Source of the DNA: Nitrosomonas sp.
GTDB lineage: Bacteria > Pseudomonadota > Gammaproteobacteria > Burkholderiales > Nitrosomonadaceae
Assembly (NCBI GenBank): GCA_019635215.1
Contig: JAHBZZ010000018.1
Location: forward strand, 1 to 64,000
Length of the DNA stretch: 64,000 nucleotides
Direction: 5' to 3'
In this document: positions 1 through 64,000 of the stretch, in pieces
Position numbering within the stretch: position 1 is the first letter of the stretch
How the letters are laid out: every line of letters starts with the position of its first letter
Program-made: the position numbers and the translations under genes
Notes under the pieces: generated by a model
The model's database searches: none
The model's input: the letters and a program-made list of their open reading frames with translations, nothing else
Told to the model about the DNA's origin: nothing

Positions 1-28
1 CCAGGTTCGAGCCCTGGTCAGGGAGCCA
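1..28 (+). tRNA. tRNA-Asn, 3' end only (partial)
   Basis: The window opens inside a tRNA gene. A 5-bp T stem (CCAGG/CCTGG) encloses the loop TTCGAGC, followed by a 7-nt acceptor strand (TCAGGGA), discriminator G and an encoded CCA ending at 28. Discriminator G with A72 fits tRNA-Asn or tRNA-Gln. The related copy at 59626 includes an anticodon loop CTGTTAA, which points to Asn (GTT). It is the likely intact end of the attachment site used by the island that follows. Confidence 0.8.
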
Positions 29-68
29 ATTTGGTGCAAATCTGGGCACTCTTTGAAGGGTGCTGCAT

Positions 69-158
69 ATTCCGGTTCAACCTGAACAGTCATTCTGGTT
101 CAATGTGAACACGTATTCTGGTCGAATGTGAACAGCCATTCCGGTTGAAGATGAACAT
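69..158 (+). repeat. four 21-bp direct repeats, 23-bp period (IS21 end)
   Basis: Four copies of a 21-mer with consensus ATTCYGGTTSAANNTGAACA start at 69, 92, 115 and 138. Inverted versions follow at about 170-210. IS21-family ends are known to carry multiple repeated transposase-binding sequences, which is the most likely role here. Confidence 0.8.
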
Positions 159-304
159 TTTCAATGATTTTCCGGAATTGGCGTTCAACATACCGGAATC
201 GCTGTTCAATATCGTCAGTATTATTTCAACGCATTGTTTTTAATTAAGCTTGCCAAGCTGTCCGCCTTTTTGGGGGGCAGACGTTGGCAGCCAAGAGGAT
301 AACA

Positions 305-1815
305 ATGCGCAATATCAGAGAAGTTTTACGCCTGCGACTGAGCGCCAGGTTGAAGTACCGGCAGATCAGTCAAAGCACGAAAGTAAGTATGGGCAGCATC
401 AAGAAACTGCTGTCGCGTGCCGAGGAACTGGGTCTTGTTTGGCCTTTGTCTGATGATCTGGATGATGCCCGCCTGGCTCTTCTGTTTTATCCATCGTCTG
501 ATTCCACGGTGTCATCACGGTATATCACGCCTGACTGGGCAGTGGTTCATCAGGAACTCAAACGCAAAGGGATGACCAAGCAGTTGCTGTGGGAAGAATA
601 CACTGCCGCTCATCCCAACCGTTGTTACAGTTACTCGCAATACTGTGACCGTTATCGCCACTGGCTGAAAAAGCAAAAGCGTTCCATGCGCCAGACGCAC
701 AAAGCCGGTGAAAAATGTTTTGTCGATTATTGTGGACAAACTGTACCGGTTATTGATGCTGGCAGTGGTGAAATCCGTCAGGCCCAGATTTTTGTCGGCA
801 CACTGGGGGCGTCCAGCTATACCTACGCTGAAGCCACGTATGGCCAGACTCTGCCTGAATGGCTGACCAGTCAAAGCCGTATGCTGGAATTCTTTGGCGG
901 CTGTCCTGAAATAATCGTGCCCGACAACCTTAAATCCGGGGTCAGCAGATCTTGTCGCTATGATCCTGACTTAAATCCCAGCTACCAACAATGGGCTGCT
1001 CATTACCAGGTCGCGGTGATCCCGGCACGACCTTACAAGCCCAAAGACAAAGCCAAGGCAGAAGTGGCTGTACAGATCGTTGAACGCTGGGTACTGGCAA
1101 AGCTGCGCAGGCAAACCTTCTTCAGCCTGGCAGAACTCAATTACTGCATTGTCCATCTGCTCAATGACTTAAACCAAAAGCCTTTCAAGCAACTGTCCGG
1201 CAACCGTCAACAGGCCTTTGAACAACTCGACAAGCCAGCCTTGCAGCCATTACCGGCAAACCCCTACACCTATGTCGACATCAAAACCGTCAAGGCTAAC
1301 ATCGATTACCACATACAGTACCGGCAACACCAATACTCGGTTCCGCACCAGTATGTTGGCGAGTATCTACAACTACACGCCAGTGAAACACTGGTCAGCC
1401 TGTTCTTTAACGGCCAACCAATAGCTTCACATCCTCGGGCAAATCGCCCTGGGACCACAACGTTACCGGCACATATGCCAGTCACACATCAAAAACACCA
1501 ACAATGGACACCGGGGCGGTTAAAGATCTGGGCTCGAGATATCGGTAGCGAAGTGCTGGTCTGGGTAGATTATCAGCTGACCAGCAAAGCACACCCCGAA
1601 CAGGCTTACTGGGTCTGCTCAGCCTGAGCCGGGAATATCCTCCGGAACGCCTGGACAAAGCCTGCAAAATTGCCAATGCCCAGCAGCTCTTTCGGCTCAA
1701 GCAGATCAAATCAATTCTGCAAAGCAATCGCAATCAATTACCTCAACAAATGGATATCAAGATTCAATTACCACAGGCCAATGAAAACATCCGTGGCCCC
1801 AAGGACTACCATTAA
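305..1815 (+). pseudogene. istA: IS21 transposase IstA, frameshifted
   Basis: The reading frame from 305 (preceded by AAGAGGAT) has an N-terminal DNA-binding helix region. A DDE integrase core follows, with VDYCG, then PDN, then the KAKAEVAVQ segment supplying the acidic residues. It stops at 1627. The family's C-terminal tail resumes in another frame at about 1610 (LGLLSLSREYPPERL) and runs through NENIRGPKDYH to a stop at 1813-1815. This implies a small deletion around 1605-1612. Alternative starts exist at 284. The enzyme is probably inactive unless the shift is programmed, for which I see no slippery site. Confidence 0.85.
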
Positions 1816-1827
1816 CAGGACAGCATC

Positions 1828-2102
1828 ATGACCCATACACAGACTTTACAACAACTGCGTCAGTTAAAACTCTCCGGTATGGCCGATGCCCTGACACGTC
1901 AGCTTGAACAAACCGGTACCTATGACAATCTGCCGTTTATCGAACGTGTGCAATTACTGCTCGATGAAAAAAACCTCACGCGTACAAACCGCAAACAAGA
2001 CCGCTTTATCCGCCAGGCTTACTTTAAACTCAAAGCCAGTGTGCAGAACATCGACTATCTGCATCCGCGCAATATTACCCAGTCACAGTTTGCACCGCTT
2101 TT
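1828..2102 (+). pseudogene. istB: IS21 helper ATPase IstB, N-terminal fragment
   Basis: The frame begins MTHTQTLQQLRQLKLSGMAD, the usual start of IstB, the AAA+ helper of IS21 transposition. It continues to QFAPLL at about 2102 and then reads out of frame through an IS6-type remnant to 2241. The Walker A and B motifs would lie beyond the break and are absent. A fragment of about 92 residues out of roughly 250 remains. Confidence 0.8.
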
Positions 2103-2564
2103 ATCCATAACTACTTTGCCTGGAAATCCGTTTGTGTCTATGGCTTGGTTGAAAAACGCGGTTGCTACCGTTTCATCGCGACACTCAGAAAGCATGGAGT
2201 TGACGGTGTCATCGGATTTATCAACAGCGCGATATAAATAAACCCATTGGCCTTTGACTTTTATATATGTCTCAATCATTCTCCAAGAGGAAGCTAATGC
2301 CTGTTTAATTTTCCTGGCTGCTAAGGCTAATGAAGAAGAATATTTGATAATCCAACGATTCAAAGTGGCATGATCAACATTGACGCTCCTTTCTTCCATA
2401 ATGACTTCAATGTCACGGTAAAAAACACCATACCTGACGTAGAAAAAACAGCGTAGAGAATGACATCTTTTGGAAAGTGAGCGCCTTTAAAACTGACCAT
2501 AAGTTGTTCGGTTGCTAAAATTGTTCAAATTCTAACTTAGACGAGCAAAATTTGCGACAGAACC
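2103..2564 (-). pseudogene. IS6-family transposase remnant with terminal inverted repeat
   Basis: On the minus strand, starting about 2503, the frame reads like an IS6/IS26-type transposase: SFKGAHFPKDVILYAV, then after a one-base loss in a T run YVRYGVFYRDIEVIMEER, VDHATLNRW, ETYIKVKGQWVYLYRAVD and DKSGAN. The first catalytic Asp of the RMDETY motif is Ile here (RMIETY). The element is truncated at about 2103 against istB. The end TTTGCGACAGAACC at 2551-2564 matches an IS6-type terminal repeat on the other strand. Confidence 0.8.
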
Positions 2565-2762
2565 TTCCTGATTTCGGTACCAACAAGGTTCAGCAAAGCC
2601 TATGCTCCGAAATTAGTCCGTCTTATTGGTTGTGGCTGTTCATCGTTTAGCCCTTTGTAATAACTACAAATAGTTCCAACAAATAATGAAATTCTTATAG
2701 CAAGTTGCTACTCTACGCATTGATGGTGTAGCTATAGCCGACAAGATAATAACGGGGTAATC
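2565..2762. other. intergenic region upstream of czcD
   Basis: About 200 bp between the IS6 end and the zinc exporter. A weak promoter may lie at TTGCTA (2705-2710) with an AT-rich segment about 18-20 bp later, but I see no strong metal-regulator dyad. No gene is visible. Confidence 0.4.
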
Positions 2763-3659
2763 ATGGGACACGGTCACGGCACTGAAAATATGGGAGACAA
2801 GCGACTGACTGTCGCTATTGGCATCAATGTATTGCTGACCGGGGCACAAATTATCGGTGGGAGTATCTCCGGCAGCTTGTCGCTTATTGCCGATGCGCTG
2901 CATAACTTAAGCGATGCAGCCTCGCTTGGTATTGCGTTGTTTGCTCGTAAAATTAGCCGCAAACCACCGGATGAGTTCAAAACCTTTGGCTATAAACGGG
3001 CGGAAGTTGTTGCTGCGCTCATCAATCTGACAATGCTGATTATTATTGGTCTCTATCTTATTTACCAGGCGATATGGCGCTTTATAGAGCCGGAAGAAAT
3101 TGAGGGCTGGATCGTTGTGATCATAGCTGGGGTTGCTCTCTGCGTGGATGTGGTCACCGCCATTCTGACTTATACCATGTCAAAGAAAAGTATGAATATC
3201 AAGGCCGCTTTTTTGCATAACGTATCGGACGCGTTGGCTTCTATCGGTGTCATCATCGCCGGAACATTGATTCTACTGTATGACTGGTATTGGACGGATA
3301 CAGTATTAACGCTTGTCATTGCGGGCTATGTGTTATGGCAAGGCTTCACCATGCTGCCAAAAACCATTCATCTGCTAATGGAAGGTACACCCGATCATCT
3401 CTCAGTTGATGAAGTTATCAAATCAATGGAATCGGTAGAAAGCGTAGAAAACGTTCATCATGTCCACATATGGCAACTAGACGAACACCTTAACGCACTG
3501 GAAGCTCATGTCGTAGTAAATTCCAATGAACTGTCCAATATTGAAAGAATTAAGACCGAGCTCAAAAAGTTACTTTCTGATCGTTTCGAGATTGGCCATT
3601 CGACGTTGGAGTTCGAGCGTCCTGACAAAAATATCTGTGAACCTCATATGAGGTCGTAA
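2763..3659 (+). CDS. czcD: CDF-family zinc/cadmium/cobalt exporter CzcD
   Basis: A 298-residue cation diffusion facilitator that would export Zn(II), and often Cd(II) or Co(II), from cytoplasm to periplasm by proton antiport. Six membrane segments fill residues 12-195. Helix 2 has HNLSD and helix 5 HNVSD, giving the His/Asp tetrahedral site typical of zinc CDFs. The C-terminal cytoplasmic domain (about 205-290) holds HHVHIWQLDEH and the usual metal-binding fold. A short His-rich N-terminus (MGHGHG) is present. It is close to the cadR-like regulator at 3768 but convergent with it. Confidence 0.92.
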   Translation: MGHGHGTENMGDKRLTVAIGINVLLTGAQIIGGSISGSLSLIADALHNLSDAASLGIALFARKISRKPPDEFKTFGYKRAEVVAALINLTMLIIIGLYLIYQAIWRFIEPEEIEGWIVVIIAGVALCVDVVTAILTYTMSKKSMNIKAAFLHNVSDALASIGVIIAGTLILLYDWYWTDTVLTLVIAGYVLWQGFTMLPKTIHLLMEGTPDHLSVDEVIKSMESVESVENVHHVHIWQLDEHLNALEAHVVVNSNELSNIERIKTELKKLLSDRFEIGHSTLEFERPDKNICEPHMRS

Positions 3660-3767
3660 TAAACATTTGTTCCTTCTTTTATGAATCATCCATTACTCAA
3701 ATCTACCTCAATAAAACAATATTAATCAGAATCCTGCATTCTTTGCAGCAGAGCCAGAACAGGACTC

Positions 3768-4157
3768 CTATTGGGATAACTCTAGGAGAATGCCGCAGTC
3801 TTTAACGACACGGCCAGCTGTACATTTTCGGCGCAAGATTTTAAGTTGCTTTTTAAGCTCTTTTAATTCCCTAATACGCAAATCCACTTGTTTGTTATGT
3901 CTATCAACCAGTATGTTTACGTTATTACACGTTGTTTCTGGGGAGTTTTTCAAGTCGATTAGTTGTCGAATCTCTGACAGAGAAATATCGAGGCTTCGAC
4001 AGTGTTTGATAAACAATAATTCTTTAACTGCGCGGGTATCGTACAGGCGAAAATTTCCTTCATTGCGCTTAATGGAGCGCAACAATCCCTCTTTTTCATA
4101 ATAACGTATCGTTTGTACGGAGCATGCTGTTAATTTCGCTAACTCGCCTATCTTCAT
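3768..4157 (-). CDS. cadR: MerR-family Cd(II)/Pb(II)-responsive regulator (CadR/PbrR type)
   Basis: 129 residues. The N-terminal winged helix begins MKIGELAKLTACSVQTIRYY. A dimerisation helix follows, with the metal loop formed by Cys in ETTCNNVN (about 78), Cys in RRKCTAG and Cys in VKDCGILL near the C-terminus, the three-Cys pattern of CadR/PbrR. Its operator lies just upstream between it and the divergent transporter genes, so it probably represses and then activates the rightward promoter. A decayed copy of its C-terminal half is at 33616-33850. Confidence 0.88.
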   Translation of the reverse strand: MKIGELAKLTACSVQTIRYYEKEGLLRSIKRNEGNFRLYDTRAVKELLFIKHCRSLDISLSEIRQLIDLKNSPETTCNNVNILVDRHNKQVDLRIRELKELKKQLKILRRKCTAGRVVKDCGILLELSQ

Positions 4158-4174
4158 TTAATTTACTCAACATA

Positions 4175-4205
4175 TTGACTCTACAGTAACTGTAGACTTT
4201 AAACT
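4175..4205 (+). promoter_or_regulatory. CadR-type operator/promoter with overlong spacer
   Basis: The -35 TTGACT at 4175-4180 is followed by the perfect dyad CTACAGT-A-ACTGTAG at 4181-4195 and a -10 TAAACT at 4200-4205. The 19-bp spacer is the hallmark of MerR-family activated promoters. It points right, into the small ORF at 4236 and the CDF-like transporter at 4363, and is divergent from cadR. Confidence 0.85.
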
Positions 4206-4235
4206 GTTTCTTGTTCACAGAGTGAGGATATTTTT

Positions 4236-4370
4236 ATGGCGAATAATTTGTCAAATCGCAAGCTAAAAGTGTCCTATGAAGGTAATCTCGATAAAAAACA
4301 GAGGCGCATAGTATTGCTGAGTTTGGGAGCTAGCTTAAACGACACTCGAATCTGTAAAAACGATGGATAA
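4236..4370 (+). CDS. small ORF leading the CDF-like transporter
   Basis: A 44-codon frame starting MANNLSNRK, preceded by GTGAGGA at a workable distance and placed just after the CadR-type promoter. It is Lys/Arg rich with a short hydrophobic stretch (IVLLSLGASL). Its stop overlaps the transporter start by 8 bp. It could be a translational leader, or the remains of a longer transporter N-terminus. No family recognised. Confidence 0.4.
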   Translation: MANNLSNRKLKVSYEGNLDKKQRRIVLLSLGASLNDTRICKNDG

Positions 4371-4917
4371 AAAGGAAGCCACCACTCTCAAATGGTTACT
4401 CGCCATTAATGCAACTATGTTTTTCGTTGAGTTATCTGTCGGTTGGTTTGCACAATCGACCGCGTTGATGGCGGATTCCCTCGATATGTTTGCTGATGCG
4501 GCGGTTTATGGTCTTGCACTATATGCTGTTGGTCATAGCGCTCGCATGAAGCTTCGAGTGGCTCATCTGTCAGGCTGGATACAGGTGGTTTTAGCGCTAG
4601 GCGCATTGAGTGAAGTGTTTCGCCGTTTTGTTTTTGGGAGCGAACCGGTTTCGACACTTATGATGAGCTTCGGGTTAGTAGCTTTGATAGCAAACACCAT
4701 CTGTTTGATACTGATTTCTAGAAATAAAGAGGGCGGGGCACATATGAAGGCCAGTTGGATCTTCTCCGCCAATGACGTCATCGCCAACCTTGGGGTAATC
4801 TTGGCAGGGTTTCTTGTGGCGTTGACAAATTCTCCTTATCCTGACCTGGTGATTGGTCTGATTATCGGCTTGATCGTACTTAACGGTGCATGCCGTATTT
4901 TACGACTTGAATCCTAA
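4363..4917 (+). CDS. short CDF-like cation transporter without C-terminal domain
   Basis: 184 residues, nearly all membrane. It resembles cation diffusion facilitators: helix 2 has ADSLDMFADA and helix 5 has SANDVIANLG, so the site is D/D plus N/D rather than the H/D of CzcD. The protein ends after the last helix (GACRILRLES), lacking the cytoplasmic domain. Such short forms commonly sit next to cadR/czc genes. It is driven by the CadR-type promoter at 4175. Substrate is probably Cd/Zn/Co by context only. Confidence 0.75.
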   Translation: MDKKEATTLKWLLAINATMFFVELSVGWFAQSTALMADSLDMFADAAVYGLALYAVGHSARMKLRVAHLSGWIQVVLALGALSEVFRRFVFGSEPVSTLMMSFGLVALIANTICLILISRNKEGGAHMKASWIFSANDVIANLGVILAGFLVALTNSPYPDLVIGLIIGLIVLNGACRILRLES

Positions 4918-4999
4918 ACCCGAGTGTGTAAATACAAATACCGATGGATTCTAAAAAAACTTAACCTGGTGGGCGAAAATTTTTGACCACAAGATATCT

Positions 5000-5590
5000 A
5001 ATCAAGGATACAATAGCTCGTATGAATAGGTTTCTTGCTGTCAATTTCATGGTTTTCATGCTGTTTGTCAGTCTTTTGGCAAACGGTTTTGCTTCGGCAT
5101 TTCATGGCGAAGTATTTATGCATGAGCTTGGTCACAACCATCAACACTCGCTCTCAACAGCACATGCAGAACATCCACATAATGAATTTCCTGATGAAAA
5201 AGAATTAGACCTTTCGCCACATATATGCTTTAGCGTGGTATATCAACCCCTTCTCTTTGCAAAGCTGCCGTTAATACCCTCCGTAGCAGGTAAAGAGATT
5301 CTGTCTGAATCTATTACATTCCAAATTCCAACATCTATTCCTGATTCGCCGTTCCGTCCTCCTCGAAATATTTTTCCCAGTTAGAACGTTAGACTAGATT
5401 TCTCAAACTACCGGCATTCAATTTAGGAATGTTTGGGCTAGCTCGTAATTGTCAGCTCAGAGCATTCATGATGGATACGTTTGCCGTGTGTGTCGCCCTA
5501 AGCTTAACACTAGGTTAACGCAGTATTTGGCGCTGACAAGATGAGACCTATAGCTTAGCCCCTGCTGAGCCCGTCATTAATATTCTAGTC
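5000..5590 (+). repeat. left arm of a large inverted duplication
   Basis: This segment holds the His-rich gene plus about 200 bp downstream. It matches 14815-15400 in reverse complement. Shared stretches include CAGTTAGAACGTTAGACTAG, GGGCTAGCTCGTAATTGTC and GCAGTATTTG, with divergence rising away from the gene. The arms bracket the RND-OMF operon, bestrophin and TonB receptor. Confidence 0.75.
5022..5384 (+). CDS. His-rich exported CzcI-like protein (copy 1)
   Basis: A 120-residue exported protein starting MNRFLAVNFMVFM with a signal peptide of about 25 residues. The mature region has a His cluster (HELGHNHQHSLS, HAEHPHNE) and a C-terminal motif SPFRPPRN. A TTG start at 4983 is less likely. 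Small His-rich periplasmic proteins of this style precede RND metal efflux operons and may buffer or sense metal. A close inverted copy is at 15017-15382 and a more distant one at 16873-17238. Confidence 0.65.
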   Translation: MNRFLAVNFMVFMLFVSLLANGFASAFHGEVFMHELGHNHQHSLSTAHAEHPHNEFPDEKELDLSPHICFSVVYQPLLFAKLPLIPSVAGKEILSESITFQIPTSIPDSPFRPPRNIFPS

Positions 5591-5741
5591 TTGCTCGCTT
5601 TCCCCAGTTATTTCTCTGTTGTAGCGCAATTGAATCTGACCATTTGAAAACAACATAGCAATCCAACGGGATATTGCAGGCCCTGACTGACCATTAGGAC
5701 CTGACGATTGTTCACTCTTTGTATAAGAATTAAACAGATAT
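5385..5741. other. intergenic region upstream of the RND-OMF fusion gene
   Basis: About 350 bp. The first 200 bp belong to the inverted duplication. The remainder presumably holds the promoter of the efflux operon; TTGTATAAG at about 5718 is AT-rich, but I cannot assign a -35/-10 pair with confidence. No gene seen. Confidence 0.4.
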
Positions 5742-8700
5742 ATGATTAATAGCATCATTTATTTTTCCATAAAAAATAAACTCATCGTCGGCTTGCTAAC
5801 CCTTGCCTTGATAGGTGCAGGGATTTATTCCATGTTTACCATGAACGTGGGTTCGTTGCCGGATATCACCAATAATCAGGTACAGGTGATCACAGTTTCA
5901 CAAAATCTGGCCACTGAAGACATCGAGCAGTTTGTCACTTTTCCTGTGGAATTGGCGACGGCCAATCTGCCTGGTACCGTGGAAATCCGCTCCATTTCCC
6001 GCTTTGGCCTTTCAGTTGTAACCATCATCTTTGATGATGACATGGGCACCTATCTGCCGCGCCAGTTAGTTCAGGAAAAATTAGATGTGGTCAGGCAACA
6101 GATACCTGAACAATTCGGCAGTCCGTATATGGGTCCCATCACGACCGGGCTGGGGGAAATTTATCAATACACCATTGAACCCAGGCCGGGATACGAAACA
6201 GCATATTCGCCAACCGAACTGCGCACCATTCAAGACTGGATTGTCAAGCGACAAATGGCGCTAGTAGATGGCGTCGTTGACATTAACTCGTTCGGCGGAA
6301 AAATCAAACAATACGAAATTGCCATTAACCCTGAAACACTCAATGCCAATAACGTTTCTATCTCCGAAGTATTTGAAGCGCTGCGCCGCAATAATGCCAA
6401 TACCGGCGGCGCCTATATTGAAAAACACAATATGGCGAACTTTATCCGAGGCGAAGGATTGGTGCGATCACTCGACGACATTAGAAATATTTTCATAAAA
6501 AATGTAAACGGCATCCCTGTCTTAATCAGAGATATCGCTGAAAAGGTGCATTTTGGTCACCAGGTGCGTTACGGCGCTTTTACTCAGGATGGCCGAGAAG
6601 CTGTAGGCGGTATGATTCTGATGCTACGGGGATCCAACTCTAATGCCGTCATTGGCAATGTTCAGAAACGTATCGCCGAAGTTCAGAAGTCCTTACCAGA
6701 GGGTCTGGAGATCAAACCGTTTCTCGATAGAAGCGCGTTGATAGAACGAACCACCAGCACAGTAACCCAGAACCTTACAGAAGGTGCGCTTATTGTTATT
6801 TTTTTCCTGGTTATTCTGATGGGAACCATCCGGGGCGGTATTATTACAGCCAGTGCTATTCCTTTGGCAATGCTGTTTGCTTTTGTCATGATGCGCATAT
6901 TTGACATATCAGGCAACCTGATCAGTCTGGGCGCTATTGATTTCGGGATTATCGTGAATGGTGTAGTCATCATCGTTGAACGCACTATTTTTGAAATCCA
7001 GAAACAACTTCGGGCCGGAGAAACGGTAATCACTCAAGATGTCATGGATGAAACAGCCTATCGCGCTGGCAGTTCGATGATGAAAACCGCGTTTTTTGGC
7101 CAGCTTATTATATTAATTGTCTTTATTCCCATTCTGGCTTTAACCGGGATCGAAGGCAAAATGTTCCATCCAATGGCTTACACCCTGGGATTCGCTATGC
7201 TGGGTGCTATCATTCTTTGCCTGACTTATGTTCCGATGATGTCCGCCCTGTTTTTGAAACCGGCAAAAAACAAAGATAGCTGGTTTCAAAAACAGGGAAA
7301 ACGCCTTGAAAAAAATGCTGACAGAATAATAAACGCAATCTATCACGGATATCGGCCATTACTCAAAAGTGCATTGCGGCATAAAGCAATCGTCATAATC
7401 ATGGCGGTTTCTCTAAGTTGCGCAGCTATTTTCATTTTTTCCAACATGGGCGGCGAGTTCATACCCCAATTGGAAGAGGGTGACATTGCGATGCAGGCAT
7501 TGATCAGACCAGGAAGCAGTCTCGATGAAGCCATCGATGTTTCCAATCAAATAGAAAACATTTTGCTGGAAAAATTTCCGGAGATTAAAACCGTTCTAGC
7601 CAGAATTGGTGTGGCGGATATTCCAACTGACCCAATGCCAATGGATATCGCAGATATGTTCATTATTCTAGAGAAAGACATGAATAAATGGACGTCAGCA
7701 CAGTCGAAAGATGAGTTGATTGAAAAAATCAAAAAAAGTCTTGATCGTGAATTGACAGGCGTCAATCTGGTTTTCAGTCAACCGGTTGAACTGCGTTTCA
7801 ATGAACTCTTAACCGGCGTCCGTGAAGATGTAGCAGTAAAACTTTTTGGCGAAGATCTTGAAATTCTGACACAAAAAGTCGAGCAAATGGCTCAAATTAT
7901 TCAAACTGTTCCGGGGGTCGGCGATGTCAACCCTGAGCGAACTTCCGGCTTGCCTCAAATGACCGTGCGTTATAACCGCGAAAAACTCGCCCAATATGAA
8001 TTGAATATTGAAAAACTGAACGAATACATCAGTTCGGCATTTGCGGGCGGTGTGGCTGGAATCATTTTTGAGGGCGAAAAACGCTTTGAAATGGTTATCC
8101 GTTTCGACCAGGACTACCAAAAAAGTATTGATGATTTACGCAATCTTTATGTTGATTTGCCAAATGGGAATCAAATTCCGCTTAAAGAATTGGCCGATAT
8201 CAACTACGTACTGGGTCCGATGCAAATATCCCGCGAAAACGTCTATCGAAGAACCTATGTAGGCATAAATACCCGTGGGCGCGATGTAGAATCCGTGGTC
8301 AGGGATATTCAACAAAGACTGGATGCAGAATTGGACTTGCCGCCAGGCTATTACCTTACCTATGGTGGAGAATACGAAAACCTGCAAAGCGCCAAAAACA
8401 GGCTGGCTATTATAGCCCCGATTGTCCTTTTCCTGGTTTTTTTAATGCTGTATTTTGCCCTGAAATCGGTTTCCCAGTCCCTAATCCTCTTTTCCGGAAT
8501 TTTTATTGCAACAATTGGGGGTATACTCGCCCTATGGTTGCGGGATATGCCCTTTAGCATTTCAGCAGGCATTGGTTTTATCGTCGTTTTTGGCGTTGCT
8601 GTACTCGACGGACTAGTGCTTACCGATCGATTCAACACGTTAAAGGCGGAAGGAATTACCCATATCAGGCAACGCATACTTATTGGCACCAAAGAAAGAT

Positions 8701-10199
8701 TGAGGCCAATCCTGCTTGCAGATTTCACTGATATTTTCGGGTTTTTGCCCATGGCCTTGGCCGTGACGGCGGGTTCTGAAGTACAACATCCGTTGGCTAC
8801 GGTTGTCATTGGCGGTCTTTTCACTTCGGCTCTGTTTACGCTGTTCATGCTTCCGGTACTTTATACGATTGTTGAAAGCCGCGATCTTAACAACAAAAAT
8901 TCAGCAGAAAGTAAAACAGTCAGCAAACAAAAACCAAAAACCAATAAAACTTTAATACTGTTTGCAATGTTCATTTTGCTGAGCGCTGCCGCAGCAGCGC
9001 AAGCACAGTCGCCATCGCCAGACAACCTGCAGACAATTAGCCTTGAACAGGCTAAAGCATTAGCCGTGGAAAATTTTCCTAAAATACAAGCAGCCAGACT
9101 GGATATAGAAAACCAGAAGGCCTTGAAAAAAACCGCCTGGAACCTAGGCAACACGTCTATTTTCACCGGCGGTGAAGAAATTGGCAATGGTGGGGGTATC
9201 TATACCCAGATTGGTATACAGCAACGTCAAATTGATGTATTTGGCGTCGCGCCCAGGTTAAAGCTACAGGAAGAACGCACCGCATTGGCAGAAAATGTGT
9301 TTAATCTGTCTGTTATAGAGGTAGAACGGGAAGTTAGCCGCGCCTGGGCCATGGTCTATACAACCAAGAATAACTATCAGGTATACCAAAGACTAGATGC
9401 AATCTTTAAGGATATCGAACGGGCAGCCCGTTTAAGACTCGAGGTTGGGGCGACTTCCAAACTAGAGTATCTTGCAACCTCCAACCAAGGCAATCAAGTA
9501 CAGATATTAAAAGAGCAAGCTTATCGAGATTACCTGAGCGCACTACAAAGACTCAATCTATGGTTTGTTTCTGAGATTTTTTTCAATGTGTCAGATATTC
9601 CGGTTAATCAGCTGGATGCACCTCTGGATACAATTACAGAATCACTGGACGATCATCCTTTATTAAACATTTCCAAACAGCAAATCAGTGTAGCGGATGC
9701 TGCCATTAAAGAAAGAAAAGCTCAATTTATGCCAAAATTTAACTTGATGTACGGCAAACAAGAGATCACCGGACAACCTGGCGGTTTTCACCAGTTTCAG
9801 GCCGGCATTCAGATTCCGCTGTTTTTCGGTCCCGAATTGGGAGGGTTGCAATCAGCTAAATTGCAACGCTCGATAGCTGCACAGAATCTCCGGCAAACGC
9901 GGCAGGAGTTGGACACAACCTACCAGAGTGTCCGCGAACAGTACACCAAATGGTTGAATTCATGGCGGTACTATCAGGAAACAGCACTTCCCATGGCACG
10001 GGAACAACAGGAGGGTGCGGTATTTGCTTACAAGGAAGGCGCGATTGATTACGTAACATTTTTGCAAAACATGCGCGAAGCAATTCGTATTGAAATCGAC
10101 TCATGGAATGCTTTTGGCAATTACCTGGACAGTCGCTATCAATTGGAGTACTTCTTAAAAACTTCATACAGAATGATCAATCCAATAAAGAGTAAATGA
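5742..10199 (+). CDS. HME-RND metal efflux pump fused to a TolC-family outer-membrane factor
   Basis: 1485 residues. Residues 1-1045 are a CusA/CzcA-like RND pump with 12 predicted helices and two large periplasmic loops. The proton-relay helix reads D400-FGIIV-N406-G..E413; CzcA has Asp at the position of N406. Residues about 1067-1090 are hydrophobic and end AAAAAQAQS, like a signal peptide. Residues about 1095-1485 are an outer-membrane-factor region with two coiled-coil hairpins (ISLEQAKALA, VEVEREVSRAWA, then VREQYTKWLN). Proteobacterial systems encode these as separate CzcA and CzcC. Such fusions are, to my knowledge, typical of Bacteroidetes. The adaptor gene overlaps its stop by 4 bp. 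Metal specificity cannot be read from the sequence. Confidence 0.92.
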   Translation: MINSIIYFSIKNKLIVGLLTLALIGAGIYSMFTMNVGSLPDITNNQVQVITVSQNLATEDIEQFVTFPVELATANLPGTVEIRSISRFGLSVVTIIFDDDMGTYLPRQLVQEKLDVVRQQIPEQFGSPYMGPITTGLGEIYQYTIEPRPGYETAYSPTELRTIQDWIVKRQMALVDGVVDINSFGGKIKQYEIAINPETLNANNVSISEVFEALRRNNANTGGAYIEKHNMANFIRGEGLVRSLDDIRNIFIKNVNGIPVLIRDIAEKVHFGHQVRYGAFTQDGREAVGGMILMLRGSNSNAVIGNVQKRIAEVQKSLPEGLEIKPFLDRSALIERTTSTVTQNLTEGALIVIFFLVILMGTIRGGIITASAIPLAMLFAFVMMRIFDISGNLISLGAIDFGIIVNGVVIIVERTIFEIQKQLRAGETVITQDVMDETAYRAGSSMMKTAFFGQLIILIVFIPILALTGIEGKMFHPMAYTLGFAMLGAIILCLTYVPMMSALFLKPAKNKDSWFQKQGKRLEKNADRIINAIYHGYRPLLKSALRHKAIVIIMAVSLSCAAIFIFSNMGGEFIPQLEEGDIAMQALIRPGSSLDEAIDVSNQIENILLEKFPEIKTVLARIGVADIPTDPMPMDIADMFIILEKDMNKWTSAQSKDELIEKIKKSLDRELTGVNLVFSQPVELRFNELLTGVREDVAVKLFGEDLEILTQKVEQMAQIIQTVPGVGDVNPERTSGLPQMTVRYNREKLAQYELNIEKLNEYISSAFAGGVAGIIFEGEKRFEMVIRFDQDYQKSIDDLRNLYVDLPNGNQIPLKELADINYVLGPMQISRENVYRRTYVGINTRGRDVESVVRDIQQRLDAELDLPPGYYLTYGGEYENLQSAKNRLAIIAPIVLFLVFLMLYFALKSVSQSLILFSGIFIATIGGILALWLRDMPFSISAGIGFIVVFGVAVLDGLVLTDRFNTLKAEGITHIRQRILIGTKERLRPILLADFTDIFGFLPMALAVTAGSEVQHPLATVVIGGLFTSALFTLFMLPVLYTIVESRDLNNKNSAESKTVSKQKPKTNKTLILFAMFILLSAAAAAQAQSPSPDNLQTISLEQAKALAVENFPKIQAARLDIENQKALKKTAWNLGNTSIFTGGEEIGNGGGIYTQIGIQQRQIDVFGVAPRLKLQEERTALAENVFNLSVIEVEREVSRAWAMVYTTKNNYQVYQRLDAIFKDIERAARLRLEVGATSKLEYLATSNQGNQVQILKEQAYRDYLSALQRLNLWFVSEIFFNVSDIPVNQLDAPLDTITESLDDHPLLNISKQQISVADAAIKERKAQFMPKFNLMYGKQEITGQPGGFHQFQAGIQIPLFFGPELGGLQSAKLQRSIAAQNLRQTRQELDTTYQSVREQYTKWLNSWRYYQETALPMAREQQEGAVFAYKEGAIDYVTFLQNMREAIRIEIDSWNAFGNYLDSRYQLEYFLKTSYRMINPIKSK

Positions 10200-11446
10200 G
10201 AATGAACAAACATAATCTGTATTTACCTGCCTTGATATTAATTCTGTTTTTTTTCTCGGGTTGTGACAGCAAACCAACAGATGACGATGCCTTGGATATC
10301 GACAATAATCAAGCTTCCCAGAAAGGAAACACATATGAAAAGCATGATCATGGTGAGCACGATGAGTATGAAGAAATCAATGAAGTCCATCTTTCCGCCT
10401 TTAAGCTCGCCAGACTTGGTATCAAAGTAGACACTTTGCCCGAACGATCCCTTTCGGGAAATGTAAAAGTCAATGGCAGGCTTGCATTGTTTCCACAACA
10501 CAGAGCTACGGTTACTGCCATTTTAGGGGCCAATGTGACGGCAATAAATGTAATAGAAAGTGAAAAAGTAAAGAAAGGTCAGTTATTGGCTTATCTTTCG
10601 CACCCTAATCTGACGAATCTCCAGTCCGCCTATATTAGAACCTATAATCAAATGCAGTTTCTGGAAAAGGAATATAAACGTGAAAAAAAGCTTTATGAAG
10701 CAGGCGTCAGCTCCGGCAAGGCTTACCAGCAAGCACAAGCAAATTTTCTGGCAATGAAAGGTGAGGTCGCGGGTTTTGAAGCGCAGTTAATTCAGTTAAA
10801 CATCAATGCGAGAAATACCAGGACTGGAAAAATCTTGCAAAATGTGCCTGTCGTCAGTCCGATTGATGGCTATATTGAAAAGGTTTTAATCCAAACCGGA
10901 CAATTTGTTGACCCTAATGCCACATTATTTATGATCATGAATCTTGATCATATTCATGCTGATCTTATGGTGTTTGAAAAAAACGTCTCTGAGGTAAAAG
11001 AGGGCCAAAGAGTTACGTTCAGGGTTGAATCAATCCCGGGTAAAACATTATCTGCACGAATTTTTGCGGTTGGTAAAAATTTTGAGCAAACTCCCAGAGC
11101 AGTACATGTACATGCAAAAATTGAACAGAAGGAAAACTTGCTTATTCCTGGAATGTACATATACGGAAAAGTCCATACCGGAAGTTTTCTCGTCAATGCA
11201 TTGCCGGAAGATGCCATTATCATGGAAGAAGGAAAATCTTTTATATTCATGGCGGAAGCACGCCAGGAAGATGGAAAAACAGAATGGATTTTTAAACCAA
11301 TTGAAGTCTTAACAGGCATCTCTGATGACGGCTGGGTAGAAGTCAATCCAGTTGAACCATTCCCAGAGAATGTCCAAGTAGCATGGAACAATGCATATTA
11401 CCTGATTGCAGAAATGAAAAAAGGTGAAACATCCCATGAGCATTGA
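10196..11446 (+). CDS. periplasmic adaptor (MFP) lipoprotein of the RND-OMF system
   Basis: 416 residues with a lipoprotein signal (LILFFFSGC), so anchored in a membrane by a lipidated Cys near residue 23. After a short linker comes a His/Asp-rich patch (EKHDHGEHDEYEE). A barrel-sandwich/lipoyl half follows (KVNGRLALFPQHRATVTAIL), an alpha hairpin at about 140-200, the second lipoyl half and a beta barrel (PIDGYIEKVLIQTGQ). It ends SHEH. The start overlaps the pump stop by 4 bp (ATGA), so the two are translated together. It would link the pump to its outer-membrane part. Confidence 0.88.
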   Translation: MRMNKHNLYLPALILILFFFSGCDSKPTDDDALDIDNNQASQKGNTYEKHDHGEHDEYEEINEVHLSAFKLARLGIKVDTLPERSLSGNVKVNGRLALFPQHRATVTAILGANVTAINVIESEKVKKGQLLAYLSHPNLTNLQSAYIRTYNQMQFLEKEYKREKKLYEAGVSSGKAYQQAQANFLAMKGEVAGFEAQLIQLNINARNTRTGKILQNVPVVSPIDGYIEKVLIQTGQFVDPNATLFMIMNLDHIHADLMVFEKNVSEVKEGQRVTFRVESIPGKTLSARIFAVGKNFEQTPRAVHVHAKIEQKENLLIPGMYIYGKVHTGSFLVNALPEDAIIMEEGKSFIFMAEARQEDGKTEWIFKPIEVLTGISDDGWVEVNPVEPFPENVQVAWNNAYYLIAEMKKGETSHEH

Positions 11447-11512
11447 GCGATGAATTCTATCCAGATCCCATTGGAATCTCTATAAACCTTGAAATAAATA
11501 TCGGAATCAATT

Positions 11513-12532
11513 ATGCACATAAAAAAAAGCTTCGGCCTTAAAAAGGTCATCATGTGGACAAGACGCGATATTTATATTTTTGTCATCATCGCAACCGTTC
11601 CAACGATAATTTATGAATCTTTTCATTTTCAATGGTTGGCTTTACCTTGGCTACCCATGGCGATTATGGGTACAGCAGTAGCATTTATTATAGGTTTCCA
11701 AAATAATGCTACTTACAACCGCCTATGGGAAGCACGAAAGATTTATGGCGCTATCGTAAACTCAAGTCGAACATGGGGAATGATGGTAAAAACATTTATT
11801 ACCAACAAACAAGCACAACAACCGTTGTCCGATAACGAACTCAAAGCAGTGCACGGCAGACTTATTTACCGTCACATCGCTTGGCTTACCGCATTACGCC
11901 ATCAATTGAGACAGCCGCGTGAGTGGGAAACAATGAGCAAGAACTATAATATTGAATACAAGAAATTTTTTACTGTCTCAGAACATGAAACAAGTTTGGA
12001 AAATGATATTACATTTTACTTATCTGCAGCAGATACAAAATATATTCTGAGCAAGCAGAACCGAGCTGTACATATTATTAATCTGCAAGCAGAAGATCTA
12101 AAAGAACTGCTAAACAGAGGGCTGATAGATAATTTCCGTCACATAGAATTACAGCGGGTTCTGTCTGATTTATATGAGCATCAGGGCAAATGCGAGCGTA
12201 TTAAAAACTTTCCGTATCCACGTCAGTATGCAACGCTTAATCTGTATTTTGTCTGGCTGTTTGTTATCTTTTTACCTTATGGAATGATACCCGAGTTTGA
12301 GAAGCTTGGGCATTATATGACATGGCTTACCATTCCTTTTTGTGTGTTAGTCTCGTGGATATTTCGCACCATGGATAAAATAGGTGAATCAAGCGAAAAC
12401 CCCTTCCAAGCTGGACCGAATGACATTCCAATTACGGCACTTAGCCGTACCATCGAAATTGACCTTCGTGAAATACTGGATGAGATGAATTTGCCAAAAC
12501 CTATCGAGGCTAAAAATGGTATTTTGATGTAG
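11513..12532 (+). CDS. bestrophin-family membrane channel
   Basis: 339 residues. Hydrophobic helices lie at about 23-70 and 235-275. Family features include FQNNATYNRLWEARKIYGAI after the second helix and ISALSRTIEIDLRE-like helices near the end (here PITALSRTIEIDLREIL). Bacterial bestrophins form pentameric ion channels; the ion passed is uncertain. It follows the RND-OMF operon by 66 bp on the same strand and probably belongs to the same acquired block. Confidence 0.8.
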   Translation: MHIKKSFGLKKVIMWTRRDIYIFVIIATVPTIIYESFHFQWLALPWLPMAIMGTAVAFIIGFQNNATYNRLWEARKIYGAIVNSSRTWGMMVKTFITNKQAQQPLSDNELKAVHGRLIYRHIAWLTALRHQLRQPREWETMSKNYNIEYKKFFTVSEHETSLENDITFYLSAADTKYILSKQNRAVHIINLQAEDLKELLNRGLIDNFRHIELQRVLSDLYEHQGKCERIKNFPYPRQYATLNLYFVWLFVIFLPYGMIPEFEKLGHYMTWLTIPFCVLVSWIFRTMDKIGESSENPFQAGPNDIPITALSRTIEIDLREILDEMNLPKPIEAKNGILM

Positions 12533-12594
12533 GGACATAGTGCAACAGAGTATGCTAGCAGGCCAACAGTTAGCACAAATACTCTTCAAATATG

Positions 12595-14709
12595 TCACCA
12601 ATCATAACGCAACGTGACGAAAACGTTCCGGCCTGGGTTTGGGATACGTTGACCCATGGCTAAATTAATATTAGAGGCGCGATTAATACCATTCAGATGA
12701 TCAACATATTTAGTATCGATAATATTGTTGACGCCAGCCGCAATAGTTAGTCCTTCGGTCTTTTTACTAAATGACGGACGATATTGTGTATAAACATTCA
12801 AGATGCTATATCCAGAGGTTTCTTGTTCGCCATTAAATGCAGCGACTTTATCCTGTTTCATCGCACCAACGTAGGTTAACGAAGCCAGCCAGTCTGAACG
12901 TTCATAAGTCAGGCTAAGACGACCATTTACTGGTGCAATACGATACAGATTGTCATTACCATTTGTCCTTTTACCACGTACAAAGCTCAGAATTCCATCT
13001 ACTCGCAAATAGTCTGTGATCGTATACCCTGTTTCAAAATCTACACCCCATAAATGCGCATCGATATTTGAGAATTGCAAAGGACCTGGTCCGCCCGGCT
13101 GAATTCCTCCGGCAACCATATTAGTTAGTGCGTCATTAGTCGGTAGACCTTGGATAAAATCATTCACATATCGATAGAAAGCACGTGGTGTGAAATAGGC
13201 GCCGCCACCATACAAATTAGCTCCCAACTCAACTTGATAGGATTTCTCTGGTCTTAGGCTTGTATCACCCACATAAACCCTACCATCAGCTAAACCACCT
13301 GTTGACTCCAATGGTATCCACAGAAAACGTTCCTGAAAACTTGGCGCCCGGGTTTTGCGCGCAACACCAATTTCAAGATTAAGATTGTTGGATGCAGCGT
13401 AACGGAGCACTGCTGATGCATCAAATAAATGATCATTTTTACTGCGATCCGAATTATTAAACCGGTTTTGTAGATTATGTACGGGCATCATTACGTTTGC
13501 CATACTGGTGCTAACCCGGTCGGTATTCATATGTATATACGTGTAACGAAAACCAACTTCCAGCATTAAATCTTTCATAATTTCTCCATTCCATTCGGCA
13601 AAACTTGAATATCTTTCCTTTGTTGAATTAACAAAATTATTCAAAAAGAAATTTCCGTTCGTAGGGTCAGAGATTACCGAATTATTGACTGCCAGATCTC
13701 CGTCAAAACCAACAAGCAGATGACCGTTTTGAAATTCTGGAATTATAAAATGCAGATTGTACCCGCCTGACTCCAACGTGGTTGTCGCGTCACGAAAACG
13801 CTGATTGCCGCCTCCAGGTCTGGGAGCCGGGCGTAACAAATTATTGCTCATGAGATGATCGCCACGGTTAAAAAAACCATTAAACTTCACATCAAGATTA
13901 TTTGTCAGTGTGCCTTGATAACCAAAACTTCCTAAATGGGTTCGAACGTATCCAATATCCATTGGTAAAGATGGCGTACCGGTATTTCCGGTATCCTTAT
14001 AATCATAATCGAGTGATATTTCATGTTTTTCATTGGGTCTAAGTCCATAACCGACTGATATGACATCCCGTTTATACTCACTTGGCCTAACCTTTTGATT
14101 GTCTTTAAATCTATAATCGTTACCTTTCTCAGTATTGCCACCTACGTGAAATCGGTGTGTGTCATTTGACAAGCTCATCAAGCCACCAAAATAGCGCCCG
14201 GTATCCACCGAGCTGAAACCAGAGTTAGCAAAGCCACTAATCTTTGGCGTTGAGTTGTTACTAAATTCGCTCCTGCGTGAATTGATTTCAATTGCACCAC
14301 CTATAGTTTCCATTCCAGCGCTGACAGGTGCTATGCCACGATGAACCTTAATACTTCTAACCAACGATTTGGGAACAGTACTGGTACGTGTATCCATTGC
14401 ATTTGGGCCAACCTCCTGAACACTTATACCATTCAGTTGTACGCCTAGCCGATTACCAAATAATCCACGGTATTGAGGAATATTTGTTAATGGCCCATTA
14501 CTGTTAACATTACCTCCTGGCACTCGTTTCAGTAATACTGCTGAATCCAATGCACCGCCACCCGATTCAGGGGTTACAGCTATCTGGTCTGGTCGTGCTC
14601 CCTGTCCTTCAATTGTAATTGTGGGCATCAATATTGATTCTGCTGATACGTGCAAAGAGAGACTCAACCCAAGAAAACCAATCCATTGTTTATTTATAAT
14701 TTGTTTCAT
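12595..14709 (-). CDS. TonB-dependent outer-membrane receptor
   Basis: 704 residues. A signal peptide (to about VSAES) is followed by a plug domain at about 30-150 (QYRGLFGNRLGVQLNGISV, IKVHRGIAPVSAGMETIGGAIE) and a 22-strand barrel ending VFVTLRYDW. The substrate is unknown. The position beside metal pumps suggests a metal complex, but the plug does not match siderophore or OprC copper receptors well enough to say. It is convergent with the bestrophin gene. Confidence 0.88.
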   Translation of the reverse strand: MKQIINKQWIGFLGLSLSLHVSAESILMPTITIEGQGARPDQIAVTPESGGGALDSAVLLKRVPGGNVNSNGPLTNIPQYRGLFGNRLGVQLNGISVQEVGPNAMDTRTSTVPKSLVRSIKVHRGIAPVSAGMETIGGAIEINSRRSEFSNNSTPKISGFANSGFSSVDTGRYFGGLMSLSNDTHRFHVGGNTEKGNDYRFKDNQKVRPSEYKRDVISVGYGLRPNEKHEISLDYDYKDTGNTGTPSLPMDIGYVRTHLGSFGYQGTLTNNLDVKFNGFFNRGDHLMSNNLLRPAPRPGGGNQRFRDATTTLESGGYNLHFIIPEFQNGHLLVGFDGDLAVNNSVISDPTNGNFFLNNFVNSTKERYSSFAEWNGEIMKDLMLEVGFRYTYIHMNTDRVSTSMANVMMPVHNLQNRFNNSDRSKNDHLFDASAVLRYAASNNLNLEIGVARKTRAPSFQERFLWIPLESTGGLADGRVYVGDTSLRPEKSYQVELGANLYGGGAYFTPRAFYRYVNDFIQGLPTNDALTNMVAGGIQPGGPGPLQFSNIDAHLWGVDFETGYTITDYLRVDGILSFVRGKRTNGNDNLYRIAPVNGRLSLTYERSDWLASLTYVGAMKQDKVAAFNGEQETSGYSILNVYTQYRPSFSKKTEGLTIAAGVNNIIDTKYVDHLNGINRASNINLAMGQRIPNPGRNVFVTLRYDW

Positions 14710-15016
14710 TGTTATTTCTTTTGTCTGTAATAGCGGAAGATCAAGAGCTGGTCTGATTTGATCAATCTTGTCACTTTTGTTGCGCTAGCTGTATAAAACG
14801 ATCAAAACTAGAATTAACGATTACCCCGACACGACCAACAAATGGTTTGGCTATAGGTCACGACCTTGTCGACGTCAAATACTGCGTCTAACTAGGATGA
14901 TTAAGGAGACACCCACGACCAAGATACCCATCATGTATGCTCTGAGCAGACAATTACGAGCTAGCCCAAATATTCCTATATCGAATGCCGATAGTTTGAC
15001 AATCTAGTCTAACGTT
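14710..15016. other. region upstream of the TonB receptor, containing the duplicated arm
   Basis: About 300 bp. 14815-15016 is the outer part of the inverted duplication. The receptor promoter should lie in 14710-14800, but I see no clear regulator site. No gene found. Confidence 0.4.
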
Positions 15017-15400
15017 CTAACTGGGAAAAATATTTCGAGGAGGGCGGAACGGCGAATCAGGAATAGATGTTGGAATTTGGAATGTAATAGATTCAGACAG
15101 AATCTCTTTACCTGCCACGGAGGGTATTAACGGCAGCTTTGTAAAGAGAAGGGGTTGATATACCACGCTAAAGCATATATGTCTTGAAAGATCTAATTCT
15201 TTTTCATCATCAGGAAATTCATTATGCGAATGTTCTGCATTTGCTGTTGAGAGCGAGTGTTGATGGTTGTGATCAAGCTCATGCATAAATACTTCGCCAT
15301 AAAATGCCGAGGCAAAACCGTTTGTTAAATAACTGACAAGTAGCATAAAAACCATGAAATTGACAGTAAAAAACCTATTCATTGAGCTATGTATCTCTGA
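14815..15400 (-). repeat. right arm of a large inverted duplication
   Basis: Reverse-complement match to 5000-5590. It includes the second His-rich gene and flanking DNA up to the GCAGTATTTG / GACCTATAGC segment. The gene portion is nearly identical while the flank has visibly drifted, so coding selection or more recent gene conversion is likely. Confidence 0.75.
15017..15382 (-). CDS. His-rich exported CzcI-like protein (copy 2)
   Basis: 121 residues, nearly the same as copy 1 at 5022-5384: MNRFFTVNFMVFMLLVSYL, His cluster HELDHNHQHS, acidic DDEKELDLS, C-terminal SPFRPPRNIFPS. A signal peptide of about 25 residues predicts periplasmic location. It is probably a metal-binding accessory. No pump gene follows directly; the next minus-strand gene is the TonB receptor 300 bp away. 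Confidence 0.65.
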   Translation of the reverse strand: MNRFFTVNFMVFMLLVSYLTNGFASAFYGEVFMHELDHNHQHSLSTANAEHSHNEFPDDEKELDLSRHICFSVVYQPLLFTKLPLIPSVAGKEILSESITFQIPTSIPDSPFRPPRNIFPS

Positions 15401-15703
15401 AATTGATTGCTTGGTTATTTCTTTAAATCTCTGCGAGATTCTAATAATTCAGAAACGAGCGGCGAATTGTCACGAACTCTAGCAGTCAAACTCCACCACT
15501 TCCTTCTCATCACAGGTGGCAGCACGACACCGGCAAATATTCTTGATATATACCTACGCAGCACCACTCCGCCGTACACGTCGATTAAACTCGCATAACC
15601 ACAGGCAAAAAATCAGCCCACTCGATATTTTTTAAAAATGGTTTGCCACATGGCTATGAACTCCTTTTGTTTCACAGAGGCAAACATTTTACTTTTATTT
15701 TAC
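15383..15703. other. intergenic region without a supported gene
   Basis: About 320 bp between two minus-strand genes. Short open frames exist on both strands (for example 15407-15598 plus, and a Lys/Arg-rich frame about 15580-15412 minus) but none has a recognisable family or good ribosome site. It presumably holds the promoter of copy 2. Confidence 0.4.
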
Positions 15704-16465
15704 TTAATTACTGGGCCAAACTTGCTTACCTTCAATAGTAATTGGCATATCGCGATTGATTTGTGCAGCAGATGGCATAACTTCAACAACAAATCCATCT
15801 TCACAGGAATCTGGTAGTGGATTATTTGTCAGATCCCGGGTAATCGTAAAGGGAGCAGGGCCGTCATCGGCCTCGCTATCGCGATCGTATTGCGTGCCAA
15901 GATTGTTGTGAGTCCATAGCTTAGCAACTCCATCGGCAGCCCCCCCGGCGAACTGTTCGGCACTGGTTATCTGACAAATATCAGCAATTGAGATTTGGAT
16001 TTTTACACTCGTAGCACAGGAGGTTGGTTCAATACTAGCTGCGGTCAATCTGAAAGGCGTTGCTACAGTAAGATGTCCCGGGGAACCCGGCCCTCCTCCT
16101 GCCCAGAAACCTGTCACATTACCACTTGAATCTGTTTTTTCGTCCATGAACTCAAATGCTGCACGACTAAAAATAAGTTGTATATTATTGCCATAGTTGG
16201 TCAAAAAATCGGTTAATGGTCCTTCATATGGTTGCCCATTCGCCAAAATAGTAGAATCCAGGCCATCTGGAAAAACGACAGATGTCCCAATGATACGCTG
16301 CGAACTTTCCACTGCACAATTATCACCAATTATCATTTCGTTAATGATACGAGTTCCTTCAGTCATCGTCGGCACATTCAATCGCGTATGTGCATGTGCA
16401 TTTTGAACCAGACCGATTACCAAAACGCCGGTGATAATGCAGTTTAACAATTTAATTTTACTCAT
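15704..16465 (-). CDS. exported protein with predicted N-terminal histidine, YcnI-like features
   Basis: 253 residues. The signal peptide ends NAHA, and cleavage there would leave His as residue 1 (HTRLNVPTMTEG). An N-terminal His exposed by cleavage is the copper ligand in CopC, LPMO and YcnI (DUF1775) proteins. The next part (GDNCAVESS, SVVFPDGLD) and the terminal KQVWPSN faintly recall DUF1775. Four further Cys could form disulfides. I infer a periplasmic copper-binding protein; the family assignment is tentative. Confidence 0.55.
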   Translation of the reverse strand: MSKIKLLNCIITGVLVIGLVQNAHAHTRLNVPTMTEGTRIINEMIIGDNCAVESSQRIIGTSVVFPDGLDSTILANGQPYEGPLTDFLTNYGNNIQLIFSRAAFEFMDEKTDSSGNVTGFWAGGGPGSPGHLTVATPFRLTAASIEPTSCATSVKIQISIADICQITSAEQFAGGAADGVAKLWTHNNLGTQYDRDSEADDGPAPFTITRDLTNNPLPDSCEDGFVVEVMPSAAQINRDMPITIEGKQVWPSN

Positions 16466-16872
16466 TTCTCATGAATCCTTCTTTTGTTATTAATTCTATT
16501 TATAGAATATATACTATGTTAGGTGCGGCGATTTACAGAGCTATAGTGATACATGGCCCGTCCCGTTTCATCAATTATCAGAAGACATAATCAGCTATTC
16601 ATTCCTACAGGACTGTAGAACCATCTACTCCGGCATGCTCAAAACATAACTAAAACTCATATCAGCTATAGGTTGGATTCGATTATCTAATCCTTGGAAC
16701 CAAAAAACAATGCGACAAATTGTCACACCTAGGATTGTTTTGCAGTTTTGCATACTGTCGTAGCAACGGACACAAGCAGCGCAAATAACATAAAAAGATT
16801 GCTGACATCAGCATGCTAATATTCAGGAATTAGTTGACGAATTTACCAGGCAAGTATAGAGTTCTTACCGAT
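16466..16872. other. divergent intergenic region
   Basis: About 400 bp between the minus-strand exported protein and the plus-strand His-rich gene. It is AT-rich, with TATAGAATATATACTATG at about 16501-16518 as a possible promoter region for the minus-strand gene. No RNA or coding feature recognised. Confidence 0.4.
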
Positions 16873-17238
16873 ATGATGAAGAAACGTTTAACTAATTACT
16901 TTATTTTAATATTAGTTGTTAATTTATTAACAAACGCGATTGCTTTGACTTTCCATGAAGAAGTTTTAGCGCATGAGCTTGACCACCATCATCATCACCA
17001 ACACACGCATGATTTGGATCATCACCATAGCAATTTAATTGGTGATGAAGATCTTGAATATTTCGTGCACTTATACCTGCATGCTGCAGGGCAACACCAA
17101 CCTTTCTGCTTTACATTACTACCGCTACTTACTGCTGTTAAAGGCAAAGAAATTTTAGCGGCATTTTCTTATACCAATATTCCCGAAGAGATTCTGGATT
17201 TACCATATCGTCCTCCACGAAATACCTCCGTCAGTTAG
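16873..17238 (+). CDS. His-rich exported CzcI-like protein (copy 3)
   Basis: 121 residues from the first of two adjacent Met codons (a TTG at 16834 would extend it). Signal peptide FILILVVNLLTNAIA. The mature protein opens with HELDHHHHHQHTHDLDHHHS, a far denser His tract than in copies 1 and 2, and keeps the tail LPYRPPRNTS. It precedes the czcCBA genes by 313 bp, the expected place for a CzcI-type periplasmic accessory. The His tract predicts Zn/Ni/Co/Cu binding. Confidence 0.7.
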   Translation: MMKKRLTNYFILILVVNLLTNAIALTFHEEVLAHELDHHHHHQHTHDLDHHHSNLIGDEDLEYFVHLYLHAAGQHQPFCFTLLPLLTAVKGKEILAAFSYTNIPEEILDLPYRPPRNTSVS

Positions 17239-17551
17239 ATTTTAGTTAAAACTGTACGGGCGGCAGTTAATCGTTCAAATTAAGAAATCTCCTAAATTAA
17301 TTTAGGTTGTTTTGCTACGCTGCATACGTGTAGCCGGACTCGACTCTTAACTGCTCCCAGATATTGCTTGATTTAAGCTTTGTGAAAAATATTCACAAAG
17401 ACATTTCCAGAAAATCAGTTATACAAATCGTCTGTGAAGCTGAAGTTGTTTTGTAACAAGGAATATTGACATTTCTTTTATTAAAACATCCTACATTTTA
17501 CGTAGTCTGGATTATTAATCGGCAAGAAGTAAATTTGACAGAGGATTTTTT
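17239..17551. other. promoter region of the czcCBA operon
   Basis: About 310 bp. A candidate promoter has TTGACA at 17466-17471 and TACATT at 17492-17497 (20-bp spacer). A short dyad CTAC...GTAG (17491-17505) overlaps the -10. The long spacer would suit a MerR-family activator, but the dyad is not centred as in the other MerR sites of the window. No gene seen. Confidence 0.4.
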
Positions 17552-18919
17552 ATGAATGCAACCGTATTATTTGCGGTACTGCAATGTTGGCGCTCGTTTG
17601 TAGTAATAGTTGGACTATCAGTAATCTTGATATTTGGTTTTATTCCTTTATCCATTGCAGAAAGCTCTGCTTTCTCAGTATTTCCAAGTCAATATAAAGA
17701 CAAAATAAAGCAACCCTTGCTTGATGAAAAGGGGGAGCTTACTTTACACAATGCCATACAATTAGCTTTACAGCACAATCCAGAGTTGTCATCTTTCGAA
17801 AAGGAAGCGCTTGCTTTACGAGGTTTGACAATGCAGGCTGGATTATTACCAAACCCGGTTATTCAATTTGATAGCGAAGATGTTAGTTCGCGCACAACCA
17901 ATAGTCCCGCCGCGCGATTTGACTCTATTCGTATCTTTCAGTTATTCGAAACAGGTGGAAAACGATCGGCTCGTACACAAGCCGCCATCTTTGGACAGGA
18001 AGTTGCTGAACAGGATTATGCCGCAAGGCAATTGGACCTGATCGCCAGAGTAGCCAATACATTCATGGATGTACTGACTGGTCAGGAACGATTGCAATTG
18101 GCCCTGGCGGGACAAGAACTGGCCCAAAAGGTAGTCGATGCGGCATCAAAACGCGTGCAAGCTGGAAAAGCGCCACCTATTGAGCAGACGCGAGCTGAAG
18201 TGACTCTGGCAACCGCGAATATTGAAGTAGAGCGTACAAAGCGCAATCTGGTTTCGTTTCGTAAGCAGCTAGCCTTGTTATGGGGTAATCCAACTCCTGT
18301 ATTTGAGCGAGTACTTGGAAACCTAGAAGCATCGGTTGTAATTCCCGACTTGCACACACTTGAAACACGCGTTCAACAAAATCCGTTGGCGCGGCGTAGT
18401 CTGAAAAATCTAGAACAGCGCAGGGCATTATTAACATTAGAGAAAGCTCGGCGCATACCCGACGTCACCATCGGCGCAGGCATCAGGCGCTATGGTTCTG
18501 GAATAACGAATGATACAACTGCCCTTGTCAGTCTTTCAATACCCTTGCCTTTATTTGATCGTAATCAAGGCAATGTTATAGCAGCGCATCAACGTGTGGA
18601 CAGAGCAATCGATGAGCAGGCAACAATAGACCTGCAACTTAAGACTTTGCTGATTCAAGCGTATGAAGCACTAGTCGCAGCCGACAATGAAATCAGGGTG
18701 CTGCGTGATGAAGTATTACCTGGTGCCAGAGAAACTTTCAGGATGGCGAGCAGAGGATACGAATTGGGCAGATTTAATTTTCTGGAATTATTGGATGCGC
18801 AGCGAACACTGTTTTTAAATCAAACGCTCTACTTAACTGCTTTGTTAAGTTACCAGCGGTTGGTTAACGAAATAGAACGCTTGGTTGCAGAACCCATAAA
18901 CGATATCAGCAACCCATAA
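17552..18919 (+). CDS. czcC: outer-membrane factor of Czc efflux (CzcC)
   Basis: 455 residues of the TolC superfamily. The N-terminal hydrophobic leader runs to about residue 37. Two repeats of paired coiled coils follow (LTLHNAIQLALQHNPELSS, IARVANTFMDVLTGQERL, then PLPLFDRNQGNV and YELGRFNFLELLDAQRTL). It forms the trimeric outer-membrane tunnel that receives metal from CzcA/CzcB. Downstream czcB begins 36 bp later, in the canonical czcCBA order. Confidence 0.9.
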   Translation: MNATVLFAVLQCWRSFVVIVGLSVILIFGFIPLSIAESSAFSVFPSQYKDKIKQPLLDEKGELTLHNAIQLALQHNPELSSFEKEALALRGLTMQAGLLPNPVIQFDSEDVSSRTTNSPAARFDSIRIFQLFETGGKRSARTQAAIFGQEVAEQDYAARQLDLIARVANTFMDVLTGQERLQLALAGQELAQKVVDAASKRVQAGKAPPIEQTRAEVTLATANIEVERTKRNLVSFRKQLALLWGNPTPVFERVLGNLEASVVIPDLHTLETRVQQNPLARRSLKNLEQRRALLTLEKARRIPDVTIGAGIRRYGSGITNDTTALVSLSIPLPLFDRNQGNVIAAHQRVDRAIDEQATIDLQLKTLLIQAYEALVAADNEIRVLRDEVLPGARETFRMASRGYELGRFNFLELLDAQRTLFLNQTLYLTALLSYQRLVNEIERLVAEPINDISNP

Positions 18920-18955
18920 AAACAACCATCGTTTCGTGGTTTAAAGGAGTCAATA

Positions 18956-20451
18956 GTGAGTAAAACTAATCTGAGGCCAATAATTTTCGTGATCATCCTT
19001 GGCGTAATTCTTGGAGGTTTAATTTTGAGTTTGAATAAATCAGACTCATCTGAAGAATCGGGTCATACAATACCTGGAGCAGGGATCGACGATGTAGGCA
19101 CTGAGGAGAAAATTGGCCCAAAAGGCGGCAAAATTTTTACTACGGATAATTTCAGTGTCGAGGTTACTATCTTTGAAAAAGGCGTAGAGCCGCAGTTCCG
19201 ATTGTATCTTTATGAAAACGACAAACCGGTTTCACCCGCAAGTGGAAAAGTAATCATTACCTTATCGCGTCTTGGCAGACCGGTTCAATTATTTACGTTT
19301 AAAGCAGTCGGCGACTATCTTCTGGGTGATCAAGTAATTGAAGAACCTCATTCTTTTGATGTCGCCATTGCTGCCGAATGGCAGGGAAAAGTATTTCATT
19401 GGGGATACAGTCAGGTGGAAGCACGCATAGAAATGTCTGAAGAAACTTTAGTGAGCACAGGCATTGAAATACAGACCGCAGGACCAGCGATAATCAAACC
19501 AACTATTCAGATGCCCGGCATAATTTTGTTTAATCATCATAACATTGTGCGAGTCGTTCCACGAGCACCCGGAATTATCGTCGAGGTTCCGCGTCACTTA
19601 GGAGAACAGGTAGAAGAAGGGGCTGTTCTAGCTGTTGTCGAGAGTCAATTATTAGCCGATCTGCGCAGCCAGTATCTTGCTGCACAAAAACGACTCGTAT
19701 TGGCGAACACGAACCTTCGCCGTGAGAAACAGCTTTGGGAAGAAAAAATCACAGCCAAACAAGAATACCTGACCACTCAGCAGCTACAAAGTGAAGCGGA
19801 AATTACATTGGAACTGGCTGCTGCAAAATTGCGTGCACTTGGCGAAGCACCCGAAAGAGTAAATCAATTAACGAATCTAACACGCTATGAAATCCGCTCA
19901 CCTATTTCCGGCTTGATCACAACCAAAGCAGTCGCGCGTGGCCAGGTTGTCAGGGAGGATGACGAGATTTTTACTGTAGTTGATACTTCCACTATGTACG
20001 TGGATTTAACAGTTTATCCTAACAATCTAAGCGCCATCAAGCTCGGACAACAGGCCATTATCAAATCAACAGCATCAAATATACAAGATTCGGGTGAAAT
20101 ATCAGCGCAATGATTGATCAACAAACGCGTACTGCGATTGCACGCGTCACACTGAATAATCCAGAAGGTCTTTGGCGTGACGGAATGTTCGTTAGCGGCA
20201 CTTTAGTCGCTGAAGAAATTGCGGTGCCTATCGCAGTTAGGATGGATGCATTGCAGACATTATTTGATTGGACTGTTGTTTTTGGTCGTTATGGCGATTA
20301 CTTTGAAGCGCGTCCGCTTGTACTCGGACATAGTGATGGTGAAATGACTGAAGTCCTTGATGGATTATCGGTTGAAGAGCAGTACGCAGCAGGAAATAGT
20401 TTTGCTATCAAAGCCGAATTGGGTAAAGCAGGAGCAACTCATGATCATTAA
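18956..20451 (+). pseudogene. czcB: periplasmic adaptor CzcB, split by a frameshift
   Basis: The first frame (GTG at 18956, good GGAG upstream) gives 385 residues: membrane anchor, a czc-specific N-terminal domain, lipoyl halves and hairpin, up to SGEISAQ at 20113. The next frame, 20110-20451 (113 residues), continues the family sequence directly (IDQQTRTAIARVTLNNPEGLW, GMFVSGTLVAEEI) and ends with the C-terminal domain and THDH. Homologues read through (SGEIS..GA.IDQQTRTA), so a deletion of several bases at about 20100-20108 is likely. The stop and ATG overlap (ATGA), so two coupled polypeptides could still be made. CzcA downstream is intact. Confidence 0.8.
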
Positions 20452-20519
20452 ACATGCAGCCCATAGAGATACAGGAATTTGGCGAAATAAATCAAACGAC
20501 TCACCTAAGGTAAAAAAAT

Positions 20520-23500
20520 ATGTTTGAGCGCATTTTACAAATTTCCATAAATTATCGTGGCCTTGTCTTGATCGCAGTATTTGCAATGGCCCTGCTTGGG
20601 GTCCACAGCTATCAAAGACTCCCAGTTGACGCGGTTCCTGACATTACCAACGTGCAAGTACAAATCAATACCACAGCCCCAGGTTATTCGCCACTGGAAG
20701 CCGAACAACGGCTTACATTCCCAATTGAGATAATTATGGCTGGTCTTCCCGGTCTTGACCATACTCGCTCTATTTCACGCTATGGTTTGTCGCAAGTTAC
20801 GGTCGTTTTCAAAGAAGATACGGACATTTACTTTGCACGCCAACTGGTTAGTCAACGTATTCAAGAAGTCAGGGGTAGTTTACCCATTGGAATAGAACCA
20901 CGCATGGGGCCGATATCAACGGGTCTTGGCGAAATATTCATGTGGACGGTTGACGCAAAACAAGGCGCTAGGAAACCAGATGGTAGTTTATATAAACCGA
21001 CTGATCTACGCGAGATTCAGGACTGGATTATACGTCCTCAGTTGTTGACCGTAAAAGGAGTGACCGAAGTCAATTCGATTGGTGGTTATGTAAAACAATT
21101 TCATATTACGCCTTACCCTGATAAGTTAATTTCATTTGGGCTTACGCTACAGGATGTTGTAACTGCTCTCGAGCGCAATAATCTCAATATTGGCGCAGGT
21201 TATATTGAAAAAAGTGGAGAGCAATACCTGGTAAGGGTTCCTGGTCAGGTTACAAATATAATCGAAATTGGTGAAATCATACTGGGCAATCGGCAAGGTA
21301 TACCGATACGTATTAAAGATGTTGCAGATGTCATGTTGGGAAAGGAACTACGCAGCGGTGCGGCTACTCAAGATGGCAAGGAAGTGGTGCTGGGTACTGT
21401 TCATATGTTAATTGGAGAAAACAGCCGTACCGTTGCTCAGGCGGCTATGGACAAGCTCGCGGAAATTAACCGCAATTTGCCTGAAGGCGTTGTCGCAACA
21501 CCGGTTTATAACCGTACCTCATTGGTGGATAAAACCATTCAAACCGTAGCATCCAATCTGTTTGAAGGTGCCGCCCTGGTCATTGTGGTGTTATTTCTGT
21601 TTCTTGGTAACATCCGTGCGGCATTGATTGCTGCATTAGTCATTCCACTTTCAATGTTATTTACCTTAAGCGGCATGGCGGCTAATAATGTCAGTGCAAA
21701 CCTGATGAGTCTGGGCGCACTGGATTTCGGCATTATTGTCGATGGCGCCATTGTTATCATTGAAAACTGTATTCGACACTTGGGAAAAGAACAGGCGCGA
21801 TTAGGCAGAATATTAACACTCAAGGAGCGCTTAGTTGTTGTTTTTGCCGCATCTAAAGAAGCACGAGAGGCATTATTCTTTGGCGAATTCATCATTATCA
21901 TCGTTTATCTTCCTATCTTTGCTTTGTCTGGCGTAGAAGGAAAAATGTTTCATCCGATGGCTTTCACTGTGGTGACTGCGCTGCTGGGCGCATTTATTCT
22001 TTCTGTGACGTTTGTTCCTGCCGCAATCGCGCTATTTCTAACTGGAAAAATAAAGGATAAAGAAAGTCGCATAGTAATCTGGGCAAAAAAAGCCTATTTA
22101 CCAATGCTGGCAGCTGCGATGCAGAATAAAGGACTGACACTTACTCTGGCTGTGGTCATTGTGGCACTATCAGGCTTGCTGACAACCCGAATGGGTAGTG
22201 AATTCGTCCCGAGTCTTAATGAAGGAGATATCGCACTTCATGCGTTACGCATTCCTGGCACCAGCTTGACGACTGCTATTGAGATGCAAAATGAGCTGGA
22301 GCAGAAAATTAAGACGTTTGCAGAAGTTGAACGGGTTTTCTCTAAAATTGGAACTCCCGAAATTGCTACCGACCCTATGCCGCCTAGCGTAGCAGATATT
22401 TTTATCATACTTAAACCTCAAGAAGAATGGACCGGTTCATATCGAACAAAAAACGAGTTAATTGCTGCCATGGAATTAGCTGTAAACGATGTGCCCGGTA
22501 ATAATTATGAGTTTACCCAGCCAATACAGATGCGTTTTAATGAACTGTTATCGGGTGTGCGTGCTGATATGGCGGTAAAAATATTTGGTGATGATATGGA
22601 TATACTGCATTCCGTTGGAGAAGACATTGAGAAAATCCTTAAGTCCATTCCAGGTGCAGCAGATGTAAAAATCGAACAGCTTACAGGATTGCCAACGCTA
22701 TCCATACAAATGGATCGAGCCAGGATGGCGCGATATGGCTTGAATGTGTCTGATGTGCAAAATGTAATCGCAATAGCAGTGGGGGGTATGTATGCTGGCC
22801 TTATTTATGAGGGTGATCGCCGTTTCGAGTTGCAGGTCCGGCTACCAGAGCAGTTGCGTGGTGAAATTGAATCACTCAAACGCTTGCCCATTGCGCTACC
22901 TAGTATCCAAGTGACTCCTGGCATGCCAGCAAACTCAGCCGCATACCTTACTTTAGATGAGGTAGCTAATTTTGAAGTTATTGAAGGGCCTAATCAGATT
23001 AGTCGCGAAAATGGAAAACGCAGAGCCGTTGTTACTGCAAACGTTCGTGGTCGGGATCTGGGTTCATTTGTAAATGATGCGCAAGAACAGATTACTGAGA
23101 AAGTTCAGATTCCGGCTGGCTACTGGGTAACGTGGGGAGGACAATACGAGCAATTGGTTTCAGCTACTGAGCGCCTTCAAATTGTTGTACCGGTTGCGCT
23201 CGGTTTGATCTTTATCCTGCTTTATCTGATGTTCGGAAATTTTCGTGACGGACTAATAGTATTCACTGGCGTGCCATTTGCATTGTCTGGCGGCGTATTG
23301 GCGCTATGGTTATTTGATATTCCTTTTTCCATTTCTGCTGCTGTTGGATTCATCGCACTATCAGGCATTTCCGTATTAAATGGAATAGTCATGCTAACGT
23401 TCATTCGCAATCTGCGCGAACAAGGTTACGAGCTTATTGATGCAATTCATACGGGCGCTTTAACACGATTACGACCTGTTTTAATGACTGCTTTAACAGA

Positions 23501-23711
23501 TGCAATTGGTTTTGTTCCTATGGCTATTGCGACGAGTATTGGTGCAGAAGTACAACGCCCATTAGCAACAGTTGTCATTGGCGGTATTTTATCTGCCACT
23601 GCCTTAACCTTGCTGGTACTTCCTGTTTTGTATCAACTAGTTCATCAACAAGGTATCTCTAATATTAAAAATTTAAAGTCAAACGACAAAAGGAGTAATT
23701 TTAATGACTAA
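20520..23711 (+). CDS. czcA: HME-RND proton/metal antiporter CzcA
   Basis: 1063 residues, full length. The proton-relay helix has D402, D408 and E415 (SLGALDFGIIVDGAIVIIE), exactly the residues required in CzcA of Cupriavidus. Two periplasmic loops lie between helices 1-2 and 7-8. It would export Zn/Co/Cd from periplasm or cytoplasm out of the cell with CzcB and CzcC. It is preceded by a 68-bp gap and its stop overlaps the HupE-like gene by 8 bp. Confidence 0.93.
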   Translation: MFERILQISINYRGLVLIAVFAMALLGVHSYQRLPVDAVPDITNVQVQINTTAPGYSPLEAEQRLTFPIEIIMAGLPGLDHTRSISRYGLSQVTVVFKEDTDIYFARQLVSQRIQEVRGSLPIGIEPRMGPISTGLGEIFMWTVDAKQGARKPDGSLYKPTDLREIQDWIIRPQLLTVKGVTEVNSIGGYVKQFHITPYPDKLISFGLTLQDVVTALERNNLNIGAGYIEKSGEQYLVRVPGQVTNIIEIGEIILGNRQGIPIRIKDVADVMLGKELRSGAATQDGKEVVLGTVHMLIGENSRTVAQAAMDKLAEINRNLPEGVVATPVYNRTSLVDKTIQTVASNLFEGAALVIVVLFLFLGNIRAALIAALVIPLSMLFTLSGMAANNVSANLMSLGALDFGIIVDGAIVIIENCIRHLGKEQARLGRILTLKERLVVVFAASKEAREALFFGEFIIIIVYLPIFALSGVEGKMFHPMAFTVVTALLGAFILSVTFVPAAIALFLTGKIKDKESRIVIWAKKAYLPMLAAAMQNKGLTLTLAVVIVALSGLLTTRMGSEFVPSLNEGDIALHALRIPGTSLTTAIEMQNELEQKIKTFAEVERVFSKIGTPEIATDPMPPSVADIFIILKPQEEWTGSYRTKNELIAAMELAVNDVPGNNYEFTQPIQMRFNELLSGVRADMAVKIFGDDMDILHSVGEDIEKILKSIPGAADVKIEQLTGLPTLSIQMDRARMARYGLNVSDVQNVIAIAVGGMYAGLIYEGDRRFELQVRLPEQLRGEIESLKRLPIALPSIQVTPGMPANSAAYLTLDEVANFEVIEGPNQISRENGKRRAVVTANVRGRDLGSFVNDAQEQITEKVQIPAGYWVTWGGQYEQLVSATERLQIVVPVALGLIFILLYLMFGNFRDGLIVFTGVPFALSGGVLALWLFDIPFSISAAVGFIALSGISVLNGIVMLTFIRNLREQGYELIDAIHTGALTRLRPVLMTALTDAIGFVPMAIATSIGAEVQRPLATVVIGGILSATALTLLVLPVLYQLVHQQGISNIKNLKSNDKRSNFND

Positions 23712-24444
23712 TTTTCTTCTATCTTTTACTGTCAGTGAACGCGTGCTCGCCTGCATGGGTTTGGCAGTAATTCTTCTCGCTGCAATCTTCGGTATTATTC
23801 CCGATGCGGTTGCCCATGGGGTAACCGAAGGCGATAAAGGGTATATTCAAGAAAGTACTGGCATACTGCCAATTCCTTTTATCTATCTCGGCGCAAAACA
23901 TATGATAACCGGATACGATCATTTGCTGTTTTTGTTGGGTGTGATTTTCTTTTTATACCGTCTTAAAGATGTCTGCATTTACGTAACCTTGTTTGCTGTT
24001 GGTCACATTATTACATTGTTATCCGGCGTATTGCTGGAGGTCAACATTAGTCCTTATTTTATTGATGCAATTATTGGTTTTTCTATTGTTTATAAGGCGC
24101 TCGATAATATGGGAGCTTTCCAACGCTGGTTTGGTTTCCAACCTAACACTCAAGCCGCTACCTTTATTTTTGGGCTGGTTCATGGTTTTGGCCTTGCCAC
24201 TAAAATTATGGAATACGAACTTTCTCCTGATGGACTCTTGCCAAATCTTATCTTTTTCAATATTGGCGTTGAAATAGGACAGATTTTAGCTTTGGTGGCA
24301 ATTCTGATTGCGATTAACTACTGGCGCAAATCAGATAGTTTCATGCGCCAAGCCTATTCAGCGAATACTTTCATGATGATGCTTGGTTTTCTTCTAATGG
24401 GATATCAGATCACAGGTCATTTTGTTTATTCGTTTCAAATTTAA
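23704..24444 (+). CDS. HupE/UreJ-like membrane protein in the czc operon
   Basis: 246 residues with about seven membrane segments. The family signature LGAKHMITGYDHLLFLLGV starts near residue 57, and VHGFGLATKI and GVEIGQ follow. HupE/UreJ proteins are proposed nickel or cobalt transporters; copies in czc operons are common but not functionally settled. It overlaps the czcA stop by 8 bp and is followed by an anchor protein after a GGAG site. Confidence 0.8.
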   Translation: MTNFLLSFTVSERVLACMGLAVILLAAIFGIIPDAVAHGVTEGDKGYIQESTGILPIPFIYLGAKHMITGYDHLLFLLGVIFFLYRLKDVCIYVTLFAVGHIITLLSGVLLEVNISPYFIDAIIGFSIVYKALDNMGAFQRWFGFQPNTQAATFIFGLVHGFGLATKIMEYELSPDGLLPNLIFFNIGVEIGQILALVAILIAINYWRKSDSFMRQAYSANTFMMMLGFLLMGYQITGHFVYSFQI

Positions 24445-24467
24445 CAAATTTTTTACAGGAGAAAATA

Positions 24468-25088
24468 ATGCACAACTCAAGTATTCCTTCAACTCAGGAA
24501 ATTCCATCAACAAGTAACCTGATTAAATCAACCATTGTTGCAATTATTATTGCGGGAATTTTACTAGTTACCGTTGTGATGCCTGCCGAATATGGTATTG
24601 ATCCTACGGGAATTGGTGAGGCCACTGGATTAAAAAAAATGGGCGAGATTAAAGTCTCGCTTGCAAAGGAAGCGGCGGCAGATCGCACTAAAGATATGGC
24701 TGCCGATACGCAGGCGGAACCTGTAAAACCGGAAGTTGTAGTACCTGTTCCAGAACCCATGCAATCCACATCGAACCATGAAATGCAAGTAACGCTTGCC
24801 CCGGATGAAGGAACGGAAATCAAGGTCACTATGACGAAGGGAAATAAGGTTCGATACTCATGGCAAACAGATGGAGAAAATGCTAGTTATGACGAGCATG
24901 GTGACTCAAAAAAACTCAAGATCAACTATCATAGCTACAGTAAGGGTTCTAAGCAAAAGAGCAAAGGGGTGCTGGAAGCAGCATTTGATGGCGATCACGG
25001 ATGGTTTTGGAGAAACCGGACATCTAAACCAATGACAATTATTCTTAAAACTAATGGTGAATACAGCGACATTAAGCGCTTCAATTAG
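24468..25088 (+). CDS. transmembrane anchor protein of the czc operon
   Basis: 206 residues. One membrane helix at about 18-40 (LIKSTIVAIIIAGILLVTVV) is followed by an acidic, Pro/Val-rich linker and a soluble domain with VTLAPDEGTEIKVTMTKGNKV and GDHGWFWRNRTSKPMTI. Small anchor proteins of this form are often found after HupE-like genes in czc operons. The role is unknown; it could hold a periplasmic partner near the pump. Good ribosome site (ACAGGAGAAAATA). Confidence 0.75.
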   Translation: MHNSSIPSTQEIPSTSNLIKSTIVAIIIAGILLVTVVMPAEYGIDPTGIGEATGLKKMGEIKVSLAKEAAADRTKDMAADTQAEPVKPEVVVPVPEPMQSTSNHEMQVTLAPDEGTEIKVTMTKGNKVRYSWQTDGENASYDEHGDSKKLKINYHSYSKGSKQKSKGVLEAAFDGDHGWFWRNRTSKPMTIILKTNGEYSDIKRFN

Positions 25089-25106
25089 CGACAAAAAATT
25101 GAATTA

Positions 25107-25126
25107 CTACCGGCTGAAGCCGGTAG
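25107..25126. terminator. hairpin between converging operons
   Basis: CTACCGGCT and AGCCGGTAG form a perfect 9-bp stem with a 2-base loop. It lies 18 bp past the end of the czc operon and before the minus-strand thioredoxin-like gene. There is no clear T run on either side, so it may terminate weakly or stabilise 3' ends. Confidence 0.55.
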
Positions 25127-25223
25127 ATAGATTCGGGAATGACTGGAAGCCGTTAGTTCTTGTCTGAGCTGACAGTTTCCCTTGGTAATCACACTAGTAC
25201 AGATAGCGCCATGATAAACTTTT

Positions 25224-25529
25224 TCATTGATGCAGATTTTCTTGCAATGCCACCATGATTTTTTCCACATCCGGCGCATTCTGACCACCTTCATAAACAC
25301 GACAGGATTTAGCCTGACAGCATTCACTGGGGCCGCCAGCGACATCTTTTCCTTCTACCAAAATACTGGGCGAGCCAAAGTCTTTAGCATGATCTGGAAT
25401 ATTATCGTTATTTTGATCCCACTCTTGCCAGTCAGCTTTAATACCAAGTGCGGAACATGCTTTATGCAGATTTTCCCGCGCGACGTTCGCATTCGGGCAT
25501 TCTTTAAAATAGATAAATTCAATATTCAT
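25224..25529 (-). CDS. thioredoxin-fold protein of the DF/MerR-linked type
   Basis: 101 residues. The N-terminal strand is followed by ECPNANVARENL (single Cys in place of CXXC) and the FGSPSILVEGKDVAGG segment typical of small thioredoxin-fold proteins linked to metal operons. A further CCQAKSCRVY gives three more Cys. It overlaps the MerR-family gene by 4 bp and is probably co-transcribed from 25954. A metal-thiol handling role is plausible but unproven. Confidence 0.7.
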   Translation of the reverse strand: MNIEFIYFKECPNANVARENLHKACSALGIKADWQEWDQNNDNIPDHAKDFGSPSILVEGKDVAGGPSECCQAKSCRVYEGGQNAPDVEKIMVALQENLHQ

Positions 25530-25933
25530 ATCTCTTTCTCCTTCTTATCAAGCGAGCCTACAATTGGACATTGGTCTATGGAGGCTGCTGTGTCAGTGCA
25601 TTTACTTATAAGTGTAGCCAAATCTTTTTTTATAGCTTGCAAGTTTTTGATCTTGGCAACGACATCGGTTATTTTCTTCTCAGCCAGCACTTTTACTTTG
25701 CCACAAGTCGTATCGGGATCGTTTTTTAGTCGTAAAAGAGTACAGATTTCTTTCAGGGAAAATCCTAAATCCTTGGCCCGTACCACAAAAAGGATGGTAT
25801 CGACAGAGCGTTCATCAAACTCGCGATAGCCGGAGTCACGCACCGAAACAGGCTTGATAAGACTTTCCCGCTCATAGTAGCGAATGGTATCAACGCTTAC
25901 GTTTGCCTTTTCTGCAAGTTCACCGATTAGCAT
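25526..25933 (-). CDS. MerR-family metal-responsive regulator (ZntR/MerR-like)
   Basis: 135 residues starting MLIGELAEKANVSVDTIRYY. Cys residues at about 81 (DTTCGKVK), 115 (SKCTDT) and 124 (DQCPIVGS) match the three-Cys sensing pattern of MerR/ZntR regulators, so Zn, Hg or Pb could be the signal. The only nearby MerR-type operator (25954-25985) drives this gene itself. Confidence 0.82.
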   Translation of the reverse strand: MLIGELAEKANVSVDTIRYYERESLIKPVSVRDSGYREFDERSVDTILFVVRAKDLGFSLKEICTLLRLKNDPDTTCGKVKVLAEKKITDVVAKIKNLQAIKKDLATLISKCTDTAASIDQCPIVGSLDKKEKEI

Positions 25934-25953
25934 AATTACCTCCTAACATTTTT

Positions 25954-25985
25954 AGTCTAGACTATAGACTACACTCTAGAGTCAA
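25954..25985 (-). promoter_or_regulatory. autogenous MerR-type operator/promoter
   Basis: On the minus strand TTGACT (25980-25985) and TAGACT (25954-25959) are separated by 20 bp. The spacer holds an imperfect dyad (ACTCTAGAGTG / TAGTCTATAGT, 8 of 11 paired). It faces the regulator-thioredoxin pair. The long spacer indicates activation by a MerR-family protein. Confidence 0.75.
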
Positions 25986-26069
25986 GTATTAAATCTAAAA
26001 AATATTAGGAGATCGTATATGCAACGTGTTAGCTGATTTACAAACTTACACAGAATTATGAACTTATCT

Positions 26070-29000
26070 CTAAGTTACATTTTTTGATTCTTCTTGATTT
26101 TTGGTAATGGCCTTAAGTCTTGATAAGCTTCGACCACGCCACAATGAAAAAATAGCCGGAAAAACAATCAATACTAGAATCAATGTCGAGCCCGCACCGC
26201 CCAACATAGGCGCAGCTATTCGCTTCATCACATCAGCGCCACTACCACTACTGTACATGATGGGAAGTAAACCTAAAAACAGCGTCATGCTGGTCATCAA
26301 CATTGGGCGAATGCGCTGACTTGCTCCCTCAGCAATCATATTTTTCAGGTCTGTTCTGGTTTTAAGTGAACCGTCTACGACATGCCTGCGCCACGCGAGA
26401 TCCAAATACAGCATCATCAGGAGTCCTAATTCAACCGACAGTCCGGCCATCGCAATCATGCCAACCACGACGGCAACGCTCAAATTGTAATCGAGTGCGG
26501 CCAGGAGCCAGATACTGCCGATTAGCGAAAATGGCAGTGCTGTCATAATGATCAGTGTTTCGGCTATTGATTTTCGATGCATATAGAGCATAAAAAAGAT
26601 TAAGAATATGGTCAGCGGTACCAGAATTGTCAGGCGAGCTTTAGCGCGTTCGAAATACGTGAATTGTCCAGCCCAATCGATACGGTATCCTGGTGCTATT
26701 TCCACATTCTCAGTGACAACATCGCGCGCCAGTTCGACATAATCGGCAATACCGATCTTGTCACTGACATCAACGAACACAAAGCTGACAAGCTGACCAT
26801 CTTCATTTCTGAGCATCGGCGGTCCCGTACGAAAGCGAATATCGGCGACCTGTGTAATCGGTATCTGTGCGCCGGTCGGAGTTGACACGAATACGCGCTC
26901 AAGTGCTGCAATATTGTCACGGTATTCGCGGGCATAGCGTACAAGAATACCGTAGCGCTCACGACCTTCAACGGTCTCGCTTACCTTAATACCGCCAATT
27001 GCGGACTCGACAACGGATTGTATGTCATTCACATTAAGGCCAAATCGTGCTGCGGCTTTGCGATCAATGTCGAAATCCAGGAAGTACCCGCCCGTTGCGC
27101 GTTCGGCGAAAGCGCTGCGTGTATAAGGTGCGGTACGTTCATCATCAAGCAGCGCGCGCTCAATATCGATCGCAATGGATTCGATTGCCGAAAGACTAGG
27201 CCCAAAAACTTTGATACCGAGTGAGGAACGTATGCCGGTCGCCAGCATTTCGGTGCGTGTTTGTATCGGCATCCACCAGATATTCGGCATACCCGGAAAG
27301 CGCATTGCATTATCCATCTCACCAATCAACTTGTCCCAGGTCATACCTTCACGCCATTCGTTTTCGGGCTTTAGCATAATATTAGATTCGATCATCGATA
27401 ATGGGGCAGGATCCGTAGGGCTGGTACTGCGTCCAACCTTGCCGAACACGCGTTCGACTTCAGGAAATTTCTTTAACTCGCGATTCATGGTTTGCATAAC
27501 GCGCGTAGCTTCCTCAACGGAAATATTAGGCAGCGTAGTCGGCATATAAAGAATACTGCCTTCGTTAAGCGGCGGCATGAATTCAGTGCCGATGCTACGA
27601 TATACGGGCACAGTTGCTGCAAGTGCGAATAATGCTAGAATGATTACTGGCCAGCGCCAATGCACCGCTAATTTTACGACGGGCACATAGAATGCCGTTA
27701 ATCCTTTGTTCAGCCTGCTATGATCACCATGAATGCGTCCCTTGATCAGAAGGATAGCCAGTGCCGGGATCAGCGTCACTGACAGCAATGCCGCGAAGAA
27801 CATCGAATAGGTCTTGGTGTAGGCCAAAGGTTTGAACAAACGGCCCTCAGTACTTTCGAGGGCAAATACGGGAATAAATGAAATAGTAATGATCAATAGT
27901 GAAAAGAAAATACTGGGACCAACTTCCTGCATGGCTTCGATCACAGCACGCATTCTAGCTTCACCCTGCAGTATTTCGTTTTGCAGGCGCTTATGAATAT
28001 TATCAATAATGACAATTGCAGCATCGACCATGGCGCCAATGGCCACAGCGATACCGCCAAGCGACATGATGTTTGCCGTTAATCCCTGATAAAACATCGG
28101 AATGAACGACAGCAATATTGCAATGGGTAACGTTACAATCGCCACAATCGCTGATCGCACATGCAGGAGAAATAAACCGATAACTAGAGACACGATCAAC
28201 ATTTCGTGAATGAGCGTATTCTGTAGTGTCTCGATCGCACGTTCAATTAAATTGGAGCGGTCGTAAACAGGAACAATCTCGACACCTGGCGGCAAGGTGG
28301 TCTTGAGAATATTTATTCGATTTTTGACCCGATTAATAACGTCAAGGACATTTTCTCCATACCGTATGACAACAATACCACCGACTGTAATGCCTTCGCC
28401 ATCCAAATCCGCCTGTCCGCGCTGTAATGCAGGTCCCAGACTAACAGTTGCTACATCGGCAACGCTAATCGGTATACCACCGTCACCCACACCGATTACG
28501 ACATCTTTGAGATCCTCAACTGATTTGACATAACCTCGGCCGCGAATGAATTGTTCATGTCCGGCGACTTCTAAAACGCGCCCGCCAACATCTTTATTGG
28601 ACGCGCGGACTGCTGCTATCACTTTATCTAGAGAAACACCGTAAGATGACAATCTGTTAGGGTCAATATTAATTTGATATTCCTTGATAAAGCCACCTAC
28701 TGAAGCAACTTCGGCAACCCCTTCTACAGCTTCGAGTGCATAGCGCAGATTAAAATCCTGTAAGCTGCGCAAATCTGCCAGACTCTGATTGCCACTTTTA
28801 TCGACCAATGCATACTGGTATCCCCAGCCAACTCCGGTCGCGTCTGGTCCTAGCGTAGGCTGCACGGCATCCGGTAGTTTGGAAGCAGCTGAATTCAGGT
28901 ATTCCAGTACCCGGGATCTGGCCCAATAGATGTCTGTTCCATCTTCAAAGATTACATACACAAATGATAATCCCATAAAGCTTTGTCCACGAACAAAACG

Positions 29001-29273
29001 GACATCAGGCGCGGCAAGCAGCGTAGTTGTCAACGGATATGTAATCTGGTCTTCGATCAAGTCCGGGCTGCGTCCGGGCCAATTGGTAAATACTATCACC
29101 TGCACATCCGATAGATCAGGAATAGCATCGAGTGGCGCACTGATGAATGAACGATAGCCCCATATGGTTGCGACGAGAACCAGCATCACAGTGAGAAGCC
29201 AATTACGCGCTGAAAAACCAATCACCGTTTCGACCGGACCAAGTTTTCTTTTATTGTCATTGGTGTTTACCAT
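26070..29273 (-). CDS. cusA: Cus-type HME-RND copper/silver efflux pump (CusA, copy 1)
   Basis: 1067 residues. Typical CusA start (PLDAIPDLSDVQVIVFT) and relay helix AIGAMVDAAIVIID. The three Met that bind Cu(I)/Ag(I) in E. coli CusA appear conserved: LYMPTT, LSMIESN and TEMLATG. It exports monovalent copper or silver. The gene starts inside the end of the adaptor gene (7-bp overlap) and is last in the operon. Confidence 0.92.
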   Translation of the reverse strand: MVNTNDNKRKLGPVETVIGFSARNWLLTVMLVLVATIWGYRSFISAPLDAIPDLSDVQVIVFTNWPGRSPDLIEDQITYPLTTTLLAAPDVRFVRGQSFMGLSFVYVIFEDGTDIYWARSRVLEYLNSAASKLPDAVQPTLGPDATGVGWGYQYALVDKSGNQSLADLRSLQDFNLRYALEAVEGVAEVASVGGFIKEYQINIDPNRLSSYGVSLDKVIAAVRASNKDVGGRVLEVAGHEQFIRGRGYVKSVEDLKDVVIGVGDGGIPISVADVATVSLGPALQRGQADLDGEGITVGGIVVIRYGENVLDVINRVKNRINILKTTLPPGVEIVPVYDRSNLIERAIETLQNTLIHEMLIVSLVIGLFLLHVRSAIVAIVTLPIAILLSFIPMFYQGLTANIMSLGGIAVAIGAMVDAAIVIIDNIHKRLQNEILQGEARMRAVIEAMQEVGPSIFFSLLIITISFIPVFALESTEGRLFKPLAYTKTYSMFFAALLSVTLIPALAILLIKGRIHGDHSRLNKGLTAFYVPVVKLAVHWRWPVIILALFALAATVPVYRSIGTEFMPPLNEGSILYMPTTLPNISVEEATRVMQTMNRELKKFPEVERVFGKVGRSTSPTDPAPLSMIESNIMLKPENEWREGMTWDKLIGEMDNAMRFPGMPNIWWMPIQTRTEMLATGIRSSLGIKVFGPSLSAIESIAIDIERALLDDERTAPYTRSAFAERATGGYFLDFDIDRKAAARFGLNVNDIQSVVESAIGGIKVSETVEGRERYGILVRYAREYRDNIAALERVFVSTPTGAQIPITQVADIRFRTGPPMLRNEDGQLVSFVFVDVSDKIGIADYVELARDVVTENVEIAPGYRIDWAGQFTYFERAKARLTILVPLTIFLIFFMLYMHRKSIAETLIIMTALPFSLIGSIWLLAALDYNLSVAVVVGMIAMAGLSVELGLLMMLYLDLAWRRHVVDGSLKTRTDLKNMIAEGASQRIRPMLMTSMTLFLGLLPIMYSSGSGADVMKRIAAPMLGGAGSTLILVLIVFPAIFSLWRGRSLSRLKAITKNQEESKNVT

Positions 29274-30763
29274 TGCTCTATCCCCGTTTTCAGGCGCGCC
29301 TCCGCTGCAATGAGAAAATTACCAGAGGTAACGACAATGTCGCCGGCTGAAAGTCCATCTAGTACTTCAACAAACCCATCTGCAGTACGCCCTGTTTTGA
29401 TGCGAACGGGTTTGAGGCGGCCTTGCCCAAGATCCATAAAAACAACCCGGCTATCTCCGGCTACGATGATGGCTTCCTCCGGAACACTGAGCCGTTGACC
29501 CAGTCTCGCTTCCAAAAGTACTTCAGCATACATGTCAGGTTTCAGTGCGCCATCATGGTTTTCCAATGACAATCGAATACGACCAGTGCGGCTGTCACTC
29601 TGGAGATAAGGATAAACATATTCAACGATTACCGGATATGTTCTGCCTGGCAAATATGGCAATGTGAAGGTTGCAGCCATGCCGACTTGGACTAACTCGA
29701 GGTCTGCTTCGAAAACTTCTGCTTCGATCCATACACGAGAAAGGTCAGCAATTTTTAGTAATGTTTGTTCTTTGCGGACTGCGCTACCATCTGCGATATT
29801 GCGTTCAATCAAAGTGCCGCTGCGTGGTGCATAAATAGCGACATAATCTTGCGGCGATCCACGCTGCTCCAAAGCCTTAATTTCTTTTGAAGACATATCC
29901 CATAATGCCAGCCGTTGACGTGCCGCACGTAGCAGGCCATCTTCGGGGCCGTTTTTCTGGCGATGCTTAATCGTTTCAAGATATTCTTGTTGGGCGGCCA
30001 GTAGCTCAGGACTGTAAACTGTAAATAGTATCTGGTTCTTTGTAACCTTAGCACCGACATAATTGGCTTTTAAGTCACCAATATAACCATCAAATTTTAA
30101 CGTAACATGCGACAACAATTGCTCGTCAAACATCACTTTACCCACAGCCCGAATTGATTTTATTAAGTCACGGTGAGTTACTTCACCAGTCTCAACACCA
30201 ATCATTTGTCTGCGGCGATTGTCGATTGTAATGACGTTAGCATCGTCTGTTGTTTTTGTAGCTCCATCTACAGGCGTAGCTCCTGTAACGATTACAAGGT
30301 CCTTCCGGTCAGTGGCAAGGTCGAATTGAAGGCGTTTCTCGTTATGTTGTGGGTCTTTGATTACGACAGTTAACGGCCATTCGCCACGCATGGATAAATT
30401 CATTGCTCCTGTATAGCGGCCCGGCGCGCTCTCTTTAAGGTCTGCAGGTGCGCGCATTGCCGGCATAGCCCCCATGGCCGGCATCTCTGCGTAAGCATTG
30501 ATGGCGACAGGTACTGGATTATCGCCAGAATCGCGAACCTCAATAATCAATTCATTCCTTCCCACACGAGGAATACTAGGGTTAATACCTAGACCAATTT
30601 TTAGTCCATTTACCTGATAGCGAGACAAATTGTTCTTAGCAACCGTAGATGATTCAGGCGATACATTTGTGCCTGATTCAGATAAAAGAAAATAGATTCC
30701 ACCAATGAAAACTGCCGGTACCGAAATACCGGTCAACCACAATAATTTCTTTGAATGTTTCAT
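29267..30763 (-). CDS. cusB: Cus-type periplasmic adaptor with YtkA/FixH-like N-terminal domain
   Basis: About 498 residues from the ATG at 30763, which overlaps the previous stop (ATGA) and has GGAG seven bases upstream; the longer frame to 30817 is less likely. A membrane anchor is followed by an Ig-like YtkA/FixH-type domain (about 55-170) carrying a Met-rich run AEMPAMGAMPAMRAP, probably a copper site. Lipoyl, hairpin and barrel domains follow. It passes metal to CusA and bridges to the outer-membrane factor. Confidence 0.88.
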   Translation of the reverse strand: MKHSKKLLWLTGISVPAVFIGGIYFLLSESGTNVSPESSTVAKNNLSRYQVNGLKIGLGINPSIPRVGRNELIIEVRDSGDNPVPVAINAYAEMPAMGAMPAMRAPADLKESAPGRYTGAMNLSMRGEWPLTVVIKDPQHNEKRLQFDLATDRKDLVIVTGATPVDGATKTTDDANVITIDNRRRQMIGVETGEVTHRDLIKSIRAVGKVMFDEQLLSHVTLKFDGYIGDLKANYVGAKVTKNQILFTVYSPELLAAQQEYLETIKHRQKNGPEDGLLRAARQRLALWDMSSKEIKALEQRGSPQDYVAIYAPRSGTLIERNIADGSAVRKEQTLLKIADLSRVWIEAEVFEADLELVQVGMAATFTLPYLPGRTYPVIVEYVYPYLQSDSRTGRIRLSLENHDGALKPDMYAEVLLEARLGQRLSVPEEAIIVAGDSRVVFMDLGQGRLKPVRIKTGRTADGFVEVLDGLSAGDIVVTSGNFLIAAEARLKTGIEQW

Positions 30764-32070
30764 TGTTTTACTCCGGTTGAAGTTGGTAACGACAAATTGA
30801 TAGATGCGCCTGTCCAACGCTCGAGCTCGGCAAGGCGTCTTACATAGTCGGCACGTGCGCGCGCATGTGCAAGGTCAGTAGTAAGTTTGCGTTGTTCGGC
30901 GGTAATGACATTGAGAAAACCGCCGGCGCCACTTTGATAGTCGGCAATGGCCGATTCAAGGTATTCCTCTGCGAGGGGAACAAGTTTATCTTGGTACAAT
31001 GCCACCGATGACTGCGCTTCGATTACTTCCGCACGTGCTTGTGCGAGATCTGCCAATAATTCTGCCCGTCGCTCAACAAGCAGCCATTCGGCACGGCGCG
31101 TATCGGCTCGTGCCTGGTTCAGTACCGATTTCCGCTTGCTGCGATCCAGCGGTATGTTGATCGAGACTCCAAAAGTGGTTCGTTTGTCGGCATCGTCCCA
31201 AAGACTGTTGTAGCCCATGCCAACCTGAAAATCAGGTAAAAATGCTTTTTCAGCTAAGGTAATACGACTTTCGCCTGCAGAAATTTGTGCGTTCAATTGA
31301 GAAAACTCAGGGTGATGAGTCAATGCCAAAGCTTGCAATTCTTGAAATGTCGGAGGTTGCCGACGAGAAACAACAATCGGCTCAGCTTCCGGTAATGAAG
31401 CGTCAGGTACCCGATTAAGTAACGCATTAATACGTGCCTGTATTGCGACCTGTTGTCGGAGAAGGATTAGTTCCTGATTTTTAAGATTGTTCAGTTCAAC
31501 TTCAGCTTGCAGTGCATCTTGTTTGGTTGCAAGACCCGTTGCATAGCGTACTTGAGTGGCCACAGTTAATTCATCAAGTAGGGCTTGCGTTGCATGGTGA
31601 ATGTTCAATGCCTCATGGATAAAGTGCCACTCAGCATAAGCTGCTTTGGTTTGGGTGATTACCAGCAACTGCAGCATGTCAGCCTCGCTACTGACTGCGA
31701 GTGCATCATTCCGGGCGGCTGCCTTTCGAGCGGCCAATGTGCCTGGCCAGGGAATTTTTTGACTGACGTCAAATCTTTGATTTATACCTCGACTCGAGTC
31801 ATGCGTCAGCGGTGCAATGCCGTAACTCAAAACCGGATCGTCTAGCGAGCCAGCGGGATCAATACGATAAGCAGCCGCCTCTGCGGCTGCTTGTATTGCA
31901 GCTAGGCCGGGGTTGACTTCAAGCACCCATGATGCCAGCTGCTCGGCGGTCAGATGTTGACCGGAACTCTTACCGGTATTCTCTTGGGACATTAGATTGC
32001 CCCAGGCGGAAGAAATAATTAGTACTAACAGCACACTGAAAGCTGTGCATTGCAAATATAGAGTACGCAA
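30760..32070 (-). CDS. cusC: Cus-type outer-membrane factor (CusC, copy 1)
   Basis: 436 residues of the TolC superfamily with a signal peptide (LLVLIISSAWG). The two internal repeats are visible (VLEVNPGLAAIQAAAEAAAY and ALALTHHPEFSQLNAQISAG). It forms the outer-membrane channel. The stop overlaps the adaptor start by 4 bp, consistent with a coupled CBA operon. Confidence 0.88.
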   Translation of the reverse strand: MRTLYLQCTAFSVLLVLIISSAWGNLMSQENTGKSSGQHLTAEQLASWVLEVNPGLAAIQAAAEAAAYRIDPAGSLDDPVLSYGIAPLTHDSSRGINQRFDVSQKIPWPGTLAARKAAARNDALAVSSEADMLQLLVITQTKAAYAEWHFIHEALNIHHATQALLDELTVATQVRYATGLATKQDALQAEVELNNLKNQELILLRQQVAIQARINALLNRVPDASLPEAEPIVVSRRQPPTFQELQALALTHHPEFSQLNAQISAGESRITLAEKAFLPDFQVGMGYNSLWDDADKRTTFGVSINIPLDRSKRKSVLNQARADTRRAEWLLVERRAELLADLAQARAEVIEAQSSVALYQDKLVPLAEEYLESAIADYQSGAGGFLNVITAEQRKLTTDLAHARARADYVRRLAELERWTGASINLSLPTSTGVKQ

Positions 32071-32165
32071 CGTGTATCTCCTTCTGTTGATTGCTGATCA
32101 AAGTGCAAATACACTCGGACCGACGAGAACGAAACGTCAAAACCTAAAACCGAGAGGAGATATAT

Positions 32166-32603
32166 TTAAATACGCAGTCGTTGCGTAATAAGGTAGGTAT
32201 TAGAACCGGACAGACCGGTGGTCAGTTGGGAATGAAGTACTTCGAAGGCTACAACATATTGTGGTGGGGCGAGAATATCAAACGAGCCGACAATAGCTTG
32301 AGGTGGGTCTACATCGGAGCGTATTTCCACCGATTGTAAAATCGGCGAATTTTTCCTGGGTTCTTCGCTAATATTAATTTCTAGTGACTGCTCACAACAG
32401 GGCTCCTTACTGGATTCCTGCAGAGCATCGCAGCTTAAATCTATGCAGTCTTTATTAGATTTATGATCATCGCAACAACAATCATAGAGCGTGACCATAT
32501 CCATCATCGTACACGCAAATACTGTTTTCGATTGTAATGACCCAACAGTCATTATTAACAAAAACAGCAGTGCTAACAGGAATGATGAAACTCTATAATT
32601 CAT
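32166..32603 (-). CDS. Cys-rich exported protein heading the Cus operon
   Basis: 145 residues with a hydrophobic leader. The mature part is rich in Cys and Met: ACTMMDMVTLYDCCCDDH, DCIDLSCDAL, EPCCEQS. Ten or so Cys in 60 residues predict soft-metal binding. The C-terminal half (PPQAIVGSFDILAPPQYV) lacks Cys. It is the first gene before cusCBA with a 95-bp gap. I infer a periplasmic copper buffer or sensor; no named family recalled. Confidence 0.7.
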   Translation of the reverse strand: MNYRVSSFLLALLFLLIMTVGSLQSKTVFACTMMDMVTLYDCCCDDHKSNKDCIDLSCDALQESSKEPCCEQSLEINISEEPRKNSPILQSVEIRSDVDPPQAIVGSFDILAPPQYVVAFEVLHSQLTTGLSGSNTYLITQRLRI

Positions 32604-32640
32604 TGATTTATGTTACTCAATTTTACAAGCTTACGCAAAT

Positions 32641-32676
32641 AAACGAGAGCATAAAAAACTCAGGACGCTCTCGTTT
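32641..32676. repeat. perfect 10-bp inverted repeat in the Cus leader
   Basis: AAACGAGAGC (32641-32650) and GCTCTCGTTT (32667-32676) pair perfectly across 16 bases. It lies in the 5' leader of the Cys-rich gene, about 40 bp upstream of its start. It could be an operator or an RNA hairpin; no T run follows. Confidence 0.6.
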
Positions 32677-32745
32677 GCAAAATATAATGGGCGCCGGTAT
32701 GCGTTAAGCATCAACATCTTTTATTTGTATAATACTCGCATCTTG

Positions 32746-33042
32746 TTATTTGTCGCCAGAAGTTGCGAAGACAATAGTTTCATACTGAAGTGTCACAGCC
32801 TTCCCAACAGATAGTTTTTTATCGAACAAGCGCGCATTGTGCGTCACATACCCATCACCGATTCGCCGGTAGATAATGTTGTCTTTCTTATCCACAAAAA
32901 CCGGCAATCCGGTGTAGTCCAGATCTTTTTGCGCCGAATCTGATAACTGTAGATTATAAATACCTGTCTTTAAGCCCTCCTCAGCCTTCTTGACCAGAAT
33001 TGTCTTCCAAACCGGATCCGCCTTTGGGTTTGGCTCAAATCG
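32746..33042 (-). pseudogene. C-terminal fragment of a KfrB-like/mobilisation protein
   Basis: The frame opens after a stop at 33043-33045 and has no start codon near its beginning. It reads FEPNPKADPVWKTILV, then NIIYRRIGDGYVTH, FDKKLSVGKAVTLQYE. The last part resembles the KfrB-type module found at the end of conjugation and mobilisation proteins. It is therefore a relic of an earlier conjugative element. The family match is from memory and moderate. Confidence 0.45.
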
Positions 33043-33089
33043 TTACAACAGTTTGTGTTTATTCATTACAATCAAACGCAGCATTGGAA

Positions 33090-33509
33090 TCAGTTTCCCG
33101 TTTTTGCATCAAACCGTTCTTCCAGCCAGTCCGTCCATTTGGGCGCCCTGGCGATCAAATCAGCACGGTACTTTGAATTATATTCTGGCGTTCTTGAATG
33201 ATAATTGGCCGCCTTTGTCCAGATATCGCCCCGGTCGTTCTTGATATGCTGACGCACGCGCCAGGCGGCCAGATCGTAGGCATAACAACCGGCCTGTGCG
33301 ACATGGTCGGCTGTGATGCCGTATCTGGATAAATCCTGCAGATATGCAGTGTTGAAATGCAGGCTACCGACATCATGCGTACCGTTACTGTTACGCACCC
33401 ATTGACCAGGCTTGCCGCCTCCCTTCTCCGCAATTGCCAGCAGGATATTGGCCGGAATCTCATACTTGATCGCAGCAGTAATAGAACACACTACCCGCTC
33501 CTGCATCAA
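33090..33509 (-). CDS. conjugation-type lytic transglycosylase
   Basis: 139 residues starting MMQERVVCSITAAIKYEIPANILLAIAEK. The lysozyme-like motifs (GQWVRNSNGTHDVGSLHFNT, AGCYAYDLAAWRVRQHI, YHSRTPEYN) match transglycosylases of type IV secretion systems that open the cell wall during mating. The usual DVGPMQFN is DVGSLHFN and AEKEGG is AEKGGG, so activity may be reduced. No signal peptide is evident. It is isolated from other transfer genes. Confidence 0.65.
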   Translation of the reverse strand: MMQERVVCSITAAIKYEIPANILLAIAEKGGGKPGQWVRNSNGTHDVGSLHFNTAYLQDLSRYGITADHVAQAGCYAYDLAAWRVRQHIKNDRGDIWTKAANYHSRTPEYNSKYRADLIARAPKWTDWLEERFDAKTGN

Positions 33510-33562
33510 CCGATAATGGCATTGTTGAATTGGAAATTCAACACGATATGCAAATTAATATT

Positions 33563-33590
33563 CCACCGGCTACAAGCCGGTGGTTTTTTT
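33563..33590 (+). terminator. intrinsic terminator
   Basis: CCACCGGCT-ACA-AGCCGGTGG gives a perfect 9-bp stem followed by seven T and more T after one G. It works in the plus direction, although no plus-strand gene lies just upstream now. It is probably left over from an earlier arrangement. Confidence 0.75.
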
Positions 33591-33615
33591 GTTTTTATGA
33601 ACCGGAACAGGCCCT

Positions 33616-33850
33616 TTATTGTGATAATTCTAGGAGAATGCCGCAGTCTTTAACGACACGACCAGTTGTGCATTTTCGGCGCAAGATCTTAAGCTGTCTA
33701 TTAGGCGCTTTTAATTCCTCAATACGTAAATCCACTTGTTTGTTATGTCTATCAACCAGTGCGTTTACGTTATTACATGTTGTTTCTGGGGAGTTTCTTA
33801 AATCGATTAGTTGCCTGATTTCAGACAAGAGGCTTCGGCAGTGTTTGATT
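33616..33850 (-). pseudogene. truncated second copy of cadR
   Basis: The frame ends exactly like the regulator at 3768-4157 (TTCNNVN, RRKCTTGRVVKDCGILLELSQ) but lacks the DNA-binding half. Nucleotide identity continues to about 33850, with a 10-bp loss near 33834. The promoter-proximal part has been replaced by an integrase fragment. Confidence 0.85.
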
Positions 33851-33856
33851 GTTCCT

Positions 33857-33970
33857 TACACTGCCACTAATGCACTTGACAACCTGGCTAATATTGCTAA
33901 GGTACAGAAATGGTTAAGGCATGCGAATATTGCGACTACACGGATTTATGATCATGGCAAGAACAATTAG
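33857..33970 (+). pseudogene. C-terminal fragment of a tyrosine recombinase
   Basis: The frame reads YTATNALDNLANIAKVQKWL, then RHANIATTRIYDHGKNN and a stop. The tail carries the recombinase nucleophile Tyr in TTRIYDH and the preceding His/Trp helix. Everything upstream, including the R-H-R boxes, is missing. It directly abuts the cadR fragment and overlaps the start of merR. Confidence 0.8.
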
Positions 33971-34340
33971 TAAGGTTGCTAAAGAGCTTGATATCAACAT
34001 AGAAACTGTTCGTTTCTATGAGCGGCGAGGTCTAATCATGCAACCACCCAAACCAGCACAAGGCTATCGTCATTACCCCAGCGATACCGTCAACCGTATC
34101 CGTTTTATTAAGCGCTCGCAAGAATTGGGATTTACTCTAGGCGAAATCTCCAATTTGCTTAGCTTGAATGACTCGCCCTGTGGTCAAGTTCAAGAGTTGG
34201 CTGAACAAAAACTTTGCACTGTGAGAGAAAAAATGGCGGATTTGCGATGTCTTGAAAAGGTTCTCAAAGAACTTCTTATTCAGTGCTGCAGCAATCAAGA
34301 TGATAGTCGCTGTCCGATAATCGACTCGTTACAGCCGTAA
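33954..34340 (+). CDS. merR: mercuric-ion regulator MerR
   Basis: 128 residues from the ATG at 33954 (another Met lies at 33948). Winged helix TISKVAKELDINIETVRFY; long dimer helix; Hg(II) ligands in DSPCGQVQ, LIQCCSN and SRCPIIDS, matching Cys82, Cys117 and Cys126 of MerR. It represses mer without Hg(II) and activates with it. It reads in the same direction as merT, not divergently as in Tn501. An IS1595-like insert separates it from the operator. Its 5' end lies within the integrase fragment, so its native promoter may be lost. Confidence 0.9.
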   Translation: MARTISKVAKELDINIETVRFYERRGLIMQPPKPAQGYRHYPSDTVNRIRFIKRSQELGFTLGEISNLLSLNDSPCGQVQELAEQKLCTVREKMADLRCLEKVLKELLIQCCSNQDDSRCPIIDSLQP

Positions 34341-34367
34341 AGTCACTCACCCTCAAGAATAAATAAA

Positions 34368-34795
34368 GGCTATATCATCCTTAATTAGTGGTTTATGCTA
34401 ATATGATTATAAATCAATGAGATAAGGTAAGACATAAAAATTGAAGAATTTCAGGTGTTGATGGAAGAGCTTGAGAAACTGACGCCACATCAATGCACTA
34501 ACGGTAGCAAAGCATTGGGCACTGCTGCTCGACAAATAGGCATCGTACACCGTACAATCAATTTAGCCGCAGGTGTTCGAGTTGTTCAAGGTCTATCACT
34601 TCAAAACGTCAATGCCTACGATAGTCGGCTCAAACAGTGGATGCGTAGATTTCACGGCATTGCTACGCGTTACCTTGCTAATTATCTCGGCTGGAGACGT
34701 ATGATTGATCAAGCTCGTAACTCACTATCTCCTCGTGCTATCGTACTTGCAGCATTAGGCATGCATCACGACCAACAATTAAGAGTGGCATAGCC
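34368..34795 (+). mobile_element. 428-bp non-autonomous IS1595-family derivative
   Basis: Imperfect terminal inverted repeats start GGCTATATCATCCTTAATTA on the left and GGCTATGCCACTCTTAATTG on the right (reverse strand). Perfect 8-bp direct repeats TAAATAAA flank it at 34360-34367 and 34796-34803; 8 bp is the usual IS1595 target duplication. Inside is an internally deleted transposase frame. It sits between merR and the mer promoter. Confidence 0.85.
34455..34793 (+). pseudogene. internally deleted IS1595-family transposase
   Basis: 112 codons. The first 20 residues (MEELEKLTPHQ) match the transposase N-terminus. The rest matches the C-terminus (LQNVNAYDSRLKQWMRRFHG, ATRYLANYLGWRRMI). The central catalytic DDE region is gone, so the product cannot transpose alone. 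Confidence 0.75.
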
Positions 34796-34809
34796 TAAAT
34801 AAAAAACGC

Positions 34810-34841
34810 TTGATTCCGTACCGTAGTACGACATTTACACT
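34810..34841 (+). promoter_or_regulatory. mer operator/promoter (PmerT)
   Basis: TTGATT (34810-34815) is followed by the dyad TCCGTAC-CGTA-GTACGAC, close to the canonical MerR site, and a -10 of TACACT at 34836-34841 (or TTACAC one base earlier), a 19-20 bp spacer. It begins 15 bp after the inserted element, so the operator itself was spared. Confidence 0.82.
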
Positions 34842-34872
34842 TACTTCATAACCTGGTTAAGAGGAGTAAGTT

Positions 34873-35220
34873 GTGTCCAAAAAAGAATTTAACCTTCCAA
34901 TCATTGGCGGAATCATTGCCGCTGCTGGTGCAGGCCTTTGCTGTGCCTGGCCTTTCGTGTTGCTGCTGTTGGGAGTAAACGGCTCATGGATTAGCAATTT
35001 AACGCTATTAGAACCGTACCGTCCGTTATTTATTCTCGTAGTTTTTGTCTTGTTCGGCTGGGTTGGCTGGAACGTTTATCGTTCTGTTGAAGAATGTGAA
35101 CCAGGGTCAGCGTGTGCAGTGCCGCGGGTGCGTATACATCGCCAGATCATTTTTTGGGTAGCTGCTTTGATCGCGCTCGCTTTAGTGACCAGTGCTTACT
35201 GGATTCCATTTTTTGCGTGA
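34873..35220 (+). CDS. merT: mercuric ion transporter MerT
   Basis: 115 residues from a GTG start with GAGGAG upstream. Three membrane helices. The first carries the Hg-binding Cys pair (AGLCCAWPFVLLLLG), and the loop after helix 2 has two more Cys (ECEPGSAC). It carries Hg(II) from MerP across the inner membrane to MerA. First gene after PmerT. Confidence 0.93.
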   Translation: MSKKEFNLPIIGGIIAAAGAGLCCAWPFVLLLLGVNGSWISNLTLLEPYRPLFILVVFVLFGWVGWNVYRSVEECEPGSACAVPRVRIHRQIIFWVAALIALALVTSAYWIPFFA

Positions 35221-35254
35221 AAAATATAGCTTGTCTAATATTGGAGAATTAACC

Positions 35255-35530
35255 ATGAAGAAAATTATTATTACTTTCGTGCTCACCATTGCTAGCTTTG
35301 CCGCTTGGGCTAATCCGCAGACTGTTACTCTGGATTTGCCTACCATGAACTGTGTTATGTGTCCAATTACAGTGAAAAAAGCCTTAAACAAAGTAGATGG
35401 CGTAACCAACGCCGATGTTAGTTATGAAGAGAAACAAGCCGTGGTGACCTTTGACGACGACGCCACGAATGCTGAAGCGCTTGTTCAGGCTACAACCAAT
35501 GCCGGATATCCATCCACAATCAAGGAATAA
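35255..35530 (+). CDS. merP: periplasmic mercury-binding protein MerP
   Basis: 91 residues: signal peptide to about AAWA, then an HMA fold with the binding motif MNCVMCPITV and the GVTNADVSYEEKQAVVTFD strand. The ATG at 35255 follows TTGGAGAATTAACC. It scavenges Hg(II) in the periplasm and hands it to MerT. Confidence 0.93.
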   Translation: MKKIIITFVLTIASFAAWANPQTVTLDLPTMNCVMCPITVKKALNKVDGVTNADVSYEEKQAVVTFDDDATNAEALVQATTNAGYPSTIKE

Positions 35531-35531
35531 C

Positions 35532-35795
35532 ATGCCCATGGATAAGAACAGACGCCTGCTGCGTATTGGCGTGATTGGTACTCTGATTGTAGCCCTTTGC
35601 TGCTTCACGCCGCTATTGGTTATTCTACTTGCTGCGGTTGGCTTGTCAGCCTTTACAGGCTATCTGGATGTCGTCCTTTTCCCCGCTCTGGGGTTTTTCA
35701 TCGGCCTCACAGGATATGCCTTTTATAGAAAAAAGTCCCAACGTAATCCCGTATGTTGCAAACCCGATCTTCATGACGGAGAAATTAATGATTAA
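35532..35795 (+). CDS. merF: mercury transporter MerF
   Basis: 87 residues starting MPMDKNRRLLR. Two membrane helices, the first with the vicinal Cys pair ALCCFTPLLV and a second pair PVCCKP after helix 2. MerF is an alternative Hg(II) importer. It starts one base after the merP stop and overlaps merA by 8 bp. Confidence 0.9.
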   Translation: MPMDKNRRLLRIGVIGTLIVALCCFTPLLVILLAAVGLSAFTGYLDVVLFPALGFFIGLTGYAFYRKKSQRNPVCCKPDLHDGEIND

Positions 35796-37446
35796 ATTTT
35801 ATTTTCAGATAAAAGGCATGACTTGCAACAGTTGTGTAACCCATATCAAGGAAACGCTAGAAGCCATTGAAGGAATCAATCGTGCAGATGTTTCTTATGC
35901 TAATGCCAGTGCCGACGTGGACACAAATTTCAATGTGAGTGCTACCGATATCATTAGTGCTATCGAGGCTTTGGGCTACACGATACAGGAACGGCGTTCA
36001 CAAAAGGCCCGCTACGCATCTGACAACATAGCCACTCAGGAAAGCAGTGAATCGCTGCATGTGGCGATTATTGGCAGTGGTTCCGCTGCATTTGCGTGTG
36101 CAATCAAAGCGGCTGAAGGCGGCGCACGAGTTACCGTCATTGAAGGTGCGGACGTTATAGGCGGCTGCTGTGTCAATGTGGGATGTGTCCCTTCTAAGAT
36201 TCTGATTCGGGCAGCACAGTTAGCCGAACAACAGCGCAATAACCCGTTTAAGGGACTAAAAAATCACTCGCCACAGTTAAACCGTGCATTACTGACACAG
36301 CAACAAACAGTCCGCGTTGAAGAACTACGTGCAGCCAAATATCAGAATATTCTTGACTCAAACCCAGCATTGAGTCTTGTAAAAGGTCATGCTCGATTTA
36401 AAAATACCAGCACCTTAATTGTGAGCAAGTCCGCAGGTGATGAGCAAAAAATTGTAACTGATCGCATTCTCATCGCAACTGGTTCAACACCAACGATTCC
36501 ACGCATAGATGGTCTAGCCGATACCCCCTATTGGACATCCACAGAAGCCTTGTTTGCAGAGGAAACACCAGAACACCTGATTGTCATTGGTTCCTCCGTG
36601 GTGGCACTGGAAATTGCGCAAGCATATTCCCGTTTAGGTGCTGAAGTTACCGTCCTGGCGAGACATACCTTGCTGTATGCAGAAGACCCGCTTCTGGGTG
36701 AAAAGCTTACGACATCATTTGAAAAAGAAGGTATTCGTGTACTCGACCATGCTCAGGCTAACAGTGTCGCCTATGATGGACAACATTTTACCCTGGAAAC
36801 CAATGCAGGAATATTTCAAGGCGATCATCTGCTAATAAGTACCGGTCGTCATGCTAATACTAGTCAACTCAATCTAGAAGTCATCGGCGTTAAAACCGGG
36901 CGCAATGGTGCCATTATAGTTAACGACCGCATGGAAACTACAGTGCCAAACATATATGCGGCGGGTGATTGCAGTAACATGCCGCAATTGGTTTATGTCG
37001 CGGCTGCGGCGGGCAGTCGAGCGGGCATAAATATGACAGGCGGTGATGCCAAACTCGATCTCTCCACCATACCTGCTGTGATCTTTACCGATCCTCAAGT
37101 TGCAACGGTTGGATTAACGGAAAAACAAGCTAAAGCACAAGGTATCAATATCGATAGCCGTGTTCTGGATATGGAAAATGTGCCCAGGGCTTTAGCCAAT
37201 TTTGATACTGATGGCTTTATAAAATTAGTCGTGGAGGCTGAAACAGGTCGTCTGATCGGCGCACAAATTCTTGCCCATGAGGGAGGTGAAATCATTCAGA
37301 GTGCGGTATTGGCTATTCGTAATCGCATGACCGTGACGGATCTTGCCGATCAACTCTTCCCATACCTGACGATGGTAGAAGGCCTGAAACTCTGTGCACA
37401 AACCTTTAACAAGGATGTAAAAGAGTTGTCTTGTTGCGCCGGTTAA
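35788..37446 (+). CDS. merA: mercuric reductase MerA
   Basis: 552 residues from the ATG at 35788. An N-terminal HMA domain (GMTCNSC) delivers mercury. The FAD fold starts HVAIIGSGSAAFACA, the redox-active pair is GGCCVNVGCVPSK, NAD(P)H and dimer domains follow, and the C-terminal Cys pair is ELSCCAG. It reduces Hg(II) to Hg(0) in the cytoplasm. Last recognisable gene of the mer operon; no merB, merD or merE is seen. Confidence 0.95.
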   Translation: MIKFYFQIKGMTCNSCVTHIKETLEAIEGINRADVSYANASADVDTNFNVSATDIISAIEALGYTIQERRSQKARYASDNIATQESSESLHVAIIGSGSAAFACAIKAAEGGARVTVIEGADVIGGCCVNVGCVPSKILIRAAQLAEQQRNNPFKGLKNHSPQLNRALLTQQQTVRVEELRAAKYQNILDSNPALSLVKGHARFKNTSTLIVSKSAGDEQKIVTDRILIATGSTPTIPRIDGLADTPYWTSTEALFAEETPEHLIVIGSSVVALEIAQAYSRLGAEVTVLARHTLLYAEDPLLGEKLTTSFEKEGIRVLDHAQANSVAYDGQHFTLETNAGIFQGDHLLISTGRHANTSQLNLEVIGVKTGRNGAIIVNDRMETTVPNIYAAGDCSNMPQLVYVAAAAGSRAGINMTGGDAKLDLSTIPAVIFTDPQVATVGLTEKQAKAQGINIDSRVLDMENVPRALANFDTDGFIKLVVEAETGRLIGAQILAHEGGEIIQSAVLAIRNRMTVTDLADQLFPYLTMVEGLKLCAQTFNKDVKELSCCAG

Positions 37447-37467
37447 GTGCCAGTGGCTATTATGATA

Positions 37468-37620
37468 TGACACAGGTCATTAGCTCACAGTCAGCCTCAT
37501 CGATTGAACGGTTTACTAATGCGTTGATTGACAGCCTGGCTCCGATATACCATCATAGACGATGCGGTTATTATTGTTAGTATCTGGCACGGACGTGAAA
37601 ATAGGGAAGCACCAAAATAA
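37468..37620 (+). pseudogene. ParE/RelE-family toxin relic
   Basis: The first part reads VISSQSASSIERFTNALIDS in one frame, like the first helices of ParE. The last part reads DDAVIIVSIWHGRENREAPK and stops at 37618-37620, like the ParE C-terminus. The middle is deleted and the frames differ. No ParD partner is present. Confidence 0.55.
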
Positions 37621-37851
37621 TCATTCAGCATTCAGAAAGTAACTCCTTAACTTCGGCATTCTGGTGTCCAGCTGTCCAGAGCTACTACACTTATCCCTAG
37701 ACGCACCGCACACCAATTTTTCGTGTACTGAAAGGATTGATGGATATTATTTTCGTATCTGTCAATGACATAATCATTAAAGCACGGTCACGCTTGGGCT
37801 CGACCCAGTATTTTGCTGCGCTCCATATAATATGGTTAGTTTAAAGTTTGA
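37621..37851. other. intergenic region after the parE relic
   Basis: About 230 bp with no supported gene, hairpin or operator that I could identify. Confidence 0.35.
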
Positions 37852-38358
37852 TTAATAACATCCAGTATTTATAAATTGCACTTCCCAGTTCATGGAGTTG
37901 CCGCGTTGATTCATTACCACATTGTATTCAGCGCCAGCGACTTCAACGCAAGGTATTACCAACTCACCAGATGTTAAGTTCACATGAGCTCGATATGGAG
38001 TAAACGGCCCTTCTGGGATACAGGCACTGATATCATATTTAAAATAGTCTGTTGCTGCTGCACTATTTTCAAAATTTGATGTTGCCACATAAGCATGGTT
38101 CCCAACTACTTTAACATCCATTGCGCCAGGCACTGGAATTTGTATGATGGGTGATGCAGCAGGAAAAAAAGTACCTGTTTCGGTGTCAAAGGAACAGGAA
38201 AGTGCTGTATTGGGCGAATCAGGAAGAACAGTTAAATGATCATCTGTAGCCAGTAAAATAGCATGTCCCTTCAAAACAACCATGCGATCTGCATGACTTG
38301 ATATTGAAAAAAACAGTCCTAAAACCGCACACATAATTGATGCAATTAATTTGTTCAT
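37852..38358 (-). CDS. exported hypothetical protein
   Basis: About 168 residues from the ATG at 38358. An upstream ATG at 38373 overlaps the GGGGAG ribosome site and is less likely. A signal peptide (SIMCAVLGLFFSISSHA) predicts export. The mature protein has paired Cys (LSCSFD, DISACIPE, VIPCVEV, INTGCY) that could form disulfides, and a VVGNHAYVATSN stretch. No family recognised. Confidence 0.6.
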   Translation of the reverse strand: MNKLIASIMCAVLGLFFSISSHADRMVVLKGHAILLATDDHLTVLPDSPNTALSCSFDTETGTFFPAASPIIQIPVPGAMDVKVVGNHAYVATSNFENSAAATDYFKYDISACIPEGPFTPYRAHVNLTSGELVIPCVEVAGAEYNVVMNQRGNSMNWEVQFINTGCY

Positions 38359-38462
38359 GGAACTTCTCCCCATTAAAGTATCTGATTATTAAATTGTTGC
38401 GTTGATTATTTTATAATGGTTTTCGATTTCTACCGCAAATAAAATTTAAAGGGAGATGTCTA

Positions 38463-38698
38463 CTGATACGAGATGTAATTCTGAAATCAGAAATAAAATG
38501 CTCTGAATGTAGTTATAGCAAAGTTGAAACGATGCTGACTGATTCTTGCCTATGGTTTTATAAATGTGAAGAATGTCACACACTCTTGAAGCCTTTTTGC
38601 ATGGTGATTGCTGCGTATTTTGCTCGTATGGCTCCATACTATGCCCACCGATTCAGTTTTCAAAAACGAAAGACGGGAACAGTTGTCGCAGAAAGTAG
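38463..38698 (+). pseudogene. frameshifted small Cys-rich protein (GDCCVFCSYGS type)
   Basis: The frame VILKSEIKCSECSYSKVETM continues as TDSCLWFYKCEECHTLLKP. About 38600 a one-base shift leads into GDCCVFCSYGSILCPPIQ and a stop at 38696-38698. The GDCC-VFCSYGS-CPP tail marks a widespread small protein often near mer or other metal genes. Ten Cys suggest metal or zinc-ribbon folding. The shift breaks the gene. Confidence 0.7.
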
Positions 38699-38726
38699 AT
38701 TGACATCTACCGAATCATTGTCATAA

Positions 38727-38922
38727 GAATCGCCGATACTGCCGACAGAAATATCAATATTGACTTCGGCCAGGCACTCCATATAACGAATTGCCCGATA
38801 TTGACGAGACTATCCTATTAATTGTGATGAATCAACTCACCGTGCCCGCAATGCTTGATCCAATGTAAAAACATGACAACCCGCTCACGAACTTCCGGTG
38901 AATATCTTACTTGTTTTTTCAT
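38727..38922 (-). pseudogene. IS3-family transposase relic (OrfA start plus OrfB piece)
   Basis: On the minus strand MKKQVRYSPEVRERVVMFL (from 38922) is the beginning of an IS3-type OrfA. After a gap, RAIRYMECLAEVNIDISVGS then IGDSYDN matches the catalytic part of OrfB. The rest is missing. Confidence 0.7.
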
Positions 38923-39128
38923 GACCCTATCCTCTCAAGAAATAGAGTTTCCTGCAAACCCAGGGCGATTTATCCACTCTTAAACTTGACAATAAAATCA
39001 AATTAATTATTAATTAACAATGCTATATATTGTTGTTGCCATATCAATATGGTGACTATTAACATGCAGATCCCGATACATCTCTACCTATAGGCTATTT
39101 AGTTTGAATATCCAGTTGAGACATCGTT

Positions 39129-39677
39129 ATGACAAGCTTAATCTATGGAAAAATATATCACATTGAAAATGGCTTCAATGGTTGGAAAGGTGGATATTTA
39201 GATGTCTGTGGGTTTTCTTCTTGCTGTAAAGAAAACCTATATGATGTATCTACTTCTCAGTCCTTTAGTCTTGAAAAAATCAATTGTACTTGGAAAATAA
39301 AATCAGCAGGTGGAAAAATGGATGGAATGCCTGTTGTAACTAATGATTCGATATATCTTATTAATCAATATGGGAAGAAATCATATCTAAATGTTTGCGA
39401 GGGCGGTATTTATATTAAAAATGTGTCAACTGCAACTAAAAAAATTAAAGATACTATGGTATGGATAATACTGGCTCATTCATCTGGTGAAATATATGAA
39501 AATGAAACAGTTTCTCTTCTTAATGAGTCGTCCATTTTGGAAAAAGAAGGTTATTTGAGCATTAACAAAAATCCACCTATTTGCACTGAAAACCTATTTA
39601 ATGTGTCTGTCGCCTGCAACTCTTCAGATTTTATTACGGAGGACATACAATGGCGATTTGTTGGGCTAAAAGACTAG
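39129..39677 (+). CDS. beta-trefoil-like hypothetical protein
   Basis: 182 residues from an AT-rich gene. Three similar units are visible: GGYLDVCG...CTWKIKSA, KSYLNVCE...MVWIILAH and EGYLSINK...IQWRFVGL. Each pairs a YLxV/I strand with a later Trp strand about 40 residues on, the pattern of a beta-trefoil (ricin-B or fascin-like). No signal peptide. Function unknown; trefoils often bind sugars. Base composition unlike the neighbouring metal genes suggests separate transfer. Confidence 0.6.
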   Translation: MTSLIYGKIYHIENGFNGWKGGYLDVCGFSSCCKENLYDVSTSQSFSLEKINCTWKIKSAGGKMDGMPVVTNDSIYLINQYGKKSYLNVCEGGIYIKNVSTATKKIKDTMVWIILAHSSGEIYENETVSLLNESSILEKEGYLSINKNPPICTENLFNVSVACNSSDFITEDIQWRFVGLKD

Positions 39678-39800
39678 ATTGCAGCCTGACTTTACCCTAG
39701 AGCAATCGCATGGGTCGCGCTGACCAACCTCTAATGAGTAACACCTTCAAACTCAAAAACCAAATGAATCTTTCACAGTCCGCTGGAACACGGTCCGGAC

Positions 39801-40106
39801 TTAGACTGGTTTAATAATGGCATTATCGTCAATATTGCCCTTGATGAAATTACAGGCGGTTCGGTATGCCTCTTCCTTGTCTGACTCATATATGCTTTCA
39901 TGGTAAATTGAATCATTTATTTCGTATATTACAGTAGCAACCCATGAATTATTATGTTGCCGACTAAGCAGCATATTAAAGGTATCTCCTGAACTCGTTA
40001 TTATAGACATGGCTTCTGTTGATACACTAAAAGTCATCATTTTCCCTATTGTAAAGGTTCTTTCACAATACATTCCGTGATCAACACGAAAAAGTAAATT
40101 TAGCAT
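39801..40106 (-). CDS. hypothetical protein
   Basis: 101 residues (MLNLLFRVDHGMYCERTFTI to NIDDNAIIKPV). Probably an alpha/beta cytoplasmic protein; no family recognised. AT-rich like its neighbour at 39129, and convergent with it. It could have been acquired together with the trefoil gene. Confidence 0.4.
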   Translation of the reverse strand: MLNLLFRVDHGMYCERTFTIGKMMTFSVSTEAMSIITSSGDTFNMLLSRQHNNSWVATVIYEINDSIYHESIYESDKEEAYRTACNFIKGNIDDNAIIKPV

Positions 40107-40457
40107 CTACAAAATTTGTTTTAATCTTCTAAGAGAAAAGTATTTTGACTGTTATTTGTTGTATTACGAATATACTGAATCAGGTACATTTTTGCTCCGC
40201 TACTTATAGCAAACCGGGCGAAATCAAAAACTGGACGAACGAATCTGGAGTAAGACTTGATCCGATGACGAACAATTACCGATAATTGAAGAAAAGAAAG
40301 CTGCTTAAATTATCATGTGTTCAGGCGGAAAGTATGTTGACGCCTACCAAGTAAAAGCTTCCTAACAGCATTGTATTAAGATATTTATCCGATTAATCTC
40401 TATAATGCAGTTAAGGTTATCAGTACAGAATAAAAAGAACACGGGAGAATCAAGGTA
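40107..40457. other. intergenic region upstream of the GDT1-like gene
   Basis: About 350 bp. A short open tail (DDEQLPIIEEKKAA and stop at about 40309) may be a gene remnant. I looked for a manganese riboswitch (yybP-ykoY), which often precedes such transporters, and did not see its conserved blocks. Confidence 0.35.
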
Positions 40458-40736
40458 TTGGAATACAAAGTATTTTTCACGGTTTTTGCCGTTGTATTCA
40501 TCGCAGAGCTTGGTGATAAGACCCAACTTGCCACAATGCTGTTTGCAGCAGACAAAGATGTTAGCAAGTTCACAGTCTTTCTTGGCGCCTCGCTCGCATT
40601 AATCGTGGCTTCGGGTATTGGAGTGCTCGCTGGAGATATAATTTCTCAGTATATCAGCACAAAGCACCTACAATATCTTGCAGGCATCGGATTCATAAGT
40701 ATTGGCATTTGGATGCTTATAAAAGCACAAGCATGA
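40458..40736 (+). CDS. single-repeat TMEM165/GDT1-family cation transporter
   Basis: 92 residues from a TTG start with GGGAG upstream. Three membrane segments. The family motif is AELGDKTQLATMLFAA; Glu and Asp in it bind the cation. Full GDT1 proteins have two such repeats; single-repeat forms work as dimers. Mn(II) or Ca(II) export is likely. The downstream IS110 relic begins in its last codons. Confidence 0.78.
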   Translation: MEYKVFFTVFAVVFIAELGDKTQLATMLFAADKDVSKFTVFLGASLALIVASGIGVLAGDIISQYISTKHLQYLAGIGFISIGIWMLIKAQA

Positions 40737-41537
40737 CAAAGTTTTTCGCCAATTTAGAGTCCTGTTTGATTGGCATGGAAGCATGCGGTAGTTCTTGCCA
40801 TTGGGCGAGAAAGTTAGGTGAATTTGGACATACTGTACATCAGTTAGTCAAGCCATATGTAAAGATCAACAGGCATGACATGGCAGAAGCAGAAGCAATT
40901 TGTGAAGAAGCGAGCCGGACAAATATGCGTTTTGTACTATTCAAGGATGTTGAGCAGCAAGTGATTCTGTCGATATACCGTGCCATACGGGGTTTTGTCA
41001 CAGCAAGAATTGCATAAGAAAACCAGATACGTGGTTTGCTCTTTGAGTTTGGTATCGTGATGCCTCAGGAAATTCGATCGATCGGTAAACGCATGCCAGA
41101 ATTATGGGAGATGCAGAAAACGTTTTGCCAAGTATCCTGTGCAAGTTGTTGAACAAACTGAACGATCATCTCAAGGAACTGGACCATCGGGTGGAAGAAC
41201 TGGGGTTGCGGATCAAATTGTGGCACAAGGCGAACGAGGCCAGTCAAAAACTGGAGACAATTGGCAGTATGGCAGGGACTGGTGCCTAAGCAACGTTCCA
41301 GTGGTGGTAAGCAGACATTGCTTTGCATCAGCAAACGTGGCGATACTTACCTGTGCACCTTACTTATCCACGGAGAGCGCGATCGGTCATCCGCTTTGCC
41401 GAGAAACAAGACTGAACCAGAAAATTGGTTACGCAAACTGATAACGCGGCGCAACAAGAATATCGCTGCTGTTGCGTAGCGAATAACAACACTCGTATTA
41501 TCTGGGCGTTGCTTGTCAAAGGCACAACATTCCATTC
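40733..41537 (+). pseudogene. IS110/IS1111-family transposase relic
   Basis: Pieces in three frames: FANLESCLIGMEACGSSCHW (40742), QIRGLLFEFGIVMPQEIR (about 41025), LNDHLKELDHRVEELG (41160), GLVPKQRSSGGKQTLLCIS (41276) and NTRIIWALLVKGTTFHS (about 41500). The N-terminal catalytic domain start is missing and several frameshifts break the rest. Confidence 0.82.
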
Positions 41538-41609
41538 CAATCATCCACGGACTTCGTATAGAGCAAGCGTCTTGAGAAGGCAACGCCTGCTTCTGCATAG
41601 GTTGATTAG

Positions 41610-43237
41610 CCTGAATATTGCATGAATGGGGGAGGCAATTCCTGTTAAATCTTTTATAATTCAGTTGCCTAGACTGCATAAAAGAGAGGAATTGCCAGTG
41701 ACAGATTGTACCCAGAGATCGTTTGATTTTCCAGAAGTAAAAAAGCGTGTTGTAGAAGTGAATTTTGAGGGTGGAGAGATCACGTCGGATGGCGGCGTAA
41801 TGTTGTTGCGTCAGGCTGATCGGTTGATTGGGTTGAGTAAAGCTGTATCGAGCGTGTTGGAAGACAACCGCAGACAGACAAGCTGCAAGCATGACGGATT
41901 GAGTTTGTTGCGGCAGCGGATTTATGGGTTGGCATCGGGCTATGAAGATTTGAATGATCATCAAAAGCTGCGTCATGATTGTGCGATTCAAACAGCAGTT
42001 GAACGCACAGAGCCGCTGGCGAGCAGTTCCACTTTGTGCCGTTGGGAAAACCGTTCGGACAGCCTGGCGGCATGGCGTATCCACGAGGTGATGGTTGAAC
42101 AATTTATCGCTTCATTCGACGGTGTGCCCAAAGAATTGATTCTGGATTTTGATGCAACCGATGATGCCGTTCATGGTAAGCAGGAAGGCCGTTTTTTTCA
42201 TGGGTACTATGATCATTACTGTTTTCTGCCACTGTATGTCTTCTGCCATGATCAGTTGCTGGTCAGTTACCTGCGGCCGAGCAAAATCGATGGGGCCAAA
42301 CATGCCTGGGCCATTCTTTCATTGCTGGTGAAGCGGTTAAGGAAAGCCTGGCCGGAGGTTCACATTATTTTTCGTGGCGACAGTGGCTTTTGCCGCCATA
42401 AAATGCTGACATGGTGTGAGCGCCATGATGTTGGCTACATTGTTGGCATCGCCAAGAACCAGCGGCTCAACGCCATGACCGCGCAATGGCAGCAAAAAGC
42501 AGAATCGCACTTTGAACAAACGAGCGAGAAAGTGCGTCAGTTTTACGAACTAAGCTATGCCGCCAAAAGCTGGCACCAGCCAAGGCGAATTATCGCGAAA
42601 ATCGAGCATACCGACAAAGGCGGCAATCCGCGCTACGTTGTAACCAATCTGACTGGCGAGCCACAACACCTCTACGACAAGCTTTACTGCGCACGCGGCG
42701 ATATGGAAAACCGTATCAAAGAGCAACAACTGGCCTTGTTTGCCGACCGCACCAGTTGCCATTACTGGTGGGCAAATCAATTCCGGCTGCTACTGTCTTC
42801 CCTTGCTTACATCCTGTTAGAAACAATACGCCGTGTTGCGCTGAAAGATACAGAACTGGCACATGTCTACGTAAACACGTTGCGTCTGAAATTAATCAAG
42901 ATCGGCGCTGTTATCTTGCGCAATACCCGCCGCATTCGTCTACTGCTTGCAAGCAGTTGCCCGTACCAACAACTTTTCTTTCATGTTGCAGCCAAATTAA
43001 CACCTGGATAACACTTTTCTCCCTCGCAAGCTGATTTTTACCGCGTGAAATAACTACGCGGGGGCAAACTACGCCTCACATACAGTAAAGTTACGCCTTA
43101 ACCTGCATTTTCAGAAAAATACGCTGAAATATTTTCTGAGTCAGGGTAAATATGATGACGAATCAAAACCGAAAAACATCATTCGACCTCAATTTATAAA
43201 AATTCCGTTATCTTTTTAGGTTCGTGCAATATTCGGG
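41610..43237 (+). mobile_element. intact IS1380-family insertion sequence
   Basis: Ends CCTGAATATTGCATGAA (left, from 41610) and CCCGAATATTGCACGAA (right, reverse strand, to 43237) form inverted repeats. TTAG is repeated directly on both sides (41606-41609 and 43238-43241), a 4-bp target duplication. It encodes one full transposase and appears recent and possibly active. Confidence 0.9.
41698..43011 (+). CDS. IS1380-family transposase
   Basis: 437 residues from a GTG start at 41698 with AGAGAGGA upstream; a longer in-frame start at 41626 has poor support. DDE motifs: LILDFDATDDAVHG, IIFRGDSGFCR, and GDMENRIKEQQLALFADRTS. A full-length enzyme with no breaks. It catalyses cut-and-paste movement of its own element. 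Confidence 0.92.
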   Translation: MTDCTQRSFDFPEVKKRVVEVNFEGGEITSDGGVMLLRQADRLIGLSKAVSSVLEDNRRQTSCKHDGLSLLRQRIYGLASGYEDLNDHQKLRHDCAIQTAVERTEPLASSSTLCRWENRSDSLAAWRIHEVMVEQFIASFDGVPKELILDFDATDDAVHGKQEGRFFHGYYDHYCFLPLYVFCHDQLLVSYLRPSKIDGAKHAWAILSLLVKRLRKAWPEVHIIFRGDSGFCRHKMLTWCERHDVGYIVGIAKNQRLNAMTAQWQQKAESHFEQTSEKVRQFYELSYAAKSWHQPRRIIAKIEHTDKGGNPRYVVTNLTGEPQHLYDKLYCARGDMENRIKEQQLALFADRTSCHYWWANQFRLLLSSLAYILLETIRRVALKDTELAHVYVNTLRLKLIKIGAVILRNTRRIRLLLASSCPYQQLFFHVAAKLTPG

Positions 43238-44386
43238 TTAGAGAGGTTTGGTATACAGGCGATAGGTTTTGTATATGCTGGCCGTCGACAGGCGTATCAT
43301 ATTCTGCACATCAACATTTGGCTCCAATATCCAGCTCATTTCAACATCGTGTATGCCACGCGGGCGCATCGCCCCATAACAGGCCTCAAACATCGACAGC
43401 ATCAGCGCGCTGCCAGAGCGTTTCTTCTGGATATCCTGACGAATGCCCATCAGCGGAATGCGCGCAGATTTAACTCCGGAAACCTTTAGCCGCCACAAAA
43501 GCCTTGCCCAGTTGAACGGAAAAAGCCGCCCATCCAGGTCGCGCACCGCTTCGTTCAGGTTCGGCAGCATCAGGACAAAGCCCTTGGCCACGCCATCCAC
43601 TTCACCAAACCAGAAACCGGCTGGATCAATCAACAGCCTCATCTCTCTTGCCATGTGCTGGACCTGGGCATCCGAATACGGAATATAATTCCAATTGTTT
43701 GACCAGGCATCATTGAAGATATCCATGGCAAGCGTTATCTCTTCCTCGAAGGCATCCTTACGCATCGGACGGATGCTCAGGCTGGAGGACTTGTCGATAT
43801 ATGCCTGCATCTTTTCAACTATGGGCGGGCGCGGATAGCCGTCCTTGGTGTTACCAAGAAAGGCATAAGTGTCCATCGCCTTGGCATAGCCTGCTGCTTC
43901 CATACTTGCCGGGTAGCGTGCTGCGCCATGGGGCATCATCATCATCTGCGGGGTATCAAAGCCATCGACCAACATGCCGCATTCTTCGTTCACGGAGAAA
44001 TTATAGGGCCCTCCGATCGCGGTCATGCCTTTCCCGCGCAACCAGTCTTCGGCCTGTTTCAACAACATGGGCTGGGCGTCGGGATAAGCCGCATCGGTAT
44101 CCAGAAACCCAAAATGTCCGCTGCCATCCTTGTGCACTTCCAGATGGACATGGTTTACAAAGCTTGCAATCCGGCCAATCACCTTGTCCCCATCCTTGGC
44201 AAGCCAATAGGCCACATCCAGGCGGGCAAGTCCCATATTCTTCTTTGGGTTGAACTGCTCTTTTTGCAGCATCCGCAACGGCGGACGCCAAGTGGGCTCA
44301 CCCCGATATAGCCGATAGGGTAATTCCATGAATGCGATCATATCCGTCGGGCTGGTTGCCTGAACGATGCGTAGTTGATCTGTCAT
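43238..44386 (-). CDS. GNAT-like N-acetyltransferase family protein
   Basis: 382 residues. Two GNAT-like folds: an N-terminal part with DGDKVIGRIASFVNHVH and GHFGFLD, and a C-terminal part with GEVDGVAKGFVLMLPN and GIRQDIQKKRSGSALML. Long GNAT proteins of this shape are widespread with no firm substrate. The gene is GC-richer than its neighbours and not linked to metals. Its stop codon TAA lies in the TTAG target duplicate of the IS1380, so the coding frame is preserved. Confidence 0.72.
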   Translation of the reverse strand: MTDQLRIVQATSPTDMIAFMELPYRLYRGEPTWRPPLRMLQKEQFNPKKNMGLARLDVAYWLAKDGDKVIGRIASFVNHVHLEVHKDGSGHFGFLDTDAAYPDAQPMLLKQAEDWLRGKGMTAIGGPYNFSVNEECGMLVDGFDTPQMMMMPHGAARYPASMEAAGYAKAMDTYAFLGNTKDGYPRPPIVEKMQAYIDKSSSLSIRPMRKDAFEEEITLAMDIFNDAWSNNWNYIPYSDAQVQHMAREMRLLIDPAGFWFGEVDGVAKGFVLMLPNLNEAVRDLDGRLFPFNWARLLWRLKVSGVKSARIPLMGIRQDIQKKRSGSALMLSMFEACYGAMRPRGIHDVEMSWILEPNVDVQNMIRLSTASIYKTYRLYTKPL

Positions 44387-44837
44387 TGAGCCCGGCCCTC
44401 TACAATCAAAGCGCTAGGCCTAGCTTGAACAGGGGTTCCCTTGGTTGAATTTGGTAGAAGTTTCAGACAGGTATCTGCGTATCAAGCGATTTTTCACGGG
44501 CTCGTTTTCTCCAAACCGAATGGTATGACATGGATTTCTTGTTCGTCAATTTCATCGAGTAGTTGGTCATCTTCTGGTTCTGTCGCATAAGCTGAAAATA
44601 TTACAAATGACACAATAAAAAAATGAACGGCTTTTTCACGTCATACGCTTCTGTTAAACCAGAACAGAATATGGGCTTAAATCTGTCCATTTTTCTGCTC
44701 TCTAGGTTACATAGTTTGTTGGCAACCAGGATGATATTATTCAAAAGCTGAACAGTGGCTGAACATGCAGAAATAAATTCAAATTTTGGAGTGGAAAGCT
44801 TTGTAGTTAGGATAATCATCTCACATCAATGCTCCGA
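44387..44837. other. intergenic region with a possible frameshifted small exported protein
   Basis: About 450 bp. On the minus strand a GTG-started VKKPFIFLLC (about 44650) continues after a one-base shift as SFVIFSAYATEPEDDQLLDE and HVIPFGLEKTSP, stopping near 44506. This reads like a broken small exported protein. I see no other gene. Confidence 0.3.
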
Positions 44838-47054
44838 TCATAACCTGATCAATCGAAGCCGCAAGGCATTGACTATTACGCTGACCGATGACAGTGACAT
44901 TGCTGCAGCGGCGATAATGGGCGAAAGCAAGACAGCAAAGAACGGATAAAGAATACCTGCAGCAATAGGTATGCCTGCCGAATTGTAAACAAAAGCAAAA
45001 AACAAGTTCTGTCGTATATTTCGCATGGTAGCTACAGACAGTTTTCGAGCACGCACAATACCCATCAGATCACCTTTAAGCAAGGTGACGCCCGCGCTTT
45101 CGATAGCCACATCTGTACCCGTGCCCATGGCTATGCCCACATCAGCAGCGGCCAGCGCAGGCGCATCATTCGTGCCATCTCCAGCCATGGCGACAACACG
45201 CCCTGTATCACGCAGCTTTTTAACAATCTTGCTCTTATCCTCGGGAAGAATTTCGGCTTCTACTTCTTCAATTCCCAGTCTTTTGGCCACAGCTTCAGCG
45301 GTACGACGATTATCGCCAGTGAGCATAACAATATGGATACCCTGTTTCTTAAGCTGATTGATTGCATCCGGTGTTGTCTCCTTAACAGGATCCGCAATCG
45401 CCAGAATCCCCGCCACTTGACCGTCTACAGCAATAAAAATTACTGTGGCACCATCGGAACGCATCTCATTGGCTTGGTTGGACATTGAAGATACATTTAC
45501 ATCTTTTTCTTCCATCAGCATTACATTGCCAAGTGCGACATTTTGCCCTTTGATTCTTCCGATTACCCCCTTACCGGTTGGTGAGTCAAAATCGCTCATT
45601 TCCGCTAAACGCAGTTCCTTGTTTTTGGCCGCCATAACAATGGCGTGAGCCAGAGGATGTTCACTGCCCTGCTCCAATGAAGCAGCCATTTGTAAAAGAT
45701 CATCAGTAAAAAATCCAGGGGCAGCAATAATATTTGTCACGGCCGGTTTTCCTTCGGTCAGTGTTCCGGTCTTGTCAATAACCAGCGTATCAACCTTTTC
45801 CATACGTTCCAGTGCTTCAGCATTTTTTATTAGTACGCCTGCCTGCGCACCTTTACCCACTCCCACCATAATGGACATGGGTGTGGCCAGTCCTAGTGCG
45901 CAGGGACAGGCGATAATCAAAACACTGACAGCAGCGATTAGCGCGTAACTGAAAGCAGGTGAAGGTCCGTATATGCTCCATAAGAAAAAAGCCAGAACAG
46001 CCACGATGATGACAGCCGGAACAAACCATGACGCAACGACATCTGCCATTCTCTGGATTGGCGCGCGGCTGCGTTGTGCCTCCGCAACCATATGAACTAT
46101 TTGTGAGAGCATGGTATCTTTACCGACATGCTCGGCTTTCATAATAAAACTGCCGGTCTGATTCATTGTTCCGCCGATGGCCTTGCTTTCCGGCTCTTTC
46201 TTAACGGGCATCGACTCGCCTGTAACCATGGATTCATCAACAGAACTTCGACCTTCGGTGACAATCCCGTCGAGTGGCACCTTTTCGCCGGGGCGCACGC
46301 GCAGCAGATCACCGACTTTAATCTGATCTAGCGGCACATCTTCATCTTCGCCGCTTTCATCAATTCTGCGGGCTGTTTTTGGCGCAAGATCAAGCAGAGC
46401 ACGGATTGCGCCGCCTGTCTGTTCACGTGCTTTAAGTTCAAGTACCTGCCCGAGAAGAACCAGCACTGTGATTACTGCGGATGCTTCAAAATAAACCGCA
46501 ACCACTCCATTTTGTCGAAAAGTTTCAGGAAAAATGCCGGGCGCCAATGTTGCCACTATACTGTATAGCCAAGCCACCCCTGTTCCCATGGCAATCAGCG
46601 TAAACATATTCAGATTACGACTTCGCAGCGAAGCCCAACCTCGTTCGAAAAACGGTTTTCCTGCCCAAAGTACAACCGGCGTCGCCAGTACTAATTGTAT
46701 CCAGTTGGATAGCATGCCGCTGATGTAATGATGCAGATCAAAAACGTGCCCGCCCATTTCCAATGTAAAAACTGGCAACGTCAAAACAAGGCCAACCCAA
46801 AACCGTTTGCGCATATCTGTTAGCTCAGGATTTTCACCTTCATCACCCGTCATTGTTTCAGGTTCCAGCGCCATGCCACAAATCGGGCAGTTTCCTGGTC
46901 CGTTTTGTCGGATCTCCGGATGCATGGGACAGGTGTAGATCGTATTTGCCTTATCAGATTGAGAAACGCCGAGGGGTTTATCTGCATGAATATGGTTATG
47001 CCCGCAACTTGTGTGCTCATCAGATTCTTGCTCAGGCTTTTTCTGTTCCATCAT
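44838..47054 (-). CDS. copA: copper-translocating P1B-type ATPase (CopA/SilP-like)
   Basis: 738 residues. A His-rich N-terminus ([10 protein letters not shown]) and a heavy-metal-binding YTCPMHPEI...[10 protein letters not shown] domain replace the usual HMA domains. Then come eight membrane helices with the CPC ion motif ([13 protein letters not shown]), phosphatase TGES, phosphorylation DKTGT, and GDGTNDAP. Cys-Pro-Cys with MSLSSVSV near the end fits Cu(I)/Ag(I) export to the periplasm. It ends the cueR-TPR-copA set. Confidence 0.9.
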
Positions 47055-47114
47055 CTATTTTCCTTTGAAAAAATGATATACCATCGTTGGAAAACGGCTA
47101 ACCCCTGCGCCACA

Positions 47115-48719
47115 TTACTCGATTGAATGAATTTCACCAGTTGTAATCAATTCTTGTAATTGCCGTTCATAATGGTGTGCTTTCTGTTCATCACCGGTTA
47201 GCTTTGCTGCTTGTGCTGCGCCGTAAATCCCGTTCCGGCGGTTGGGCGTTTGAGTCAATGAGGTTTCAAATTCCTCCAGCGCTTCCTGTGGTTTTTTCAG
47301 TTCAAGCAGTAATTCACCTAACAATTCTCTGGCAGGTTTAATCGCACCCGGTGTCACATTGTCTTTTTCAGTTGCATCCTCTAACTCGGCTGACGCACGC
47401 ATAAGTTTTTCTGCTTTTTTCGATTTCCCCTCACCATAAGCAATCCAGGCAGCTACCGCTAAACGCTGAATTTCGATTTGATCTGCTGTATAGTGTTTAT
47501 TAGCCGTTTTGTCTGAATCACGAAGCGCTTCAATTTGATGCAGGATGGAACGGGCTTCATCGATTTTACCAATTCTGGCCGCACCCAAACCTCGCGCAAA
47601 ATGTGTTATTGCCTCGCACCAGCCAAACTTTTTCCATGGAAAATCAGCCGGATCAATGTTTAATCTGGCGGCCTCGTGCCAATTGCCGCGTTCTACTGCA
47701 TAACGTGCAGGGATTGCTGCGAATGCATAAGCAGAAGTGGTATTTTCCGGATGTGCTTTTTTAATTGCCTGGACTTCACGCAAAATTTCCTCGGCCTTTT
47801 CTGTTTGACCAGTTTGCAGATAAGCGTAAATCAGATAGTCCATGAAATGCATCTGCTGATCCCAGGCAGCCATTTGAGCATTTTTCTTGGCGTAACGCTT
47901 TGCAGCATGGTATGCAGCTAAATTGGAGTGGACAGCTTCCTGCCATTTTCCCAGTCTGATAAATATATGCGATGGCATATGTAAGGCGTGCGGTACAGCT
48001 GGCGCAATCTGTGCATACTCTCTCGCTGCTTTCAATCCGAATCTTGCTAGTTCAGGATAATCACTGCCGTGGATGATGTAATGTGCCACGCCTGGATGAC
48101 CGGGTTCTTTCTGTAACACCTCTTGCAGCAGATTTAATGCCCTCTTTTGATTCGAGTAAGTTTTATCTTTTGGCGAAGCTGTGGAAATTAGCGCCAACGC
48201 ATAAAATATTGCGGCTTCCGAATCGTCCGGATTGTGTGCTAATACCTGTTCCATCGCCTTCTGATAAGCAAGTTTTCTGGTGCCGTAATCTATCATTTCG
48301 TCGTCCGGGTACAAGTACCCGGCAGCTTCAAGATACGCACGTTCCCTGTCGGTTTTGGTCATTAATTGTTTGGCACGTTGCAGTGCATCCCGTCCTTTTT
48401 GTAACTCTTCTGGTGTCGGGGGTGTTGCCCACAGTTGACGGTAAAGGCTCATGGCAACGCCCCAGTGGCCCATGGCGCAATCCTTGTCTACAGTTGTAAC
48501 GTAACGAAATGTTTTTTCCGCTTCGTCATACCAAAAGGAATGAAGCATTGCGATAGCCTGATTAAACAGCTTTTGCGCAGGTGGGGTGCACGATACATGA
48601 AAAGTAACCTCTCCCAGTGTTTCGTCATTAAAAATGCCTGCTTGATGATTGTCGTCTGCACGTATTGACTGAACAGCCAGTAGAAAAAAAGTGAAAGCGA
48701 TTCCTATGAATGTTTTCAT
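47115..48719 (-). CDS. exported TPR-repeat protein
   Basis: 534 residues with a signal peptide (FFLLAVQSIRA). Tetratricopeptide helices throughout (FNQAIAMLHSFWYDEAEKTF, LQTGQTEKAEEILRE, LKKPQEALEEFETSL). A HALHMPSHIFIRLG stretch has His and Met that could bind metal. TPR proteins scaffold other proteins; this one lies between cueR and copA on the same strand, so a copper-related periplasmic role is likely. No named family recalled. Confidence 0.75.
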   Translation of the reverse strand: MKTFIGIAFTFFLLAVQSIRADDNHQAGIFNDETLGEVTFHVSCTPPAQKLFNQAIAMLHSFWYDEAEKTFRYVTTVDKDCAMGHWGVAMSLYRQLWATPPTPEELQKGRDALQRAKQLMTKTDRERAYLEAAGYLYPDDEMIDYGTRKLAYQKAMEQVLAHNPDDSEAAIFYALALISTASPKDKTYSNQKRALNLLQEVLQKEPGHPGVAHYIIHGSDYPELARFGLKAAREYAQIAPAVPHALHMPSHIFIRLGKWQEAVHSNLAAYHAAKRYAKKNAQMAAWDQQMHFMDYLIYAYLQTGQTEKAEEILREVQAIKKAHPENTTSAYAFAAIPARYAVERGNWHEAARLNIDPADFPWKKFGWCEAITHFARGLGAARIGKIDEARSILHQIEALRDSDKTANKHYTADQIEIQRLAVAAWIAYGEGKSKKAEKLMRASAELEDATEKDNVTPGAIKPARELLGELLLELKKPQEALEEFETSLTQTPNRRNGIYGAAQAAKLTGDEQKAHHYERQLQELITTGEIHSIE

Positions 48720-48759
48720 GATATTTGTCCGTATATTGCGTTTAGTTAGTTTATGTTCA

Positions 48760-49224
48760 TTATTTCGATGAAGTCCTGTGGACAGGCGCTTGGAAGTGAC
48801 TCATCTTGCGGGTTTTCACGAACTCTTTAGTTGCGTCCAAATCTGACAAAGTATCCAAAATAGGACATTCCGGACGATCATCGCCATGGCAATGTGCGAT
48901 TAATTGCGACAATGTGCCTGCAATCGCTTCCAATTCAGCAATTTTTTCTTTCAGTTCAATCAGGTGTTCTGTTGCAAGCTGCCTGACTTCACGCGCTGGC
49001 CGCTGACGGTTTTTCCAAAGAGACAACAATTTCTTAATTTGTATGGTACTAAAGCCTGCTGCACGAGCCCGATTTATGAACCGCAGAATATGAATGTCGT
49101 GTTCATTGTAGTGACGGTAACCTGAGTATGTACGTACGGCCTTAGGAATAAGTCCAGTAGTCTCATAATAACGAATCATTTTTGCGGATACGCCAGAAGC
49201 ATAAGCTGCTTGTCCAATATTCAT
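48760..49224 (-). CDS. cueR: copper-responsive MerR-family regulator CueR
   Basis: 154 residues from the ATG at 49224; the frame is open to 49260. Winged helix MNIGQAAYASGVSAKMIRYY. The C-terminal loop CHGDDRPECPIL carries the two Cys that bind Cu(I) in CueR. It activates copper export genes in response to Cu(I). Its own promoter at 49524-49554 is a strong CueR site, so the cueR-TPR-copA set is probably autoactivated. Confidence 0.9.
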   Translation of the reverse strand: MNIGQAAYASGVSAKMIRYYETTGLIPKAVRTYSGYRHYNEHDIHILRFINRARAAGFSTIQIKKLLSLWKNRQRPAREVRQLATEHLIELKEKIAELEAIAGTLSQLIAHCHGDDRPECPILDTLSDLDATKEFVKTRKMSHFQAPVHRTSSK

Positions 49225-49487
49225 GCCTGTTTCCTCAGTGTTGCGCGCGTAAATATACATGGCTGCAATCGCACGCTACGAACGAACAATTTAGAAAGTA
49301 AAATAATAACGACGTCGGTTTTTATCTGCGCATTACTTTCAGTAGTGGGTGAATCTGAGATTCTGGCCGTTTGGCCGGTTCCACAGCCCGCGCTGTTTCG
49401 CATGCAATACATCGTAGCCGTAAATGTAATGATGTCGAATAATTTATCGTTCAGTTGACATAGATGGCAATGTAAAAGGTTTTTCAT
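49221..49487 (-). CDS. questionable small ORF in the cueR leader
   Basis: An 88-codon frame in the 300-base leader between the CueR promoter and cueR, overlapping the cueR start. It has four Cys early (LLHCHLCQ, MYCMRNSAGC) but no clear ribosome site, and the C-terminal part looks like an unselected frame. Listed because the leader is unusually long. Confidence 0.25.
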   Translation of the reverse strand: MKNLLHCHLCQLNDKLFDIITFTATMYCMRNSAGCGTGQTARISDSPTTESNAQIKTDVVIILLSKLFVRSVRLQPCIFTRATLRKQA

Positions 49488-49523
49488 GTCAAATTCATCG
49501 TTTATGTGTTAATGAAGTTTACT

Positions 49524-49554
49524 ATGTTAAACCTTCCAATCATTGGAAAGTCAA
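49524..49554 (-). promoter_or_regulatory. CueR-type copper promoter
   Basis: On the minus strand TTGACT (49549-49554), a dyad CTTTCCAATGATTGGAAGG, and -10 TAACAT (49524-49529) with a 19-bp spacer. The half-sites match CueR operators (CCTTCC type). It faces cueR, the TPR protein and copA. Confidence 0.9.
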
Positions 49555-50239
49555 GCTATAAATTCCTGGTGCCCAATCTATTTCTTAGGCTATCAGTCAG
49601 CGCTTATGAAACTTTACGCGGGAATCAGTATGACTGACGAGCAATAATATTTTAATATCATTTTTAATCAATTACTTATGATAATTATCATGGGTTTTTC
49701 AGGCTACTATGTCAAGCACCGTACGTGCAAAGGCAATCCTTTGATGTAAATTCTACGAATTGATTGATTGGGTGCCGATTGAAGAAACTGTTATCTAACT
49801 TTATGAAGATATCGCTACATTTATATTTTTAAAAATGTAGGATTAATTCCGCCACTTCCGTTTCCCCTGTCCTCGACGAATCCCGTTGTAGCGTTGAGTA
49901 TCAGCATTGCGAATTTTCAGGGTTGGCAACAAGTCGCTAACCACCACATTATGGAATGGAAAATAGTATGTGAGGACGTTATACAGTGTGTTTACAGCAG
50001 CGAATGTAATGGCTTTTACTTTCAGTGATTTGGTAGTGTTGCCTATATTACGGATCCAGAGGAAATACTACGGCTTGAAAATGGAAATGTATATTATCGG
50101 CGAATGTTTTAGCTGCGCTAGTCTTGTGTTTTACTTCTTTAGCCTTCGACCTGCTGCCCAGTGGCTGAAAACGTTAAGTTCATTATTAACAGATAGTTCT
50201 TTGTCATCAACACTACTTTCTTTTTGAATCTTATTTGTC
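49555..50239. other. intergenic region between the cueR promoter and the second Cus operon
   Basis: About 680 bp. It contains a palindrome ATGATAATTATCAT at 49678-49691 that resembles a Fur half-site pair, and a permease relic at 49970-50095. A short stretch near 49760 (YELIDWVPIEE) recalls an IS5-type transposase start, too short to call. Confidence 0.4.
49970..50095 (+). pseudogene. fragment of a YraQ-like permease
   Basis: The frame carries AANVMAFTFSDLVVLPILRI then QRKYYGLKMEMYII, resembling the middle of COG0701 permeases (DUF318). Both ends are missing and the frame then drifts. Confidence 0.45.
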
Positions 50240-50268
50240 TTGACACTGACATTACTTTAATGTAATAG
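50240..50268 (+). promoter_or_regulatory. promoter with overlapping inverted repeat before the second Cus operon
   Basis: TTGACA (50240-50245), 17 bp, then TAATAG (50263-50268), a good sigma70 pair. TGACATTA-CTT-TAATGTAA (50247-50265) is an 8-bp inverted repeat with 7 of 8 pairs, lying between the boxes. It could be the site of a two-component regulator such as CusR/CopR, none of which is in the window. Confidence 0.65.
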
Positions 50269-50325
50269 TTTCTGAAATTGTGCTCATGTAATTATTATTT
50301 ATTGCCAAATATCAATCAAACTTGA

Positions 50326-50703
50326 ATGAATCAAATGAAGCGTATAGCGCGCAGATTATTTCTGGTTTTAATTATGCTTTGGTTGCCATTGCAAGGAGCA
50401 TTCGCTGGTGTGGTGCCGCCATGCGCACATGAAGAAGATACAAACAACAAGTTCAACTTCGTCGATATTCCCATAGTTGATGAGCGCCTGCATACTAATC
50501 ATAACAAGCAGCCAATGAGTAGTCACATGGCTTCTAGTCAAGAGTGTGAAGTAAACGCCTTATGTCATATAAGTTGCAGTACATTTATCGCCCTTGCATT
50601 TTCAAATGAAATTCCCACCAACAATATTTCCTACAATATCGCTATTATAGCTAAACCGGTCTCGTTCATTCCTGAACAACTTCAGCGTCCTCCGCTAGTA
50701 TAA
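50326..50703 (+). CDS. CzcI-like periplasmic protein
   Basis: 125 residues. Signal peptide (LFLVLIMLWLPLQGAFA), then VVPPCAHEED, His in HTNHNKQP, Cys in SQECEVNALCHISCS, and the tail PEQLQRPPLV. The leader and tail match CzcI, a small periplasmic protein at the head of czc operons with a proposed regulatory role. It begins the second RND operon, 57 bp after the promoter. Confidence 0.78.
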   Translation: MNQMKRIARRLFLVLIMLWLPLQGAFAGVVPPCAHEEDTNNKFNFVDIPIVDERLHTNHNKQPMSSHMASSQECEVNALCHISCSTFIALAFSNEIPTNNISYNIAIIAKPVSFIPEQLQRPPLV

Positions 50704-50862
50704 ATACTTTGAACAGTAGTATGGAATCTATAGCTCTACGATAGTTGACACTGTCTGAACTGAGCTTGATGAACTCCAATGGTATAGGATCAAGGAAATT
50801 TCCTCCTCCTCCTTTCCATCCTGATTAGATACACGATAAGAAGTATTTAATAGCTTCGAAGA

Positions 50863-52200
50863 GTGATGTGTCTTTCAATTTATGTATTAATATTAAGAGC
50901 ATGCGATATTATGTTTTCATTTTCCATTTTTTCAAGTTGCGTTTCTTTAAGTTTGTTATTACTTGTAAATAACGCTTTTGCCGGAGCAGATCATAATTTT
51001 CTAACACTTAAATCGGCAACAGAAATAGCCACCCAACATAATCCAGGTCTAGCACAAATGAGAGCACGTGCCGAAGCAATAGCGGCGATCCCATCCCAAG
51101 TAGGCACGCTACCTGATCCTGAAATTAGCGTCAGTGCTGCGAATCTGCCTGTTAGCACATTCAATAGCGCTCAGGTAGATATGACACAAATTGGACCGGG
51201 TATTTCTCAAGCCATTCCTTTTCCAGGTAAATTGACATTACGTAGCTCAGCGGCAACTTTTGAAGCAAAAGCTGCATTAGAAAATGTAACGGAAGCTCGA
51301 TGGTGGTTACTTAGCAGCGTCAAACAAGTTTGGTGGCAAATTTTTTACCTGGATCATGCGCTACAAGTCGTAAAAGACAACCAATTACTGCTAGAACAGT
51401 TTATTCAGATCACACGCACAAAATATGAAGTGGGCGAAGGATTGCAGCAAGATATTTTATTGGCGCAATTGGAGCTGTCCAACTTGTTGGATCAACAACT
51501 TAAACTAGAAGGTACGCGACGTAACTCAGTTGCGAAACTGAATGCATTATTAGATAGAGCTGCCAATCAACCAATAAGATTACCTGAAGAGATAACAGAA
51601 GAATTACCCACTATTATTTCTGAAACTGCACTGTATCGGCTGGCCGAGCACTCCAGAGCACTGTTGGCATCGAAACATGAGTCTATCAATGCTGCAAGGG
51701 CTCGTGTAGATCTGGCTAAAAAAGATTTTTATCCAGACTTTAAGTTACGGGCTTCTTATGGATTTCGACGTGATAATCCAGCTGGTATTGATCGAGATGA
51801 TTTTTTAACACTTGGTTTGAGTATGAACGTTCCAATTTTCTTGGATCGGAAGCAAGCTAAAGCAGTGGATCAGCGTAACAGCGAATTGATGCAGCAGAAA
51901 TATATGCTTCAGGATGAATGGAATAACGTGCGTGCCCAGATCTCACAAAGCTATAGCGACTTCCAACGTGCCACGGAACAAACGATATTGTTTAAAACTG
52001 GCATCATTCCTCAGGCAAAACAAACTGTAGCATCCATGCTGGTTGGTTATCAAGTCAACAAAGTTGATTTCTTGAACCTAGTTCGGAGTCAGATTACTTT
52101 ATTAAATAATGAGCTGCAATATTGGAGTGCTTTTGCAGAAGCCAATCAAGCTTTGGCTAACTTAGTGGCTGCTGTCGGCAGGGAAGAAATTTATGAGTAA
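50863..52200 (+). CDS. cusC: outer-membrane factor of the second Cus operon
   Basis: 445 residues as opened; the ATG at 50911 (MFSFSIFSSC) gives a cleaner signal peptide ending NAFAGA. TolC-superfamily repeats (SATEIATQHNPGLAQMRARA, LYRLAEHSRALLASKHES) and a PFPGKLTLRSS turn. The stop overlaps the adaptor start by 8 bp. Confidence 0.87.
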   Translation: MMCLSIYVLILRACDIMFSFSIFSSCVSLSLLLLVNNAFAGADHNFLTLKSATEIATQHNPGLAQMRARAEAIAAIPSQVGTLPDPEISVSAANLPVSTFNSAQVDMTQIGPGISQAIPFPGKLTLRSSAATFEAKAALENVTEARWWLLSSVKQVWWQIFYLDHALQVVKDNQLLLEQFIQITRTKYEVGEGLQQDILLAQLELSNLLDQQLKLEGTRRNSVAKLNALLDRAANQPIRLPEEITEELPTIISETALYRLAEHSRALLASKHESINAARARVDLAKKDFYPDFKLRASYGFRRDNPAGIDRDDFLTLGLSMNVPIFLDRKQAKAVDQRNSELMQQKYMLQDEWNNVRAQISQSYSDFQRATEQTILFKTGIIPQAKQTVASMLVGYQVNKVDFLNLVRSQITLLNNELQYWSAFAEANQALANLVAAVGREEIYE

Positions 52201-53539
52201 ATCATTAGTAATCGTTGCTGTTGTAATGCTGGTTGTAGGTATTAGTGGCGGCTGGTTCGCTAAAGATTATTTGCAGCCAGGCACTACGCAGTATCTACAA
52301 GATAATAAACAGACTACTCATTCTGAGAAAAGTAAGAAACCGCTTTTTTACCGTAGTCCCATGAGCCCGTCGGTTACTTCCCCCGTTCCCACAAAAGATC
52401 CAATGGGCATGGACTATGTTCCGGTATACGCTGATGATAACAGTGAAGCTGGCCAGTCGACGGGTACCGTCAAGATTGACCCAATCACTGAGCAAAATAT
52501 AGGTGTGCGTACCGCGATTGTTAAAAGAGACATACTATCACGTGTTGTGCGAACAGTCGGTCGCGTGGACTATGATGAAGAACGTATCGTACGATTACAT
52601 CCTAAAGTCGAAGGTTGGGTTGAAACCATGCGTGTCGACAAAACTGGCGAAAAGGTTAAGAAAAATCAGGATCTGCTCAGTATTTATTCTCCCCAGCTAG
52701 TTGTCAGCCAGCAGGAATACGTACTGGCTTTAAACAATCTCCACATATTAAAACAAAGTCCTATTGCAGACATCCGCCGTGGCGCGGAAGAACTGGTCAA
52801 CAGCGCACTCGAACGACTAAAACTCCTGGATGTTCCGGAGCACCAACTGCATGATCTGACACAAGACCATAATATACACAAAAACCTGCACATTCATACG
52901 CCTGCATCAGGAATTGTAGTGAATATCGGTGCACGTGAAGGCCAGTACGTAACACCAGCAACAGAGATTTATATGATAGCCGATTTGTCCACAGTCTGGG
53001 TATATGCAGATATCTATGAAAATGAATTACCCTGGGTGCAATCGGGTGATCTGGTTGAAATGCGGCTGGCAGGCATTCCTGGGCGTGTTTTCAGAGGTCA
53101 CCTGGCTTTCATTTATCCCTATGCCGAAGCAAAAACCAGAACAATCAAAGTTCGTCTTGATTTTAAAAATACCGAATTGTTATTAAAACCGGACATGTTC
53201 GCCGAAATATCGATTTATGCAGGCAAGCAAAAGAGTGCATTAGTGATTCCCTCCGAGGCAGTCATTCGTTCAGGCACGCGCGACAAGGTGCTGGTTGTAC
53301 GTGACGCTGGCAAATTTGAACCACGCACCATTACAACAGGTGTGGCATCTGATGGGAAAGTGATTGTTCTGGATGGATTAAAAGAAGGTGAAGAAGTTGT
53401 CACGTCAGCCCAATTCCTGATTGATTCTGAATCCAATCTACGTGAAGCCACAGCCAAAATGACAAATCCAGGGCTAGAAGAAAATGAAGCTAAACCCAGT
53501 CCATTACAGATAGAAGAAGGACCGCATCAACATGATTAA
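52193..53539 (+). CDS. cusB: CusB-type periplasmic adaptor
   Basis: 448 residues. One membrane anchor, then a degenerate metal-binding motif FYRSPMSPSVTSPVPTKDPM followed by GMDYVPVY, in which the Cys of the CPMHP domain are replaced but the Met are kept, as in CusB. Lipoyl, hairpin and barrel domains follow (GWVETMRVDKTGEKV, YSPQLVVSQQEYV, VPSEAVIRSG). Ends EGPHQHD. Overlaps both neighbours by 8 bp. Confidence 0.9.
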   Translation: MSKSLVIVAVVMLVVGISGGWFAKDYLQPGTTQYLQDNKQTTHSEKSKKPLFYRSPMSPSVTSPVPTKDPMGMDYVPVYADDNSEAGQSTGTVKIDPITEQNIGVRTAIVKRDILSRVVRTVGRVDYDEERIVRLHPKVEGWVETMRVDKTGEKVKKNQDLLSIYSPQLVVSQQEYVLALNNLHILKQSPIADIRRGAEELVNSALERLKLLDVPEHQLHDLTQDHNIHKNLHIHTPASGIVVNIGAREGQYVTPATEIYMIADLSTVWVYADIYENELPWVQSGDLVEMRLAGIPGRVFRGHLAFIYPYAEAKTRTIKVRLDFKNTELLLKPDMFAEISIYAGKQKSALVIPSEAVIRSGTRDKVLVVRDAGKFEPRTITTGVASDGKVIVLDGLKEGEEVVTSAQFLIDSESNLREATAKMTNPGLEENEAKPSPLQIEEGPHQHD

Positions 53540-56500
53540 TGCCATCCTTAATGGATCACTAAATAATCGATTTATGGTTCTGCTGGCGGTAGTTGTGCTG
53601 GCAACAGCAGGATTTTGGTCTTTCAAAAACATCTCGTTAGACGCCATTCCTGACTTGTCGGATGTACAGGTCATTGTATTTACTGAATTCCCTGGACAAG
53701 CGCCTCAGGTGGTAGAAGATCAAGTTACTTATCCGTTGACTACCGCCCTGCTGGCGGTACCGCATGCAAAAGTGGTGCGCGGCTATTCTTTCTTTGGACT
53801 ATCCTTTGTTTATATCATTTTTGAAGATGATACCGATATGTATTGGGCCAGATCCCGGGTGCTGGAGTACCTCAATTATGCCAATGAGCGGCTGCCGCAA
53901 GGTGTCAATCCATCACTGGGGCCGGATGCAACCGGTGTTGGTTGGGTTTACGAGTATGCGCTGATCGACAGAACCGGAAAACATGATCTGGCACAATTAC
54001 GTTCCATTCAGGACTGGTATTTGCGCTACCCACTGCAAACAGTACACGGTGTATCAGAAGTCGCGTCAGTCGGTGGTTATGTCAAACAATACCAGATAGA
54101 AGTTAACCCGAATGCATTACTTGCCTATGGTATTCCCTTGTCCAAAGTGAAATATGCCATTCAACGCTCGAATAATGATGTTGGCGGCAGAGTAGTTGAA
54201 ATGGCCGAAACAGAATATATGGTGCGCGGCCTGGGCTATATACGTTCGCTTGATGACATCAGGAGTATTCCTGTAGGTGTTGACGCCAATGGTACGCCTA
54301 TTCGTATGGAAGACGTCGCGCAGATTCAAATAGGCCCCGAACTGCGCCGTGGTGTTGTCGAGTTAAACGGAGAAGGCGAAGTCGCTGGTGGTATTGTCAT
54401 CATGCGCTATGGCGATAATGCACAGGCAACCATACTGGGAGTACGTAAGAAACTGGAAGAACTTAAACAAGGGTTGCCAGAAGGCGTTGAGATTGTTCCT
54501 GTTTATGATCGTGGTGACCTGATTGAACGCGCAGTGGATACATTGAATACAGCGCTGATTCAGGAACTGATCATTGTCTGTGTACTTGTTGGCCTGTTTC
54601 TGCTCCACCTGCGCTCATCCCTGGTCATTGTCATCACGCTACCACTTGCCGTGCTAATGGCCTTTATTGTCATGAAATGGCAAGGTATTAATGCAAATAT
54701 CATGTCATTGGGCGGTATAGCTATTGCGATTGGTGATATGGTCGATGGCGCCATCGTGATGGTCGAAAATGCCCACAAGCATTTGAGTGATGCAATTGCA
54801 AAGAAAAAAGCTGAGTTGACCAAAAAAGAACGTTGGCAAGTTATTGGCAATGCTTCTCGTGAGGTAGGACCTTCACTGTTCTTTTCATTACTAATCATTA
54901 CCGTATCATTTATACCCATTTTTGCTATGGAAGCACAGGAAGGTCGGCTGTTCAGCCCACTGGCCTATACCAAATCCTATGCCATGGCCGCTGCAGCCAT
55001 CTTAACTATTACAGTTGTGCCCGTATTGATGGGTTATTTTATTCGCGGCAAAATTATTCCCGAGAAAAAGAACCCGGCTAACCGCTTTTTGCATTTCATT
55101 CATTCGCCAATACTCAAGCTGGCCATGCGCTGGCGGGCAGTGACACTTGTTCTGGCCATGCTACTACTGGCTTCAACCCTTTATCCGTTGTCTAAGATCG
55201 GTAGTGAATTTATGCCGCCGCTGGATGAGGGCGATATACTCTATATGCCTAGTACATTTCCCGGTATTTCCATCACCAAGGCTAAAGAGCTTTTACAACA
55301 AACTGATAAGATTATTAAAGCTTTTCCTGAAGTCCACCATGTCTTTGGAAAAATTGGCCGCGCCGAAACCGCAACGGATCCTGCCCCCTTATCGATGATA
55401 GAAACGACCATACGGCTTAAACCCAGGTCGGAGTGGCCAGATCCAAACAAATCCGCACAGGAATTGGTGTCTGAAATGGATAAGGCTATTAACTTTCCAG
55501 GTGTAGCCAATGCTTGGACGATGCCAATCAAAACACGTATTGATATGCTGTCGACCGGCATTAAAACACCTGTCGGCATCAAAGTTTCCGGACCCGATCT
55601 AGATAAATTGCAGCAATTATCTGAACAGATTGAGCGAGTCATGAAAACGATGCCTGAAACACTATCTGCTTTTGGTGACCGAACTGCGGGTGGGTATTAT
55701 CTGGATTTCGATATCAAACGCGGAGAAGCCGCCCGTTATGGCTTAACGGTGGGTGATGTACAAGACGTTATTCAAAGTGCCATAGGGGGTATGAACATTA
55801 CTGAGACTGTGGAAGGTCTGGAACGTTATCCGGTTAATCTGCGCTATCCCCGAGAATTGCGGGATGATTTGGAGGGCTTGAAGCGTACGTTAATTCCTAC
55901 CCCTACTGGCGCACAGATCCCATTGTCATTAGTGGCCGATCTTATGTTAAGACGAGGCCCGCCCTCTATTAAAAGTGAAAATGCACGTCCTAATGCCTGG
56001 ATTTATGTAGACTTAAAAACCTCCGATATTGGCGGTTTTGTGACGAAAGCAAAAACGCTCCTGGAAAGCCAAGTGTCTCTTCCTGCTGGTTATACTATTA
56101 GCTGGTCGGGTCAATTCGAATATATGGAGCGGGCCGCAGAAAAACTACGTATCGTAGTGCCCCTGACACTCATGCTGATCTTTTTTCTGCTGTATCTCAC
56201 TTTTCGTAATATGGTAGAGCCTGTCATTGTTATGCTAACGGTACCCTTTGGTCTTATTGGTGGTATCTGGCTTGTGTATGTACTTGGCTTTAATCTTTCT
56301 GTCGCGGTTTATGTAGGTTTTATAGCGTTGGCTGGAACGGCTGCTGAAACTGGCGTCATGGTATTAAATTTTATTGACATTGAAATTGCCAGGTTGCGCA
56401 AACAAAAACAAGCACTATTGTCTTCCACAGAAATTAAAGAGGCGGTTGAGTCTGCGACTGCAATGCGTGTGCGGCCTGTATCGATAACTGCATTCTCTAC

Positions 56501-56672
56501 CATGATCGGATTAATTCCCATCATGATGGCCACTGGCAGTGGTGCAGACGTCACCCACCGCATTGCGGCACCGGTATTAGGTGGTATGTTCACAGTATTA
56601 TTGTTGACTCTACTGGTTTTCCCAGTTATCTACAGTTTGGTTCTGCAATTTCAAGAAAAAAGAAAGCAATAA
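53532..56672 (+). CDS. cusA: Cus-type HME-RND copper/silver efflux pump (CusA, copy 2)
   Basis: 1046 residues. Relay helix AIGDMVDGAIVMVE. The Met triad for Cu(I)/Ag(I) is conserved: LYMPST, LSMIETT and IDMLSTG. Full length, with the second periplasmic domain containing SGTGIKTPVG-type CusA features (STGIKTPVGIKVSG). It exports copper or silver. Similar in design to copy 1 (26070) but clearly a distinct sequence, so not a recent duplicate. Confidence 0.93.
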   Translation: MINAILNGSLNNRFMVLLAVVVLATAGFWSFKNISLDAIPDLSDVQVIVFTEFPGQAPQVVEDQVTYPLTTALLAVPHAKVVRGYSFFGLSFVYIIFEDDTDMYWARSRVLEYLNYANERLPQGVNPSLGPDATGVGWVYEYALIDRTGKHDLAQLRSIQDWYLRYPLQTVHGVSEVASVGGYVKQYQIEVNPNALLAYGIPLSKVKYAIQRSNNDVGGRVVEMAETEYMVRGLGYIRSLDDIRSIPVGVDANGTPIRMEDVAQIQIGPELRRGVVELNGEGEVAGGIVIMRYGDNAQATILGVRKKLEELKQGLPEGVEIVPVYDRGDLIERAVDTLNTALIQELIIVCVLVGLFLLHLRSSLVIVITLPLAVLMAFIVMKWQGINANIMSLGGIAIAIGDMVDGAIVMVENAHKHLSDAIAKKKAELTKKERWQVIGNASREVGPSLFFSLLIITVSFIPIFAMEAQEGRLFSPLAYTKSYAMAAAAILTITVVPVLMGYFIRGKIIPEKKNPANRFLHFIHSPILKLAMRWRAVTLVLAMLLLASTLYPLSKIGSEFMPPLDEGDILYMPSTFPGISITKAKELLQQTDKIIKAFPEVHHVFGKIGRAETATDPAPLSMIETTIRLKPRSEWPDPNKSAQELVSEMDKAINFPGVANAWTMPIKTRIDMLSTGIKTPVGIKVSGPDLDKLQQLSEQIERVMKTMPETLSAFGDRTAGGYYLDFDIKRGEAARYGLTVGDVQDVIQSAIGGMNITETVEGLERYPVNLRYPRELRDDLEGLKRTLIPTPTGAQIPLSLVADLMLRRGPPSIKSENARPNAWIYVDLKTSDIGGFVTKAKTLLESQVSLPAGYTISWSGQFEYMERAAEKLRIVVPLTLMLIFFLLYLTFRNMVEPVIVMLTVPFGLIGGIWLVYVLGFNLSVAVYVGFIALAGTAAETGVMVLNFIDIEIARLRKQKQALLSSTEIKEAVESATAMRVRPVSITAFSTMIGLIPIMMATGSGADVTHRIAAPVLGGMFTVLLLTLLVFPVIYSLVLQFQEKRKQ

Positions 56673-56759
56673 GACATAAAATTCATTTGGTAAATATACA
56701 TGCTGTTTTTTGAACAAAACTGGTAAAACTTCAATGCTGATTGAGAATCAACTACAGAA

Positions 56760-59603
56760 CTAAGATATCAACATAAACCTCGCCTCTGATGGCACATCCT
56801 GATTGTTGACTACAAAAAGCATATAGAATCCCGGTGGCGCGATATTTCCGTGGGCAGGGGCTTCGGTTCCTATGGTAGTGGCGGTACGCGAATGAATGGG
56901 CAATTTGATATAACGCTGTCCGGCGTCGGTATGGTGCGTCACCGCAATCGGTGCTATCAACACTACTGCATTGATATCTGCAGCCTGTGACGTTTCAATC
57001 ATAAAATTACTCGCATAGGTAACAGCAGGCGGCGCATTCGACATGACCGGTCGTGCGCCCAAGCTAAGATAACCCGGTGAATAAAGTTCCATCGAATGCT
57101 GATCCGGATCGGCCGTACCCGGCGCAACTCCGCCTACCGCTAGAACTCTTCCTTCCGGTAGTAGAATACAGATCGAGTGATACTGGCGCGGGAAATTCAA
57201 TGGTGCGCCCAGTGCCCATGTATCCGTCGTCGGATCATAGATTTCTGTTTCCAACACGGGTGTCGGTGACCATTTCTGGCCGTTACTGTGGCCGCCTATG
57301 ATGAGTATCTTGCCGGTGGGCAATACAACGGCATTCACATTCGTGCGGCCGAAATTCATATCTGCGGTACGTGCCCACGCCGAACCGACAATTCCGCCAT
57401 TAAATTCAATCATTTCGGCAGTTGCGTTATTGCGCGCAGCGGCAGGACCAGACACACCTCCGCCGAAGACATACAGGCGCGTACGCTCCGGGCTTACGGT
57501 CGTATCTATCATAAGAAGACTCATTCCTTCCTGGCGATCGTAAAACTGTTGTTGTCCGTAATCGGTCCAGTTGCCATTGTTCGGCCCAGTCAGGGTCAGA
57601 TAAGCGGTCTGGGTTCCGGCTGCGCCGGCCCAGCCAGCACGAGTATAGAAAATCTCTCCCGACGGAAGGAGATGCATACCGGGATATAGTTCATCGAATG
57701 AGCGACTTGCACCGACGATTGACGCCCATGTTCCGCCGCCGAACACCTCGACTTCTGCCGCAACAGGGTGTCCGCCAGAGAAAGTAAGTACACGCCCGTC
57801 AGCCAGACTAAGCGCCGTCGGATACCAGTGCGCGTGCGCCATGCTGGTGGCCGGGCCAAACGTACCGCTGTCTGGATTTGTCGCATTAGGCGTAAAAATA
57901 AAACAGCGATTATTGGTGTGTCCCGCGCCATTTGTGTCACCACCGATGATGATCAAACGACCATCAGGCAGGAAAGTATGCCCACAACAGAAAAAATCTT
58001 CCGGCAAATTAATGACGCCTGGCATAATCTGTCTGGTTACAGGTTCATAGATACGAGCTTCAAGTGGATAATTCCTTTCAGCCGCACCGGAAAAAAGCAA
58101 TACATGCCCCGTGTTCAACAGCGCCCCATGAACCACGAAAATCGGTGATGGCTCCAGCAGTTCCCAGCCATCTTCGCCGTCTCCACCGCAAGGGTGATGC
58201 TCTACATCTGGACACTCATGTACACGCACGGTTGGCAACTGGTAACAGATTCGGTCAAGTTCCTTTTCGCTCAACTCGACTTCCTGCATGACGCGAAGCA
58301 ATGCCGCCATGCCTTCCATCATGTGCATCTCCACATGGCAATGGATCAGAAAATCACCTTGTAATCGATATTTTTTGCGCTTTTCTAAATATTGATCGGG
58401 GCAAGCATCTTGCGAAGAATATTTATGTTTCCCACGGGACTGGGAAGAGTGCGATGGATGTTCATGTTCACCGTCAGACATAGGAAGAGGATGAGCTTCT
58501 GTGTACTCGTGAGGTTTGCACTCACACTCAAGTGGCAAAGGTTGGAGAATAACCGGCGGCACGATCGTATCGGCAACAAAAGACTCGGCTGGCCCAAAAG
58601 AACGTGTGTCGATCCACTCATTGCCCCATCGCCACCGTTGTCCATGTAAATGGAAATTGTGCCATACCATGCTCAGATCCAGATTGAAGACATACCATCG
58701 CACGCGAGTTCCGCATTCAGCTACAATAGTGGGGGTATTCCCGACGAATGTACGTCCGTTGATGGCAAATGATTCCAGACCGGCACCGCTGCGCTCGGTT
58801 ACGGTATGAGGCTGATTCCCTGCATGGTTCCAAGTGACCTCCGCACCGACTCCCACTGTTATATCATCGCTTTCGAAACGTGCTGGAGTATCCAGAATAT
58901 TAATGGTAGCTGTAAGAGGGCCAGTTGTCGTGACACGAACGCGCCCTTGCATCGGATGGAAACGGCAGTAGTATTCGAAGGTACCTTCCTGATTAAACGT
59001 AAAAGTAAATAAATCTCCCGCATTAAATGAACCACTATCAAAAAGCGCATTACCGACATTTGCCGTGAGGCGATGAAAAAAAATAGGTACCTCAAGGTCT
59101 GCTTTTTCGCAGCGGGGATCACGAACCACAATGCCACCGAAGAGTCCACGCTTTACGACTTCTTCAATATGCATATGATGATCGTGAAATGGCCACGCAC
59201 CGATAGAATCCTCATGCACATCGAAAATGTAACACCATTGGCCTTCGGGACAAATCGCATCGCTACGATTCGGCCCATCGTATTCCTGCACACCAAAGGG
59301 CCATGAGCCATCCGAGTCGATGCCGTAGTGCAAGCCGTGTACATGGAAGCTGTGAGGTTTGGTGTCGCCATTCAATACATGAACATACAATCGCTCGCCT
59401 GGACGGGTGTAAATAACTGTGCCGGGAATACGCCGTTCGATGCGAGCTTCATTAATATCAGCAGCAATGAGTGGGGTATTATTTTTTGTTGTGTAGGTAG
59501 CATCGAAGTATTCGCGGTAGATCAGCGCATCCAGCAAACGTCGATCAACTTCCGATTGTGGAATTATGCGTATTTTGGCGAGCATTGGCGGTAATAAAAT
59601 CAA
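56760..59603 (-). CDS. multicopper oxidase fused to a copper-radical-oxidase (galactose-oxidase-like) module
   Basis: 947 residues from a TTG at 59603 (ATG at 59585 also possible; an in-frame stop lies just upstream). Residues 40-435 are cupredoxins of a multicopper oxidase: HSFHVHG (84-90), FHDHHMH (139-145), HNFHLHG (315-321) and HCHVEMHMMEG (421-431), plus an inner blue-copper-like YYCRFHPMQG (211-220). A His-rich loop spans 365-395. Residues 485-840 are a kelch propeller and 845-947 an Ig-like DUF1929 domain. Cys539, Tyr594, Tyr808, His809 and His890 match the Cys228-Tyr272 cofactor and copper ligands Tyr495, His496 and His581 of galactose oxidase. No signal peptide is visible. It is convergent with cusA. 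Confidence 0.88.
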   Translation of the reverse strand: MILLPPMLAKIRIIPQSEVDRRLLDALIYREYFDATYTTKNNTPLIAADINEARIERRIPGTVIYTRPGERLYVHVLNGDTKPHSFHVHGLHYGIDSDGSWPFGVQEYDGPNRSDAICPEGQWCYIFDVHEDSIGAWPFHDHHMHIEEVVKRGLFGGIVVRDPRCEKADLEVPIFFHRLTANVGNALFDSGSFNAGDLFTFTFNQEGTFEYYCRFHPMQGRVRVTTTGPLTATINILDTPARFESDDITVGVGAEVTWNHAGNQPHTVTERSGAGLESFAINGRTFVGNTPTIVAECGTRVRWYVFNLDLSMVWHNFHLHGQRWRWGNEWIDTRSFGPAESFVADTIVPPVILQPLPLECECKPHEYTEAHPLPMSDGEHEHPSHSSQSRGKHKYSSQDACPDQYLEKRKKYRLQGDFLIHCHVEMHMMEGMAALLRVMQEVELSEKELDRICYQLPTVRVHECPDVEHHPCGGDGEDGWELLEPSPIFVVHGALLNTGHVLLFSGAAERNYPLEARIYEPVTRQIMPGVINLPEDFFCCGHTFLPDGRLIIIGGDTNGAGHTNNRCFIFTPNATNPDSGTFGPATSMAHAHWYPTALSLADGRVLTFSGGHPVAAEVEVFGGGTWASIVGASRSFDELYPGMHLLPSGEIFYTRAGWAGAAGTQTAYLTLTGPNNGNWTDYGQQQFYDRQEGMSLLMIDTTVSPERTRLYVFGGGVSGPAAARNNATAEMIEFNGGIVGSAWARTADMNFGRTNVNAVVLPTGKILIIGGHSNGQKWSPTPVLETEIYDPTTDTWALGAPLNFPRQYHSICILLPEGRVLAVGGVAPGTADPDQHSMELYSPGYLSLGARPVMSNAPPAVTYASNFMIETSQAADINAVVLIAPIAVTHHTDAGQRYIKLPIHSRTATTIGTEAPAHGNIAPPGFYMLFVVNNQDVPSEARFMLIS

Positions 59604-59625
59604 TAAAAACAGTGGCTAATTAGAC

Positions 59626-59670
59626 CTGTTAATCCGCAGGTCCCAGGTTCGAGCCCTGGTCGGGGAGCTA
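59626..59670 (+). other. attachment-site copy: 3' half of tRNA-Asn
   Basis: The segment runs from the anticodon loop CTGTTAA (GTT anticodon at 59628-59630) through the T arm to the discriminator G. CCAGGTTCGAGCCCTGGTC is identical to the tRNA end at 1-19; two of the next nine bases differ and CCA is CTA. The 5' half is absent. This is how a tyrosine integrase crossing over in the anticodon loop leaves its second boundary. It separates the metal island from the ICE genes at its right. Confidence 0.85.
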
Positions 59671-59798
59671 AACTGGACACGATACGGTCACAAAGTCATT
59701 CCACATTTCTTGTGTGCTATTTTCCTGTGTGTAAAAGCATGCTGATAGTCGCTATTACGACAAAAAAACAGTTGAGAAAATGGTTATCCGGCTCGGCA

Positions 59799-60539
59799 TC
59801 ACCCAGTCTGCTTCTTCATCCACCCAAAAAGTGATGTGTTTCCAGGATATCCAGTCTTTTCTTTTTCTTCAGTCGCAGCGACATTAGAAACCATGTCACT
59901 GGCAGATGCAGCGGTTTTTAGTTCGTGCTGTTCCTGCCCTGTTTGTTCATCGGTTTGTTCGTTGTTCTTTACTTCGACTTTATGCACCGCAATCATCGCC
60001 TGTTTGCTGAGTCCATGTGCACTGTTGGATAGCTTCAGTATTCTGCGTTTCCATTCATAAATACTTCGCGAGTATTCCTTATCCGGAATCATGCCGGCCA
60101 GCCACAATGCATCCAGTCTAGCAGTCATTTTGTCGAATTCGCATATGGCGCCGATATAACGCGCAGCACGTGGTGAAGTGATTTTTGCTTCAATGGTGAT
60201 GGGATTGCTGTAATCAATCCCGTTGGATTCGATGCCATTAGCCTGCGCCATCTTCTCAAGACGCGCGCATTCGGCCATCAGGTCATTGAACAAATGATTC
60301 ATGCGCTCATCCATCGCACCCTCAATTTCCCGGACATCGTCTTCACTGCCTACTGCACGCAGTATGACGGATAACGAATAAATGGCATTGGCATAAATAT
60401 CAAAACCGCGCTTGAATAATTGCTGCGCATGGAAGGAATGCAATGGTTTGTTCTGAACGATAAACGGCCGGCTGTTTGCCGGATTGTCCTGTTTTGCCTG
60501 GGTACCTTGTGGTTGTTTTGCAGCTTTTGCGTTTGCCAT
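59799..60539 (-). CDS. AcaB/DUF1845 (ICE PFL_4669-like) family protein
   Basis: About 246 residues from the ATG at 60539, with GGAG seven bases upstream (open frame continues to 60650). The central region (PLHSFHAQQLFKRGF, YAVGxxDD-type SVILRAVGSEDD, YIGAICEFDKMTARLDALWL, GMIPDKEYSRSIYEWKRRIL) matches the PFL_4669/AcaB family found in the early module of integrative conjugative elements. AcaB-type members help regulate transfer. Assignment is from memory. Confidence 0.6.
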   Translation of the reverse strand: MANAKAAKQPQGTQAKQDNPANSRPFIVQNKPLHSFHAQQLFKRGFDIYANAIYSLSVILRAVGSEDDVREIEGAMDERMNHLFNDLMAECARLEKMAQANGIESNGIDYSNPITIEAKITSPRAARYIGAICEFDKMTARLDALWLAGMIPDKEYSRSIYEWKRRILKLSNSAHGLSKQAMIAVHKVEVKNNEQTDEQTGQEQHELKTAASASDMVSNVAATEEKEKTGYPGNTSLFGWMKKQTG

Positions 60540-60843
60540 GGTCAACACTCCATACAATAACCAACCGCTGATTATAGGATAGTCATACTGCAAAAAATAT
60601 ACGTTTAAGGAACAAATTTTGTTCCTTAAACAGGTATTTTCTTTAATCAAACATGTGTATTATAAATACCAACAAATGACGTTTAGGTCGTCATTGTTGT
60701 CCTAGCTGAGGAATTAAATAAACAGCATTCAATGATTGTCAGGACTCTTAATTCAGTTTATGAATTCTGCCAATATCAATCAATCCTGCGGGGATGTTTT
60801 GTCCCCAAAGGACTTGATATCTCCGTATTTTTTGGGAGGTATC

Positions 60844-61752
60844 ATGGAAACCATTCTCTCGAACGGTTCTGATCAACAACAAGCAGTTACGTTGACAGAT
60901 CATCCACTGCCTGCGTTTCTGGGGTCTGACTGTGGTCTTAAAGTGTTGTCCGCAGATACGTATCACCAGAACCCGGCCGTTGGCAGTAGCGGCCTTAAAA
61001 AAATCATGCGATCACCAGCGCATTATCAGGAATTCAGACTGAATCCACCTGAGCCAACACCGACAATGCAATTCGGTACGGCATTTCATACCGCATTGCT
61101 CGAACCGGATGTGTTCTCGCGTGATTATGCGGTTGCGCCAAAGTTTGACCGGCGCACCAAAAAAGGCAAGGAAGCAGCCGAAGCCTGGGATAGCGTTAAT
61201 GCAAGTAAAACGGCATTAACTCGGGAACAGACTGATTCCATACAAAAGATGGTCGCCAGCGTGCGTGCCCATACGGGTGCAAGTCTGGTGCTATCCAACG
61301 GCATTGCAGAAATGTCCGGTTTCTGGAAAGACGAAGAAACCGGTGTTGCCTGCAAATGCCGTCCTGACTTTATCGGGTATGACCCATCCGGGTTGTACCT
61401 GGTAGACGTCAAAACCTGTTGCGATGCTTCAATTGAGGGGTTTGCACGCGTGATTGCCAATCTGTCCTACGATGTACAGGCAGCTTTCTACATCGATGGT
61501 ATCAGACGGGTAACCGGGCTTACGCCCAAACAATTCATCTTCATTGCGGTTGAAAAGGATGCGCCGCATATGACGGCAGTCTATACAGCCAGCAATGAAA
61601 TGATTGCAATCGGGCGTGAGAAATACCGGGGTGCGCTGCAGCTTCTGAAGTGGTGCACCCAACACAAACATTGGCCGGGATATCAACCTCACGGGTTGGT
61701 CGAATCAATCGATCTGCCACGCTGGGCGGCCAATTTCACACTCGATGATTAA
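60844..61752 (+). CDS. PD-(D/E)XK exonuclease (RecE/ExoVIII-like)
   Basis: 302 residues from the ATG at 60844, preceded by TTTGGGAGGTATC; an upstream frame to 60736 is less likely. The nuclease core has VGSSGLKKIMRSPAHY, GTAFHTALLEPD, KCRPDFIGYD, and LVDVKTC (the D...DVK catalytic motif), then YDVQAAFYIDG. It resects double strands to give 3' ends for RecT, encoded 150 bp downstream. Confidence 0.85.
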   Translation: METILSNGSDQQQAVTLTDHPLPAFLGSDCGLKVLSADTYHQNPAVGSSGLKKIMRSPAHYQEFRLNPPEPTPTMQFGTAFHTALLEPDVFSRDYAVAPKFDRRTKKGKEAAEAWDSVNASKTALTREQTDSIQKMVASVRAHTGASLVLSNGIAEMSGFWKDEETGVACKCRPDFIGYDPSGLYLVDVKTCCDASIEGFARVIANLSYDVQAAFYIDGIRRVTGLTPKQFIFIAVEKDAPHMTAVYTASNEMIAIGREKYRGALQLLKWCTQHKHWPGYQPHGLVESIDLPRWAANFTLDD

Positions 61753-61903
61753 ATTCTCTGGATTACCCCTGCTGGCTTTTATCCAGGGGATTTAATCATC
61801 CAAACCGGCAGATAGTTGTTATCTGTCATTCATCCATCGGCGGGAACATCTGGTCTCCCGCGAGGGGTATGGTGTCCCGCCTTTTTTATGAAGGAGACGC
61901 ACC
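61753..61903. terminator. intergenic hairpins between exonuclease and recT
   Basis: CCCCTG/CAGGGG pairs shortly after the exonuclease stop (about 61767-61792). Further on GGCGGGA (about 61839) pairs with TCCCGCC before TTTTTT at about 61882-61887, a terminator-like structure just before the recT ribosome site. Expression of recT may be attenuated. Confidence 0.5.
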
Positions 61904-62935
61904 ATGTCTTTACAAGCACTCAAAAATATCAATCGTAATCAGGCAAGCCAGCCAGACAAAGGCAGTAACGATTTTCCCAGTCTGCTGCAGCGGTTCAAAG
62001 GCGAGATAGGACGGGCATTGCCCAAACATATCAACCCCGAACGCATGGTTCGTATTGCACTCACTGCATTTCGAATGAACCCAAAACTCTCGGAATGCGA
62101 TCCGCGTTCGGTCTTTGCCGCCGTGATTCAGTCATCGCAACTCGGACTGGAAGTCGGACTCATAGGTGAAGCGCACCTGGTGCCGTTCAAAACGGAATGC
62201 CAGCTGATACCCGGTTATACCGGACTCATGAAGCTCGCACGCCAAAGTGGTCTGGTTCAGGACATCTATGCGCATGAAGTCAGATTGAACGACACATTCA
62301 ATCTGGTGTTGGGATTGGAGCGCAGTCTTGAACATCAACCGATGACGGCGCCGGGTGGATTTCCGGCTGCTGATGAAGAACGTGGAGAGACCATCGGGTT
62401 TTATGCCGTGGCGGTCTTCAAGGACGGTTCTCGCACTTTTGTGGCGATGAGCCGTGCCGAAGTTGAACGCATTCGGGATGGTTCACGCGGTTATCAGGCA
62501 TCCAAACGGTTTAAAAAAGAATCGGTCTGGGATTCTGATTTCAATGCAATGGGGTTGAAGACGGTGATCCGGCGGTTATGCAAGTATCTGCCCAAATCAC
62601 CCGAACTAGCAACGGCTTTGGCGCTCGACGCATTATCCGAGCAAGGCGCAGGCCAGCATCTCGATCTGGTTGAAGCAGCTACTGGAGATTTCACGCCGGT
62701 AGTGGATGAAGCAGATGTCATTGACGACACCCGATCTGAAAATGACAAACCAGCGCAAAGTAGCCAGAGCAACAAAGGCCCGACTTTAAAAGCAGCGATT
62801 GGTGGGATGGAACAAGCCAAATCCGTTGCAGCACTGGATGAGGTTTATATCCGCCTGGAAGCTGACTTTGAAGGCGATGATCTGGAAACCCTGATAGGCG
62901 AGTACCGCCGCATCAAGGACACGATCAACGGCTGA
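61904..62935 (+). CDS. recT: single-strand annealing protein RecT
   Basis: 343 residues. RecT features: GEIGRALPKHINPERMVRIA, SVFAAVIQSSQLGLEVGLIG, ECQLIPGYTGLMKLARQSG, SVWDSDFNAMGLKTVIRRLC. It anneals complementary single strands and promotes strand exchange with the adjacent exonuclease. A start preceded by GAAGGAG supports the ATG. The acidic C-terminal tail has a linker (TRSENDKPAQSSQSNKG). Confidence 0.9.
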   Translation: MSLQALKNINRNQASQPDKGSNDFPSLLQRFKGEIGRALPKHINPERMVRIALTAFRMNPKLSECDPRSVFAAVIQSSQLGLEVGLIGEAHLVPFKTECQLIPGYTGLMKLARQSGLVQDIYAHEVRLNDTFNLVLGLERSLEHQPMTAPGGFPAADEERGETIGFYAVAVFKDGSRTFVAMSRAEVERIRDGSRGYQASKRFKKESVWDSDFNAMGLKTVIRRLCKYLPKSPELATALALDALSEQGAGQHLDLVEAATGDFTPVVDEADVIDDTRSENDKPAQSSQSNKGPTLKAAIGGMEQAKSVAALDEVYIRLEADFEGDDLETLIGEYRRIKDTING

Positions 62936-63192
62936 TTTTTTTTGATACGGATTCTCCCGCTCAATCGAGCGGGGGTTTCCATGAGTACATAAAACGTTTG
63001 TGTATTCAGGGAAACCGAATTGTTCTTTTGGGTAATCCGAAAGACTTTGAAGGTAGCTGGCCTTCCAAACAAACAGCGTTCAATGGCAGACCGGGAAACT
63101 GGCTGTCGATACCCAAACCCTACCGGGGAAGTTCGATTCCCCATCAGGGGCGTTATCGATTTTTTTCCGGTTTGTTAAATGAGGAGTTCATC
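62936..63192. other. structured intergenic region between recT and ssb
   Basis: About 257 bp with several stems: CCCGCTC/GAGCGGG (62956-62973), GAAGG/CCTTC (about 63050), GGCAG/CTGTC (about 63084-63106), and nested CCCT..GGGGAA-GTTCGA-TTCCCC..AGGG (about 63119-63150), followed by a T7 run near 63161. The last stem looks like a tRNA T arm. It may encode a small RNA or be part of an ssDNA signal; no ORF is convincing. Confidence 0.4.
62956..62973 (+). terminator. hairpin after recT
   Basis: CCCGCTC-AATC-GAGCGGG, a perfect 7-bp stem, 21 bp after the recT stop. It is followed by GGTTTCC rather than a long T run, so a weak terminator. Confidence 0.5.
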
Positions 63193-63564
63193 ATGTTAAA
63201 CAAGGTACACATCATTGGATATTTAGGTAGTAATCCGGACATTCGCTATTCTCAAGGCGGCACTGCTATTGCCAATCTGCGCATTGCAACCAGTGAGCGC
63301 TGGAAAAAAGACGGCGAAAAAAAGGAGAAAACTGAGTGGCACACTGTAGTTCTGTTTGACAAGCTCGCCGAGCTTGCAAAACAGTATTTGCAGAAAGGCT
63401 CACTGGTGTATATCGAAGGAAAACTCCAGACGCGTTCCTGGGACAAGGATGGAGAGGAGCGCTTCACCACGGAAATCATGGCTGAGAGCATGAAGATGTT
63501 GCCAGGTAATAATGGCAACAAATCGAAAGGCGGTCATTCGCAGCAGAATGACCGCCCATTCTAA
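63193..63564 (+). CDS. ssb: single-stranded DNA-binding protein
   Basis: 123 residues from the ATG at 63193 (GAGGAG upstream). OB fold: LNKVHIIGYLGSNPDIRYS, EWHTVVLFDKLAELAKQYL, GSLVYIEGKLQTRSWDKDG. The C-terminal tail ends DRPF, a variant of the usual DDIPF partner-binding tip. ICE-borne SSBs protect single strands during transfer; here it groups with RecT and the exonuclease. Confidence 0.92.
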   Translation: MLNKVHIIGYLGSNPDIRYSQGGTAIANLRIATSERWKKDGEKKEKTEWHTVVLFDKLAELAKQYLQKGSLVYIEGKLQTRSWDKDGEERFTTEIMAESMKMLPGNNGNKSKGGHSQQNDRPF

Positions 63565-63579
63565 GACGGGAGGTAAAAA

Positions 63580-63927
63580 ATGGTTACCATCGTTATGTTA
63601 CCGGCTGTCTGGAAAAGCGCACTGGTCAACAATGACTGGTGCTGGTTGGAAATCCATGATCCTGATGCTGCCGCCAAGGCGAAAGCCTGGCAAATTGAAA
63701 CAGGATTAACCGTGGTTTCATGCGGAACGCTTAAATTCAATGCGCAATATGACGGCACCGTTCAACTATGCCGGAAATATTACTGCCATTCGCCCAAACA
63801 GGATCGGCCCAGCCGGGAGGATTTTGATCGGGCGATCAAAAGCATTGAGTGCGGCACTTCAAGTCTCAAGACTGCTCGGACTATCCTGCAGTATGTTGAG
63901 CAGCTTGAGATGCGGCCCGCTTCATGA
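63580..63927 (+). CDS. hypothetical protein of the ICE recombination module
   Basis: 115 residues, start supported by ACGGGAGG. It begins MVTIVMLPAVWKSALVNNDW and contains DPDAAAKAKAWQIETGL, CRKYYCHSPKQDRPSREDFD and a C-terminal helix TARTILQYVEQLEM. It starts 15 bp after ssb and probably shares its transcript. No family recognised. Confidence 0.55.
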   Translation: MVTIVMLPAVWKSALVNNDWCWLEIHDPDAAAKAKAWQIETGLTVVSCGTLKFNAQYDGTVQLCRKYYCHSPKQDRPSREDFDRAIKSIECGTSSLKTARTILQYVEQLEMRPAS

Positions 63928-64000
63928 AGAATGGGTTCAGGCAGCACACAGTGTTTTTGCTGTATCCATTTTTTTTTGAAGTTTCAATCGGCCGGTAATG
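63928..64000. other. window edge
   Basis: 73 bases after the hypothetical gene with no start of a further gene that I can support; a T8 run occurs at about 63970. Confidence 0.3.

Follow-up and report, generated by a model that had tools for sequence, protein, structure and literature searches.

The window, a 64,000-nucleotide stretch of a Nitrosomonas contig, contains on its minus strand a long frame whose 947 codons are free of internal stop codons and whose product joins a multicopper oxidase (MCO) to a copper radical oxidase (Table 1). A first-pass annotation of the same DNA had proposed that these two enzyme types are united in one polypeptide, and this is borne out by the single open frame, by the Pfam domains found along it and by 16 relatives of the same design. 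The minus-strand orientation, an apparently permuted cupredoxin domain and the loss of about 43 N-terminal residues were not part of that annotation. Upstream of the gene lie part of a tRNA and a group of phage-type recombination genes, and on its other side is an RND efflux operon for which we infer a metal substrate.

Table 1. Features of the fusion gene and its surroundings, in window coordinates (residue numbers are those of the 947-residue product)
Feature	Coordinates	Strand	Basis or remark
RND efflux operon: outer-membrane factor, CusB/HlyD-like adaptor, AcrB-type pump	50863..56672	+	Convergent neighbour
Whole open frame	56760..59603	-	947 aa; begins with TTG, ATG in frame at 59585
C-terminal half, copper radical oxidase, residues 479-947	56763..58169	-	C539-Y594 pair, W593, Y808, H809, H890
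GO-like early-set domain, residues 851-944	56772..57053	-	Pfam GO-like_E_set
MCO domain 2, about residues 278-440	58284..58772	-	Motifs, Pfam and invariance
Variable His-containing loop before the HCH motif, about residues 363-411	58371..58517	-	
Putative circularly permuted plastocyanin-like domain, about residues 184-277	58773..59054	-	Sequence matches, model, invariance
MCO domain 1, residues 55-163	59115..59441	-	Pfam Cu-oxidase_3, motif invariance
First 13 codons	59565..59603	-	No homology to the 16 relatives
tRNA 3' part, resembling tRNA-Asn by eye	59627..59668	+	Sequence reading
Phage-type recombination genes: exonuclease VIII, RecT, single-strand binding protein	60736..63564	+	

A search of the full protein against domain databases, which the first-pass annotation had suggested, detected Cu-oxidase_3 and Cu-oxidase_2 in the N-terminal half, several kelch motifs and the GO-like early-set domain above the Pfam cut-offs, together with a Copper-bind match at residues 194-224 that barely exceeds its cut-off in the native whole protein (21.6 against 21.2 bits) and falls under it in L009, one of the relatives scanned. 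Glyoxal_oxid_N remains under its cut-off (31.6 against 37.5 bits), as does the NCBIfam GlxA model (205.5 bits against an equivalog cut-off of 800), and the NCBIfam models for CueO and copper_res_A score far under theirs. The first MCO domain, which matches ceruloplasmin and a two-domain laccase, carries the trinuclear-cluster motifs HVHG (H87, H89) and FHDH (H140, H142), while the second carries HNFHLHG (H315, H318, H320) and HCHVEMHMMEGM (H421, C422, H423, H427, M432); all four copper-binding His motifs reported earlier are thus present. In the C-terminal half, C539, Y594, Y808, H809 and H890 occupy the positions that had been claimed for them, and an alignment to the PDB sequence places the radical-oxidase residues in register with those of GlxA at FCTGH, RWYPT, RxYHS and STHVTD. 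The ligand and catalytic roles given to all these residues are assumed to follow those of galactose oxidase and the laccases. A Foldseek search with an AlphaFold2 model of the whole protein (17 rows) recovered GlxA (4unm) as the top match (E 4.8e-28), followed by galactose and glyoxal oxidases and a fungal alcohol oxidase (5c92; TM 0.81 over the target); the MCO half of this model is unreliable, with pLDDT mostly 20-50.

Between the first strand and the remainder of MCO domain 2 sits an insert of ~95 residues, in which the predicted ligands occur in the chain order C213, H216, M218 and then H266. In the native order plastocyanin-type proteins match it in two pieces, the half with the Cys-His-Met cluster first and the half with PHTV second, and both 5fc9 and amicyanin align to it as these two pieces, in swapped order; the PHTV half by itself gives weak scores of 7.3 and 10.0 bits. 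When the usual order was restored the match became one continuous alignment, with the score of 5fc9 rising from 38.8 to 46.4 bits and that of Copper-bind from 28.9 to 32.6 in the window copy, from 33.7 to 35.8 in L016 and from 33.3 to 38.5 in the distant L033, so that the plastocyanin match improved in each of the three members tested. The insert in its native order was modeled (17 rows; mean pLDDT 65.6) and compared by Foldseek with 350,542 PDB chains, among which the two chains of 5syd, an engineered azurin that has been circularly permuted, came first and second (E 5.0e-3 and 2.1e-2, both with probability 1.00, against 0.12 for the next match); no match among these chains had an E below 0.001. 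We take the insert to be a natural circular permutation with a predicted type 1 (T1) ligand set. Were it instead an ordinary MCO domain that has diverged, or a pair of unrelated cupredoxin fragments, this would agree with the half domain that Pfam finds in the native whole protein, with the medium confidence of the structural model and with the unusually short ligand loop, which reads Cys-x2-His-x-Met in 16 of 17 rows, one residue shorter than that of amicyanin, and is longer in L016 and P0002. Because of this shortness the axial Met of the insert may not bind. Nevertheless, both halves keep all four ligand residues in 17 of 17 rows, the reordered insert is matched in one piece over its full length in three divergent members and its top structural matches are a permuted azurin, leaving the non-permuted explanation very improbable.

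The relatives come from a pattern-based scan that yields close relatives only, and their 16 loci belong to species or MAGs of Nitrosomonas, Nitrosospira and Nitrosovibrio, to one Anaeromyxobacter MAG and to one Methylococcaceae MAG. As the contig of the last ends inside the gene, the three final positions are covered by 16 rows. Across the window copy and these relatives all 22 ligand and catalytic positions are invariant (17/17 rows, and 16/16 for the last three), among them the ten MCO histidines with the T1 Cys and the axial Met, and the radical-oxidase residues listed above. A more distant relative, P0002 (genome G224, a different genus of the class), shows 34% overall identity and preserves both the order of the modules and the swapped halves of the inserted domain; it has Leu at the position of the MCO axial Met, no signal at its N-terminus by eye, and a radical-oxidase half much closer to GlxA (E 8.9e-83). 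An assembly artefact or frameshift join is rejected, as the same fusion was found at 16 loci and 10 of the 85 genus genomes carry it. These domain, motif and alignment assignments indicate that intact members of the family are copper oxidases of three modules, made up of a two-domain MCO (blue T1 site and trinuclear cluster), a permuted plastocyanin-type domain and a GlxA-like copper radical oxidase, with up to six coppers predicted per chain.

The family is rare, as it occurs in 10/85 genus genomes, the own genome included, and in under 1% of the wider samples: two of 300 genomes of the order, two of 369 of the class, one of 398 in a sample of the phylum (the own genome) and one of 195 in the phylum to which the Anaeromyxobacter MAG belongs (the MAG itself). 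These counts include the query genomes and depend on the match thresholds used. A common and characterised family, which would have spoken against the earlier observation, is not what we find, and the literature matches listed contain no paper on it. Carriage by plasmids or phages was considered and rejected: no plasmid record gave a full-length match (0/32 matching records cover 80%), the MCO half was not found on plasmids nor the whole protein in phages, and one viral contig, L038, carries a copy whose DNA is identical to the L011 gene.

The window copy differs from its relatives at the front end, where about 43 N-terminal residues common to all 16 are missing. Its identity to the closest relative, L005, is 98.3%, and the similarity ends at 59564, directly next to the non-homologous first codons; the stretch 59568-59628 is an 85% copy of another part of the own genome, on contig C46. 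The last 26 bases of the adjoining tRNA part recur at window positions 1-26 with 25/26 identical, and neither ARAGORN nor Rfam called a complete tRNA at the junction, the tRNA part being a probable integration or recombination border. Of the ten genus copies nine match from residue 1-2 and the window copy alone from 44, which establishes that intact copies exist in relatives. We read the window copy as truncated and orphaned, perhaps recently. Since the truncation lies at a mobile-element border and a secreted partner protein, #2 (described below), is gone from the genome, the window copy is probably reduced or non-functional, and since it has lost its front end it is the family, not this copy, that constitutes the real find.

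Whether the window copy is a dead remnant, its start removed by the mobile-element event and its remainder now drifting, we regard as an even question. The replacement of the lost residues by unrelated codons, the lack of an obvious ribosome site by eye before the in-frame ATG, and the absence of #2 all favor this, as does the ratio of replacement to silent derived codon changes, which is 9:8 on the window branch and 3:9 on that of L005, with R592H, located beside the active-site Trp-Tyr and an Arg in the other 16 rows, among the replacements. However, that contrast is not significant (Fisher 0.25), the dN/dS of 0.167 between the window copy and L005 is not relaxed (0.151 for a similarly close pair), and 947 codons remain open with all ligands kept. 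Apart from the truncation, then, the sequence of the window copy presents no clear decay.

Neighbors were counted in the flanks of the 16 loci, which extend for at most 8 kb on either side. By clustering, six loci have a Kazal-type lipoprotein-like gene ahead of the fusion, and a Kazal-like gene in L005 was found by eye outside the clustering result; secreted protein #2, of about 280 aa, is near the fusion in seven loci, and a further secreted protein, #5, in five. Outside the window, the loci often carry Kazal-like and Cys-rich secreted proteins. Beyond the genus the search for #2 covered the flanks, and those of the Nitrosospira and Nitrosovibrio loci showed none. Among the first 61 genomes scanned, full-length #2 was confined to the four other fusion genomes; in the full set of 85 genus genomes it occurs in 16 (E up to 4e-131), comprising all nine with an intact fusion and seven of the 75 without a fusion, with weak partial matches in three more and none in the own genome (G000). 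A strict pairing of the two genes is consequently rejected, and #2 accompanies the fusion yet also occurs without it. A tyrosinase gene is near the fusion in nine of 16 loci, one of them a fragment; two of these tyrosinases, when run on profiles, match PF00264 and the MelC2 model, the latter under its cut-off. G026 has #2 beside a tyrosinase on contig C2, with its fusion located on C5, and the tyrosinase of the own genome forms part of a longer frame, of 750 codons, on a different contig. All five genomes with a fusion among 37 genus genomes have a tyrosinase (chance 0.036), but as 20 of the 37 have one this co-occurrence is weak; no tyrosinase was found in the Anaeromyxobacter MAG or in G224 (87% complete).

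By simple hydropathy, the N-termini of the 16 relatives contain neither a hydrophobic stretch nor a signal peptide: the best 12-residue mean within the first 60 residues is 0.52 in these relatives and 1.42 in the truncated window copy, and it ranges from 1.86 to 3.19 in seven Kazal, #2 and #5 neighbors. Three neighboring tyrosinases that were tested are like the fusion in having no strongly hydrophobic N-terminus, and two other radical-oxidase-like proteins of the genus (L025, L026) can, by eye, begin with a hydrophobic stretch. The absence of a signal peptide fits copper enzymes poorly unless export is indirect. The Streptomyces tyrosinase MelC2 is carried out of the cell by a partner protein, and by this analogy indirect export of the fusion, with no signal of its own, is possible.

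Together these observations lead us to propose, tentatively and at slightly less than even confidence, that the intact three-module copper oxidase acts in an extracellular cassette oxidizing phenols or glycans, and that the copy in the window has been orphaned. In such a cassette the radical oxidase would make H2O2 while oxidizing an alcohol or aldehyde that is probably part of a glycan; the T1 site of the MCO would accept electrons from phenols or reduced copper and pass them on for the reduction of O2 to water; and the inserted blue-copper domain might relay or dock electrons. With the tyrosinase and the secreted Cys-rich proteins, the fusion could oxidize or cross-link phenolic or glycan material outside the cell, having perhaps been exported, signal-less, by riding on a secreted partner.

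The first-pass annotation had instead linked the protein to an adjacent Cus pump and to Cu(I) oxidation, a role that would make it a copper-defense enzyme akin to CueO and PcoA, MCOs of copper defense with which it may be compared, the radical oxidase being secondary. At the locus itself this has some appeal, with the RND pump and its CusB-like adaptor, a MerR regulator and a P-type ATPase with a heavy-metal domain all within 15 kb of the fusion, and with the His-containing loop directly before the HCH motif. Yet a pump lies near the fusion in the flanks of just one of the 16 relatives, the 98%-identical L005 (about 4 kb away), and none of seven large neighbor proteins tested at other loci is an RND pump; a Cus partnership was accordingly rejected as not conserved beyond L005. 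The usual neighbors are secreted Cys-rich proteins and tyrosinase, and the profile models of the copper-defense MCOs score far too low, so that we consider copper defense improbable. The earlier interpretation thus holds for the fusion and for the completeness of both sites, and is not supported for the copper pump; its central observation is right and even understated, and the physiological role proposed above is one that we infer.

A different objection to the proposed cassette enzyme is that its two halves are simply packaged together, each acting independently, or that the MCO provides the radical oxidase with a scaffold or a means of targeting. Appended modules do occur in this setting, as the Nitrosomonas radical-oxidase-like protein L025 carries Big_7 and CARDB modules. 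The invariance of the MCO histidines, Cys and axial Met in 17 rows is more than a pure scaffold would need, although it speaks only against that version and is neutral toward independent action; on the whole we find this alternative rather doubtful. At the opposite extreme, the permuted blue-copper domain might wire the radical oxidase to the trinuclear cluster, creating a self-contained six-copper oxidase from alcohol or aldehyde to water, in which the reduction of O2 by substrate electrons would yield water, either in place of H2O2 or alongside it. We hold such wiring to be quite improbable.

To our knowledge there is little known reason for ammonia-oxidizing bacteria to oxidize organic matter, and the loci described here point to an apparently unstudied copper-oxidase cassette in these organisms. 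Its central protein would bring three kinds of copper redox site into one polypeptide, and one of these appears to lie in a blue-copper domain that is circularly permuted by nature, the best structural match found for it being an engineered azurin. The architecture also turns into a testable question whether electrons pass from the radical oxidase to the MCO rather than to peroxide.

The first-pass annotation named no characterized protein of this design, in agreement with the literature, in which no title or abstract start, among the matches listed, describes a fusion of an MCO with a radical oxidase. The parts consulted of a study tracing GlxA relatives by domain architecture mention no MCO fusion (PMC3543389), and a census of copper proteins in beta-proteobacteria, which records high proportions in Nitrosomonadales, contains no galactose oxidase, kelch or fusion in its main text (PMC6769254). 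The MCO of N. europaea listed in PMC3600357 has six domains and 1886 residues and is for this reason a different protein. A phrase search returned no paper naming a permuted cupredoxin. Among the matches listed by a broader search, two papers showed permutation terms: those of PMC4532836 concern GFP, and PMC3143127 deals with permuted imelysins, with a cupredoxin only as a separate domain of EfeO. For GlxA, a maturation involving Sco and the peroxidase DtpA is described in PMC4736821.

Among known systems, the C-terminal half of the fusion is most like GlxA of Streptomyces (4unm), with which it shares the kelch propeller, the early-set domain, the Cys-Tyr pair, the Trp before the Tyr, the axial Tyr and the two His; GlxA, however, has neither an MCO nor a blue-copper module. 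The MCO half resembles the two-domain or small laccases and domains 1-2 of ceruloplasmin in the motifs of both domains and in placing the T1 ligands in domain 2, whereas the two-domain laccases lack the permuted insert in domain 2, the His loop before HCH and the trailing radical oxidase. Two-domain MCOs form trimers with the trinuclear clusters between subunits. The MelC2-type tyrosinases are type-3 copper enzymes encoded by separate neighboring genes and are distinct from the fusion protein. The insert shares one His and a Cys-His-Met cluster with plastocyanin- and amicyanin-type proteins (5fc9, 1sfd), but its halves are swapped, its ligand loop is shorter than that of amicyanin and the whole domain is embedded in another enzyme.

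Three sites in the Nitrosomonas genome that contains the window carry the 3' fragment of a tRNA gene, namely the 5' border of the truncated oxidase fusion, the start of its contig and the start of contig C37. The 60-base stretch adjoining this fragment at the fusion border is an 85% copy of a stretch of contig C46 in the same genome. The tRNA-fragment and C46-like repeats look like integration or recombination borders.

The L038 contig, classed as viral in IMG/VR, carries the fusion at its edge, and the DNA of this fusion gene is identical to that of the fusion in the related locus L011. Genes named by eye as a Mu-like transposase and regulator adjoin this copy.

Locations of features in the window and in related loci
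Feature	Location	Strand	Remark
AcrB-type RND pumps (three)	window 20520-23708, 26070-29273, 53532-56669
P-type ATPase with heavy-metal binding domain	window 44838-47054
tRNA 3' fragment and adjoining repeat	window 59568-59668 and 1-26		also contigs C37 and C46 of the same genome
Tyrosinase-gene group	L008:5256-7576	minus	similar loci elsewhere
Secreted neighbors of the fusion (two)	L009:10950-11810, L009:7225-7692		also in relatives
L038 fusion	IMGVR_UViG_2721756095_000004		intact

Within the same 64-kb window, a MerR regulator accompanies three AcrB-type RND pumps and the P-type ATPase.

In the related locus L008 and similar loci, a group oriented divergently from the fusion gene encodes, in order, a signal-less tyrosinase, a 161-residue protein whose tail is rich in His, and a 269-residue protein; neither of the latter two has a Pfam match. 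In L009 and its relatives, two different secreted neighbors share the C-terminal Cys-rich motif CGGIA..CP.G..C.DDP...CDP..GGADC.GIC. The secreted partner of about 280 residues encoded near some fusions, which matches nothing in Pfam or NCBIfam, occurs at full length without the fusion in seven genomes of the genus (G1253, G1258, G1259, G1286, G1288, G1290 and G1108). Among other radical-oxidase-like proteins of Nitrosomonas, L025 (G030) and L026 (G024) begin with a hydrophobic stretch, as judged by eye, and L025 bears Big_7 and CARDB domains at its C-terminal end.
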